A stretch of 36,541 nt of DNA, from positions 1 through 36,541 of IMG/VR virus record IMGVR_UViG_3300042197_003724; one strand, given 5' to 3'. How positions within the stretch are numbered: the stretch's first letter is position 1; every line of letters begins with the position of its first letter. Origin of the DNA: a virus. This document shows, one piece after another, positions 1 to 36,541 of the stretch. The position numbers and the translations under genes were made by a program. The notes under the pieces were generated by a model. The model searched no databases and had not been told where the DNA came from. It saw nothing but the letters and a program-made list of their open reading frames with translations.

Positions 1-929
1 ATTCTCAATATGATATTGAAGATTCTGAAAATGTATACAACTTTATTGGTAATGATCGTAAACCTTTATATGTTTTAGATTGGTTATGTTCCAAATCTAT
101 TCCAGTAGGTAAAACCGGTTCTTGTGCAGGATTCTTTTTCTTCAATGCAAACGGAAAGTATCAATTTAAATCTGTTGATGGATTGTTGGGGCAGACACCA
201 AAGAAAAAATATATTTACACAAATACTCCACCAAGTAAATCATCCGAATACTCTAAAGGACAATATGAAAGAATTCTTCAATATTCAATTGATGAAAATA
301 TCAACATTCAAAATAAAATGCAGATAGGAACATATAATACTCGAATATTATATTTTGATCCCTATACGTTTAAGGTTGATGCTGTTGTTAATTCTGCAAT
401 AGAACCTCAAATTACGTCACCTGAAAGAAAGTCTGATTCGGATCCTCAGCAAGTTGCAAAATCTTCTCCCCAAAAAGGCAATGCAAATACTGCTGGGCAA
501 ACTTTAGATTTTATTGATCAAAAGTTTTTAGATCCAAATAAACCTTGCAGATTAATGTGTGTCGTAAAGGATAATGGAAATCTTCCATCAGGAAAAAATG
601 CTCAAAAACAGTTAGAGAGTTGGAAGCAAAATCCAGTCACGATGAATGATAGAAAGGACTTAACTCTTTTTCAGAGTATTGCAAGATTTAATCAATTGTT
701 TTCAAATAAAATTTCTATAACTGTTCCTGGTGATTTTTCCTTACATGCTGGGGATGTTATTTACTGCGAATTTCCAAATCCATCTGCAGGAAATAATCAA
801 GAAAATGCAATTAATAAAGAATTGAGTGGAAATTATTTGATTGCTGATATAAACCAAAATGTTTCCAGACAATATCATTATACTTATTTAAATCTTGTAA
901 GAGATTCTGTTGGTAAAAAAGTTGGTTAA
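1..929 (+). CDS. Baseplate hub protein, gp27-like (5' partial)
   Basis: The reading frame is open from base 3 to the stop at 927-929, so the start lies upstream of the window; the TTG at 183 is internal. The C-terminal half ends in a segment with a pattern like gp27/gpD hub proteins: a beta-rich domain (residues GDFSLHAGDVIYCEF), then SGNYLIADI, then YHYTYLNLVRDS. In T4, gp27 forms the trimeric hub that holds gp5 and joins the tail tube to the spike. The next large gene encodes a gp5-like OB-fold protein, which fits the gp27-gp5 pairing. The family call rests on the C-terminal pattern plus gene order, so another baseplate/tail-tip protein cannot be excluded. Confidence 0.6.
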   Translation, partial: SQYDIEDSENVYNFIGNDRKPLYVLDWLCSKSIPVGKTGSCAGFFFFNANGKYQFKSVDGLLGQTPKKKYIYTNTPPSKSSEYSKGQYERILQYSIDENINIQNKMQIGTYNTRILYFDPYTFKVDAVVNSAIEPQITSPERKSDSDPQQVAKSSPQKGNANTAGQTLDFIDQKFLDPNKPCRLMCVVKDNGNLPSGKNAQKQLESWKQNPVTMNDRKDLTLFQSIARFNQLFSNKISITVPGDFSLHAGDVIYCEFPNPSAGNNQENAINKELSGNYLIADINQNVSRQYHYTYLNLVRDSVGKKVG

Positions 930-932
930 ATA
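926..932 (+). promoter_or_regulatory. Late promoter-like element TTAAATA
   Basis: TTAAATA overlaps the stop codon of the upstream gene and lies 30 bases before the ATG at 962. It resembles the T4 late element (TATAAATA) and the CTAAATA variants seen elsewhere in this window at a similar distance from starts. In AT-rich DNA a TAA stop followed by ATA can arise by chance, so this is tentative. Confidence 0.35.
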
Positions 933-961
933 GTATTAATTAATTGCTATAAAAAGTAAAA

Positions 962-1174
962 ATGGATAGCATTGAAAGTCATATTCAAAAAGATAGGGAA
1001 ATTCTTTGTGATCCAACAATTTCTCCACAACAACGTCGTCACATTGAAGGAGAATTGAAAGACTTAGAATTTTATCGTGAAAAACATCCTGAGAATTCCC
1101 ATGATCCGACTTCATTGGAATTGTATTGTGATGCTCATCCCGATGCATCTGAATGTAAAGTATACGAAGACTGA
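962..1174 (+). CDS. Small acidic helical protein between hub genes
   Basis: A 70-aa protein of unknown function. It is charged and probably mostly helical in its first 45 residues (KDREIL, RRHIEGELKDLEFYREKH) with two cysteines near the C-terminus. Its TGA stop shares its last base with the ATG of the 829-aa hub gene at 1174, so the two are translationally coupled and probably co-expressed late. Its place between gp27-like and gp5-like genes suggests a small baseplate component or assembly factor, but nothing in the sequence proves this. Confidence 0.7.
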   Translation: MDSIESHIQKDREILCDPTISPQQRRHIEGELKDLEFYREKHPENSHDPTSLELYCDAHPDASECKVYED

Positions 1175-3663
1175 TGCTTGATTCCGGTTTATTATCGAAA
1201 AATTTTATAGGAAGAGATGGATTCATCTGGTGGATCGGTCAAGTTCCCGATGCAAAATCTTGGAGTGGTAATTTACCCACTCTTCCACAAAAAAATCCAT
1301 CAGACTTGCCTGGATTTAAATATCGTGTAAAAGTTAGAATTCTTGGATATCATACATCGGACTTAAAAAATTTACCTGACCAAGATCTTCCTTGGGCTCT
1401 TGTAATGATGCCCACAACATCGGGTTCTGGTAGTGGTTCTAATTACACAACTCCAAGATTTTCTGGCGGTGAGTTTGTATTTGGTTTCTTTTTAGATGGT
1501 GACAATGGACAACAACCAGTTATCATTGGAATACTGGGAAATTCTACGCAAACATTACTTTCAAAGTCTTTACCTTCTGTTGGATTTAAACCTTTTACTG
1601 GACACACGAATGGAAAGTCAGTTCCATCTCATGAGTTAAAATCATCAAAACAAATTCAAAAAGATGGAACTCCTAATGGACCACAAGTTCCAACAGGATC
1701 TAAAGGTGGAAATCCCAATACAACAGTTAGTGCAACGATTCCAAATCCCTCTAACTCTCCAAATCCAGAAGGACCTCCTGCCGATATAAGTCGTCAGCAC
1801 TCTGATGCTCAACAAAAAGACAATAAAGAATATCCTCTCGGAAATGCTTGTAAAAAAGATAAGAAGAAAAAAAGTAAAATTAAATCAGCAATTAAAAATC
1901 TAATCAGAGCAATCAAAGGAATTCAAAAAATCTATGATACTTATGTTGCTACTACTGCAAACACAATTTCGAATATAACTTCAGAAATTAGTGAGTGCGC
2001 TGGTTTAATTAATGGTTATTTGCAAAAATTAATAAATGATTTTAGATCTTGGTTATTCACTGAAATAAACAAAAAATTAAAAAAATTACTTAGTAAAATA
2101 TCAATTAAGAAACAAACAGAATCTGCTGAACTGCAACAAAAAACAATTGATACTTTAGGATGCGTTTTTGATAGATTGATGGACGGATTGTATGATTTAA
2201 TTAAAAGTTTTCTTGAGAGGATGATTGATAGAATACTGAGTGCAGCTCAGTGTATTATTGATAATATGATAGGATCACTTTTAAATGCAATTGTTGGTCC
2301 TCTCGAAAGTGCAATTTCGGCAGCACTTGGACCACTTAATGCATTTCTTTCTGGTGTTCCTGGAGGATTGCAAAATGCATTGAATTTTTCTAGTGCTCTT
2401 GAAAAATTTCTTTCTTGTGAAAAGGATGATGAGTGTCCAGAGACTGAAGTTTGGTCTTGGTTGGATGGACCAAAATCGACAGATACGGATAATTTTATAA
2501 ACGAACTTAATCGTGTTGGTAAAATTGCATCTACTGGCGCGGGCAATTTCTTAGGTAACTCTCCTGGAGTTATTCCAACTGCAGGGTCTATTGGCGAATG
2601 TTTGGGTGGATTTGGTGTTTGTGGTCCACCAAACATTCAAATATTTGGTGGTGGTGGAACTGGTGCTACTGCAAACGCAATTATTGGACCTTCTGGTGAA
2701 ATTCTTGCTGCAAGTATTTTAAGCACAGGTATTGAGTATTATTCAAATCCATTTGTTTACTTTGATGATCCGTGTGGAAATGGTTCTGGAGCAAAAGCAG
2801 AAGCTATTGTTGGAACAGATGGTAATGATTGTGGTAAAATTGTAGCAATTAGGGTAATTGATGGTGGTGTAGGTTACTTAAAGAGAAGTGATGGTAGTTT
2901 AGGATCGGAGGGGGAAACTTCAGTTGGAATTGGTTCAGATGCAAATGCAGTTATACTTCCAAGTGGTGCAGACTTTTCAATTGATTTTGATACTTTTGGT
3001 TTCGATGCTCTTGTTGGATTAGTGACTACCAGACCCGGTATTTCTACAACAGTTCTTGCTCCTGGAGTTGAAATTCCTTGCGGTATCACAACTGCATATC
3101 CATCACTTCCAATTTCAGTTCTTCCTGGAGCAACAGTTAATCTTCCACCAGGGGCTGCAGTTATTCTTTCTCCATCAATGGAACCAATTACTACAAGTTG
3201 TAGTTTCACTAAATCAAATACAACATATACTTTCCCAGGTGGTTGTGAAATTACAATTCCTCAAGTTATAACACCAACACCTTCTACAGTGGGAGTTACA
3301 ACCACTTTACCGATAGACGATTATAATGTTGTTCTTGAACTTGATGAAATTATTATTCGAAATACTGGCATTAATTATTCCCCAGAAGACAAAATTTGCT
3401 GCAATCCTGATAATGGTGCAAATCTTGAACCACAATTTGACCAGGTTGGTAGATTAGTTGGAGTTAGAATTCTAAATAAAGGTGCGTTTGTCACAGAAAG
3501 GCCAACAATTACAATTTGTGAAAGTAAAACTGGAGTAAATGCTGAAATGTTTGCAGTATTGAAAGCAACTGATGTATCTAATTTGACAAAGCAACAAATT
3601 CAGCAACTGGGATTTAATCAAGATAAACTTGTGAGTGTCGTCGATTGTGTAGGTAAGGTGTAA
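1174..3663 (+). CDS. gp5-like baseplate hub protein with OB fold, lysozyme-less
   Basis: 829 aa. Residues about 12-130 look like the OB-fold of gp5/VgrG hub proteins (WWIGQVPDAKSW, YRVKVRILGYH, GGEFVFGFFLDGDNGQQPVIIGILGN). T4 gp5 is 575 aa and carries a lysozyme and a beta-helix after the OB fold. Here I see no lysozyme motif. Instead there is a Pro/Asn-rich linker (about 130-220), a Lys-rich start (KKDKKKKSKIK) to a long amphipathic helical region (about 225-420), then Gly-rich beta repeats of the type GATANAIIGPSGEI / GAKAEAIVGTDGND / DQVGRLVGVRILNKG. The needle is encoded separately by the next gene, whose ATG overlaps this stop. The protein would sit at the tip of the tail. Hub identity is well supported; the role of the helical region is unknown. 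Confidence 0.72.
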   Translation: MLDSGLLSKNFIGRDGFIWWIGQVPDAKSWSGNLPTLPQKNPSDLPGFKYRVKVRILGYHTSDLKNLPDQDLPWALVMMPTTSGSGSGSNYTTPRFSGGEFVFGFFLDGDNGQQPVIIGILGNSTQTLLSKSLPSVGFKPFTGHTNGKSVPSHELKSSKQIQKDGTPNGPQVPTGSKGGNPNTTVSATIPNPSNSPNPEGPPADISRQHSDAQQKDNKEYPLGNACKKDKKKKSKIKSAIKNLIRAIKGIQKIYDTYVATTANTISNITSEISECAGLINGYLQKLINDFRSWLFTEINKKLKKLLSKISIKKQTESAELQQKTIDTLGCVFDRLMDGLYDLIKSFLERMIDRILSAAQCIIDNMIGSLLNAIVGPLESAISAALGPLNAFLSGVPGGLQNALNFSSALEKFLSCEKDDECPETEVWSWLDGPKSTDTDNFINELNRVGKIASTGAGNFLGNSPGVIPTAGSIGECLGGFGVCGPPNIQIFGGGGTGATANAIIGPSGEILAASILSTGIEYYSNPFVYFDDPCGNGSGAKAEAIVGTDGNDCGKIVAIRVIDGGVGYLKRSDGSLGSEGETSVGIGSDANAVILPSGADFSIDFDTFGFDALVGLVTTRPGISTTVLAPGVEIPCGITTAYPSLPISVLPGATVNLPPGAAVILSPSMEPITTSCSFTKSNTTYTFPGGCEITIPQVITPTPSTVGVTTTLPIDDYNVVLELDEIIIRNTGINYSPEDKICCNPDNGANLEPQFDQVGRLVGVRILNKGAFVTERPTITICESKTGVNAEMFAVLKATDVSNLTKQQIQQLGFNQDKLVSVVDCVGKV

Positions 3664-4244
3664 TGGCTAAGAATTATTATCCAGAATTTTGTGTTGATGA
3701 TGCAACGGCAGACGTTATTATTGAAAAGGGAAGATATTGGGACGATAAAACTACTTTCTTTTCCTATAAATTGACATCTGGATATGATCCAAATCATTAT
3801 TTTTCATTTGACGTTAATCGTGGATCTGAAAGTTCTGGATGGACATTGTTTAGTACTCCAGGAACTTTTCAAGTAAAAGCAGGTAAAAAAACACCAGAAA
3901 AATCCTCTGCGATTAATCTTTTTGCAGATAATGGAGACATTAGTATTACTTGCATGAATGGTGATATTCGGTTAAAGGCAAGAAATATTCATATTGACTC
4001 TGGGTTAAACGTTAGAAATTCTGTGGATGGTGTTGTAAATATTGCTGGACATCAAAAAGTTTCTATTCATGCTCCAACAATTGACATTGAAGCAAAAAAA
4101 ATGCTAAGATTGATTTCATCAGGAGATGGAGTATTGAAAATATCAAACGTAATGGAAATGTATATGGGGATGTGTAAAGCATTTTCAAATTCATCTTCTG
4201 AAAACCCACCAGTTAATGGAATGTCCCAAAATTATACTGAATAG
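3663..4244 (+). CDS. Beta-helical tail spike/needle protein (gp5 C-terminal-like)
   Basis: 193 aa. The middle (about residues 70-150) is a run of short beta strands, for example GDISITCMNGDIRLKARNIHID, GVVNIAGHQKVSIHAPTIDIEAKKMLRLIS, typical of the triple-stranded beta-helix at the C-terminus of T4 gp5 and VgrG. The ATG overlaps the stop of the gp5-like gene, so hub and needle appear to be split into two coupled genes where T4 has one. The expected role is the membrane-piercing needle under the hub. Function is inferred from fold pattern and position. Confidence 0.6.
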   Translation: MAKNYYPEFCVDDATADVIIEKGRYWDDKTTFFSYKLTSGYDPNHYFSFDVNRGSESSGWTLFSTPGTFQVKAGKKTPEKSSAINLFADNGDISITCMNGDIRLKARNIHIDSGLNVRNSVDGVVNIAGHQKVSIHAPTIDIEAKKMLRLISSGDGVLKISNVMEMYMGMCKAFSNSSSENPPVNGMSQNYTE

Positions 4245-4255
4245 GAGAATCATAA

Positions 4256-5026
4256 ATGCCATATGGATTTGATAGTGTAAGTTGTGGAAATCAACTTCAC
4301 CTAGGAGAAAACGAAGAAGAAATTTTAGTTGGAATACGTGGTTCTGCAGATCTTCAAGGACCAATTTTGATTGGTGCCAATGGGAATTATCCGCAAGTTG
4401 GTGCCTCCTTAATGGTTGCTCCACTATCAAATCCAGATTCTCCAACTCCATCGACTGGAGGAAATCTATGTGGTGTAAATAATTCCCCCTATTCACTTGC
4501 AGTAATTGGTGATGCAGTAATTTTTGATAATTTAGAAGTCAATAAAACAATTCATGCTGGTGCTGATATTGTTGCCCAGGGCGATGTAAAATCTCAATGT
4601 GGTGGACATCGTTTATCACTTAAAAAGAATTTTGACATCCCTCATCCAACAAAAGATGGATGGAGATTAAGACATACTTGTTTAGAAGGACCTTCAAATG
4701 ATGTTTATTATCGTGGACGATTAGTTAATGATCATAAGATAATTCTACCAGAATATTGGAAAGATTTGGTTGATAAAGAATCGATTACAGTTTCAGTTAC
4801 TCCCATTGGTGGACCTCAAGACATATATGTTGCGTCAATTCATAACAATGTGATATACTTAGATTCATATGAATCTGGAGAAATACATTGTTTCTACCAC
4901 GTTTACGGCGAAAGAAAAGATGGAGAAAAATTAATTGTGGAATATGAAGGAGAAACTCCTGCAGATTATCCTGGAAACTCAGAAGAATATTCAATTGTTG
5001 GTTGGAATTACGACACTCAGAGGTAA
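4256..5026 (+). CDS. Virion structural protein with CLEGP/YHVYGERKDGEK domain, copy 1
   Basis: 256 aa, preceded by a good ribosome site (AGGAGA, 8-9 bases upstream). The N-terminal 100 residues are beta-rich. The C-terminal 150 residues hold a conserved block: FDIPHPTKDGWRLRHTCLEG, then VYYRGRL, ILPEYWKDLVDKESITVSVTPIG, and finally YHVYGERKDGEKLIVEYEG. This block is, from my knowledge of marine phages, common in structural and fibre proteins, but I cannot name a characterised function. It directly follows the spike gene, so it may form a tip, cap or side decoration of the baseplate. The next gene carries the same domain. Confidence 0.7.
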   Translation: MPYGFDSVSCGNQLHLGENEEEILVGIRGSADLQGPILIGANGNYPQVGASLMVAPLSNPDSPTPSTGGNLCGVNNSPYSLAVIGDAVIFDNLEVNKTIHAGADIVAQGDVKSQCGGHRLSLKKNFDIPHPTKDGWRLRHTCLEGPSNDVYYRGRLVNDHKIILPEYWKDLVDKESITVSVTPIGGPQDIYVASIHNNVIYLDSYESGEIHCFYHVYGERKDGEKLIVEYEGETPADYPGNSEEYSIVGWNYDTQR

Positions 5027-5029
5027 ATT

Positions 5030-5689
5030 ATGGCAGATTTTACATTAGAACCCAGACAAATTCCTGGGGCAGACTGTGGTGATGTTGAAACACAAGGAAG
5101 ATTATCAACTCGTTATGACTATATTGTAAAGAATATCCAAAATGAAGGATTTTATGATGAAACTTGCGAACCATGGTTGCATGGCAATGCTCAAATTGAC
5201 AATTTGCAAGTTAATTCCCAGATCAATGGTGGAGGTAGCGTTAACATTACTGGAACAGTTACTGCATCGGAAGTAACTGCAGGTGGCGTTACTTTAACTT
5301 CTAGGAAACCGTTTGATATTTTGCATCCTACTAAGAGTGGTTGGCGCCTCAGGCATGTTTGTCTAGAAGGTCCAGAAAGTGGTGTTTATTTTCGTGGAAG
5401 ATTGACTGGAAATAATACTATTGAATTGCCAGATTATTGGGTTGGTCTTGTTGATGCAGAATCAATTACGGTTTCTTTAACTCAAATAGGATTCGAGCAA
5501 AATTTAATTGTTGAAAAAATTGAATGGGGGAAAAAAATTAAAATAAAATCTGGTAATGGATCCTCGATCGACTGTTTCTATCATGTTTATGGTGAAAGAA
5601 AAGATGGAGAAAAATTAATTGTAGAATATGAAGGAAAAACAATTGAGGATTATCCTGGCGATAATGCAATTTACAGTATCAATAAGTAA
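5030..5689 (+). CDS. Virion structural protein with CLEGP/YHVYGERKDGEK domain, copy 2
   Basis: 219 aa, starting 3 bases after the previous stop. It repeats the domain of its neighbour: FDILHPTKSGWRLRHVCLEG, VYFRGRL, ELPDYWVGLVDAESITVSLTQIG and an identical YHVYGERKDGEKLIVEYEG. Its N-terminal 90 residues differ and end in a short fibre-like segment (DNLQVNSQINGGGSVNITGT). The pair therefore shares one attachment or head domain but has different N-terminal parts. Probable virion component near the baseplate; exact role unknown. Confidence 0.7.
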   Translation: MADFTLEPRQIPGADCGDVETQGRLSTRYDYIVKNIQNEGFYDETCEPWLHGNAQIDNLQVNSQINGGGSVNITGTVTASEVTAGGVTLTSRKPFDILHPTKSGWRLRHVCLEGPESGVYFRGRLTGNNTIELPDYWVGLVDAESITVSLTQIGFEQNLIVEKIEWGKKIKIKSGNGSSIDCFYHVYGERKDGEKLIVEYEGKTIEDYPGDNAIYSINK

Positions 5690-5693
5690 ATGC

Positions 5694-5722
5694 TTGACAT
5701 CTCATCCTGACTATGCTATTCT
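5694..5722 (+). promoter_or_regulatory. Sigma70-type promoter
   Basis: TTGACA (5694-5699), a 17-base spacer, and TATTCT (5717-5722). The -35 is perfect consensus and the spacing optimal. It begins just after the stop of the structural gene and would start transcription near 5729, about 18 bases before the ATG at 5747. Host-type promoters are used for early transcription in T4-like cyanophages, so this probably reads the small-gene/tRNA block. Confidence 0.7.
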
Positions 5723-5746
5723 GGATATGCCAACCGAAACGACTCA

Positions 5747-5968
5747 ATGCAAGAACAACCTCTGGCAGAAACACAATCATCTGATGACAACCAGGAGTAC
5801 CTGACACGATGCGTGGTTGATCCAATCAAGCGAACAGTATATCTTTATTCAAATGAAGGGTCAGAACGACAAGTGTCCTGTGAGACTGTTGATGAATTTA
5901 TGAATGTGCTACAATATGTTCGTGATACACTGGATGAAACAACAGTCTCGTATGTAAATCCGCTTTAA
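5747..5968 (+). CDS. Small protein of unknown function behind an early promoter
   Basis: 73 aa. A polar N-terminus (MQEQPLAETQSSDDNQ) is followed by an alpha/beta segment (CVVDPIKRTVYLYSNEG, CETVDEFMNVLQYVRDTL). No motif recognised. It is the first gene after the promoter at 5694-5722. There is no clear Shine-Dalgarno sequence before the ATG. Confidence 0.6.
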   Translation: MQEQPLAETQSSDDNQEYLTRCVVDPIKRTVYLYSNEGSERQVSCETVDEFMNVLQYVRDTLDETTVSYVNPL

Positions 5969-6014
5969 AATTCATTTTTAGGGGCAAAAAATCCCGGCAA
6001 AAATTTTACGCACG

Positions 6015-6032
6015 ATACTTTTTTGAAAGTAT
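6015..6032 (+). promoter_or_regulatory. Hairpin covering the start of the next gene
   Basis: ATACTTT (6015-6021), loop TTTG, AAAGTAT (6026-6032): a perfect 7-bp stem whose 3' arm runs into the ATG at 6031. There is no ribosome site in front. It could limit initiation or simply be a chance AT-rich stem. Confidence 0.3.
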
Positions 6033-6237
6033 GTATCCATTTAAAATCAATCTAACAAACCTTTGGGAACCACCTGTGAAAACAACACCACAAAATGTTC
6101 AAGAGGCAAATCAAGGTCTGTTTTATTCTAAAATGACTCTTCCTGCTGCAGCAAAACACTGTGGTATGACACAAAAAGAAATGAAGTTGACATTTTATGA
6201 GTATTTGAAGTATCATCCAAGAACCTATCAAGGATGA
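6031..6237 (+). CDS. Small HTH-like protein of unknown function
   Basis: 68 aa. Residues 32-60 (YSKMTLPAAAKHCGMTQKE, then MKLTFYEYLKYHP) look like a helix-turn-helix: AAAKHCGMTQKEMKLTFYEYL has the spacing of a recognition helix pair. Small proteins of this kind are common in cyanophages beside structural genes. A DNA-binding role is inference only. Confidence 0.6.
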   Translation: MYPFKINLTNLWEPPVKTTPQNVQEANQGLFYSKMTLPAAAKHCGMTQKEMKLTFYEYLKYHPRTYQG

Positions 6238-6244
6238 TTTTTAT

Positions 6245-6317
6245 GCCTGTGTAGCCCAGCGGAAGAGGCAAAGGTCTTAAAAACCTTCAAGCGTGAGTTC
6301 GAATCTCACCACAGGTA
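6245..6317 (+). tRNA. tRNA-Leu (anticodon UAA)
   Basis: Cloverleaf read by eye: acceptor GCCTGTG (6245-6251) with CACAGGT (6310-6316), including a first G-U pair; D stem GCC/GGC; anticodon stem AAGGT/ACCTT with loop CTTAAAA, giving anticodon TAA at 6278-6280; T arm GTGAG-TTCGAAT-CTCAC; discriminator A6317. CCA is not encoded. The variable region is only 5 bases, whereas bacterial tRNA-Leu normally has a long arm. It decodes UUA, frequent in this AT-rich genome. Confidence 0.85.
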
Positions 6318-6331
6318 TTAGAATTCACACT

Positions 6332-6338
6332 CTAAATA
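6332..6338 (+). promoter_or_regulatory. Late promoter-like element CTAAATA
   Basis: CTAAATA lies 22 bases before the ATG at 6361 and just after the tRNA. It matches other copies in the window placed before genes. Confidence 0.5.
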
Positions 6339-6360
6339 AACAAAAGTAGGAGTAAATCCT

Positions 6361-6630
6361 ATGAAGTATAAAATTGATGCCGCATACTGTTGGTACAATA
6401 AAGGAACTCAAATTGTTCTAATGTACTTTATAAATCACATTCCATTTACTTTTGATGAACTTCCTGATTGTGCAATGCAAGATTTGGAAGTTATTCATTT
6501 AGCAGACCAACAGCTAAGATACGATCCAGAAGATTTGTACCGAACATCATTCTATTTGATTGATGAAGAGTGCCATCCAATGTTATTTGACGTTGAACTG
6601 GAAAATCCCGAAATGTTGCCTGTTGATTAA
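6361..6630 (+). CDS. Hypothetical protein between two tRNA genes
   Basis: 89 aa, mixed alpha/beta and acidic toward the C-terminus, with two cysteines. No domain recognised. AGGAG at 6348-6352 is a clear ribosome site for the ATG at 6361. It lies between tRNA-Leu and tRNA-Thr with a late-type element upstream, so it may be read both early (from 5694) and late. Confidence 0.7.
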   Translation: MKYKIDAAYCWYNKGTQIVLMYFINHIPFTFDELPDCAMQDLEVIHLADQQLRYDPEDLYRTSFYLIDEECHPMLFDVELENPEMLPVD

Positions 6631-6632
6631 AT

Positions 6633-6704
6633 GCCCTTGTAGCTCAGTGGTAGAGCAATGGTTTTGTAAACCATCGGTCGTCTGTTCAAATCAGATCGGG
6701 GGCT
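6633..6704 (+). tRNA. tRNA-Thr (anticodon UGU)
   Basis: Acceptor GCCCTTG (6633-6639) with CGGGGGC (6697-6703, two U-G pairs); D arm GCTC-AGTGGTA-GAGC; anticodon stem ATGGT/ACCAT with loop TTTGTAA, anticodon TGT at 6665-6667; variable CGGTC; T arm GTCTG-TTCAAAT-CAGAT; discriminator T6704. CCA is not encoded. It decodes ACA. Confidence 0.85.
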
Positions 6705-6725
6705 TGAGTTTCTAATACAACTCTT

Positions 6726-6884
6726 ATGTCTTTACTTTCACAAACAGATCGCCAAATGGTGATTGAAGCACTTGAATATTACATTCAAAAACTCAAAGAA
6801 GATAACTGCACTGAGGCTTCTATTACTGCATTTCAAACACTTCTTCTTTGGATTGAATTGGAGCACTTTAAGAATGAAGATTAA
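6726..6884 (+). CDS. Small helical protein, 52 aa
   Basis: Starts at ATG 6726 (MSLLSQTDRQMVIEALEYY) and ends at TAA 6882-6884. It is predicted to be nearly all helix and acidic. The next gene starts inside its end (ATG 6874), an 11-base overlap that supports both frames being real. Function unknown. Confidence 0.55.
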   Translation: MSLLSQTDRQMVIEALEYYIQKLKEDNCTEASITAFQTLLLWIELEHFKNED

Positions 6885-7044
6885 TCTCTGGTATTGTAAA
6901 GAAATGGGACAATGGAGGTGGGTATTAACTCAAGATTCCCGTCCAGTGATAAGACAAGAATCTGGACAACAACCCAATCTTCGTGATGCGATGAACGACG
7001 TTGCAAATACCGTAGAATATATTTTGGAATCCAAACAAAACTGA
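6874..7044 (+). CDS. Small hypothetical protein, 56 aa
   Basis: The frame is open further upstream, but the likely start is ATG 6874 (MKINLWYCKEMGQWRWVL), because earlier starts would lie inside the preceding gene. The strand pattern with W residues followed by a helix (LRDAMNDVANTVEYIL) suggests a small alpha/beta domain. Function unknown. Confidence 0.55.
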   Translation: MKINLWYCKEMGQWRWVLTQDSRPVIRQESGQQPNLRDAMNDVANTVEYILESKQN

Positions 7045-7057
7045 GTAAAAATACTTA

Positions 7058-7663
7058 ATGAAATCTGATTTTTATATAGATAAGGTGTGTAAGGAAGAAA
7101 TTAAAAATCTTCTTCATACTCATCATTATCTAAAAGACGAATCCAAAGATTTCAAATCAGGCTTCAATTATGGACTTTTTAAATCCACATTCGAATGCCC
7201 TCTTAATCTTGGCGGGTGTCTCGGGGCTTGCATTTTTAGTTCTCTCCCAGTTCCAGAAATTGCAGTAGGTGCCTTTGGATTAGAAAGAAATCAACAAAAA
7301 GGAATATACGAATTATCAAGACTCTGCATACATCCAGATATACAAAAAGAAGAATATAATATCACATCTTGGTTCTTAAGTCGTTGCATACGGAGATTTA
7401 AAAAAGATGCAAATGTTTCTGCTATTCTTAGTTACGCTGATTCTACTCGCCACAACGGAATTATCTACCGCGCTTGTAATTTCAAGTATTATGGGTTAAC
7501 GGATCCAAAAAAAGATTTTTATTATGCAGATGGCACCAAACATTCAAGAGGTTCTGTAAAGGGACAACAAGGTGAATGGAGAGATCGTCCCAGAAAACAT
7601 AGATACTTAATGATTTTTGATAAACAATTGGAAAAAAGGTTGGCGTGGAAGGAAGAAAAATGA
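7058..7663 (+). CDS. Mom-like DNA modification protein (GNAT-like fold candidate)
   Basis: 201 aa. Several blocks match the pattern I know from the phage Mu Mom family: THHYLK (21-26), YELSRLCIHP (84-93), and ILSYADSTRHNGIIY (123-137) followed by RACNFKYYGL (138-147). Mom is a GNAT-related enzyme that converts adenine in DNA to a carbamoylmethyl-type derivative and so protects phage DNA from host restriction. The family hallmark SYAD...H.G.IY.A.NF.Y.G is present, with RHNG where many members have GHxG. If correct, this phage may hypermodify its DNA. It is the last gene before a strong terminator. A general acetyltransferase role is the main alternative. Confidence 0.7.
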   Translation: MKSDFYIDKVCKEEIKNLLHTHHYLKDESKDFKSGFNYGLFKSTFECPLNLGGCLGACIFSSLPVPEIAVGAFGLERNQQKGIYELSRLCIHPDIQKEEYNITSWFLSRCIRRFKKDANVSAILSYADSTRHNGIIYRACNFKYYGLTDPKKDFYYADGTKHSRGSVKGQQGEWRDRPRKHRYLMIFDKQLEKRLAWKEEK

Positions 7664-7669
7664 TATACT
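7664..7669 (+). promoter_or_regulatory. Possible -10 element (TATACT) with -35-like TTGGCG
   Basis: TTGGCG at 7640-7645, an 18-base spacer and TATACT at 7664-7669. Initiation near 7676 would run straight into the terminator at 7695-7723, giving an RNA of about 48 nt. The -35 is weak, so this is tentative. Confidence 0.3.
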
Positions 7670-7694
7670 AATTTTGTGTGAAGGAAGTACGCTA

Positions 7695-7723
7695 AGAGAC
7701 TGTCAATGACAGTCTCTTTTTTT
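7695..7723 (+). terminator. Rho-independent terminator
   Basis: AGAGACTGTC (7695-7704), loop AAT, GACAGTCTCT (7708-7717), then a T run to 7723. A perfect 10-bp stem with a U tract. It separates the tRNA/Mom block from the tail-fibre genes. Confidence 0.92.
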
Positions 7724-7725
7724 GT

Positions 7726-7732
7726 CTAAATA
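7726..7732 (+). promoter_or_regulatory. Late promoter-like element CTAAATA
   Basis: CTAAATA immediately follows the terminator and lies 32 bases before the ATG at 7764. Its place makes it a good candidate for starting late transcription of the tail-fibre operon. Confidence 0.6.
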
Positions 7733-7763
7733 ATCATTAACGGAAACTATAAGAACTAATAAA

Positions 7764-10700
7764 ATGCCTTTAAGTCGTTTAGAGAATTTCCTGAAGAACA
7801 CAAAAGGAAATATTCTCTATGTAAGCCCAAATGATATTGATTCAACCGATTCATATGAAAATAGAGGTAACTCTTTAACAAGACCCTTCAAAACGATTCA
7901 AAGAGCTTTACTTGAGTCAGCAAGATTTTCATATCAAGCAGGAATAAATAACGATTTATTCAGTAAAACGACTATTTTACTATATCCAGGTGATCACATT
8001 GTCGATAATCGTCCTGGATGGATTCCCTATGACAATGGATTTGGTGAAATAAGATATTATAATCGTGCGGGAGAAGCAAATTTAACATTAGCGCCATTAA
8101 CCAGCACTTCAAATTTAAATCTTGAAGATCCTTCAAATGATATTTACAAATTGAATAGTGTGCATGGAGGAGTAATTCTTCCAAGAGGAACTTCTCTTGT
8201 TGGACTTGATTTAAGAAAAACAAAAATTAGACCAAAGTACGTTCCCGATCCAGAAAATAATAATGTTGAAAGATCTGCAATTTTTAGAGTTACTGGAACA
8301 TCTTATCTTTGGCAATTTACACTTCTTGATGCAGATCCAAATGAAAACTGCTATAAAAACTACTTAAATGATACATTTATTCCAAATTTTTCACATCATA
8401 AACTGACATGTTTTGAATATGCGGATGGTGTGAATAATGTTGCAATTGACGATGAATTTCTTACTTTGTCAGAAACACGTACTGACCTTGATATGTATTA
8501 TCAAAAGGTTGGAGATTTTTATGATGCGCCTTCAGGAAGACCTGTTGAACCTGATTATCCAACAGGTGGAGTTGATTTTGAACCGAAGATTGATGAATAT
8601 CGAATTGTTGGTCCAATTTCTGGATCTATCGGTGTTTCGAGTATTAGATCTGGTAATGGAACTTTAATTGGAAGAACTCCAACAATTACTGTCACCTTAG
8701 ATACCCCACTTGAAGGACTTGATGTTGACACTGCATTTCAGATTACTAATGTCAACTCTGACTATAATGGTCAATATGTTGTAAGTGGAATTACAAGTTA
8801 TTTTGGTGGAACCAAAGAATTTACCTATGAAGTTCAAAATATTCCAGCTGATCCAAAACCGACACTGACAAACGCAACTGTAGAACTTGCAAGTGATACG
8901 GTAACTTCTGCTTCACCATACATCTTCAATATTTCCTTACGATCTGTGTGGGGAATGTGTGGAATGCACGCAGATGGTAGTAAAGCAACAGGATTTAAGT
9001 CCATGGTTGTTGCACAATTTACTGGTATTGGTCTACAAAAAGACGATAATGCGTTTACAATTTATGATGATGGTGTTTATCTTGATGCTGCAGATGGTCA
9101 GACAAATCTGTTTAAAAATTCAAGAGCAATTTTTAAACCAGAATATCGAAACTTTCACATCAAAGCATCCAATAATGCGTTCATTCAGGTAGTTTCTGTT
9201 TTTGCAATTGGATTTGCTGATCATTTTCTTTCAGAGTCTGGTGGTGATTTATCAATTACTAATTCCAACTCAAACTTTGGCGCAAGATCACTAAGATCTG
9301 TTGGATTTAGAGATGAGGCATTTAATCAAGATGATGTTGGATACATTACTCACATAATTCCATCACAAGAAGTACCAAAAACAATTACAACAACAGAATT
9401 CTCGTCGATAGATGTCAATAAAACAATCAATATTGGTGTTTCTTCACATTTATATCTTTATAACGAAACAAATCCAGATATTGCACCATCTGAAGTTCTC
9501 GATGGATATCGAGTAGGAGCAAAATCGGACGAAAAAATATTTGCAATTATCTCCGATGGTGTAACAAGTTCTGAGTATTTTTCAAGAGTTGTAATGCCTT
9601 CTGGAGAAAAAGGAGATTTAACGCAAGTAACCTCAGAAAAAATATCCAAAGTTTCCAGCGATAACACTGGAATTAATAGTATTACAACAACAAATTCGAC
9701 AATCACATTTACAGCACCCCATAATTTTATTAATGGTGAAAGTGTAAGAGTTTTAAGTGAAAATGGATTTTTGCCAGATGGTCTTGTTGAAAATCGCATA
9801 TATTATGCAATTGTAAATCAAACCTCTGGAGTTGGAAATACATCAATTCAACTTTCAGAAACATTAAATGAAGCTTTAAATGGAAATGCAATCGATATTA
9901 ATAACAATGGTGGAATTTTAAAAGTTGTTAGTAGAGTTTCAGATAAACAACCAGGATCTGCTGGTCATCCAATTCAATTTGATATAGCAAATCGAAATTG
10001 GTATATTAACGTATCTTCTGCATCGACCGAAAACTATCTTTATTCAAGAATTGTTGGATTGGGCACCACAACTTTGGGTGTTAGATCTCCAAAGACATAC
10101 ATTAAGAGAACTCCAGATAGTCGTAATTCGATTGATAGAATTTATCGAGTTCGATATGTCATACCAAAAGAAGTTTCTGTTGCCAGAGAACCTGTTGATG
10201 GATTTATTTTACAAGAATCATCATCTACTATTGAATCGGGACAACTTGCGATTACAAACGATAGTTTATCAAATCCAGCAGTTAGAAAAAATTTAAGAAT
10301 TATTGCCGGAATTTCATCTTCTGTTGGAGTTGCTACTGTCTATACAGAAGTTCCGCACAATCTTTCTATCGGATCTCAAGTTAAAATTCGAAATGTAAAG
10401 AGCACAGGAAACACTGCTGGTGTTGCACAGTCCGCATACAATCAGATATTTACAATTAGTGGCATTTCAAGTGCAAAAGCATTCTCAATTAGTGTTACAG
10501 GAAATCCAGGAACATTTTTAAATAATGTAGATACCCGAACAACTACAGAACTTCCATATTTTGAGAGGCAAAATTATAATGATGTTTTTTATGTTTATAG
10601 AAGTGAAGAAATTAAAAAACATATTCCAAATCAGCAGGATGGAGTTTATCATCTAATTTGTGTCAATGCTTCAAATGCACCATTGGCTCCTGATTTTTCT

Positions 10701-13658
10701 TCTGAAAAGTTTTCTCAAAATATTCAAGATCTTTTCCCACAAACAGATAGAGATAATCCTATTTCCGATCCTCCAGGTGCAAAAAGTTTTGCTAAGTCGG
10801 ATTTAATTGGAAAAGTTGTCACAAATAATCTTAAAAATTCAATTACAAGAGAAACAGTCGAAAAACTATTCGTAGACACTTCGATCGGAATTGGCATTAC
10901 AAATATTGTTTCGACTTCCAGTACCACACATATTGTTTATACAAAATATGATCATGGATTGAATGGAGTTAAGACTGTAGGAATTCAATCCGCTGGACAA
11001 GGATATGGAAGAGGAACGGGCGGAACAGAGTATTTGTATAATGCATCACTTGTTGGATTTGCTGGATCAACCACAGGTAAAAATGCTACTGCTATAGTTA
11101 CTGTTAATTCTGTTGGATCCATCACTGCAGTTAAAATTGTAGATCCTGGATCTGCCTATGGTGTAGGAAATACTCTTGCGGTGGTAGGTGTTGCGACCAC
11201 AACATCCTCATCATACTATCTTGGACATGTAAGAGTCACTGGCATTATCGATAATACAAATGATGTCTTAAGATTAAGTGGTATCAACTCAGAATCGATT
11301 CAAGACTATAACAACTTATACCGAATTGTTGGAATTAATACTGGAGAATTTAATACAATTCGTGTTGCAAGTGGATCTTCAATTCGTGGATTTTCTTCTG
11401 CGGGAATTGGATCTACTCTTGCATCTGATGCAATTCTTTATAATGTTGGTGCATCATTGAGAGTAAGTTCTCTCACATATGACAATGTTCTTGGAATTGC
11501 CACGGTCAAAACAATCGGTGTTGGAAATACAATTCATGGATTGTCGGTGGGCAATAAAATTAGAATTGTAGGGTCGGGGCAAACAATCTACAATGATAGT
11601 TTTACAGTTAAAGAGGTCATAGATCTTTCGACAGTTATTTTAAATGTTGGTGTAGGAACTCAAACATTAACTGCAACTGGAGATATTTTCTTATTTAAAG
11701 AAGGATTTACTTCTCAAGGTGGAATTACAAATGCAAATGATGAAAATCTTGCTGGAAGAATGGTTCCATTCTATGCTGGACTTTCAACTTCTTTGAATGC
11801 AGATGTTACTTCAAGATCCACAACCTCAATCTCAATTCAAAATTTCTCAACATCAGGATTAAAACTTGGAGATTATATTCAAGTCAATTCTGAAATTATG
11901 AGAATTTCTGATGAACTTCCATTAACGGTATTCAGAGGAGTTCTTGGATCAGTTGCAGGAATTCATAGCAGTAGAACAGAAGTTAGAAAAATTCGAGTCA
12001 TTCCATCAGAATTTAGAAGACATTCAATCATTCGTGCTTCTGGACAAACATTTGAATATGTTGGATTTGGTCCTGGCAATTATTCGACTGCATTTCCTGA
12101 TAAACAAGATCGAATACTTTCAAGTCAAGAAAGATTTTTATCTCAAGCTCTCAAACAGGGAGGTGGGTTAGTTGTATATACTGGTATGAATGACGAAGGT
12201 GATTCATATGTTGGCAATACAAAACTCAGTGCAGCTACTGGTGAAGCAGAAGTTTTTGATTCACCAATTATCACCGTAACTGGTGAAGAAATTGAATCTG
12301 GCTTGGTCTTAAACAATATTAGTCCCGATGAAATTAATGTAACTCGATCGATTAAAGTTGAAGGTGGTCCCAATAAAGATATAATCAGTCAATTTGATGG
12401 TCCAATTGTTATAAACGAAAAACTGACTTCAAACTCTACAAAGGGCATTGAAGCATATAGCATGTATCTGCAAGGAAATGCAGAGGTTTCCAGACAATTT
12501 ACTGTTGGAATTTCTACTCCATTCGATAGTGGAAATTTGGGCGATTTTACTTACTACACTCAACCACAACAAGGTGAATATGCTGGATGGACTTATACAA
12601 AAGAAAATGCCTGGAGAAGATTTGGTCCAATTTCTCTTTCATTGAATTCGAATGATTATAGATTAGATAAACTTGGTGTCGGAGTTGGAACAACAACGAT
12701 TCTTAATAATCCTTTTCAGTTTGGTTTCCAAAATCCAACTGGAGGAATTAGTACTGCAGTAGTTATTACTGGTGTTGGATCTATTGGTATCGGGACAACA
12801 AATCCACTACATTCACTACATGTTGTAGGAACTTCAACAGTAACTGGAAATGCATTTTTTGGATCTAATATTAGAGCAATTGGAAATCTTAATGTAGAAG
12901 GAAATGTCAATGCAACCGCATTTGTTGGCGATGGTTCTGGACTTTCAAACTTGCCAAGTTCTGAAGTTTGGTTGACAAGTTCAGTTGGCATTCACACTTT
13001 AAGAAATGTTGGAATTGGAACAACAAATACTGAATTTGCAAAACTTACAATCGTAAATGAAACTGGATCTGGTGTTACCACAGCACTTGACGTTCATGGA
13101 GAGTCCAGATTTATCGGAACAATGACTGTCGGTGCTGCGCTGACAGTTAAAGGACAATTCTTGTCTACATCATTTGCATTGGTTGGTGTTGGACATTCGA
13201 CAATTCTTGCTGGCATCACAACAACCATGACTCTTGATGTCAAAGAATCAATCAAATTAAACACTCTGACACTTAGAGAAAGTTCTATCTTAGATGTTGA
13301 AGGAAGAGCACGATTTAAATCTTACACTGAAGCTATTGCAACCCCATCGATTTCTTCGAATGTTTTAACTCTCGATCTTTCAACAGCACAAACATTCAAT
13401 ATAACACTAAATCAAAATATCAATTCTTTCGTGATTACAAATGTTCCTACAACGACATCTACAACATTCTTGGTGAAATTAACTCAGGATGGAACTGGTG
13501 GAAGAACAGTTACCTTTGATTTTCAGGGGGCAACTCTTTATTGGGCAGGCGGAGTTGTACCGACAATGACTCCAACCGCAGCAAAAACGGATTTATTCTC
13601 ATTTACAACATTAAATGGAACTGATTATTACGGTATTACAGGAGGTCAAAATTTCTAA
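7764..13658 (+). CDS. Very large tail/baseplate fibre protein, 1964 aa
   Basis: The N-terminus (MPLSRLENFLKNTKGNILYV, then SPNDIDSTDSYENRGNSLTRP) and FKTIQRALLESARF look like the start of a right-handed beta-helix domain, as in the pectate-lyase superfamily, with GDHIVDNRPG near residue 80. The middle is long, beta-rich and low in cysteine, with repeats such as GYGRGTGGTEY and GSIRGFSSAGIGSTLASDA. Residues about 1650-1850 carry fibre-type repeats (GIGTTN, VEGNVNATAFVGDGSGLSNL). The last 120 residues (LTLDLSTAQTFNITLNQNINSF...) resemble a trimerising C-terminal domain found in phage fibres. I believe homologues in cyanophages are annotated as large virion structural proteins, sometimes gp10-like. 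The role would be a baseplate-attached fibre contacting the host; substrate unknown. Base use matches the other late genes. Confidence 0.75.
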   Translation: MPLSRLENFLKNTKGNILYVSPNDIDSTDSYENRGNSLTRPFKTIQRALLESARFSYQAGINNDLFSKTTILLYPGDHIVDNRPGWIPYDNGFGEIRYYNRAGEANLTLAPLTSTSNLNLEDPSNDIYKLNSVHGGVILPRGTSLVGLDLRKTKIRPKYVPDPENNNVERSAIFRVTGTSYLWQFTLLDADPNENCYKNYLNDTFIPNFSHHKLTCFEYADGVNNVAIDDEFLTLSETRTDLDMYYQKVGDFYDAPSGRPVEPDYPTGGVDFEPKIDEYRIVGPISGSIGVSSIRSGNGTLIGRTPTITVTLDTPLEGLDVDTAFQITNVNSDYNGQYVVSGITSYFGGTKEFTYEVQNIPADPKPTLTNATVELASDTVTSASPYIFNISLRSVWGMCGMHADGSKATGFKSMVVAQFTGIGLQKDDNAFTIYDDGVYLDAADGQTNLFKNSRAIFKPEYRNFHIKASNNAFIQVVSVFAIGFADHFLSESGGDLSITNSNSNFGARSLRSVGFRDEAFNQDDVGYITHIIPSQEVPKTITTTEFSSIDVNKTINIGVSSHLYLYNETNPDIAPSEVLDGYRVGAKSDEKIFAIISDGVTSSEYFSRVVMPSGEKGDLTQVTSEKISKVSSDNTGINSITTTNSTITFTAPHNFINGESVRVLSENGFLPDGLVENRIYYAIVNQTSGVGNTSIQLSETLNEALNGNAIDINNNGGILKVVSRVSDKQPGSAGHPIQFDIANRNWYINVSSASTENYLYSRIVGLGTTTLGVRSPKTYIKRTPDSRNSIDRIYRVRYVIPKEVSVAREPVDGFILQESSSTIESGQLAITNDSLSNPAVRKNLRIIAGISSSVGVATVYTEVPHNLSIGSQVKIRNVKSTGNTAGVAQSAYNQIFTISGISSAKAFSISVTGNPGTFLNNVDTRTTTELPYFERQNYNDVFYVYRSEEIKKHIPNQQDGVYHLICVNASNAPLAPDFSSEKFSQNIQDLFPQTDRDNPISDPPGAKSFAKSDLIGKVVTNNLKNSITRETVEKLFVDTSIGIGITNIVSTSSTTHIVYTKYDHGLNGVKTVGIQSAGQGYGRGTGGTEYLYNASLVGFAGSTTGKNATAIVTVNSVGSITAVKIVDPGSAYGVGNTLAVVGVATTTSSSYYLGHVRVTGIIDNTNDVLRLSGINSESIQDYNNLYRIVGINTGEFNTIRVASGSSIRGFSSAGIGSTLASDAILYNVGASLRVSSLTYDNVLGIATVKTIGVGNTIHGLSVGNKIRIVGSGQTIYNDSFTVKEVIDLSTVILNVGVGTQTLTATGDIFLFKEGFTSQGGITNANDENLAGRMVPFYAGLSTSLNADVTSRSTTSISIQNFSTSGLKLGDYIQVNSEIMRISDELPLTVFRGVLGSVAGIHSSRTEVRKIRVIPSEFRRHSIIRASGQTFEYVGFGPGNYSTAFPDKQDRILSSQERFLSQALKQGGGLVVYTGMNDEGDSYVGNTKLSAATGEAEVFDSPIITVTGEEIESGLVLNNISPDEINVTRSIKVEGGPNKDIISQFDGPIVINEKLTSNSTKGIEAYSMYLQGNAEVSRQFTVGISTPFDSGNLGDFTYYTQPQQGEYAGWTYTKENAWRRFGPISLSLNSNDYRLDKLGVGVGTTTILNNPFQFGFQNPTGGISTAVVITGVGSIGIGTTNPLHSLHVVGTSTVTGNAFFGSNIRAIGNLNVEGNVNATAFVGDGSGLSNLPSSEVWLTSSVGIHTLRNVGIGTTNTEFAKLTIVNETGSGVTTALDVHGESRFIGTMTVGAALTVKGQFLSTSFALVGVGHSTILAGITTTMTLDVKESIKLNTLTLRESSILDVEGRARFKSYTEAIATPSISSNVLTLDLSTAQTFNITLNQNINSFVITNVPTTTSTTFLVKLTQDGTGGRTVTFDFQGATLYWAGGVVPTMTPTAAKTDLFSFTTLNGTDYYGITGGQNF

Positions 13659-13660
13659 TC

Positions 13661-15625
13661 ATGGCACTTCTTTTTAACAAACGTGTCAGAGGTCTCCAAG
13701 AGGTTTCTCCTCCAAGAATGTCATTTAGTAGTTTAATTGTTAATACTGCTGTAGATTATGGCAGTACTTTAACACTAAATTCGACTGCAATCGCAACAAA
13801 TCCATCTACAAATTCTTCAGCACCTGGAACAATTTCATATCAATGGTATCGCAATGATGTATTAATTTCTGGACAAACAAGTGCAATTTTAACTCAAACA
13901 AATCAAATTATTGGAGCAACTTTTTATTGCGTAGCAACTTATACTCCAACCGCAACTTCTGCTCCAGCAATAAATCCAACAATCACTTCGGCAACAATCA
14001 CCACTACAATTAAAAATTATGTAGTCTTTACAAAACAACCATCAAATTCTGCTGTAATTCTCAATAAAAGCGCAACTTTTGGATGTAGTGCAGTTGTTGG
14101 TGGATTTAGAAGTATGAGTGGTTTTAATGATTCTGCTGGATCTCCTGCAGAACCTGGATATTTTGGCAACGCTGATTATAATGCAGCAATTGCTCAGGGA
14201 TTTAGTGATGAGGATATTCGTTACTATTTGGAAAATGAATATACTGGAGTAATTGGAGCCGATCCTGCCAGTTCAATTGATATGCTAAGAAGATTGAACG
14301 ATATTAATTTCGGAAATTCAAGAAATAGAAACTTGAAGTATGAGTGGTATGTTGATGGAGTTTTACAAAAAACTACTTTTGGTCCAGTATGCTCTACTGC
14401 TCCTGGATTTAATGGTGATGGAATTTATTTAGATCTAACTGATTATCCAACAGATAGTAGGGTTCAAATCGAATTTAATGTCACACAAGATTCTGGAACT
14501 GTTCATCGAATTTTAATACCAGATTTGGGAAGTGTAAATGGTGGAGTCAATTCAAGATTTTTGACTGATGGATATATTCGTGAGACACTTCCTGGAACTT
14601 CAACTCCTTGGGGAACACGTTATCTTTTGTTGGAAGGTGGAAGAATTTATGGTCCAGTTACTTCAGACACCTATAGATCAGGATTTCTTGCTGTTGCCTC
14701 CGAAATTAATCAAGGATCCGATCAGAGATTGATAATCTATGATGGTGGTGGTGGACAACTTGATGACATGATTTTAAATATTAATAAAGGACTTTTTAAA
14801 ACATATGTCAATTATGGAACAGTTCCAAGGCAAAGGACAATTAATGGAGTAACTTTTAATACCAGAACTCCACCAAGAGTTAAATATTTTTCAACTTATA
14901 CTGCAACAAGTTCTACTGCTAAAAATTCTTCTGTTGTTTGTAGAGTGGTTCAAGTCAACACTTCTGGTGAACTTGCAGGATTACCACAACCATCAAATAC
15001 AGTTACTTGGACAACGGCTAATGCAGAATGCGTTAGTTGGGACGATTCAAGAAAACCAGGTGCTAAAGTAAATGTTCCAACTCAAAGTGGTATAAAACCT
15101 GGTCCAACATCAATTTGGTATGGTCCTTGGGTTTTTGGAACAGATACTGATACCTGTTATTTTTCTTTTGACGTTGAAGTTAGAAACATTTATCCAAGAG
15201 CAATTAATTCCAGTACGGATAGTCCTTTTGCTGCTTTGTTTCAGTGTAGGGTCAGGGGACAAGGTGGGCAAAGTGGTGATGTAATCAATGCTTTTAAAAT
15301 TATTGAATGGAGAGGTAATAGTAGATCTGAAAATGAAAATAATAAACAATCTTTAAGTTTTAATAGGGGTAGTTTTAATGGAGAGCAAGTCATCAATTAT
15401 AGAAGTGATGGTGGAATTTTGTTTAGTAAAGTAAATTCTAATGCTCCTGGAAATACATGGAATCCTCCCGGTAGTGGAAGAGTGTGTGTAGACATTTTAT
15501 TTCTTGCAGCAAAAAGAATAAGCACTGGCGTTGACATAGATTCATTTTTAACTGTTAATTCTACTAAAACAGACAATGTTTTAGAATACGGAAGAAGATT
15601 TGACCAATATGAAGAAGTTTATTGA
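13661..15625 (+). CDS. Virion protein with Ig-like domains
   Basis: 654 aa. Residues about 20-115 form an Ig-like domain (ISYQWYRNDVLISGQTSAIL, then ATFYCVATY). A second one starts at KQPSNSAVILNKSATFGCSAVV and resumes at LKYEWYVDGVLQ, interrupted by about 75 residues with a helical segment (AAIAQGFSDEDIRYYLEN). A third beta-rich part holds VVCRVVQVNTSGE. The C-terminal 200 residues contain YFSFDVEVRNIYPRAINSST. Ig-like domains are often displayed on phage surfaces and bind glycans weakly. GGAGG precedes the ATG at 13661. Position inside the fibre operon supports a tail or fibre location. Confidence 0.7.
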   Translation: MALLFNKRVRGLQEVSPPRMSFSSLIVNTAVDYGSTLTLNSTAIATNPSTNSSAPGTISYQWYRNDVLISGQTSAILTQTNQIIGATFYCVATYTPTATSAPAINPTITSATITTTIKNYVVFTKQPSNSAVILNKSATFGCSAVVGGFRSMSGFNDSAGSPAEPGYFGNADYNAAIAQGFSDEDIRYYLENEYTGVIGADPASSIDMLRRLNDINFGNSRNRNLKYEWYVDGVLQKTTFGPVCSTAPGFNGDGIYLDLTDYPTDSRVQIEFNVTQDSGTVHRILIPDLGSVNGGVNSRFLTDGYIRETLPGTSTPWGTRYLLLEGGRIYGPVTSDTYRSGFLAVASEINQGSDQRLIIYDGGGGQLDDMILNINKGLFKTYVNYGTVPRQRTINGVTFNTRTPPRVKYFSTYTATSSTAKNSSVVCRVVQVNTSGELAGLPQPSNTVTWTTANAECVSWDDSRKPGAKVNVPTQSGIKPGPTSIWYGPWVFGTDTDTCYFSFDVEVRNIYPRAINSSTDSPFAALFQCRVRGQGGQSGDVINAFKIIEWRGNSRSENENNKQSLSFNRGSFNGEQVINYRSDGGILFSKVNSNAPGNTWNPPGSGRVCVDILFLAAKRISTGVDIDSFLTVNSTKTDNVLEYGRRFDQYEEVY

Positions 15626-15631
15626 TAAATA
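15624..15631 (+). promoter_or_regulatory. Late promoter-like element GATAAATA
   Basis: GATAAATA overlaps the stop of the Ig-like gene and lies 34 bases before the ATG at 15665; it differs from T4 TATAAATA by one base. Confidence 0.5.
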
Positions 15632-15664
15632 ATATTAACAATTAACCGGGGAGAGTGAACCGGA

Positions 15665-17614
15665 ATGGCAGCAATTAATAAGAATTTTGTAGTTAAGAAT
15701 GGCATAGAAGTCGGTGATAACTTAATTTTTGGTAACAAAGACCAACTCAGAGTTGGTATTGGTACAACTGTTCCAAATTACACCTTGGATGTTCGTGGTG
15801 GAATTGGTGCCACTTCAGTTTCTGTTGGGCAAACACTGACTGCAAATAGTGGTATTATCACGACACTTACTGCAAGCAATGTAACAATTACCACTCTAAA
15901 TGCCACTGGAGTAGCGGCAACAGCAATTCAATCTACCTGGTTTCAAGTAGGTTCTGGTTTAACCTTTACTACTGGTATTGCTACCAACTTTACCGTATCT
16001 GGTATTGCAACTTTTGGTAGTAATATTGGAGTGACTGGTGTTACAACATCAAAAGATTTAAAAGTTGTTGGAATTGCAACGATTGAAACTTTAGATGTTC
16101 AAACAAAACTTGATGTTTATGATTCTGAAGCAGTTTTTCACAACAATGTTCGTATTGATGGAAATTTAAGCATTGGTGGAACTACTACTACAATTGTTGC
16201 ATCAGATTTAAGAGTAACTGACAGAGATATTGTTCTTGGTGTTACGACAAATTCTTTTGGTGCTGATATTTCAAACGATACGACTGCAAATCATGGCGGA
16301 ATTGCAATTGCATCTACAGAAGGAAGTCCATTAGTAGATTTAGTTTTAACGGGATTTAGCACTCTTCCAAGCACCTACAAACAAATGATGTGGGTCAAAG
16401 CTGACTCCTACGGATTTGGAACAACTGATGCATTTTTGTTCAATTATGCAGTAGGTATTGGATCAACTCTTGTTCCAAATGGAGTTCGCTTAGCAGTTAG
16501 CAATATACATTTTACAGATGATACAATTACATCAAGAAATGTTAATGTCACAAACGGTTTAAATGTATCTGGAGCACTTACTGCAACTTCATCTAACTCT
16601 ACCTGGTCTCAAGTAGGTTCTGGTTTAACCTTTACAACTGGTATTGGTACAAATTTAAATATCTCAGGTATCACCACTACTAATTCGTTATACATTGATG
16701 CTACAGAAGTTATTAGTTCGGCAAGACAACTTCAAAATATTGCTTCTCTTGATGCAACAACAACTGCAACAATTGAAACAGCAATTGCAAATGCGCCAAA
16801 TACTTTTACAGATTTAACAGTTACGGGAATTGCAACTTTTAATAATAATGTTGGTGTTGCTGGTATTATAACTGCAACAGCAATTCAATTTACTTGGTCT
16901 CAAGTAGGATTGGGACTAACCTTTACCTCTGGTATTGGAACTAATTTAATAATTAGTGGCATTGCCTCTGTTGGATCTGGTATTACTCTCACTTCAAGTG
17001 GTAATGCCAATTTTACTGGCATTGTTACAGCACAATCTTTTCGTGGTGATGGATCTCAGTTAACTGGAACTATTAGTGGAGTTGGAATTAAGAGTGATGG
17101 AGTTACAATTGGAACTGGAATTACCACTTTAAACTTTACTGGAGGAAGTGTACAATCTGTAACTGGAGATCCCTCTGCGGGCATCTCTACAATTACAATT
17201 CAAGCAGGTCCTGCAACTCCAGCAGGATCAAATACTCAAATTCAATATAATAATGCTGGAGTTACTGGAGCTTCTACAAATTTTACTTTTGATGGGAGCA
17301 ATGTTTATATTGCAGGTATATGTACTGCTCTGGATTTTAATTCTCTTTCAGACATTAAACACAAAACAAACATCAATACAGTAAATAATGCATTGCTCAA
17401 AGTTGAACAAATGCGAGGAGTTAAATTTAATTGGAAAGAAAGTGGAAATCCTTCATACGGTGTCATTGCACAAGAACTTCAAGAGGTTCTTCCAGAACTT
17501 GTTCATGGTGATGGCCCAAAGACCGTAAATTATAATGGAATTATTGGTGTGCTTATCGAAGCAATTAAAGAACTTAAAGAAGAAGTTAATAAACTGAAAA
17601 AAGATAAAAGATAA
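15665..17614 (+). CDS. Tail fibre protein with C-terminal peptidase S74 chaperone
   Basis: 649 aa. The start is MAAINKNFVVKNGIEVGDNL, a typical shaft start, followed by repeats of the type GIGTT, LDVRGGIGATSVSVG and three copies of a TWSQVGSGLTFTTGIGTN-like unit (near residues 92, 313 and 410). The C-terminal 88 residues are an intramolecular chaperone of the S74 family: SDIKHKTNI with the expected Ser562-Lys567 pair, then VKFNWKESG, YGVIAQELQEVLPELV and a terminal coiled coil (IEAIKELKEEVNKLKKDK). The chaperone folds the trimeric fibre and then cuts itself off before the serine. GGGGAGAG precedes the start. Confident as a tail fibre; host receptor unknown. Confidence 0.9.
   Translation: MAAINKNFVVKNGIEVGDNLIFGNKDQLRVGIGTTVPNYTLDVRGGIGATSVSVGQTLTANSGIITTLTASNVTITTLNATGVAATAIQSTWFQVGSGLTFTTGIATNFTVSGIATFGSNIGVTGVTTSKDLKVVGIATIETLDVQTKLDVYDSEAVFHNNVRIDGNLSIGGTTTTIVASDLRVTDRDIVLGVTTNSFGADISNDTTANHGGIAIASTEGSPLVDLVLTGFSTLPSTYKQMMWVKADSYGFGTTDAFLFNYAVGIGSTLVPNGVRLAVSNIHFTDDTITSRNVNVTNGLNVSGALTATSSNSTWSQVGSGLTFTTGIGTNLNISGITTTNSLYIDATEVISSARQLQNIASLDATTTATIETAIANAPNTFTDLTVTGIATFNNNVGVAGIITATAIQFTWSQVGLGLTFTSGIGTNLIISGIASVGSGITLTSSGNANFTGIVTAQSFRGDGSQLTGTISGVGIKSDGVTIGTGITTLNFTGGSVQSVTGDPSAGISTITIQAGPATPAGSNTQIQYNNAGVTGASTNFTFDGSNVYIAGICTALDFNSLSDIKHKTNINTVNNALLKVEQMRGVKFNWKESGNPSYGVIAQELQEVLPELVHGDGPKTVNYNGIIGVLIEAIKELKEEVNKLKKDKR
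15901..16003 (+). repeat. Shared fibre module, copy in S74 fibre gene
   Basis: About 103 bases nearly identical to 17912-18014 in the next fibre gene, including a fully identical 50-base stretch (15944-15993 versus 17955-18004). Shorter, more diverged copies start near 16610 and 16901. Confidence 0.85.
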
Positions 17615-17617
17615 ATA
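17610..17617 (+). promoter_or_regulatory. Late promoter-like element GATAAATA
   Basis: GATAAATA overlaps the stop of the S74 fibre gene, 29 bases before the ATG at 17646. Confidence 0.5.
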
Positions 17618-17645
17618 AAAGAGAAAGCCGAGTACTTCAACGACG

Positions 17646-18449
17646 ATGGCAATTAAAATTAATAATACTACTGTTATTGATGATAGTAGAAATATTCAAA
17701 ATATAGGAATTATAACTGCAACAACCATTAATGCAACATCTTTTGTTGGTAATGGTTCAGGATTGACTGGAGCAGGTTCAACAGTTGCTGATGATACAAG
17801 TACCAATAGTACTTTTTATCCAGTATTAACTCAAACAACTACTGGGACAATTACAAGTTCCAATGTTTCTACTACTAAGTTATCCTTCAATCCTTCAACA
17901 GGAACTTTAAGTGCCACTGGAGTATCGGCAACAGCAGAAAGAACAACCTGGTCTCAAGTAGGTTCTGGTTTAACCTTTACTACTGGTATTGCTACCAACT
18001 TTACGGTATCTGGTGTAGGTACTATAACTCAATTAGTATCAACGAATGTAAATGTATCTGGTGTATCTTCAGTTGGTTCTGGAATTACACTGACCTCTAC
18101 GGGAGATATACGATTTGCTGGTATTATAACTGGTCGTGGTAGTGGATTATCTGGAGTAACTACAACACTTGTGGCTTCTGTAGGTGTTCAATCTGCAGGA
18201 GCTATAATTGGTGCTGGTATTACTCAACTGAACTTTATCGGTGCTGGTAATACTTTTGCTGTTAGAGGTACAACCGTTGATATTAGTATTGCTGGTGGTG
18301 GAGGATCTCTGGAAGTTAGACAAGCAGGAAGTAACGTTGGTTACTCAGTTACTGTGCTTAATTTCCAGACTGGATCTGGAATATCTGCTGCTGCAGGAAT
18401 TGCTACAGTAAACTCTCGATTTAATCGAGTAAACTATATTTTTAACTAA
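17646..18449 (+). CDS. Short tail-fibre paralogue without S74 domain
   Basis: 267 aa. It begins MAIKINNTTVIDDSRNIQNI, a common fibre N-terminus, then SFVGNGSGLTGAGS, the TWSQVGSGLTFTTGIATN module shared with the upstream fibre, and VSSVGSGITLTSTGD. It ends in a beta-rich segment (LEVRQAGSNVGYSVTVLNFQ) with no chaperone domain. It may be a separate fibre segment. The shared DNA module implies recombination between the two genes. Confidence 0.8.
   Translation: MAIKINNTTVIDDSRNIQNIGIITATTINATSFVGNGSGLTGAGSTVADDTSTNSTFYPVLTQTTTGTITSSNVSTTKLSFNPSTGTLSATGVSATAERTTWSQVGSGLTFTTGIATNFTVSGVGTITQLVSTNVNVSGVSSVGSGITLTSTGDIRFAGIITGRGSGLSGVTTTLVASVGVQSAGAIIGAGITQLNFIGAGNTFAVRGTTVDISIAGGGGSLEVRQAGSNVGYSVTVLNFQTGSGISAAAGIATVNSRFNRVNYIFN
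17912..18014 (+). repeat. Shared fibre module, copy in short fibre gene
   Basis: Partner of 15901-16003, about 90 percent identical overall by eye, with 50 identical bases at 17955-18004. It encodes the TWSQVGSGLTFTTGIATN unit. Confidence 0.85.
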
Positions 18450-18451
18450 CT

Positions 18452-18458
18452 CTAAATA
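18452..18458 (+). promoter_or_regulatory. Late promoter-like element CTAAATA
   Basis: CTAAATA, 25 bases before the ATG at 18477. Confidence 0.5.
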
Positions 18459-18476
18459 CTATTAAAAGGAAAAACT

Positions 18477-18851
18477 ATGGCTGCCCCAAACATTGCAAAC
18501 TTAACTACTATTACTGGTGTAACAACCTCACTGACTTTAACAACTACTTCACAAACAGTTTTAAGTAATGCTGCATCAAGTAATAAAGTTTCTAAAATTA
18601 ATACCATTGCAGCATCAAATATTGGTGGTGCAACTGCAAAAGTAACTGTTCGTTATGTTCAAGGTGCTGCAGGAGCAGGAACAACTGTTTCACTTGCAAC
18701 TGGAATTGATATTACTGCAGGTTCAACCCTAATTATCACTGATAAAAATTCGCCTTTTTATCTTGAAGAAGCACGTTCTCTCACTGCCCTCGCAAGCGCA
18801 AACTCAGCAATAGATTTAGTTGTGTCTTACGAAGATATTACCAATCTTTGA
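18477..18851 (+). CDS. Small virion structural protein, 124 aa
   Basis: 124 aa, Ala/Thr/Ser-rich and beta-rich (MAAPNIANLTTITGVTTSLT, SKINTIAASNIGGATAKVTV, SPFYLEEARSLTALASAN). AAAAGGA precedes the ATG. Proteins of this type occur in cyanophage tail-fibre clusters and are usually recorded as structural; the pattern suggests a compact beta-sandwich. Exact role unknown. Confidence 0.65.
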   Translation: MAAPNIANLTTITGVTTSLTLTTTSQTVLSNAASSNKVSKINTIAASNIGGATAKVTVRYVQGAAGAGTTVSLATGIDITAGSTLIITDKNSPFYLEEARSLTALASANSAIDLVVSYEDITNL

Positions 18852-18853
18852 TA

Positions 18854-18860
18854 TTAAATA
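18854..18860 (+). promoter_or_regulatory. Late promoter-like element TTAAATA
   Basis: TTAAATA, 14 bases before the ATG at 18874 and followed by AAGGAG, the ribosome site. The short distance makes it less convincing than the other copies. Confidence 0.3.
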
Positions 18861-18873
18861 AAGGAGAAATAAA

Positions 18874-19461
18874 ATGGCAGATCCAACAGCACTTTATTCT
18901 TATAAAGGTAATGAACCATCTATACTTCCCAATGAAATATCATGGGTAGAAGAATGGGGACAAATTACATATAGAACCGATGTTAATTCTTTTACTGATG
19001 AAGAATTAAAAAAAGCTGGATATGTAGGACCTTATACAGTTCCAAGTATAAATATTGAATATCAGACAAGGAGATGGGACGGAGAAAGTCTTACATACGT
19101 TGTTGAAGATATTTCCGATGAAGAACTGTGGTTTAATATAAGAAAAAAAAGAAATCAACTTTTAAAAGATAGTGATTGGACAGCTCTTGTAGATTCTCCA
19201 GATATTTTAAACTATAATGAGTGGTTTATGTATAGGCAAAGATTAAGAGACCTTACCGCGATGTTCGAGAATCCAAAAGAAGTAATTTGGCCAGAAAGTC
19301 CTGAAGGTAAATCAGACTCTGATTTTGATCAAGAGAGAATATATGATGAAAAATGGTCTGTAAGAATGAGAGATTTAGAAAGTCATTTTAATACATTAAA
19401 TAGTAAAATTGTTGAATTAAGAGCATCTATTATTGATTTACAATCAAATATTGAGGTTTAA
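18874..19461 (+). CDS. Tail fibre assembly chaperone (Phage_tail_APC-like)
   Basis: 195 aa. Residues about 90-145 match the tail assembly chaperone pattern: RNQLLKDSDWTALVDSPDI, then NEWFMYRQRLRDLTAMFENP and VIWPESPEG. These proteins help fold and assemble fibres and are usually encoded beside the fibre gene they serve. The N-terminal part (ISWVEEWGQITYRTDVNSF) and the C-terminal helix (MRDLESHFNTLNSKIVELRA) are specific to this protein. GGAG lies 7-8 bases before the ATG. It sits between fibre genes and the cysteine-rich adhesin, so either could be the client. Confidence 0.8.
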   Translation: MADPTALYSYKGNEPSILPNEISWVEEWGQITYRTDVNSFTDEELKKAGYVGPYTVPSINIEYQTRRWDGESLTYVVEDISDEELWFNIRKKRNQLLKDSDWTALVDSPDILNYNEWFMYRQRLRDLTAMFENPKEVIWPESPEGKSDSDFDQERIYDEKWSVRMRDLESHFNTLNSKIVELRASIIDLQSNIEV

Positions 19462-19463
19462 CT

Positions 19464-20213
19464 ATGGCACCATTTCGTCCTACAAATCTTAATAAAAGAT
19501 ATTATCCAGGTAATGCAAGTGTTATTGGACCAACTTGCACCCCAACTTTAGGAATCACTACAACTCAATGTTGTACTTGTGTTTCTACGTTATGTGGAAC
19601 TGCGACAATAACTAGTTTCACTCTAGGATGTAGATGCCATTCTGCTACTTGTCCTTGTTGTCAATGTTGTAATTGTTGTTCTTGTACGGTTTGTGCAAGA
19701 ACAACACCATCTGGAATGTGGAAATCTTTTGAGCAATATACAGCATGTTCTCAACAAACTTGGGGTTGTTTTTCAACTTGTAGTACAGGACCTCAGATAG
19801 GTTTTTGTGCGAATAATGGAATTATTTCTGGTGGCACTGTTGACTGCCAAGGATTTTTAATTTGCGATCAGGGTTCAGGAAATACAAAGTGGTGGGTTCC
19901 TCAACAAACCGCAGAATGTAGTATGTCTTGGTATAGTAGAGGAGATGCTAATAGTTGCGCTTCAAACGTTATGGGAATTGGTGGATGGTTTGTTCCATCA
20001 ACTGGAAATATTGATAATCCCGGTAGAGCATGTAGAACTTATTGGAACAATGGTGGTAATATTTATTGGACAAACCAAGAATGGTCCAACCCACAATATG
20101 GAAGTGTTACAGCACCATATTTTAGAATGGCTAATGGCCAATTTTTTACCGATGGTGCAGGTAGAAAAGGTGCTGGATATTCAGTAAGATCATTTAGAAC
20201 TACAACTGAATAA
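19464..20213 (+). CDS. Cysteine-rich tail adhesin candidate with DUF1566/Lcl-like C-terminus
   Basis: 249 aa with 25 cysteines, 16 of them between residues 25 and 77 (for example CCTC, CRC, CPCCQCCNCCSCTVC). The N-terminus (MAPFRPTNLNKRYYPGN) looks like a virion attachment segment. Residues about 155-249 resemble the DUF1566/Lcl C-terminal fold: GIGGWFVPST, RTYWNNGGNIYWTNQEW, YFRMANGQFF, SVRSFR. Such domains are found in adhesins and phage tips. The gene follows the assembly chaperone by 2 bases and ends the fibre operon, so I read it as a fibre tip or receptor-binding protein. The cysteines could form a disulfide ladder or bind metal; the sequence does not decide. Confidence 0.7.
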   Translation: MAPFRPTNLNKRYYPGNASVIGPTCTPTLGITTTQCCTCVSTLCGTATITSFTLGCRCHSATCPCCQCCNCCSCTVCARTTPSGMWKSFEQYTACSQQTWGCFSTCSTGPQIGFCANNGIISGGTVDCQGFLICDQGSGNTKWWVPQQTAECSMSWYSRGDANSCASNVMGIGGWFVPSTGNIDNPGRACRTYWNNGGNIYWTNQEWSNPQYGSVTAPYFRMANGQFFTDGAGRKGAGYSVRSFRTTTE

Positions 20214-20252
20214 TGACTATTTAAAAAACTTTTGAATTAAAAATTTTAAATA

Positions 20253-21059
20253 ATGAAAAAATATTATTTTATCTCTGGATTGCCAAGAAGTGGAAGTACC
20301 TTGTTAAGTGCCATTTTGAGGCAAAATAAAAATTTTTATGCCGATATTTCTTCACCACTGTCTGAAATTACTAGATCTTCAATTATACATTTATCAAATA
20401 CAATAAGTAGATTAAATATTGATGAAAGTAAAAGGAAAAATGCAATTATTGGATTATTTGAAGGGTATTATTCGGATGTTTCTGCAAAAATAATTTTTGA
20501 TACATCAAGAACTTGGACTTACCATACTGATATTTTATTATCTTTATTTCCGTATACAAAAATATTTTGTTGTGTTAGAAATATATCTTCAATATTAAAT
20601 TCCTTTGAAAAAATTATCAAAAAAAATCCTTTATATATTTCCAGTGTTTTTAATGGAAAAGATTATCCAACTTGTTTTTCCAGATGTGAACATTTGATGA
20701 ATGAAAATGATGGAATAGTTTCGTTCGCATATTGTGGTTTATTGGAGGCTTATTCTAGCAATTCACAAATTATTAATTTTATTGAATATGAAGATTTATG
20801 CAAATATCCAGAAAAAATAATTGAAAAAATTTATAATTTAATAAATGAACCTTATCAACAACATGACTTCAATTCTTTAAATTATTCTAATGAATTATTT
20901 GATTTAAATTGCAACACAAAAGGATTGCATACGGTAGGAAGAAAAGTTACTTATAAAAAAGAATCTATTATAATACCTCAAAAAATTTATGATTACTATA
21001 ATAATATGAAACTAGAATTTTGGAAAGATAAAAAAGATTTTATTGGATCGTATAAATAA
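20253..21059 (+). CDS. Sulfotransferase (PAPS-dependent)
   Basis: 268 aa. The N-terminal GLPRSGSTLL (9-18) is the PAPS 5'-phosphosulfate loop of the sulfotransferase family, and VRNISSILNSF (108-118, with Arg109 and Ser113) fits the 3'-phosphate-binding motif. It transfers sulfate from PAPS to a hydroxyl or amine, usually on a glycan, protein or small molecule; no signal peptide or membrane segment is seen, so it should act in the cytoplasm. It opens the AT-rich modification island right after the adhesin gene and has no Shine-Dalgarno sequence. Substrate unknown. Confidence 0.85.
   Translation: MKKYYFISGLPRSGSTLLSAILRQNKNFYADISSPLSEITRSSIIHLSNTISRLNIDESKRKNAIIGLFEGYYSDVSAKIIFDTSRTWTYHTDILLSLFPYTKIFCCVRNISSILNSFEKIIKKNPLYISSVFNGKDYPTCFSRCEHLMNENDGIVSFAYCGLLEAYSSNSQIINFIEYEDLCKYPEKIIEKIYNLINEPYQQHDFNSLNYSNELFDLNCNTKGLHTVGRKVTYKKESIIIPQKIYDYYNNMKLEFWKDKKDFIGSYK
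21051..21058 (+). promoter_or_regulatory. Exact T4 late promoter motif TATAAATA
   Basis: TATAAATA overlaps the stop of the sulfotransferase gene, 18 bases before the ATG at 21077. It equals the T4 late consensus, but chance is possible in AT-rich DNA. Confidence 0.45.
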
Positions 21060-21076
21060 TTTTTTAATTTTCAACT

Positions 21077-21700
21077 ATGACTACATTATCTCTTTATTCA
21101 GTTCCGTTTTGGCAAACAACCTATCCCGACTTTGAAGAAGAAAAAGAAAAATTTTTAAAAGTAGTACAAGAATATAAACAAGAACATCCAGAAGCACAAA
21201 ATATATCGAATGTGGGTGGTTATCAAACCGAAAAATTTATACATTCAAAAGAGGAATTAAATTCACTTTTTAGTTATATTCATTCTTTTGCAAATTACGC
21301 TGCCGATGAATTAAATTTTGTTGCCAGAGATACTTATATAACATCTTCATGGGCAAATATTGGAGATTCTCGTCAATCAATGCACACAGAGCACACTCAT
21401 GGGGATGTTTTTTCTGGAGTATTTTTTTTAAATACTCCAGAAAAGAGTGGAAATCTTTGTATTAGAAATATAGCCACAAATTCAATGTGGATGGGATCAA
21501 AACTTTGTCAAGAAAAAAATCAATTTACTTCAACTTTAGTAAAAATTAGTCCGGTTGAAGGTGAAATTTTACTTTGGCCTTCATATTTACCACATGCAGT
21601 TGAAACGAATGACCATGATGACGTTAGAATTTCCATATCTTTTGATATAATTATGATACCAAAACCAAAATCAAATCAAGATAGTATTCCAGAAAGTTAA
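21077..21700 (+). CDS. 2OG-Fe(II) oxygenase, CHP02466/2OG-FeII_Oxy_5-like
   Basis: 207 aa. The core is SSWANIGDSRQSMHTEHTHG then DVFSGVFFLNTP (about 90-121), with likely ligands His108 and Asp110 (H-G-D), the distal His173 in LLWPSYLPHAV, and Arg184 (VRISISFDI) to bind 2-oxoglutarate. The family uses Fe(II), O2 and 2-oxoglutarate to hydroxylate a substrate that is rarely known in phages. No ribosome site is visible. It begins a run of four oxygenase genes (21077-23301). Confidence 0.85.
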   Translation: MTTLSLYSVPFWQTTYPDFEEEKEKFLKVVQEYKQEHPEAQNISNVGGYQTEKFIHSKEELNSLFSYIHSFANYAADELNFVARDTYITSSWANIGDSRQSMHTEHTHGDVFSGVFFLNTPEKSGNLCIRNIATNSMWMGSKLCQEKNQFTSTLVKISPVEGEILLWPSYLPHAVETNDHDDVRISISFDIIMIPKPKSNQDSIPES

Positions 21701-21718
21701 AAACTTATTTTTATATTA

Positions 21719-22285
21719 ATGATTAAAAAATATTCAAATGTTTTAAGTGAAGATACTTTAGAAGTAATAGAGTTGTACATTCAACATGCTTTAAAAAATG
21801 ATGTTTGGGCATCAAATCTAGAGTGGGATAAACGTCTAGTAAATTCTTCTTCAATAGTTATAACTCATCCAGTTTCAAAAAAAGAAATATTTTTTGAAGA
21901 AGTAAAAAATCAAATTCAAAAAATATTGAATGTTAATTTTGATAGTCTAAATTTGGAGTTTAGGTTAGCAATTTATATTTGGGGAAAAATGTCTTATATA
22001 ACTTGGCATGATGATTATGGTTGGGATTACAGTGGAACAATTTACTTGAATAAAGAATGGAATTTAAATTATGGAGGAATTTTTTTATGGAAAGATAATA
22101 AAAATTCGGAAATAAGAGGAGTAGAACCAATTTTTAACTCCATGGTTGTTAATAGCAAACATCAAATGGATGGTAATAATTTACATGCAGTAACAATGCT
22201 ATCATCAGAATCTCCAGAAAATCGATTTACTTTGCAGTGGAGATGTGTAGAAAAGAAAAAAATTAAAAAAATTGAATACCTTTAA
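21719..22285 (+). CDS. 2OG-Fe(II) oxygenase, prolyl-4-hydroxylase-like
   Basis: 188 aa. WHDDYGWDYSGTIYLNKEW contains the HxD pair (His97, Asp99); NYGGIFLW follows; His156 (LHAVTML) and Arg169 (NRFTLQW) complete the expected triad and 2-oxoglutarate-binding arginine. This order is typical of P4H-type double-stranded beta-helix oxygenases. All catalytic residues are present, so it should be active. No Shine-Dalgarno sequence. Substrate unknown. Confidence 0.85.
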   Translation: MIKKYSNVLSEDTLEVIELYIQHALKNDVWASNLEWDKRLVNSSSIVITHPVSKKEIFFEEVKNQIQKILNVNFDSLNLEFRLAIYIWGKMSYITWHDDYGWDYSGTIYLNKEWNLNYGGIFLWKDNKNSEIRGVEPIFNSMVVNSKHQMDGNNLHAVTMLSSESPENRFTLQWRCVEKKKIKKIEYL

Positions 22286-22288
22286 TTT

Positions 22289-22777
22289 ATGGAAAATATT
22301 TTTAAATCTCAAAAAAAACATTTTTATAAAAAAAATTTTTTGATTGACACGCCAAATTGGCAGTACTTTATAGACAATCTTGACTTTTCTATAAAAAATA
22401 ATTTGTCTTTACAATTTTTTGATAACTGTGGGATTGTTTTACATGATCTCAAAAATGTGAAAAATGTGAAAGATATAAAAAAAAATATTATAAAATCTAA
22501 TGATACAAAATACAATTGCTCGTCACACGCTTATATAAGTTTTTCATCCAAAAGTAAAACTTTTGGAAAACACAAGGATACTTCCGATGTTTGGTTTTGG
22601 CAATGTATTGGAGAAACTATGTGGAAAATTTATGATGACTCAACACATGAATACATTCTCAAATCAGGAGATTTGATTTACATACCACATGGAATGTATC
22701 ACCACACAACACCGATCTCACCTAGAGTTGGAATATCATTTGGTTTAGATTATCCACCACCAATTGAATATTCATGA
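22289..22777 (+). CDS. Cupin/JmjC-type oxygenase
   Basis: 162 aa. FGKHKDTSDVWFWQCIGE holds His95 and Asp97; GDLIYIPHGMYHHTTPISPR places His138/139 and Arg146 as in cupin_4/JmjC (ROXA-like) hydroxylases. The ILKSGDLIYIP strand is diagnostic of the cupin fold. Members hydroxylate residues in proteins or RNA-associated proteins; the phage substrate is unknown. The protein is short, so it may be a minimal form. Its end overlaps the start of the next gene (ATGA). Confidence 0.75.
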   Translation: MENIFKSQKKHFYKKNFLIDTPNWQYFIDNLDFSIKNNLSLQFFDNCGIVLHDLKNVKNVKDIKKNIIKSNDTKYNCSSHAYISFSSKSKTFGKHKDTSDVWFWQCIGETMWKIYDDSTHEYILKSGDLIYIPHGMYHHTTPISPRVGISFGLDYPPPIEYS

Positions 22778-23301
22778 AAGAATTAATGTTTTCGGTTCCA
22801 ATTTATAAGTATAAAGTTAATAATTGGAAATACAAAAAAAAAGAATTATTAATTTTGTTTAATTCTTTTGATACAAAGTTGGTTGAAAATGTGATGACTT
22901 CACCAATCAATATAAAAACAAATATATTTGAGGAAGAGATAAAAGCATTTGAAATTGATTGTGGATTATCTTCTCGATTACACGAATTTTGGTTTCAAAA
23001 TTACGAAAAAAATATGCATCACAATGTCCACAACCATGGTGCTCTTGGATTTTCTGGAATTTGTTTCATAGAATATGATAAAAATCATCATGCACCAACA
23101 ACTTTTATATCACCATTTATAAATAGTATTAGTGGAGAATATGCAAAATACATCATAAATGTAGAAGAAGGTGATATAGTATTTTTTCCGTCAAATATTT
23201 TACATTATGTTTTACCAAATTTATCAACAGTTCCAAGATTAATATCTTCATTCAATTTAGAAATAATTGAAAATAAAAAAAAATTTTGCGATTATTTCTA
23301 A
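22774..23301 (+). CDS. 2OG-Fe(II) oxygenase, CHP02466-like, divergent metal site
   Basis: 175 aa. MHHNVHNHGALGFSGICFIE (81-100) matches the W/N...HxHxxxxSG pattern of the CHP02466 group, and GDIVFFPSNILHYVLPNL with His144 and PRLISSFNLEI with Arg155 match its C-terminal half. Where the gene at 21077 has H-G-D, here the site is HNHG without Asp, so the third ligand is not obvious. It overlaps the upstream stop by 4 bases and is probably co-translated. Confidence 0.75.
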   Translation: MKELMFSVPIYKYKVNNWKYKKKELLILFNSFDTKLVENVMTSPINIKTNIFEEEIKAFEIDCGLSSRLHEFWFQNYEKNMHHNVHNHGALGFSGICFIEYDKNHHAPTTFISPFINSISGEYAKYIINVEEGDIVFFPSNILHYVLPNLSTVPRLISSFNLEIIENKKKFCDYF

Positions 23302-23342
23302 AAAAATATATAATAATATAAACTCAATTACATTAATTAATT

Positions 23343-24275
23343 ATGAAAATTATCAATATTGATGGTGGTATTGGAAGAGTTATCACCGCTTTACCTGCAC
23401 TTCTCAAATATCACAAAAACCATCCAGATGAGGAATGGCATGTGTCTATTATGGGATGGGATTACGTTCCTCTTGGCATTCCAGAACTTCAAGAAAGAAC
23501 TTTTAATCCAGACACAAAAGGAACCTGGGAAAATATTTTTATGAAAGCGGATGAAGTTATCTCCCCAGAACCTTATCGTCTTCCAAATTTTTATAAAGGT
23601 AGAATATCTCTTGCAGAGGCATTTGACGAAATTATCAATGACACGAATGACCACTCAGATTTGAATTATGAGACTTTAAATCTTTCTCATGCAGAAATTC
23701 GTAAAGGACAAGAAATAATTTGCAGAGCATACGAAACACAGAAAAAAGAACAAACCATCGTTATTAATCCGTATGGATCTACTGCACAAGTGTGTCCTTT
23801 GGGGGTCTATGATGACAGTTTGAGGTCATTGCCAGAGAATATGTTTGTAAAGCTTTGCGAACTCTTTGCAGAGGATTATAACGTCATCTATATGGGATAT
23901 TCTCATCTTCTCTCAGAGGAGAATAAGTTTATTTTTGTCCCCCAACCAGATCTTCATATTCGTGAGTGGATGGGTGTAATTAGTCAAGTAGACTATTTGA
24001 TTGGTTGTGATAGTGTAGGGCAACATATTGCAAGAGCAACGGGAACTAAAGGTTGTGTAATTATGGGTGGAACTGACGCAGTAAATATGTCTTATCCAGA
24101 CTACTTTAGAATTGTTCAAAGAAAAAAACCGGAATATTCTCCAATGAGAGTTTCGGGATTTCAATCTAATCTTGCGGAAAGATTGAATAAAGAATGTATT
24201 GAATACACTGATGATGAAATTTTGGATATCTACGAGCAAGTTAAATGTGATTTGAAAAATATTTTAAACACATGA
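23343..24275 (+). CDS. Glycosyltransferase family 9-like (heptosyltransferase-type)
   Basis: 310 aa. The N-terminal MKIINIDGGIGRVITALPAL is the GT-B/GT9 start (G-x-G-D-x-hhhxPhL pattern), and the C-terminal half has VINPYGST, YNVIYMGYSH and DYLIGCDSVGQHIARATGTK, as in heptosyltransferase-like enzymes. These transfer a sugar from a nucleotide donor to a lipopolysaccharide or other glycan. No membrane segment. Its base use is less AT-rich than the oxygenases around it, so it may have a different history. The stop overlaps the next gene's ATG (24272). Confidence 0.8.
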   Translation: MKIINIDGGIGRVITALPALLKYHKNHPDEEWHVSIMGWDYVPLGIPELQERTFNPDTKGTWENIFMKADEVISPEPYRLPNFYKGRISLAEAFDEIINDTNDHSDLNYETLNLSHAEIRKGQEIICRAYETQKKEQTIVINPYGSTAQVCPLGVYDDSLRSLPENMFVKLCELFAEDYNVIYMGYSHLLSEENKFIFVPQPDLHIREWMGVISQVDYLIGCDSVGQHIARATGTKGCVIMGGTDAVNMSYPDYFRIVQRKKPEYSPMRVSGFQSNLAERLNKECIEYTDDEILDIYEQVKCDLKNILNT

Positions 24276-24919
24276 ATGTCTTAACAAAAGATGAAAATAA
24301 TAAAGATATTTTGTTAGATCCCACTCAAAAACATCAAATTATGATGGAGTGGGAAAAACCTTATATGGAAGCATGTATTCAAAAACTTCAACCATTTGGT
24401 GATGTTCTTGAAATTGGTTTTGGTCTTGGATATTCTGCAACAGAAATACAGAAGTTTCCGATTAATTCATATACAGTCATAGAATGTGATGAAGAAACTT
24501 ACAAAAGAGCATTAAAATGGAAAAAAAATTACAATCATTCAATTAATATTATTTTTGGTAGATGGGAAGAAGTTTATGAAACTCTACCAAAATTTGATTG
24601 TATGTTTTTTGATGATTTTGATATAAAAACTTTAGAACTTTGCAAACTTGATCCGACTATTCCTTGCAGAAATATTGATTTTATTTTAAAATTAAAAAAT
24701 AATTTAAAAAATTATACAAAATTTTCTTTTTATTGTGCTACTAATAAAGAACAAATGCAAAAATATAAAAATCAATGGAAAAAATTATTAAAAGAATATC
24801 AAAAAAACATTAATTTTGAAGAATACCTCATAGATGTTCCAGAAAATTGTAGATATATAGTTGATCAGACTTTATACTGCCCTCTACTTCAGTTTAAAAA
24901 AATATTTGATTATCAATAG
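24272..24919 (+). CDS. Class I SAM methyltransferase, GAMT/RMT2-like
   Basis: 215 aa. HQIMMEWEKPYMEACIQKL then VLEIGFGLGYSA (45-56) match guanidinoacetate/arginine-type methyltransferases, whose hallmarks are W-E-x-P-Y-M and LE(I/V)GFG. VIECDEETYKRALKW is the ribose-binding acidic loop, and FDCMFFDDF follows. The class methylates a guanidino nitrogen, but the phage substrate is not shown. It overlaps the GT9 gene by 4 bases. Confidence 0.75.
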   Translation: MNVLTKDENNKDILLDPTQKHQIMMEWEKPYMEACIQKLQPFGDVLEIGFGLGYSATEIQKFPINSYTVIECDEETYKRALKWKKNYNHSINIIFGRWEEVYETLPKFDCMFFDDFDIKTLELCKLDPTIPCRNIDFILKLKNNLKNYTKFSFYCATNKEQMQKYKNQWKKLLKEYQKNINFEEYLIDVPENCRYIVDQTLYCPLLQFKKIFDYQ

Positions 24920-24920
24920 A

Positions 24921-25649
24921 ATGCCAAAACCAATTCAAGTTTTTTTAAGGCATTGTTATTATTCAAAATTGCAAGAACTTCCTGATCGTATGAGACCTGG
25001 TTGGTTTCGTAAAGATAGAGCTTTTCAAAATTTTAAAACAACTTTAGATCCAAAACTTGTTGACTATCATATTGTTTATGATGAATTTTATGGAGATATT
25101 AAAAGCACTTTTCTTAAAGAAGAAACTAATGTGAAAATTATAAATTGCGGATCGGAATGTGATAGTTTTATTGAAACTATGGATTATGCAATTTCTTTAA
25201 ATTACCCCGAAGATACAATTATTTACTTTTTAGAAGATGATTATCTACATAAATCAAATTGGGGAAAAATATTGCTAGAAGGATTTACATTAAATCCTGC
25301 TTATGTAACTTTGTATGATTTTGATTTCTTTTTAAATAAAAACATTTTTACAAAACTTTTTACAACTTCAAGTACTCATTGGAGAGCAGTTCCTGCAACT
25401 ACAAATACATTTTCATGTAAATTATCGACTCTATTAGATGATTATGAAATTCACAAAGAATTTTCTATAAATGGTGTGAAGGAAAAAGAGAATGGGCTTA
25501 ATTTTTCAAAGGATTATCATAAATTTTGGGAATTAAGTCAAAATTATAATAAACATTTGATATCACCAATTCCTGGATATTCAACTCATTGTGATGCAAA
25601 TCATCTCTCACCATTTATAAATTGGAAAAAAATTATTGATGCTGACTAA
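24921..25649 (+). CDS. GT-A-like glycosyltransferase candidate
   Basis: 242 aa from ATG 24921, the first base after the upstream stop plus one; the frame is open further upstream but those starts lie inside the methyltransferase gene. IYFLEDDYLHKSNWG (101-115) resembles the DxD metal-nucleotide site of GT-A enzymes (EDDY), followed by AYVTLYDFDFFLN. Residues RMRPGWFRKDRAFQNF near the start are typical of a family of phage and bacterial transferases I cannot name precisely. Expected activity: transfer of a sugar from an NDP donor. Confidence 0.6.
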   Translation: MPKPIQVFLRHCYYSKLQELPDRMRPGWFRKDRAFQNFKTTLDPKLVDYHIVYDEFYGDIKSTFLKEETNVKIINCGSECDSFIETMDYAISLNYPEDTIIYFLEDDYLHKSNWGKILLEGFTLNPAYVTLYDFDFFLNKNIFTKLFTTSSTHWRAVPATTNTFSCKLSTLLDDYEIHKEFSINGVKEKENGLNFSKDYHKFWELSQNYNKHLISPIPGYSTHCDANHLSPFINWKKIIDAD

Positions 25650-25669
25650 GATAAAAATATATTAATTTT

Positions 25670-26230
25670 ATGGAAAAATACATTATTATAGATAATTTTC
25701 TTGAGAAAAATTTATTTTTAAAACTTAAAAATATTTTTTTTCCAAAATCCATAAATCAAGAAAAACTTCCTTGGAGTTATCAAAATGGTATTGTAAGAAA
25801 TCCAGAACTTGGTGCTACCAATTATAAAGAATATGATTGGATGTATGTACATTCTTTTATGAATTCACAAATAAAAGAAGAAAGTGATTTTATTTATTTA
25901 ATAAAACCAATATTTGAAAAATTAAATAGTGCTAAAATTATAGATGCTAGAGCAAATTTATTAATACCCACAAAAAAACAAATTTATCATGAAAATCATG
26001 TAGATAGAAAAATACCTCATAATGTTGCACTTTTTTATGTAACTACGAACAACGGATTTACTCTTTTAAACGATAATAAAAAAATTGAATGTTTGGAAAA
26101 TAGAATTTTAATATTTGATGGGTCAATTTATCATCGATCAGTAAGTTCCACTGACAGAGTTAGATGCGTTATTAATATTAATTATTTTCCTATTAATAAG
26201 AAAAACAATCTTTTATTTGATTACAAATAA
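25670..26230 (+). CDS. 2OG-Fe(II) oxygenase
   Basis: 186 aa. YHENHVDRKIPHNVALFYV carries His110-Val-Asp112; NRILIFDGSIYHRSVSS carries His155; DRVRCVININYF carries the 2-oxoglutarate arginine (Arg163 or Arg165). All expected residues are present. The block IPHNVALFYVTTNNGFTLL is shared in pattern with the genes at 26421 and 29010, so these three are paralogues. The start context TTAATTTTATGGA recurs before other genes of the island; there is no Shine-Dalgarno sequence. Confidence 0.85.
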   Translation: MEKYIIIDNFLEKNLFLKLKNIFFPKSINQEKLPWSYQNGIVRNPELGATNYKEYDWMYVHSFMNSQIKEESDFIYLIKPIFEKLNSAKIIDARANLLIPTKKQIYHENHVDRKIPHNVALFYVTTNNGFTLLNDNKKIECLENRILIFDGSIYHRSVSSTDRVRCVININYFPINKKNNLLFDYK

Positions 26231-26286
26231 TGAATGCGGATTTGTATAACGAGTATTATTATAATAGTCCAAATTTAATTGAAATA

Positions 26287-26312
26287 AATCCAAAAGTTGC
26301 AACTTTTGGATT
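26287..26312. repeat. Perfect 26-bp palindrome
   Basis: AATCCAAAAGTTG followed by its exact reverse complement CAACTTTTGGATT. It has no loop and no T run, so it is not an ordinary terminator. It lies inside the broken oxygenase, just before the frame change. Confidence 0.95.
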
Positions 26313-26383
26313 GTTCATGGATTCTTCACGGAACATATTCTCAAAATGATGGAATACGTCAAACATTTAATTTGGGTTTTGAG

Positions 26384-26390
26384 CTAAATA
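26384..26390 (+). promoter_or_regulatory. Late promoter-like element CTAAATA
   Basis: CTAAATA, 31 bases before the ATG at 26421, within the tail of the pseudogene. Confidence 0.5.
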
Positions 26391-26420
26391 AAAATGTTAT
26401 TTAAAATATGATTAATTTTT

Positions 26421-27065
26421 ATGGATTTTTTGCCAATAATAATTGATGACATCATTGATTATGAACATCAAAATAAAATAGAAGATGCAATTTTTGATTG
26501 TTCTTGGGAATTTATGTTAGATAATGTATGTGGATCAAAATTTACAAATCTTGATCGTAGAAAATTTATTTCACCGAGAGATTATAAAATAACACCAACA
26601 ATAACTTCAGATGTAGTTAAAAATCAACATCTTTTAGAATTGATAATGCCATTAGCCGAAAAATCTTGCAAAAAAATAAATTTTAAAATAGATGCAGTTG
26701 CTAGATGTTTATCTGCTATTCATTTTTTAAATAGTGAATCTAATCAAATTGATAAAATTCATGTGAATAGAAAAGATCCTCATTTAGTTATGATATATTA
26801 TGTTATAGATTCTGATGGAGAAACAATTTTGTTCGACAAAACTTCCAAAGATATTCCAGTTGAAACCGAATATCCAGAAGATCATTATGAGATGAATATA
26901 TTTCAAAAAATAGAAGCAAAAAAAGGTAGAGTATTATTTTTTGATGGTAAAGTTTATCATGCATCTTCAACATCGAGTAAAAATTATAGATGTATAATAA
27001 CTTGGGATATATTTGGAAAATTTTTAGATAAAGATATTTCTTATTCCGAATTAAGACCAAATTGA
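26421..27065 (+). CDS. 2OG-Fe(II) oxygenase-like, Asp ligand replaced by Asn
   Basis: 214 aa. KIHVNRKDPHLVMIYYV aligns with HVDRKIPHNVALFYV at 25670 and IHLDMNKSHYVIIFYP at 29010, but the Asp of HxD is Asn116 here (codon AAT). His180 (VYHASSTSS) and Arg190 (YRCIITWDI) are kept. With Asn as ligand the iron site would be altered; some members of the superfamily work with changed ligands (for example halogenases), others lose activity. The N-terminus (DFLPIIIDDIIDYEHQNKIE) is typical of the group. A late-type motif lies 31 bases upstream; no Shine-Dalgarno sequence. Confidence 0.75.
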   Translation: MDFLPIIIDDIIDYEHQNKIEDAIFDCSWEFMLDNVCGSKFTNLDRRKFISPRDYKITPTITSDVVKNQHLLELIMPLAEKSCKKINFKIDAVARCLSAIHFLNSESNQIDKIHVNRKDPHLVMIYYVIDSDGETILFDKTSKDIPVETEYPEDHYEMNIFQKIEAKKGRVLFFDGKVYHASSTSSKNYRCIITWDIFGKFLDKDISYSELRPN

Positions 27066-27145
27066 AAATATTAAATGTTTAATTTCACAAAATATAGATA
27101 GTTTTTTGTAAAGAACAATTTTTTAATTTATATTTTAATCCAAAC

Positions 27146-27152
27146 CTAAATA
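27146..27152 (+). promoter_or_regulatory. Late promoter-like element CTAAATA
   Basis: CTAAATA, 29 bases before the ATG at 27175, after the end of the AT-rich island. Nothing else is seen in the gap 27066-27174. Confidence 0.5.
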
Positions 27153-27174
27153 AAGCATTAAATGATGCAGACAA

Positions 27175-27342
27175 ATGGTTGATATCAACTATGATGAGAT
27201 TTCCAAAGAGTTTTATCTCTATTTCGAAGGTAAACGATACAATTTAACATCAAAAGAGATTTCAAATCTTAAAGAGAAACTAAACTCAGTGGAAAAAAGT
27301 TCTTTATCTTTTAAATCAAATGGAAATCAAAACCTGCTCTAA
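27175..27342 (+). CDS. Small protein, 55 aa
   Basis: Starts at ATG 27175 (MVDINYDEISKEFYLYFEGK) and ends at TAA 27340-27342, overlapping the next gene by 23 bases. It has a beta-hairpin-like start and a helix (TSKEISNLKEKLNSVEK). The late-type motif upstream supports expression. Function unknown. Confidence 0.5.
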   Translation: MVDINYDEISKEFYLYFEGKRYNLTSKEISNLKEKLNSVEKSSLSFKSNGNQNLL

Positions 27343-27559
27343 ATGTGGAGCACGATGGATAGCAGGGCAACTTTATTGGTCTAATGGAAAACCAGGTAAA
27401 GAAGAAGATTTAGCAGGGCTTGTGTGTAATAAAATAAACGATGAAAATTGTCTTAATCCCAAGTTAGGAGACACTACAGGACAGACTTGGGAGAAAAGAC
27501 TTCAAAGAATGAATGAGTTTGAAGAGAAAATGCTCAGTCATCCGGACTTTGAGATATAA
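27320..27559 (+). CDS. Small zinc-ribbon-like protein, 79 aa
   Basis: CSKCG (Cys6, Cys9) and a second pair Cys36 (LVCNK) and Cys44 (ENCLN) give the four ligands of a possible zinc ribbon. The charged C-terminal helix (WEKRLQRMNEFEEKMLSHP) may bind a partner. It starts inside the previous gene. The role could be nucleic-acid or protein binding; not proven. Confidence 0.65.
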   Translation: MEIKTCSKCGARWIAGQLYWSNGKPGKEEDLAGLVCNKINDENCLNPKLGDTTGQTWEKRLQRMNEFEEKMLSHPDFEI

Positions 27560-27603
27560 TTTCTATTGAAACTTCACAAAGCAATTCTAAAGATATTTTA
27601 GGC

Positions 27604-27647
27604 ATTTGTCAAGTACATTTGACAAATCAGGCATTTTAAAGTAAACT
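27604..27647 (+). promoter_or_regulatory. Sigma70-type promoter overlapping an inverted repeat
   Basis: TTGACA (27619-27624), a 17-base spacer and TAAACT (27642-27647). A 9-bp inverted repeat ATTTGTCAA (27604-27612) / TTGACAAAT (27619-27627) covers the -35, so it may be an operator. It lies before the gene at 27669. Confidence 0.6.
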
Positions 27648-27668
27648 GTCTGTAATTAAATCATCTTT

Positions 27669-27902
27669 ATGTCTTTCACAAACAGTTCACTACTGAGCCC
27701 ACAATCTCAAGACTTTTACATTACTCATGACGAGATGTGGGCAGCAATTCCATATGGCAATAACTTTATGGTCATTAATAATGGACAGCAGATTAAGCAG
27801 TTTGTAACTCTTGAGGAGTGTGTTGATTTTATCACTATCAAGCATCAAAAAAAGAAAATAAGTAAGAGAAAAAGTGAAGTGACAATTGATCAGTTTTGTT
27901 GA
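27669..27902 (+). CDS. Hypothetical protein, 77 aa
   Basis: An N-terminal Ser/Thr-rich part, a hydrophobic middle (MWAAIPYGNNFMVINNGQQI, then KQFVTLEECVDFI) and a basic C-terminus (HQKKKISKRKSEV). No family recognised. First gene after the promoter at 27619-27647; the ATG follows a short leader of about 15-20 bases. Confidence 0.6.
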   Translation: MSFTNSSLLSPQSQDFYITHDEMWAAIPYGNNFMVINNGQQIKQFVTLEECVDFITIKHQKKKISKRKSEVTIDQFC

Positions 27903-27905
27903 AAA

Positions 27906-28148
27906 ATGAACCCCTATACAATTTGGTTCGTTCTCTTTGCATTTTTAGGATATTATATCGTCACTGATGCTTCAGTCGCACGATTTTTTGTATTAGTCAC
28001 ACAATTTGTTCAGGTTCATTATCAAAAGTATAAATGGATTATAATACATCATCCCAAAACACCCTGGGCACGGTATAGTATGCATCGTCGTTCTATGAAA
28101 CTTGCAGAGGAACTAATGAAAGAATTGGAGAAGAAGAATGATCTTTGA
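27906..28148 (+). CDS. Small membrane protein, 80 aa
   Basis: Residues 5-35 (TIWFVLFAFLGYYIVTDASV, then ARFFVLVTQFV) form one long or two short membrane segments, followed by a basic region (HHPKTPWARYSMHRRSMK) and a helix (LAEELMKELEKK). It overlaps the phosphoesterase start by 11 bases, so the two are probably co-expressed. Function unknown. Confidence 0.65.
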   Translation: MNPYTIWFVLFAFLGYYIVTDASVARFFVLVTQFVQVHYQKYKWIIIHHPKTPWARYSMHRRSMKLAEELMKELEKKNDL

Positions 28149-28839
28149 TGCAGTATTTGTGAGTGATTTGCATTTAGGAACTCCCAGATGCAATACCAAA
28201 AAACTTAATAAGTTTCTCAAAGAAATCAAAACCAAGAAACTGGTGTTGGTTGGAGATATTATTGATGTGTATTGTATGGAGAAATATAATACTCACTGGA
28301 AAAAAGAACATACTGAATGCGTTCATCAAATTCTAAATCTTGCAAAGAAAGGTGTAGAAATCGTTTATATTCCTGGAAATCACGAAGGAATGTTAAGGAG
28401 ATACTGTCCTTTTGAACACAAGAACTTTAAGATGGTTGAAGAGTATGTGTATAAAACAAAGAACGGTGATAAGTATCTTTGCACACACGGAGATCAACAC
28501 TCTGAGTTCTCTTCTGGTTCTTGGAAACAACTGGTGTTTAACAAAGGATATGAACTGATTACTCCAATGAGTTTGTGGATGGAAAAGATTTTTCGTTTTT
28601 CATTGGTTTATGCACTCAAGAATACAATTCGTGGAAAAAAATATATCAATCAATATGAAACTGACTTAGCAAACTATTGTAGACAGAAAGGGGATTACCG
28701 GGGAATTATCTGCGGTCACATTCATCATAACAATATGAGAAAGTTTGATAAGATTGAGTATATGTGCTGCGGTGATTTCGTGGATACCTGTTCAGCAATC
28801 GTGGAAAAGAATGGTTTCTTTCAAACAATTAAGTATTAA
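28138..28839 (+). CDS. Calcineurin-like metallophosphoesterase (LpxH-like)
   Basis: 233 aa with the full motif set: DLHLG (Asp10, His12), GDIID (39-43), GNHEG (80-84), THGDQH (116-121) and GHIHH (about 193-197), the di-metal site of calcineurin-like enzymes. The overall pattern resembles UDP-2,3-diacylglucosamine hydrolase (LpxH), which cleaves a pyrophosphate in lipid A synthesis, but other small phosphoesters are possible. A diverged copy of its last 38 codons is found at 31052-31165. Confidence 0.85.
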   Translation: MIFDAVFVSDLHLGTPRCNTKKLNKFLKEIKTKKLVLVGDIIDVYCMEKYNTHWKKEHTECVHQILNLAKKGVEIVYIPGNHEGMLRRYCPFEHKNFKMVEEYVYKTKNGDKYLCTHGDQHSEFSSGSWKQLVFNKGYELITPMSLWMEKIFRFSLVYALKNTIRGKKYINQYETDLANYCRQKGDYRGIICGHIHHNNMRKFDKIEYMCCGDFVDTCSAIVEKNGFFQTIKY

Positions 28840-28878
28840 ATAAATATCTAAAAGTAAGAATATTCTTTCATATTGCTG

Positions 28879-28989
28879 ATGAATACCTATTCCAGAGCAC
28901 TGCGACATATTGATATAACAGATGTTAAAAAGAAACATCAGCAGAAGATTAGTGAGCAAAAAATGCAAAAAAAATTCAAAACGATTTAA
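28879..28989 (+). CDS. Short basic peptide, 36 aa, at the cassette edge
   Basis: ATG 28879 to TAA 28987-28989: MNTYSRALRHIDITDVKKKH then QQKISEQKMQKKFKTI. Highly basic and helical. It looks like the beginning of a longer protein cut short at the edge of the AT-rich cassette; that is inference. It has no ribosome site that I can see. Confidence 0.35.
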   Translation: MNTYSRALRHIDITDVKKKHQQKISEQKMQKKFKTI

Positions 28990-29009
28990 TAAAAAAATAA
29001 TTTACTACA

Positions 29010-29633
29010 ATGAAAAAATTTTTAATATTTGATAATGTCATATCAGAAAATTATTTAAGGGGATTGGTTGATAATATTTTTAACTATAATTGGAAATTTT
29101 CATCTAATATAACTTTTGGTGATGAAGAATCTGTTGTAAACTTAGTTGATTTTGAGTATGGATTTTACTCTGAATTGACAATAGATCAAAAATACTTTAT
29201 ACTACCTTTAATTTATAAAATTTGTGACCTTAGTAATATAGAAGTAAAAAGTAAAGCTCAAATATTAAGAATGGTGCCAAGATTGCAGACAATGATGTCT
29301 CATAATAATGAAATAAATGATATTCATCTTGATATGAATAAAAGTCACTATGTAATTATTTTTTATCCTCATGATATTGATGGTGAAACAATACTATATG
29401 ATCAAACAACTTCCGATTGTAGTTTTTTAGATTTTTCAAAAATGAGTATTGATGAAAGAAAAAATATGAAAAATAATTTTACAATTTTAAAAAAAATTAA
29501 ACCAAAAAAGAATAGAGCTTTAGTTTTTAATGGAAATAGATATCATGCTTCATCTTCACCAAGTTTAGGACCTAGATGCATAATTAATTTTAATATTGAA
29601 TATGATGATTTGGAAAATCCAAAATTAATTTAA
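29010..29633 (+). CDS. 2OG-Fe(II) oxygenase
   Basis: 207 aa. IHLDMNKSHYVIIFYPHDIDG holds His106 and Asp108; NRYHASSSPS holds His179; PRCIINFNIEY holds Arg189. All active-site residues are present. Strongly similar in pattern to the gene at 26421 (DGETILYDQTTSD versus DGETILFDKTSKD), so the two cassettes share an oxygenase lineage. No Shine-Dalgarno sequence. Substrate unknown. Confidence 0.85.
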   Translation: MKKFLIFDNVISENYLRGLVDNIFNYNWKFSSNITFGDEESVVNLVDFEYGFYSELTIDQKYFILPLIYKICDLSNIEVKSKAQILRMVPRLQTMMSHNNEINDIHLDMNKSHYVIIFYPHDIDGETILYDQTTSDCSFLDFSKMSIDERKNMKNNFTILKKIKPKKNRALVFNGNRYHASSSPSLGPRCIINFNIEYDDLENPKLI

Positions 29634-29689
29634 AGTAATACTTGTATAAAATGCAAAAAATAAATTTTATTGAACATTAAAAAAACAAA

Positions 29690-30241
29690 ATGAAAAATCA
29701 AATGAAAAATTATATTTTTATTGGAAAATTAAATGTAAATGAAATAATTAATTTTGTTACAAATCTCGACCAAAGTGAATGGGAAGAAGAAACAATACGA
29801 CAAAAAGTTTTTTCGGTTCATATGCATACTAAAACCGTCCCAATTTTATGGGATTATGAGTCTCTTTCTTATTTAAAAGTTGGGCAAGAAAGAAAATATT
29901 TTTCTTGGTTTAAGGGTACTGATTTTTTTAAAAACTTAAATAAAAAATTATTTGAATTTTATGGAGATGGTACAATTTTGAGAATTCTTTTGACAAAATT
30001 AGAATCTAAAAAATCAATAATGCCCCACAAAGATGGGGGAGAATCTTTATTAGTTCCCAATAGAATTCATATACCAATTATTACAAATGATCAAGTATTT
30101 TTCTCTGTCGATGATGAAGTAAAAAATATGAAAATTGGTGAAATGTGGGAATTTAACAATAGTAAAATCCATTTTGTAAATAATTTTAGTAATGAAGACC
30201 GAGTTCACTTGATTGCAGATTATTATAAAAACACTAAATAA
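29690..30241 (+). CDS. Aspartyl/asparaginyl beta-hydroxylase-like oxygenase
   Basis: 183 aa. MPHKDGGESL (His113, Asp115), NRIHIPIITND (His127 for the 2-oxoglutarate side), KIHFVNNFS (His161) and DRVHLIADYY (Arg171) give the pattern of the Asp/Asn hydroxylase family (PF05118-type), distinct from the other oxygenases here. In animals this family hydroxylates EGF domains; bacterial relatives act on small molecules or proteins. A second methionine is at residue 5. No ribosome site. Confidence 0.8.
   Translation: MKNQMKNYIFIGKLNVNEIINFVTNLDQSEWEEETIRQKVFSVHMHTKTVPILWDYESLSYLKVGQERKYFSWFKGTDFFKNLNKKLFEFYGDGTILRILLTKLESKKSIMPHKDGGESLLVPNRIHIPIITNDQVFFSVDDEVKNMKIGEMWEFNNSKIHFVNNFSNEDRVHLIADYYKNTK
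30234..30240 (+). promoter_or_regulatory. Late promoter-like element CTAAATA
   Basis: CTAAATA overlapping the stop of the upstream gene and 35 bases before the ATG at 30275. Confidence 0.45.
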
Positions 30242-30274
30242 AACGCATTATAAAAAAATTTAGTTTTGATTTTA

Positions 30275-31012
30275 ATGTCTTTAAATTATCCCCAAACATT
30301 CAATTCTTTTGAGTATCCATATCTTCCTATGAACTCATATTACAGAGTTCCTCCAGAAAATATGGAAAAAGAAATTGATTACAAAAAATGGGTAGGGGGA
30401 AGATGGGATGAGCAAGGAAACCTGCAAAAAAATTTTTTAATTTCTCAGGGATTAAAACCAGAACATAAATTTTTAGATTTAGGATGTGGTTGTTTGAGAG
30501 CTGGGATAAAATTAATTGATTTTTTAGATAAGTATAATTATTATGGGCAAGATGTAAATCCATATTTAGTCAAAATGGGTTTAGAACAAGAAGTTCCTAA
30601 GTATAATTTGCAAGAAAAAATTAATAAAAAAAATTTTTCTATTAGTGCAGATTTTACATTATCCTTTGAGGAAGATGTAAAATTTGATATGGCAATATCC
30701 CAATCAGTCTTCACTCATCTTCCAATAAATCATTTATATTTTTGTTTGTTAAAATTAAAAAATTATTTCCTTAAAAATTCAAAATTTTTTGTGAGTTTTT
30801 GGTTGATACCAGAAGAAAGTAATTTGTGTGATAATTTTGTTTGGTCGGATGGACTGGTCACAAGTCATATATCTGATACTTATCATTATAAAAAATCTCA
30901 AATAGAATCGATAATTTTAAATTCTCCAATTAACCAATACTGGGACTGTAGTTATATTGGAAATTGGAATCACCCAGTAAATCAAAAAATGTTTTGTTTT
31001 ATTAGAAAATAG
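30275..31012 (+). CDS. Class I SAM-dependent methyltransferase
   Basis: 245 aa from ATG 30275; a TTG start at 30266 would add 3 residues but ATG is more likely. FLDLGCGCLRAGIKLIDFL (66-84) is motif I and YYGQDVNPYLVKMG motif II; FDMAISQSVFTHLP is motif post-II and LKNYFLKNSKFFVSFW fits motif III. Residues KKWVGGRWDEQG before motif I recall glycan/lipid methyltransferases near polysaccharide genes. Substrate unknown. Confidence 0.8.
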   Translation: MSLNYPQTFNSFEYPYLPMNSYYRVPPENMEKEIDYKKWVGGRWDEQGNLQKNFLISQGLKPEHKFLDLGCGCLRAGIKLIDFLDKYNYYGQDVNPYLVKMGLEQEVPKYNLQEKINKKNFSISADFTLSFEEDVKFDMAISQSVFTHLPINHLYFCLLKLKNYFLKNSKFFVSFWLIPEESNLCDNFVWSDGLVTSHISDTYHYKKSQIESIILNSPINQYWDCSYIGNWNHPVNQKMFCFIRK

Positions 31013-31051
31013 TTTTTGGCAATTAATAAATTTTTTTAATCATCTTAAAGA

Positions 31052-31165
31052 CACGCAAACATTCGTAAGTTTGATAAGATTGAATACATGTGTTGCGGAG
31101 ATTTTGTAGATACCTGTTCTGCAATTGTAGAGAAGAATGGTGCATTTCAACTGATGCGTTATTGA
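31052..31165 (+). pseudogene. Diverged 3' fragment of the phosphoesterase gene
   Basis: One frame reads HANIRKFDKIEYMCCGDF VDTCSAIVEKNGAFQLMRY and stops at TGA 31163-31165. It matches the last 38 codons of the gene at 28138 (HNNMRKFDKIEYMCCGDF...), with most differences in third codon positions. No upstream part of the gene is present. It marks the right edge of the AT-rich cassette, just before the HNH gene. Confidence 0.8.
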
Positions 31166-31195
31166 ATAGATAGTTTGGACCTTAAAGAATAAGGT

Positions 31196-31678
31196 ATGAA
31201 AGAATTAGCAATACAACCGAATACGACAGTTTTAGTGTTGAATTCAAGTTATGAACCACTCAATATCACCAGTTGGAAAAGAGCTGTTGTTTTGTTACTG
31301 AAAGAAAAAGCACAAGTTCTCTCCAATCGTGTCATTCGTCTGTTGAGTTATGTAAAAGTTCCTCTTTCTAAAATCATCTCCTACAAACCATCAAGAGCAA
31401 TGATTTATAAGAGGGACAATCATACCTGCCAATATTGTGGAGCAACTACAAAATTGACGATCGACCACGTTATTCCCAGATGCCGTGGTGGTGAAGACAC
31501 CTGGGAAAATCTTGTAGTAGCCTGCAGTTCTTGCAATACAAAGAAAGGTAATACTTTGTTGGAACAAACTAATATGAAGTTAATGAGAAATCCCAGAGCA
31601 CCGTATAATAAAATGCAATTTACTTTAAGTAATTGTAAAATTGATGAGTGGAAAGAATATACTTTGTACTTATGTTAA
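31196..31678 (+). CDS. HNH endonuclease, cyanobacterial/phage type
   Basis: 160 aa. CQYCG (Cys78, Cys81), IDHVIPRCRGGEDTWENL (Asp90, His91, Asn105) and CSSCN (Cys110, Cys113, Asn114) form the HNH/McrA-like site with a zinc cluster. The N-terminal VLVLNSSYEPLNITSWKRAV is characteristic of a widespread cyanobacterial HNH family. It would nick or cut DNA in a metal-dependent way. Lying right beside a duplicated gene fragment and a cassette, it may act as a homing-type nuclease, but a packaging or repair role is possible. Confidence 0.85.
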   Translation: MKELAIQPNTTVLVLNSSYEPLNITSWKRAVVLLLKEKAQVLSNRVIRLLSYVKVPLSKIISYKPSRAMIYKRDNHTCQYCGATTKLTIDHVIPRCRGGEDTWENLVVACSSCNTKKGNTLLEQTNMKLMRNPRAPYNKMQFTLSNCKIDEWKEYTLYLC

Positions 31679-31684
31679 GAAACC

Positions 31685-31713
31685 CTGACATTTTATCTAA
31701 ATAGTATTACAAT
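31685..31713 (+). promoter_or_regulatory. Sigma70-type promoter with embedded late element
   Basis: CTGACA (31685-31690), 17-base spacer, TACAAT (31708-31713). CTAAATA (31697-31703) lies within the spacer. The same stretch could be used early by host sigma and late by the phage factor. Start near 31720, before the gene at 31781. Confidence 0.6.
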
Positions 31714-31780
31714 GTTGGAGTGAATTCTATGAACGAAAACCAAACTTTGTTATGATGTTCTTTGTGCATTGGGGGTTATT

Positions 31781-31966
31781 ATGCACAACTTAATTTCTTA
31801 TAATCAACTGGCTGGATGGAAACAAAATCTGGAGCATTTAAACCAAACTATAGAGAGGGCAAACGAACAAAATGATATGATTAATGATTATTATAATTGT
31901 TTGATTGAATGTGATGACAATCAACAAGTTTGTAAAAGGATTTGCCGATCAATTCTAGCTTCATAG
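31781..31966 (+). CDS. Small Cys-containing protein, 61 aa
   Basis: The likely start is ATG 31781 (MHNLISYNQLAGWKQNLEHL), with GGGGGT just upstream; the frame is open a little further but without a good start. Helical, with three cysteines (CLIEC, QQVCKRIC). A tiny frame MNENQTLL lies before it at 31729. Function unknown. Confidence 0.55.
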   Translation: MHNLISYNQLAGWKQNLEHLNQTIERANEQNDMINDYYNCLIECDDNQQVCKRICRSILAS

Positions 31967-31988
31967 TCCAGTTTAAAAACCGTCCACT

Positions 31989-32018
31989 CCCCCTTGACTT
32001 CTGGTTGAGGGGGTTTTA
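31989..32018 (+). terminator. Hairpin terminator overlapping a promoter
   Basis: CCCCCTTGAC (31989-31998), loop TTCTG, GTTGAGGGGG (32004-32013), then TTTTA: a 10-bp stem (two G-U pairs) with a short U run. It ends the gene at 31781. Confidence 0.7.
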
Positions 32019-32022
32019 TAGT
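31994..32022 (+). promoter_or_regulatory. Sigma70-type promoter inside the hairpin
   Basis: TTGACT (31994-31999), 17-base spacer, TATAGT (32017-32022). The -35 and most of the spacer are the hairpin DNA itself. Start near 32029, about 20 bases before ATG 32050. It is the apparent start of the early gene block. Confidence 0.7.
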
Positions 32023-32049
32023 ATGTGTATTGAAACCCCTTCATTCTCA

Positions 32050-32520
32050 ATGACTTACAACGCAGAAGTTCAATTCAAGTTTGATGCCACATTCACTCCA
32101 ACTTATGGAACATCATCGTGGACTGGTGATGACTTCATTCCCGAAGAGCACTACCTGATTACTGCTCCTGCTGCTGATTTGAACGCAAAGCAGTATTTCA
32201 AACTGTTTGAGAAGTTTATGCTGTGTGTTGGTATGGACCCCAAAAGTATTCGCAGTGGAGCAATGTCACTGGTCTTCAACGATTATGTGAGTGAGGAAGA
32301 GCAACGTAAGGTTTGCAAGGAATATGAACTGACGATGGATGAAGACCTTGATGAGAAGTTCAAGGAATGGCAGGTTCGTGAAGAAGAGATTGCTCGTCTT
32401 CAAAAGATTACTGAAGAAACGATTGCTAAACACTATCCACAATCAGAACCAAAAATCAAAGGTGATTGGGAATACACTGAAGAAGAAATTCGTTGGACTA
32501 ATTCAGAGGAAGGAGTATGA
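32050..32520 (+). CDS. Early protein of unknown function, 156 aa
   Basis: The start is taken as ATG 32050 (MTYNAEVQFKFDATFTPTYG) because the promoter and its -10 lie over the earlier ATGs at 32023 and upstream. An N-terminal alpha/beta domain is followed by an acidic helical C-terminus (KEWQVREEEIARLQKITEET). No motif recognised. It overlaps the next gene by ATGA. Confidence 0.65.
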   Translation: MTYNAEVQFKFDATFTPTYGTSSWTGDDFIPEEHYLITAPAADLNAKQYFKLFEKFMLCVGMDPKSIRSGAMSLVFNDYVSEEEQRKVCKEYELTMDEDLDEKFKEWQVREEEIARLQKITEETIAKHYPQSEPKIKGDWEYTEEEIRWTNSEEGV

Positions 32521-32771
32521 AACTCATCTCATTCAATCGTCGTGAAGATTTTGGCATAGAAATTTATGCTCAAATCCTTCATACCAAACGATGGGCACTA
32601 CTTCAAGTCTCATTTTCCTTTAACGATTATCCTGGTTGGCCCTATCTTCAAATCAATTCAGGTAGTAATGGACTTTTGAGTGTTTTCTTTTGGGTATGGA
32701 AACTGGGTATGGATGTTGATGTTTTGAGTAGAACCTGGAGAAGAGATTATAGAGAGGATGAAGAACAATGA
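32517..32771 (+). CDS. Early hypothetical protein, 84 aa
   Basis: Beta-rich and tryptophan-rich (WALLQVSFSFNDYPGWPYLQ, FFWVWKLGMDVDVLSRTW), ending in an acidic tail. ATG overlaps the previous stop by 4 bases, and its own stop overlaps the next start likewise. Function unknown. Confidence 0.65.
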   Translation: MKLISFNRREDFGIEIYAQILHTKRWALLQVSFSFNDYPGWPYLQINSGSNGLLSVFFWVWKLGMDVDVLSRTWRRDYREDEEQ

Positions 32772-33142
32772 GTGGCGGACATTTCTATCCTGAATATTGC
32801 TATCATCAAGTCAGTAGTTTTGCTGATGAAGTAGAAGAAGCAATTCGTAATAACGGCAAAGTAAATGAGGATGGTTACAAATGTGATTATGACCCTGATG
32901 TGATTGATTATATTGAAGAGCAACTGCCCAAAATGCGTAAAATGGCAGAGATTATGCGTGCTGTGGATTACTTATATGCTGGGGACCACGGTAGTGATAG
33001 TTTCTTGTTGAAAGTAAAAGAGATTGAAGCAAAGCATAGTTTTACTGACCCACTTCAACAAATCCTCAATGACCCTAATGACAATTTAAATGATAGAATT
33101 GCTACTGCCCTTCAAGAAACAATTAAAGAGTATGATAGTTGA
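32768..33142 (+). CDS. MSGGHF-type conserved phage protein, 124 aa
   Basis: It begins MSGGHFYPEYCYHQVSSFAD, a start I have seen in small phage proteins of unknown function (MSGGHF-Y pattern), followed by EVEEAIRNNGKVNEDGY and a helical region (MRKMAEIMRAVDYLYAGDHG). ATGA overlap with the preceding gene. Function unknown. Confidence 0.65.
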   Translation: MSGGHFYPEYCYHQVSSFADEVEEAIRNNGKVNEDGYKCDYDPDVIDYIEEQLPKMRKMAEIMRAVDYLYAGDHGSDSFLLKVKEIEAKHSFTDPLQQILNDPNDNLNDRIATALQETIKEYDS

Positions 33143-33145
33143 AAA

Positions 33146-33304
33146 ATGAACTACCTCATCACCTACTACTACAAAAACGACTTGGAACAACGACACCAAC
33201 GACACAAAACGATGCAGATGGCTATTGCGACTGCTAATCTTCTGATTGCTCACGGAGATTATGTGATTGATAGTATTACCACTGAATATGGTGAAGAAGA
33301 ATGA
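33146..33304 (+). CDS. Small protein, 52 aa
   Basis: ATG 33146 to TGA 33302-33304: MNYLITYYYKNDLEQRHQRH then KTMQMAIATANLLIAHGDYVI. Its stop overlaps the start at 33301. Function unknown. Confidence 0.5.
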   Translation: MNYLITYYYKNDLEQRHQRHKTMQMAIATANLLIAHGDYVIDSITTEYGEEE

Positions 33305-33453
33305 AACTTCTAATCAAATACTTACTTCAAGTGCCTCTACTTTTCTTTTTTGTTACTGGGGTAAATTCAATTATTGGTGATGACTATTTGATTTCTTTTC
33401 TGGTTGCATTTGGTGCCTTACTTCTTTATACTACTGGTGATTACCTTGAATAA
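33301..33453 (+). CDS. Small membrane protein, 50 aa
   Basis: MKLLIKYLLQVPLLFFFVTG and ISFLVAFGALLLYTTG give two hydrophobic membrane-length segments separated by a short loop (NSIIGDDY). ATGA overlap with the upstream gene. A small inner-membrane protein of the early block; function unknown. Confidence 0.6.
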   Translation: MKLLIKYLLQVPLLFFFVTGVNSIIGDDYLISFLVAFGALLLYTTGDYLE

Positions 33454-33469
33454 ACTCTACAATCGTCCT

Positions 33470-33631
33470 ATGAACTTCTTTGAGAAAATCCAAGTTGGCT
33501 GGTGGTGGATAGGAGAAATCTTTGATGAATGGTGTTATACTATGACACACCCAGAAGATAGTGGTGGAGATTTCTTCTGTCATCTTCAAACTGATTATGT
33601 TGCTTATGAAGAGGATGTTTATTATGAATAA
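33470..33631 (+). CDS. Small protein, 53 aa
   Basis: Start taken as ATG 33470 (MNFFEKIQVGWWWIGEIFDE); earlier starts fall inside the previous gene. The N-terminus is aromatic and hydrophobic, the C-terminus acidic (TDYVAYEEDVYYE). Function unknown. Confidence 0.5.
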   Translation: MNFFEKIQVGWWWIGEIFDEWCYTMTHPEDSGGDFFCHLQTDYVAYEEDVYYE

Positions 33632-33713
33632 TGAACAAATTGGGCATTTGGTAAGTATTATATCCCTGATTGTAATATTTGTTTTAAAACTGAAATACGA
33701 AGACACTTTCTAA
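33624..33713 (+). CDS. Tiny membrane peptide, 29 aa
   Basis: MNNEQIGHLVSIISLIVIFV then LKLKYEDTF, with one membrane segment, starting inside the end of the previous gene. Small phage membrane peptides exist, but this could be chance. Confidence 0.35.
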   Translation: MNNEQIGHLVSIISLIVIFVLKLKYEDTF

Positions 33714-33730
33714 ACTGGCACAAGACCTCA

Positions 33731-33757
33731 CCACAGACCCTGTGGATGCTTTATAAT
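33731..33757 (+). promoter_or_regulatory. Hairpin followed by a consensus -10
   Basis: CCACAG (33731-33736), loop ACC, CTGTGG (33740-33745), then TATAAT at 33752-33757. No good -35 is seen. It lies in the only gap of the early block, 26 bases before ATG 33783, so a promoter here is plausible. Confidence 0.4.
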
Positions 33758-33782
33758 ATTCTCATACACACAGACACCTCTT

Positions 33783-34052
33783 ATGCTTACTGGAAACGAC
33801 CTTCTCATCGCAGTCCAAAATCTTCCTTCTATGTCTAACCACATCATTCCCAAAGTCGCATATGTTTCTCTGGAATACACACTTTCCGTAGATGAGTTCT
33901 TGAAAATGTGGGAACAATTTCGGCTTCAAGAAACCGAAGGAAATCCAACACAAAAGGACTATGATAACTGGTGCCTTTCTACTGCTAAAGAGTATTTTTA
34001 TGATATGCGAGGTGAGATTGAAGGTAGTATTCGTTTGAAGGAGGACAACTGA
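33783..34052 (+). CDS. Early hypothetical protein, 89 aa
   Basis: MLTGNDLLIAVQNLPSMSNH, a mixed domain with helices (VDEFLKMWEQFRLQETEG, YDNWCLSTAKEYFYDM). It follows the TATAAT element and precedes a gene starting 2 bases after its stop. Function unknown. Confidence 0.6.
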   Translation: MLTGNDLLIAVQNLPSMSNHIIPKVAYVSLEYTLSVDEFLKMWEQFRLQETEGNPTQKDYDNWCLSTAKEYFYDMRGEIEGSIRLKEDN

Positions 34053-34053
34053 A

Positions 34054-34236
34054 ATGACTACTATGAAAGAAAAAGCAAGAAAAGTATTCTCTGCTTATTA
34101 TGATGAACCACAACACGATCCAACTCTAAACCTTACTGATGCTTTTCGTGAGGTAATCAACCAACTCCAACAAAGCCCTGGTGTGATTATGTGTGCTGAT
34201 TTTTTAGAATTGTGTGAGGAGATTGAAAAACTATGA
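34054..34236 (+). CDS. Small helical protein, 60 aa
   Basis: MTTMKEKARKVFSAYYDEPQ then LTDAFREVINQLQQSPGVIM and ELCEEIEKL. Helical and acidic. Its stop overlaps the next ATG. GGAGG lies upstream at 34041-34045. Function unknown. Confidence 0.6.
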   Translation: MTTMKEKARKVFSAYYDEPQHDPTLNLTDAFREVINQLQQSPGVIMCADFLELCEEIEKL

Positions 34237-34454
34237 AAATTGATGAATTTGATTGGTTTATGATTTTGATTATCCCTATTTTTATAATCGTTGCTGCTGC
34301 CGTGCTTACCTATGATGCTCAACAAGAACGAGCACTCTTCCAACAAACATACAATAAAAACTTGGAGTGTCGTCAAGCACTCAAAGACCAAACAGTAGGA
34401 AGAGTGAATGAGATTTGTGGTGATGTTCCTGTGATTGGAGATTTTGTGAAATGA
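34233..34454 (+). CDS. Small membrane-anchored protein, 73 aa
   Basis: Residues 8-27 (WFMILIIPIFIIVAAAVLTY) form one membrane helix after a short acidic N-terminus; the rest is probably outside or in the cytoplasm, with two cysteines (LECRQAL, EICGDVPV) that could pair. ATGA overlaps at both ends. Function unknown. Confidence 0.65.
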   Translation: MKIDEFDWFMILIIPIFIIVAAAVLTYDAQQERALFQQTYNKNLECRQALKDQTVGRVNEICGDVPVIGDFVK

Positions 34455-34618
34455 TTGAAATCCAGAAGAACTACAAACTCACACTCACAGAGCAACAAGC
34501 AAAAGAACTCTATGAATTTTTGAGAGGAGCAAAGGATTGTGGTCATCTATCTACTGACCGAGATTTGGTGCTTGTCTATCACGAACTCAAAAAACTCTTT
34601 GATACGGGGATACGATGA
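34451..34618 (+). CDS. Small protein, 55 aa
   Basis: MIEIQKNYKLTLTEQQAKEL then YEFLRGAKDCGHLSTDRDLV. Two helices with a short loop; no family recognised. It overlaps both neighbours by ATGA. Confidence 0.55.
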   Translation: MIEIQKNYKLTLTEQQAKELYEFLRGAKDCGHLSTDRDLVLVYHELKKLFDTGIR

Positions 34619-34830
34619 AAGTTTATTCACTCTATCACAACGAAACTTATGTTGCTTCCTTTCCAAATAAGGAAGATGCTATTTTCTATGGTAAGCAGTT
34701 CTATGAGGATGGATGGTCTTGTAATATTATTGAAGAGTATTTGAGTAAAACTCCACTTGATTACAGTTATACTTCTCCTTATACTCCTCTTACTCCTCCT
34801 AATACTATTCCTCCTAATATTACAAAGTAA
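34615..34830 (+). CDS. Small protein with Pro/Thr tail, possibly shortened by a stop
   Basis: 71 aa: an alpha/beta start (MKVYSLYHNETYVASFPNKE) and a Pro-rich end (YTPLTPPNTIPPNITK). The frame continues in register after TAA 34828-34830 for 22 codons (VHTAQPNDPKPYFDTYGGVK...) to a TGA at 34897-34899 that overlaps the next ATG exactly as in the rest of this operon. The gene may therefore originally have ended at 34899. Confidence 0.6.
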   Translation: MKVYSLYHNETYVASFPNKEDAIFYGKQFYEDGWSCNIIEEYLSKTPLDYSYTSPYTPLTPPNTIPPNITK

Positions 34831-34895
34831 GTTCATACTGCTCAACCTAATGACCCTAAACCATATTTTGACACTTATGGTGGTGTGAAAGCAGA

Positions 34896-35282
34896 ATGAC
34901 TAATCAAGAAGATAAAAAAAATCTCTTGGCATTTCATATTCAACAACTACAAACTGAAATAGATGAATACATAACAAGAATTAATGAACTCAAAACTATT
35001 CTTGAACGAAAAGAACTACAATTCAAAGAAATGACTAATCAACAACCTCTTGATATTATTGAAATCGGTGGTGTAAAGTATCAACGAGTAGAAGAACCAA
35101 AACCAAAGACACTCTTGGAGATTATCCGTGAATGGAATTATGATGAAGATTACCTAACAGATGAAGAACTTGTGAATAGAATTGAGAGACAATGGTTGCC
35201 TGATGAGGTGATTGAAGATGGTGAGGATTATAATAAGGGATGGAATGCTTGTTTGAAATATCTGCAAGAGAGAATTAAATGA
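34896..35282 (+). CDS. Coiled-coil early protein, copy 1
   Basis: 128 aa. Residues 1-45 are a coiled coil (MTNQEDKKNLLAFHIQQLQT, ELKTILERKELQFKEM). The C-terminal half (VKYQRVEEPKPKTLLEIIRE, then WLPDEVIEDGEDYNKGWNAC) is shared with the gene at 36200. Function unknown; the shared part is probably a small domain that binds a partner. Confidence 0.65.
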   Translation: MTNQEDKKNLLAFHIQQLQTEIDEYITRINELKTILERKELQFKEMTNQQPLDIIEIGGVKYQRVEEPKPKTLLEIIREWNYDEDYLTDEELVNRIERQWLPDEVIEDGEDYNKGWNACLKYLQERIK

Positions 35283-35578
35283 ACTCCAACATCAAAGAAA
35301 ATCTAATCCTCATTCAAGAGGTTGCTAACAAAGCTCTTCAAGAATATATAAGTTCCACAGAACCCAAAGACCGATTTAGTGGTGTAAATTATGCTGACTT
35401 GCAAGTGGTTGATGTGTATGTGAAGTATAGTATTCATTATGAAGATTTGGAGTATGGTGTGCTGATTGAAGAGTGCTCTCCAACTGCTTATGATTTTCAG
35501 GAATATATGGTAGAATACCTGAAAGATAATCTGCCTAATGACTTGGGGTGGCATTGTTATGTGGAGTTGGAGTGGTAG
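35279..35578 (+). CDS. Early hypothetical protein, 99 aa
   Basis: MNSNIKENLILIQEVANKAL then YADLQVVDVYVKYSIHYEDL and YMVEYLKDNLPNDLG. Acidic alpha/beta protein. ATGA overlap with the upstream gene. Function unknown. Confidence 0.6.
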   Translation: MNSNIKENLILIQEVANKALQEYISSTEPKDRFSGVNYADLQVVDVYVKYSIHYEDLEYGVLIEECSPTAYDFQEYMVEYLKDNLPNDLGWHCYVELEW

Positions 35579-35580
35579 AA

Positions 35581-35787
35581 ATGACTTACGAAGAGTTTTT
35601 GAATATTCCAGGTGGTGTTCTCAAAGATTTGCAAACTATTCTTTTACTGAAACGAAAGCATCATATGGATACTACTACCGAAGAAAGAGAAATCTGCGAA
35701 CATATAATTAGGTTTCTTGATGAACAAATAAAATCTTATGAACTCCGAAAACAAAAACAACAACTTGAAGAACTTTTTAAAAAATGA
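35581..35787 (+). CDS. Small helical protein, 68 aa
   Basis: Start at ATG 35581 (MTYEEFLNIPGGVLKDLQTI), 2 bases after the previous stop. All helical with a basic end (RKQKQQLEELFKK). Its stop overlaps the next ATG. Function unknown. Confidence 0.55.
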   Translation: MTYEEFLNIPGGVLKDLQTILLLKRKHHMDTTTEEREICEHIIRFLDEQIKSYELRKQKQQLEELFKK

Positions 35788-35942
35788 AATACCCCCAATC
35801 AGTAAATAAATCCATCCTCATTAGAGAAGTGTATGAAGACACTTATGAAAACCCGTATGACTATATTGTAGATACTATGATTTGGGAAAATCGTGTTGAT
35901 GAACTTCATACTATTTGGTGTAAAGGTAATGATGGGACATAA
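35784..35942 (+). CDS. Small protein, 52 aa
   Basis: ATG 35784 to TAA 35940-35942: MKYPQSVNKSILIREVYEDT then NPYDYIVDTMIWENRVDEL. Overlaps both neighbours (35787 and 35932). Function unknown. Confidence 0.5.
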   Translation: MKYPQSVNKSILIREVYEDTYENPYDYIVDTMIWENRVDELHTIWCKGNDGT

Positions 35943-36207
35943 ATCCTTCAACATCAACTATACCGTCAAAGTTCGTCTCACAAAGTTCGGTAAAGAAATC
36001 CATAAGAAACAATGGGAGGATTTTTGGAACTCTATTGGTAGATTAAATGATTTTCCTTATGTTACACCAAAGGAAGATGAAAATGGATACTGTGAGTTTC
36101 AACTGTGGGAGTTGATGGAGAAGTTTGGTGCTTATTGTGGATTAGGTAAAGAAATGCCTTTTGATACTGTGATTCTTATTAATGAGAGAGATTTGAAAAA
36201 TGACTGA
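35932..36207 (+). CDS. Early hypothetical protein, 91 aa
   Basis: Start taken as ATG 35932 (MGHKSFNINYTVKVRLTKFG); the longer frame would lie mostly inside the preceding gene. A beta-alpha domain (YTVKVRLTKFGKEIHKKQWE, YCEFQLWELMEKFGAYCG). Overlaps the next gene by 8 bases. Confidence 0.6.
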   Translation: MGHKSFNINYTVKVRLTKFGKEIHKKQWEDFWNSIGRLNDFPYVTPKEDENGYCEFQLWELMEKFGAYCGLGKEMPFDTVILINERDLKND

Positions 36208-36502
36208 AATTGACCCCTCTGTAATTCTCAAAGACGGAGATTGCATCTATTTTCGTGGTGTAAAATATCAACGAGTAGAAAACCCAAAACCTACTACTCT
36301 TTATGATATTATTGCTGATTGGTGGGATGAAATCTTTACCAATAACAATCCATCAGGGCAGAATATTGAAACACTTGTAGAACAGATTGAAGAATGGCTT
36401 CCAAAAGAACAATCGGCAGCAGGAAGTCAAAATGCTTATGTTGAGTGTAGTGTAGAAGGTTTTAATGATTGCCTTACCAAAATAAAAAGGAAACTGCGAT
36501 GA
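36200..36502 (+). CDS. Early protein, copy 2 of the YQRVE domain
   Basis: 100 aa. VKYQRVENPKPTTLYDIIAD and WLPKEQSAAGSQNAYVECSV match the C-terminal domain of the gene at 34896; it lacks the coiled coil. DNA at 36257-36291 differs from 35070-35104 by only three bases. Duplication about 1.2 kb apart. Function unknown. Confidence 0.65.
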   Translation: MTEIDPSVILKDGDCIYFRGVKYQRVENPKPTTLYDIIADWWDEIFTNNNPSGQNIETLVEQIEEWLPKEQSAAGSQNAYVECSVEGFNDCLTKIKRKLR

Positions 36503-36541
36503 CCAAAGACACTTGGAAAAAGTGGAACATCTATACATCAA
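36499..36541 (+). CDS. Start of the next early gene (partial)
   Basis: ATG 36499 overlaps the preceding stop by ATGA and reads MTKDTWKKWNIYTS to the window edge. Only 14 codons are visible, so nothing can be said of its function. Confidence 0.5.
   Translation, partial: MTKDTWKKWNIYTS

Follow-up and report, generated by a model that had tools for sequence, protein, structure and literature searches.

A cassette of oxygenase-like and transferase genes behind a tail-fibre tip gene in an uncultured viral genome, with a possible role in tip modification

Genes of the locus

The DNA analysed, referred to below as the window, is a stretch of 36,541 nucleotides from a marine phage (IMG/VR record IMGVR_UViG_3300042197_003724). 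A conserved block of fibre-tip genes is followed in it by genes for oxygenase-like proteins, transferases and methyltransferases (Table 1).

Table 1. Coordinates and main profile matches of the tip genes, enzyme genes and associated features in the window.
Position	Strand	Feature	Evidence
18477..18851	+	Small fibre-tip/adaptor protein; opens the conserved tip block	Order d18477-tfa-Cys kept in relatives
18874..19461	+	Tail-fibre assembly chaperone-like protein (Phage_tail_APC)	PF16778 2.5e-14; phrog_4912
19464..20213	+	Fibre-tip protein, Cys-rich N-terminal part and C-type-lectin/Lcl-like C-terminal domain; proposed substrate
20253..21059	+	Sulfotransferase (ST)	PF13469 1.1e-11
21077..21700	+	OXA, near-constant 2OG-Fe(II) oxygenase-like enzyme, HxH...H...R	PF13759 4.5e-20
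21719..22285	+	OXB, 2OG-Fe(II) oxygenase, HDD...H...R	PF13640 1.3e-6
22289..22777	+	JmjC/cupin-type oxygenase, HKD...H	JmjC_2 PF08007 5e-12
22774..23301	+	OXC, second PF13759 oxygenase-like protein	PF13759 4.3e-10; phrog_81 3e-30
23343..24275	+	GT9-like (heptosyltransferase-like) glycosyltransferase	phrog_8954 1e-59
24272..24919	+	Class I methyltransferase-like protein	PF13649 0.0077, below cut-off
24861..25649	+	GT-A-like glycosyltransferase (GTA), EDD motif	Homologue matches PF00535 0.0099
25670..26230	+	OXD, phrog_274-type 2OG oxygenase, HVD...H...R	phrog_274 2e-39
26231..26420	+	Remnant, ~25 C-terminal residues of a ninth oxygenase, PF13759-like	Identity up to 65% to intact copies
26421..27065	+	OXE, phrog_274 oxygenase, HVN for HVD	phrog_274 2e-24
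29010..29633	+	OXF, phrog_274 oxygenase of the second block, HLD...H...R	phrog_274 5e-26
29690..30241	+	Aspartyl/asparaginyl-hydroxylase-family oxygenase	Asp_Arg_Hydrox PF05118 2e-14
30266..31012	+	Second methyltransferase-like protein	PF08242 0.001, below cut-off
31067..31150	+	84-bp copy (85%) of the metallophosphoesterase gene 3' end (28741-28824)	Sequence match

In the fibre-tip protein (gene at 19464), 21 of the 25 Cys lie within residues 1-128. The AlphaFold2 model is confident for the C-terminal part only, which has a C-type-lectin fold and resembles Legionella Lcl (8q4e; top Foldseek match, E 1e-4; profile match, 6e-6) as well as C-type lectins. Of 18 homologues of the small tip/adaptor gene, 11 have the sequence TATAAATA at most 60 bp upstream. 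The late-promoter motif precedes tip genes and none of the ST, GTA, OXD or carbamoyltransferase homologues, which implies that the enzymes are expressed together with the tip; within the window itself its frequency is no higher than chance.

Eight intact proteins with the double-stranded beta-helix (DSBH) core and a remnant, as counted in the first-pass annotation, were confirmed by ORF coordinates and Pfam/PHROG matches, the ninth oxygenase consisting of the C-terminus only. The core is recognised by AlphaFold2 and Foldseek in OXA and by Pfam/PHROG profiles in the other oxygenases. An HxD...H motif can be read in OXB, the JmjC type, OXD, OXF and the Asp-hydroxylase type, while OXE has HxN, and OXA and OXC have HxH (HNH, read directly, in OXC). 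The OXA motif HxH...H...R is found in 49 of 54 relatives, and HxH also in the solved PF13759 structures 3bvc and 2rg4. These are the first Foldseek matches of the OXA model (pLDDT 80), followed by proline hydroxylases; proline and protein hydroxylases are among its fold neighbours. A few OXA homologues lack the distal His and Arg, one of them (L038) beside lectin-type genes. Scanning bacterial genomes for OXA gave remote homologues only, plus one short edge match at 64%.

OXD, OXE and OXF are phrog_274 paralogues (23-31% identity). The PHROG name 'DNA endonuclease V' was rejected, since these proteins show the HxD...H...R pattern of 2OG oxygenases; OXE itself lacks the acidic metal ligand, HxD (HDHR pattern) being present in 45 of 47 of its relatives. 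The nearest PDB entries are MINA53 for the JmjC type (gene at 22289, E 0.004) and L-proline cis-4-hydroxylase for the Asp-hydroxylase type (gene at 29690, E 4e-4). By fold, the oxygenase-like proteins of the island appear to belong to the 2OG-Fe(II) oxygenase superfamily, any 2OG- and O2-dependent turnover being a prediction. Several subfamilies are indeed represented, as had been proposed; they number about five by Pfam/PHROG rather than eight, because PF13759 occurs twice and phrog_274 three times. In relatives, an intact PF13759-like oxygenase is kept at the place of the remnant.

The interleaved sulfotransferase, GT9-like and GT-A-like transferases and two methyltransferases of the earlier description are also present, the GT9, GT-A and methyltransferase profile matches being weak. 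The sulfotransferase exceeds the Pfam cut-off (45.8 versus 27 bits) and is related in the PDB to the CurM sulfotransferase domain (E 0.002). The GT9-like gene is the best conserved of the module; its window copy matches PF01075 below the curated cut-off (E 0.095, 12.4 of 22 bits), and of 11 family members six match PF01075 (best 1e-4) and seven TIGR02201 (best 3.5e-7), relatives reaching heptosyltransferase III at that value. Assignment to the TibC/Aah autotransporter heptosyltransferases was rejected (no such NCBIfam match, no profile match to GT9-type structures). Copies of the methyltransferase at 24272 (71-76% identical) adjoin GT9 in relatives. The GT-A-like protein, whose label stems from a relative that matches GT2 weakly, has orthologues at eight loci (67-75% identity); its TTG start overlaps the previous gene, and the true start may be further in. 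Three by-eye 'glycosyltransferase' families (GTA2_271, GT_234, GT_239) had no Pfam support and were left out of the final counts.

These genes had been described as one island (20253-31012). The genes are real, but they form two blocks (20253-27065 and 29010-31012) separated by unrelated genes: the stretch 27320-28839, with three small genes and a metallophosphoesterase gene, was excluded, as its small genes (sm1-sm3) occupy flanking positions in relatives and its GC3 differs. The second block is a separate insertion, whose right edge is marked by the 84-bp copy. A foreign origin of the island, considered from its GC dip (25-30% versus 36%), was rejected because third-position GC is similar (0.11-0.27) from the fibre operon through the island and the dip tracks amino-acid composition. 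Near DNA matches in the phage collection amounted to a ~300-bp piece. In comparison with a relative, the oxygenase and transferase genes having an orthologue there show dN/dS of ~0.15-0.35 (GT9, ~0.1) and are under purifying selection.

Association of enzymes with the tip gene in relatives

The proximity of the enzymes to the fibre operon and the transferases, claimed from the window, is borne out in relatives. A lectin or Cys-rich tip gene lies at most five genes upstream of OXA in 32 of 38 non-redundant loci (chance expectation ~7.5% per locus), often immediately before OXA or separated from it by Avd and RT genes only. Among the downstream enzymes, a glycosyltransferase occurs within 8 kb in all 32 tabulated OXA loci, a sulfotransferase in 24 and a carbamoyltransferase in 12. 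Around GT9, a Cys-rich ORF is found within 6 kb upstream in 43 of 65 non-redundant loci. On seven long contigs such ORFs are rare (8/554), and seven of these eight are tip genes before GT9. GT9 also stands behind unrelated Cys-rich proteins in P-SSM2, S-SSM7, S-CAM1 and AG-345-O18. PSSM2_304 and 306 are Cys-rich tip proteins of P-SSM2. The arrangement of tip and enzymes was found in dozens of uncultured phages, and the cultured P-SSM2 and S-SSM7 have cassette-bearing host-recognition regions. Some OXA-linked lectin proteins (L027, L029) are not Cys-rich, which means that a Cys-rich segment is not required as the substrate.

In five relatives, an Avd+RT retroelement is located between the tip gene and the oxygenase. 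Mismatches between template and variable repeats fall on template A in 26/26, 28/29, 22/24, 21/23 and 18/19 cases on the five contigs, showing that an adenine-mutating retroelement targets and diversifies the tip gene there. The window has no RT, accessory protein or A-biased TR/VR pair.

The GT9 family is usually tied to LPS core synthesis, and the GT9-like proteins resemble LPS heptosyltransferases. The target of the enzymes in the infected cell could be LPS or some other host glycan, and superinfection might be blocked in this way. Such surface alteration is the published proposal for glycosyltransferases of this region (PMC7029224); large LPS gene clusters occur in P-SSM2 and S-SSM7 (PMC3037559), and heptose-pathway genes adjoin GT9 in these two phages and in S-CAM1. 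However, a heptose or nucleotide-sugar gene was found in only 1 of the 32 tabulated OXA loci. Polytopic proteins (at least two predicted membrane spans) were absent among 292 ORFs near OXA loci, so a flippase, polymerase or lipid-linked transferase was not seen. The enzymes, moreover, follow the tip gene and have no late-promoter motif of their own, and alteration of the host surface is considered unlikely, though it retains a real share of the probability.

The number of verified oxygenases per locus (8 kb) has a median of two (range 1-8), and cargo content and order differ strongly between relatives. OXA is the only near-constant oxygenase, the others being exchangeable cargo swapped between relatives, and the initial proposal of one dedicated pathway of eight subfamilies was not sustained. 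Oxygenases occurring singly without transferases, which would speak against a common pathway, were found in part, because the superfamily is also scattered elsewhere: among replication genes in the S-SCSM1 region read, and in G011, where none of seven oxygenases is near the phage's own GT9 gene.

Linkage is no proof of substrate: an insertion-tolerant hypervariable region could simply gather enzymes. Enzymes carried independently of one another, their functions lying in 2-oxoglutarate/nitrogen metabolism or concerning nucleic acids or host proteins, would agree with the scattered genes, the variable cargo and the separately inserted second block, and modulation of the 2OG level is a published idea (PMC3037559). 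This explanation is nevertheless improbable, given that OXA, ST, GT9 and GTA recur jointly beside the tip gene in near-fixed order and that the compared genes are under purifying selection. Oxygenases are also ~5 times denser within 10 kb of GT9 (15 in 124 kb versus 11 in 442 kb, p 8e-5; Pfam matches, seven long related contigs). The Pfam-based value is quoted because the family HMMs, which give p 1e-11, were seeded from the same loci.

Tailoring of a metabolite made in the infected cell could involve the same kinds of enzymes: oxygenases, methyl-, sulfo-, glycosyl- and carbamoyltransferases, and the halogenase-like and radical-SAM genes that relatives also carry, are typical of it, and hydroxylases of free amino acids are among the fold matches of OXA and the Asp-hydroxylase type. 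An enzyme that would build a scaffold was not recognised in the island, though, and the strict linkage to a structural gene and the retroelement would be left unexplained; a small-molecule pathway is very improbable.

Proposed role in fibre-tip modification

With a probability of roughly one half, the island is a cassette of enzymes that modify the adhesive tail-fibre tip, located in a hypervariable host-recognition region. Tip modification is favoured over host-glycan or small-molecule chemistry because of the tip-enzyme linkage, the retroelement, the transferase context and the non-polytopic ORFs. Weighing against it are the defective motifs of OXE and of a few OXA homologues, the lectin proteins that are not Cys-rich, the oxygenases scattered without transferases in other cyanophages and the usual LPS role of the GT9 family; nor was a nucleotide-sugar gene recognised in the window. 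The catalytic steps, substrate, modified residues and benefit that we infer are as follows. Late in infection the operon would produce the fibre, the chaperone and the tip protein. OXA could hydroxylate residues of the tip, the disordered segment rich in Cys, Thr, Ser and Asn being the probable site. The hydroxyls so made, or native Ser, Thr and Cys, could then be sulfated, glycosylated or methylated by the sulfotransferase, the GT9-like and GT-A-like enzymes and the methyltransferases. OXB-OXF and the JmjC and Asp-hydroxylase types may serve as exchangeable extras and extend the range of surface chemistry. The benefit could be tip stability or altered receptor binding.

A more general scheme is put forward tentatively, as somewhat short of an even chance: a modular multi-enzyme system, encoded by a reshuffled cassette, places hydroxyl, sulfate, sugar, carbamoyl or methyl groups on lectin tips that have a Cys-rich segment and in some phages are diversified by a retroelement, host recognition thus evolving by chemistry as well as by sequence. 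Its wider form (Cys-rich tip, GT9, carbamoyltransferase and heptose genes) would reach P-SSM2, S-SSM7 and many uncultured phages.

Few unexplained genes of marine phages are as common as those for oxygenases. Their linkage to tip and transferase genes gives them and the Cys-rich fibre proteins one testable substrate, the adjoining tip protein. If the proposal is true, phages have a new way to vary host recognition, changing receptor binding by post-translational chemistry in addition to sequence; the prediction of host range would be affected, and so would the interpretation of what are called 'LPS genes' and 'auxiliary metabolic genes' in viral metagenomes.

Comparison with known systems

What is new here is the genomic context, i.e., the enzyme cassette tied to a fibre-tip gene. 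Neither Cys-rich cyanophage fibres next to glycosyltransferases nor hydroxylated tips of phages turned up in literature searches, and no remark on the Cys-rich fibre proteins (up to ~145 cysteines) was found in the searchable literature.

Diversity-generating retroelements act on C-type-lectin phage tropism proteins (Mtd type). Five relatives resemble these systems in that Avd and RT with an A-biased template adjoin a C-type-lectin tip gene; they differ in having the modification cassette directly behind, and the window differs in having no retroelement. Modification of a surface adhesin by a heptosyltransferase has a precedent in TibC (PMC4358343), a functional parallel to which the GT9-like protein does not belong by sequence. 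Mycobacteriophage virion proteins are described as carrying glycans on capsid and tail-tube C-termini (Freeman et al. 2023, as cited in PMC12619734); compared with that account, the receptor-binding tip is the proposed target here, and oxygenases and sulfation come in addition.

Cyanophage 2OG-Fe(II) oxygenases number 24 in S-SCSM1 and 1-5 in most phages (PMC9602691). The same Pfam families (PF13759, PF13640) occur here, likewise with no known substrate; many of those genes are scattered, some among replication genes, whereas here they are clustered behind the fibre tip with transferases.

The host recognition cluster (HRC) of T4-like pelagi- and cyanomyophages is a large region of hypervariable content set amid structural genes; it holds tail-fibre and glycosyltransferase genes and radical-SAM cassettes, and carbohydrate-binding and major-tropism-determinant domains are also reported from it (PMC7029224). 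In the window and its relatives, too, tail-fibre and glycosyltransferase genes lie in a hypervariable region amid structural genes. The published HRC lies between VrlC and the neck gene gp14, and gp13/gp14 follow the module in S-CAM1 and S-SSM7; a neck gene was not recognised in the window. The published emphasis is on glycosyltransferases and the host surface, whereas here oxygenases and sulfotransferases are prominent and track the lectin or Cys-rich tip gene. Set against the published HRC, the region is an extreme case of it.

Gene content of the island

T4-like tail genes are present in the window, a 36.5 kb IMG/VR phage record. The closest relatives in a comparison of baseplate-hub proteins are cyanophages (~31% identity), so a picocyanobacterial host is likely. 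The enzymes named in the first-pass annotation were all found where it had placed them, namely eight ORFs of oxygenase type, a sulfotransferase, one GT9-like and one GT-A-like protein, and two that are methyltransferase-like. Its many different oxygenase subfamilies, however, are reduced to about five (PF13759, two; PF13640, one; phrog_274 paralogues, three; JmjC_2, one; Asp/Asn-hydroxylase type, one). The proposed broken ninth oxygenase corresponds to the C-terminal end of a PF13759-like oxygenase, of which relatives keep an intact copy at the same place.

Features of the window and of related loci (L-numbers, own coordinates)
Feature	Position	Remarks
Mom-like DNA-modification protein	7058-7663	phrog_1384, 4.5e-32; directly upstream of large fibre gene
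Fibre operon	7764-20213	island enzymes come after
Tip gene	19464	directly before island; 249 residues, 25 Cys
Enzyme island	20253-31012
OXA oxygenase	21077	HxH; same in 49/54 relatives
OXC oxygenase	22774	reads HNH
Palindrome	26287-26312	26 bp, perfect, without T-run; within oxygenase remnant
OXE oxygenase	26421-27065	HVN replaces HVD; HxD in 45/47 relatives
Flanking genes	27320-28839	third-position GC differs
Direct repeat	28741-28824, 31067-31150	84 bp, 85% identity
Second block	29010-31012	OXF-AAH-MT2
Tryptophan-halogenase-like and radical-SAM genes	L013 136-1383, L018 10929-11843	within cassette cargo
Tips with N-terminal tandem repeats	L026 939-1451, L038 4157-4645	~14 residues, C-x-N-Q-S/A-G-T/S-W/Y-R; possible modification targets

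The enzymes occupy the claimed interval, but as two blocks and not as a single island. The second block (an oxygenase, an Asp/Asn-hydroxylase-type protein and a methyltransferase-like protein) is flanked by a direct repeat of the 3' end of the metallophosphoesterase gene and therefore probably arrived by insertion. The repeat resembles the footprint of an insertion with partial gene duplication. The GC dip was rejected as a sign of foreign DNA, being an amino-acid effect.

The HxH motif is also seen in solved PF13759 proteins. OXE, with HxN for the HxD metal ligands, could be either dead or altered in chemistry. Of the structures with known function, those closest to OXA's fold belong to proline hydroxylases and related enzymes; PHD2-type protein hydroxylases were matched as well. 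The name "DNA endonuclease V", given to phrog_274 in PHROG and GenBank (P-SSM2 PSSM2_324, "denV"), is likely a widespread misannotation, since members carry the 2OG oxygenase motif.

Linkage to tip genes

Scans with GT9, GT-A and OXA collected well over 100 loci. They recurrently run from fibre genes through a small adaptor and a chaperone to a lectin or Cys-rich tip, and on through OXA, sulfotransferase, GT9, (methyl- or carbamoyltransferase) and GT-A to the oxygenase OXD. A lectin or Cys-rich gene is found among the five genes before OXA in 32 of the 38 clusters with enough upstream sequence (chance, ~7.5% per locus). Unrelated cargo in a tolerant hotspot is quite unlikely as an explanation, despite the frequent and scattered 2OG oxygenases of cyanophages (24 in S-SCSM1, PMC9602691) and a related contig (G011) with seven oxygenases, none near its GT9. 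Verified oxygenases number 1 to 8 per OXA locus, which places the window near the top; L012, a close relative, is about as rich but arranges its genes differently.

The GT9-like gene extends beyond the OXA group. P-SSM2, S-SSM7, S-CAM1 and AG-345-O18 encode unrelated Cys-rich proteins (25-73 Cys), then the GT9-like protein and a NodU-type carbamoyltransferase; in the first three, which are cultured, heptose-pathway genes lie nearby. Among 65 non-redundant GT9 loci with at least 5 kb of upstream sequence, a Cys-rich ORF lies no more than 6 kb before GT9 in 43. Such ORFs make up 8/554 in seven long contigs, and 7 of these 8 are tip genes. In uncultured relatives the protein before GT9 can be as large as 1,300-1,450 residues, with 130-148 Cys. 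Giant Cys-rich fibre-type proteins (at most ~1,460 aa and 148 Cys) directly upstream of GT9 and carbamoyltransferase recur in many uncultured phages (L073, L082, L085, L090-L095); the two tested had no Pfam match.

In the tip protein, 21 of the 25 Cys fall within residues 1-128; AlphaFold2 gives pLDDT <50 for nearly all of residues 1-127 and a folded remainder. Its top match is the Legionella Lcl C-terminal domain (Foldseek E 1e-4; sequence profile 6e-6), C-type lectins ranking next by Foldseek. Avd and reverse transcriptase lie 3' of the homologous tip gene in some relatives, and the retroelement is wedged between lectin tip and oxygenase in L026, L033, L138, L154 and L047; it is absent from the window copy. 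Template/variable-repeat mismatches in five contigs fall almost exclusively on template A (26/26, 28/29, 22/24, 21/23, 18/19); the tip-protein family is therefore retroelement-diversified in some phages, which is what one would expect of a receptor-binding domain.

Possible modification of the fibre tip

Modification of the fibre tip by the island enzymes is given a probability of about 0.5. In the 8 kb from OXA onward, 32 loci hold 292 ORFs, including 73 oxygenases and 68 glycosyltransferases (counted in families with Pfam or PHROG matches, weak ones for GT9 and GT-A), 27 sulfotransferases and 16 carbamoyltransferases; none of the 292 is predicted to span the membrane more than once. The enzymes are soluble and belong to a structural operon with an adjoining tip gene, and no flippase, polymerase or lipid-linked transferase accompanies them; modification of the tip in the cytoplasm, ahead of assembly, would fit this arrangement. 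A change of host glycans is unlikely, even though host-surface alteration is the published view of this region (PMC7029224); for cyanophage oxygenases that view is 2-oxoglutarate metabolism (PMC3037559).

Hydroxylation would precede sulfation or glycosylation, an order that we only infer, as we do the modified tip residues and the benefit to the phage. TibC (PMC4358343) is a precedent for a heptosyltransferase acting on an adhesin; profile searches gave no support for the GT9-like protein as a TibC-family member. The late-promoter motif occurs upstream of the adaptor gene in 11 of 18 homologues and was not seen upstream of the sulfotransferase, GT-A, OXD and carbamoyltransferase homologues, so these may be co-transcribed with the tip. 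Besides the scattered 2OG oxygenases of cyanophages, it speaks against tip modification that not all OXA-linked lectin tips are Cys-rich and that the distal His and Arg have been lost from a few OXA copies.

The literature searched held no description of an oxygenase-sulfotransferase-glycosyltransferase cassette locked to a lectin or Cys-rich tip. Every enzyme family in the island is already known, and the region is an instance of the known host recognition cluster.

Follow-up and report, generated by a model that had tools for sequence, protein, structure and literature searches.

The window, a 36,541-base IMG/VR virus record, raises the question of how the 3' end of a phosphoesterase (PE) gene came to stand 2.2 kb downstream of an intact PE gene, just ahead of an HNH endonuclease gene, with an AT-rich cassette in between. 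The window belongs to a T4-like phage of cyanobacteria whose relatives are of the Kyanoviridae type. The locus lies in a gene-turnover region, with a tail-fibre/cargo block on one side and an early-type gene block on the other. All window genes and elements described below are on the plus strand, and relatives are designated by L numbers.

The intact PE gene (28138-28839) encodes a calcineurin-like phosphoesterase of 233 amino acids (PF00149, E = 2.5e-13) with the motifs DLHLG, GDIID, GNHEG, HGD, and GHIH. PE relatives are encoded in 70 contigs, and the window PE is an L003-type allele (93% amino acid identity). A first-pass annotation had described 31052-31165 as a diverged copy of the last 38 PE codons, changed mostly at third positions, attributed to a related functional allele rather than to local duplication, and followed after 30 bases by an HNH gene; all of these observations were borne out. 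The copy, hereafter the echo, comprises the last 37 codons and the stop codon of a second PE allele of the L010/L008 type. It starts at PE residue 197, immediately past the GHIH motif, and is translated as HANIRKFDKIEYMCCGDFVDTCSAIVEKNGAFQLMRY followed by a stop, the counterpart at the C-terminus of the intact PE being HNNMRKFDKIEYMCCGDFVDTCSAIVEKNGFFQTIKY followed by a stop. The two ends share 74.6% nucleotide identity and 31 of 37 residues. Their 29 differences are distributed 5/5/19 by codon position, and the third-position share of 19/29 gave a binomial p of 4e-4 against 1/3. The local alignment score was 103 (highest of 500 mononucleotide shuffles, 29), and a separate search against the record of the window also recovered the second copy with E = 2.6e-18. 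Because all metal-binding motifs are upstream of the echo, it is unable to make a working phosphoesterase; it is non-functional, passive debris. The reading frame has been kept and amino acid changes are not in excess, indicating that the echo has not been drifting for long as a pseudogene.

Comparison with relatives placed the two copies in different alleles, as in a scar of illegitimate recombination. The echo was nearest to L010 (84%), followed by L009, L008, and L011 (82-83%), and shared 75% identity with the window PE, whose own tail was nearest to L003 (93%), L071 (90%), and L005 (89%). In a tree of the tails, the window PE formed a clade with L003, L004, L005, L006, and L071 with a support of 1.00, and the echo fell outside it; the echo is therefore not a local copy. 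L003, L005, and L008 carry PE without HNH. L010 and L087 have an intact PE and, approximately 30 bases after it, HNH, with no cassette between them; this is the uninterrupted allele that the first-pass annotation had predicted. The echo, the spacer up to the HNH start codon (ATG at 31196), and the HNH gene aligned without a break over 31052-31668 (approximately 615 bp) with L010 (80%) and L087 (75%). This unbroken colinearity indicates that the echo and HNH arrived together, on a single piece from a PE-HNH phage. The junction on the left of this piece, seam S2 (31051/31052), joins the AT-rich cassette spacer to codon 197 of the second PE allele.

The left border of the cassette cuts a different gene. 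Downstream of the window PE, the nucleotide match to L003 stops at approximately 28972 (seam S1). The stretch 28879-28989 holds the truncated 5' end, 36 codons, of a 393-amino-acid gene (81% over 36 amino acids) that is whole in L003 (8736-9917), where it stands next after PE. This truncated gene start, which marks the left border and is followed by the AT-rich cassette, was absent from the first-pass list. With a 36-codon gene remnant on the left and a PE 3' end on the right, the cassette is flanked by two cut genes, both of which are whole in relatives (the 393-amino-acid gene in L003, PE in L010 and L087).

The identity of the nearest relative changed abruptly at the seams. From 27.0 to 27.9 kb it was L078 (74-87%), with a switch from L078-type to L003/L005-type sequence at approximately 27.9-28.0 kb, within the small open reading frame upstream of PE (27906-28148, phrog_3344). 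L003, L005, and L071 were nearest over 28.0-28.97 kb (86-97%). Almost no relative was found over 28.97-31.05 kb, where L154-L156 matched at 76-78% over part of cassette gene 2 only. HNH-bearing contigs were nearest over 31.05-31.67 kb (76-85%), and L003/L005 over 31.67-32.1 kb (85-98%). The flanks at 28015-28972 and 31670-32100 were thus both nearest to L003/L005, which are without HNH. These switches support the earlier proposal that the cassette arrived by recombination with a relative. A simple insertion of the cassette into a PE-HNH allele was considered and rejected, since the left border cuts a different gene and the outer flanks are nearest to the HNH-less L003/L005.

On the right, a further seam (S3) coincides with the HNH gene end: the window HNH runs into a promoter-bearing block beginning TTATGTTAAGAA (31664-31713), which starts the next unit. 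In five relatives (L003, L005, L008, and L084/L085), this block is preceded by four different kinds of neighbour. The HNH protein ends in KEYTLYLC in the window and in EYTF or EYSF in most close relatives. Farther right are a small conserved gene (31784-31966, phrog_665), nearest to L003/L005 (91-98%), and a hairpin overlapping a sigma-70-like promoter (31989-32022), resembling a promoter early stem-loop (PeSL) element, that precedes 32053-32520. The hairpin-promoter element is conserved and lies directly 3' of HNH in several relatives.

The cassette contains three open reading frames, as previously noted, and has a G+C content of 24%, compared with 34-41% in the flanking genes. Gene 1 (29010-29633) is 2OG-Fe(II) oxygenase-like and is a distant paralogue (31%) of the window gene at 26421-27065; its other relatives were weak. 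Gene 2 (29690-30241) belongs to the aspartyl/asparaginyl beta-hydroxylase family (PF05118, E = 2.1e-14), with relatives in L154-L156 (47%) and in one gammaproteobacterial metagenome-assembled genome (34%). Those in L154-L156 stand among structural genes without HNH, and the one in L154 adjoins a sulfotransferase-like relative of the window gene at 20253-21059. Gene 3 (30266-31012, with an in-frame ATG at 30275) is SAM-dependent methyltransferase-like on weak matches to PF08242 and PF13847 below the cut-off, and no relative was found in the viral contig and phage collections searched. Third-position G+C of the cassette (0.12-0.20) is like that of a cargo block that the phage itself carries at 20.2-27.1 kb, in which a sulfotransferase gene stands with several genes for 2OG oxygenases and one weak match to methyltransferases. 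In composition and in the types of its genes, the cassette is thus cargo of a similar sort, and a different cyanophage was probably its source.

A layout like that of the window was found in L146, an independent case from another sample. In L143, L139, L147, and L145, a gene of approximately 135 amino acids directly precedes an HNH gene. L146 has an intact 135-amino-acid gene (3595-4005), a GIY-YIG/NUMOD3 endonuclease gene (4101-4676), a small gene (4722-4889), an echo (4889-4933) of 14 codons of an L143-like C-terminus, and an HNH gene of the same family as that of the window (5001-5474). The intact gene differs from L143 at its C-terminus and shows 82-88% nucleotide identity to relatives, and from the echo to a point past HNH, most of the sequence matches L143 at 92-97% identity. 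Judged from these sequences, the echo and HNH in L146 are clearly the resident side, and a complete allele of the upstream gene with cargo the incoming one. In a census of 3' echoes, most candidates were tandem paralogues, including the two that were checked (L124 and L091).

Taken together, these results suggest that the locus is very probably a recombination mosaic formed by illegitimate joining between two co-infecting T4-like cyanophages in a gene-turnover hotspot. One parent would have carried PE followed by another gene (L003-type) and the other PE followed directly by HNH (L010/L087-type). These parental states are taken from relatives at 75-98% identity, which stand in for the actual parents. 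During co-infection, at one side or both, the parental DNAs would have been joined in the absence of homology; the preferred form is a join homologous on one side, with non-homologous joining or strand invasion on the other, as in double-strand-break repair in T4, where one-sided illegitimate repair is documented (PMC2988022). The product would be a full L003-type PE, 36 codons of its next gene, and AT-rich cargo, placed ahead of the PE tail and HNH of the other phage. Two polarities may be considered. The HNH and PE tail could have been resident, with an L003-type left piece and the cargo entering through a crossover in 27906-28148, on the model of L146; alternatively, an L003/L005-like genome could have been resident and a block of cassette, PE tail, and HNH could have entered. 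The L003/L005-like sequence on both sides speaks for the latter, but either may hold. The right flank past HNH is L003/L005-like, so a further switch would be needed if HNH were resident. A transposon-like or integron-like element was rejected as an explanation: no long terminal repeats mark both ends of the block, the repeats there being short and AT-rich, and no integrase or recombinase was found among its genes.

The first-pass annotation had also suggested that the HNH nuclease aided the arrival of the cassette, and this part was not supported. The HNH gene (31196-31678, phrog_16726) encodes 160 amino acids (PF01844, E = 3.5e-16), and the HNH motif and both zinc CxxC motifs are intact, as looked for in a homing endonuclease. 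The family is present in more than 80 contigs; it was found in 80 viral contigs as well as in isolates, among them S-CRM01, S-TIM54, and S-SCSM2R, with more than ten kinds of upstream neighbour. PE stands beside HNH only in L010, L087, and, as an echo, the window; HNH occurs without PE in L078, L083, and L084. With PE present without HNH in L003, L005, and L008, the two have been gained and lost independently across contigs. An optional HNH in the arrangement PE-(HNH)-phrog_665 is suggested by L008 and L005, which lack it, and by L084 and the window, which have it, but the neighbours vary too. None of the HNH loci examined had cassette genes next to HNH, so that in relatives HNH moves independently of the cassette, an outcome that the first-pass annotation had named as counting against its proposal. 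Standing beside many different genes and never with the cassette in relatives, HNH was rejected as a cassette mobiliser. Most likely it is a neighbour keeping its place and not the agent, and a role of the nuclease in the joining is a possible, minor hypothesis.

One form of that hypothesis is homing, in which a free-standing HNH nuclease would have cut an L003/L005-like genome near the PE 3' end and repair would have copied HNH, the PE tail, and the cargo, with homology on the right and an illegitimate join on the left. The HNH-less affinity of both block flanks agrees with this, as does HNH being apparently an optional neighbour of PE and of one and the same promoter block (missing in L008 and L005, present in L084), and free-standing endonucleases of T4 (PMC2988022) and the cyanophage enzyme F-CphI (PMC6083498) act in this way. 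However, the HNH domain alone was detected in the protein, with no DNA-binding module typical of homing endonucleases; the diversity of upstream neighbours is accompanied by no known cleavage site; in L146 the incoming side bears the GIY-YIG nuclease and HNH is on the resident side; and gene-internal tails and seams also occur upstream of PE, indicating that they are not HNH-specific. We consider homing unlikely. When genes cut upstream of HNH were sought by an automated scan, the output was noisy and consisted largely of alternative starts, and many hits also came from the PE control; the scan is therefore of no use as evidence for an HNH-specific effect. A broader conjecture, which we regard as rather improbable, is that the HNH family marks a recurrent one-sided exchange in which the upstream gene would be replaced by the complete allele of a relative plus cargo, the join falling time and again within 14-37 codons of the end of the resident copy because HNH, or a partner such as the GIY-YIG enzyme of L146, cuts nearby. 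If this were true, 3' echoes before HNH would be footprints of a cargo-loading site directed by a nuclease.

An assembly chimera of two phage strains in the metagenome was also considered, and the event does rest on one assembled IMG/VR record, none of the three seam patterns searched for having been found in another contig. However, echo and PE are identical over at most 17 consecutive bases, a run shorter than the k-mers normally used in assembly, and no seam-crossing sequence recurs in the window or the loci compared, which makes a chimera very unlikely; moreover, the flanks on the two sides share one nearest lineage, and the layout recurs in another sample, in L146. That the echo has been kept for a function, such as providing a promoter, stabilising the transcript by its fold, or leading translation into HNH, is highly improbable: its intact frame and lack of excess amino acid changes would fit, but a short, recent echo would appear intact regardless, nearly all relatives have HNH after other genes without a PE tail, and no strong promoter or terminator motif was found inside the echo. 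Local tandem duplication of PE with decay of the second copy, suggested by the same gene, orientation, and neighbourhood, can be dismissed as extremely improbable, given the closer affinity of the echo to L010, L009, L008, and L011 than to the window PE, its exclusion from the window PE clade, and the spacer and HNH that follow it just as they follow the PE of L010.

Illegitimate phage recombination, the preferred reading, is an established process and an ordinary route of phage gene shuffling. The locus resembles the illegitimate one-sided repair and the mosaic exchange described for T4-like phages (PMC2988022, citing Parker et al. 1999) in its one-sided homology and non-homologous join, with truncated genes and partial duplicates at the seams, and differs in being a natural case from a metagenomic cyanophage. 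With free-standing homing endonucleases and nuclease-bounded exchange islands (PMC10448857; F-CphI, PMC6083498) it shares a nuclease gene at the boundary of exchanged DNA beside a variable gene; the window HNH, however, belongs to a family whose neighbours differ widely, no DNA-binding repeat was detected in it, and the cassette does not travel with it. The hairpin and early promoter at 31989-32022 recall PeSL-mediated modular shuffling as outlined in PMC4503421 (citing Arbiol 2010 and Comeau 2014), in which such elements border shuffled modules, whereas seams S1 and S2 lie inside genes and away from such elements. The gain and loss of small, poorly conserved genes between conserved blocks is also seen in the S-PM2 ORFanage and other cyanophage hyperplastic regions (PMC4503421); the S-PM2 case is a deletion, whereas the window shows two parental alleles at a seam.

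The locus is a readable snapshot of cargo loading in a cyanophage, in which both parental alleles are recognisable and both cut genes are whole in relatives. L146 repeats the layout independently, with a homing endonuclease gene as cargo. Phage genomes could be searched for orphan 3' tails as footprints of illegitimate exchange.

The related viral sequence L146 carries, at 3595-5474, an intact gene followed by a GIY-YIG homing endonuclease gene, a small gene, a 14-codon 3' echo and an HNH gene, and the echo corresponds to the 3' end of the first, intact gene in the row. This locus is an independent instance of the layout seen in the window (intact gene, insert, echo, HNH gene). In another relative (L067:8001-8701), the phosphoesterase frame apparently shifts twice, once after residue 86 and again after residue 216, reflecting either a pseudogene or sequencing error. 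In phage S-SRM01 (L001:4843-6505), the psbA annotation is split in two around a gene for a putative site-specific endonuclease, a few kb upstream of the phosphoesterase gene.

PHROG 274, the family label relevant to window genes 29010-29633 and 26421-27065 and to Syn19 denV (L161:295-840), reads DNA endonuclease V, as does the Syn19 denV annotation. The product of Syn19 denV, however, has an above-cut-off hit to the 2OG-Fe(II) oxygenase domain (PF13640, E=3.2e-7); the label looks wrong.

In the window, an AT-rich cargo block (20253-27065; G+C 22-31% in most genes) adjoins the tail-fibre genes and encodes a sulfotransferase, several 2OG-Fe(II) oxygenases and a JmjC/cupin-like protein, with a weak methyltransferase match. 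A Mom-like DNA modification protein (7058-7663; PF25680, E=1.6e-21) is encoded between tail genes, and 4256-5026 and 5030-5689 are neighbouring paralogues (55% identity across 167 aa).

Within poorly conserved surroundings, 49 bases (33452-33500) match relative L005 exactly (4387-4435) and relative L091 at 96% identity. To the right of the HNH gene, a hairpin (31989-32022) overlaps a sigma-70-like promoter (CCCCCTTGACTTCTGGTTGAGGGGGTTTTATAGTAT); its position is kept in about ten relatives, with stem bases altered. This hairpin/promoter resembles PeSL elements, which occur in T4-like phages.
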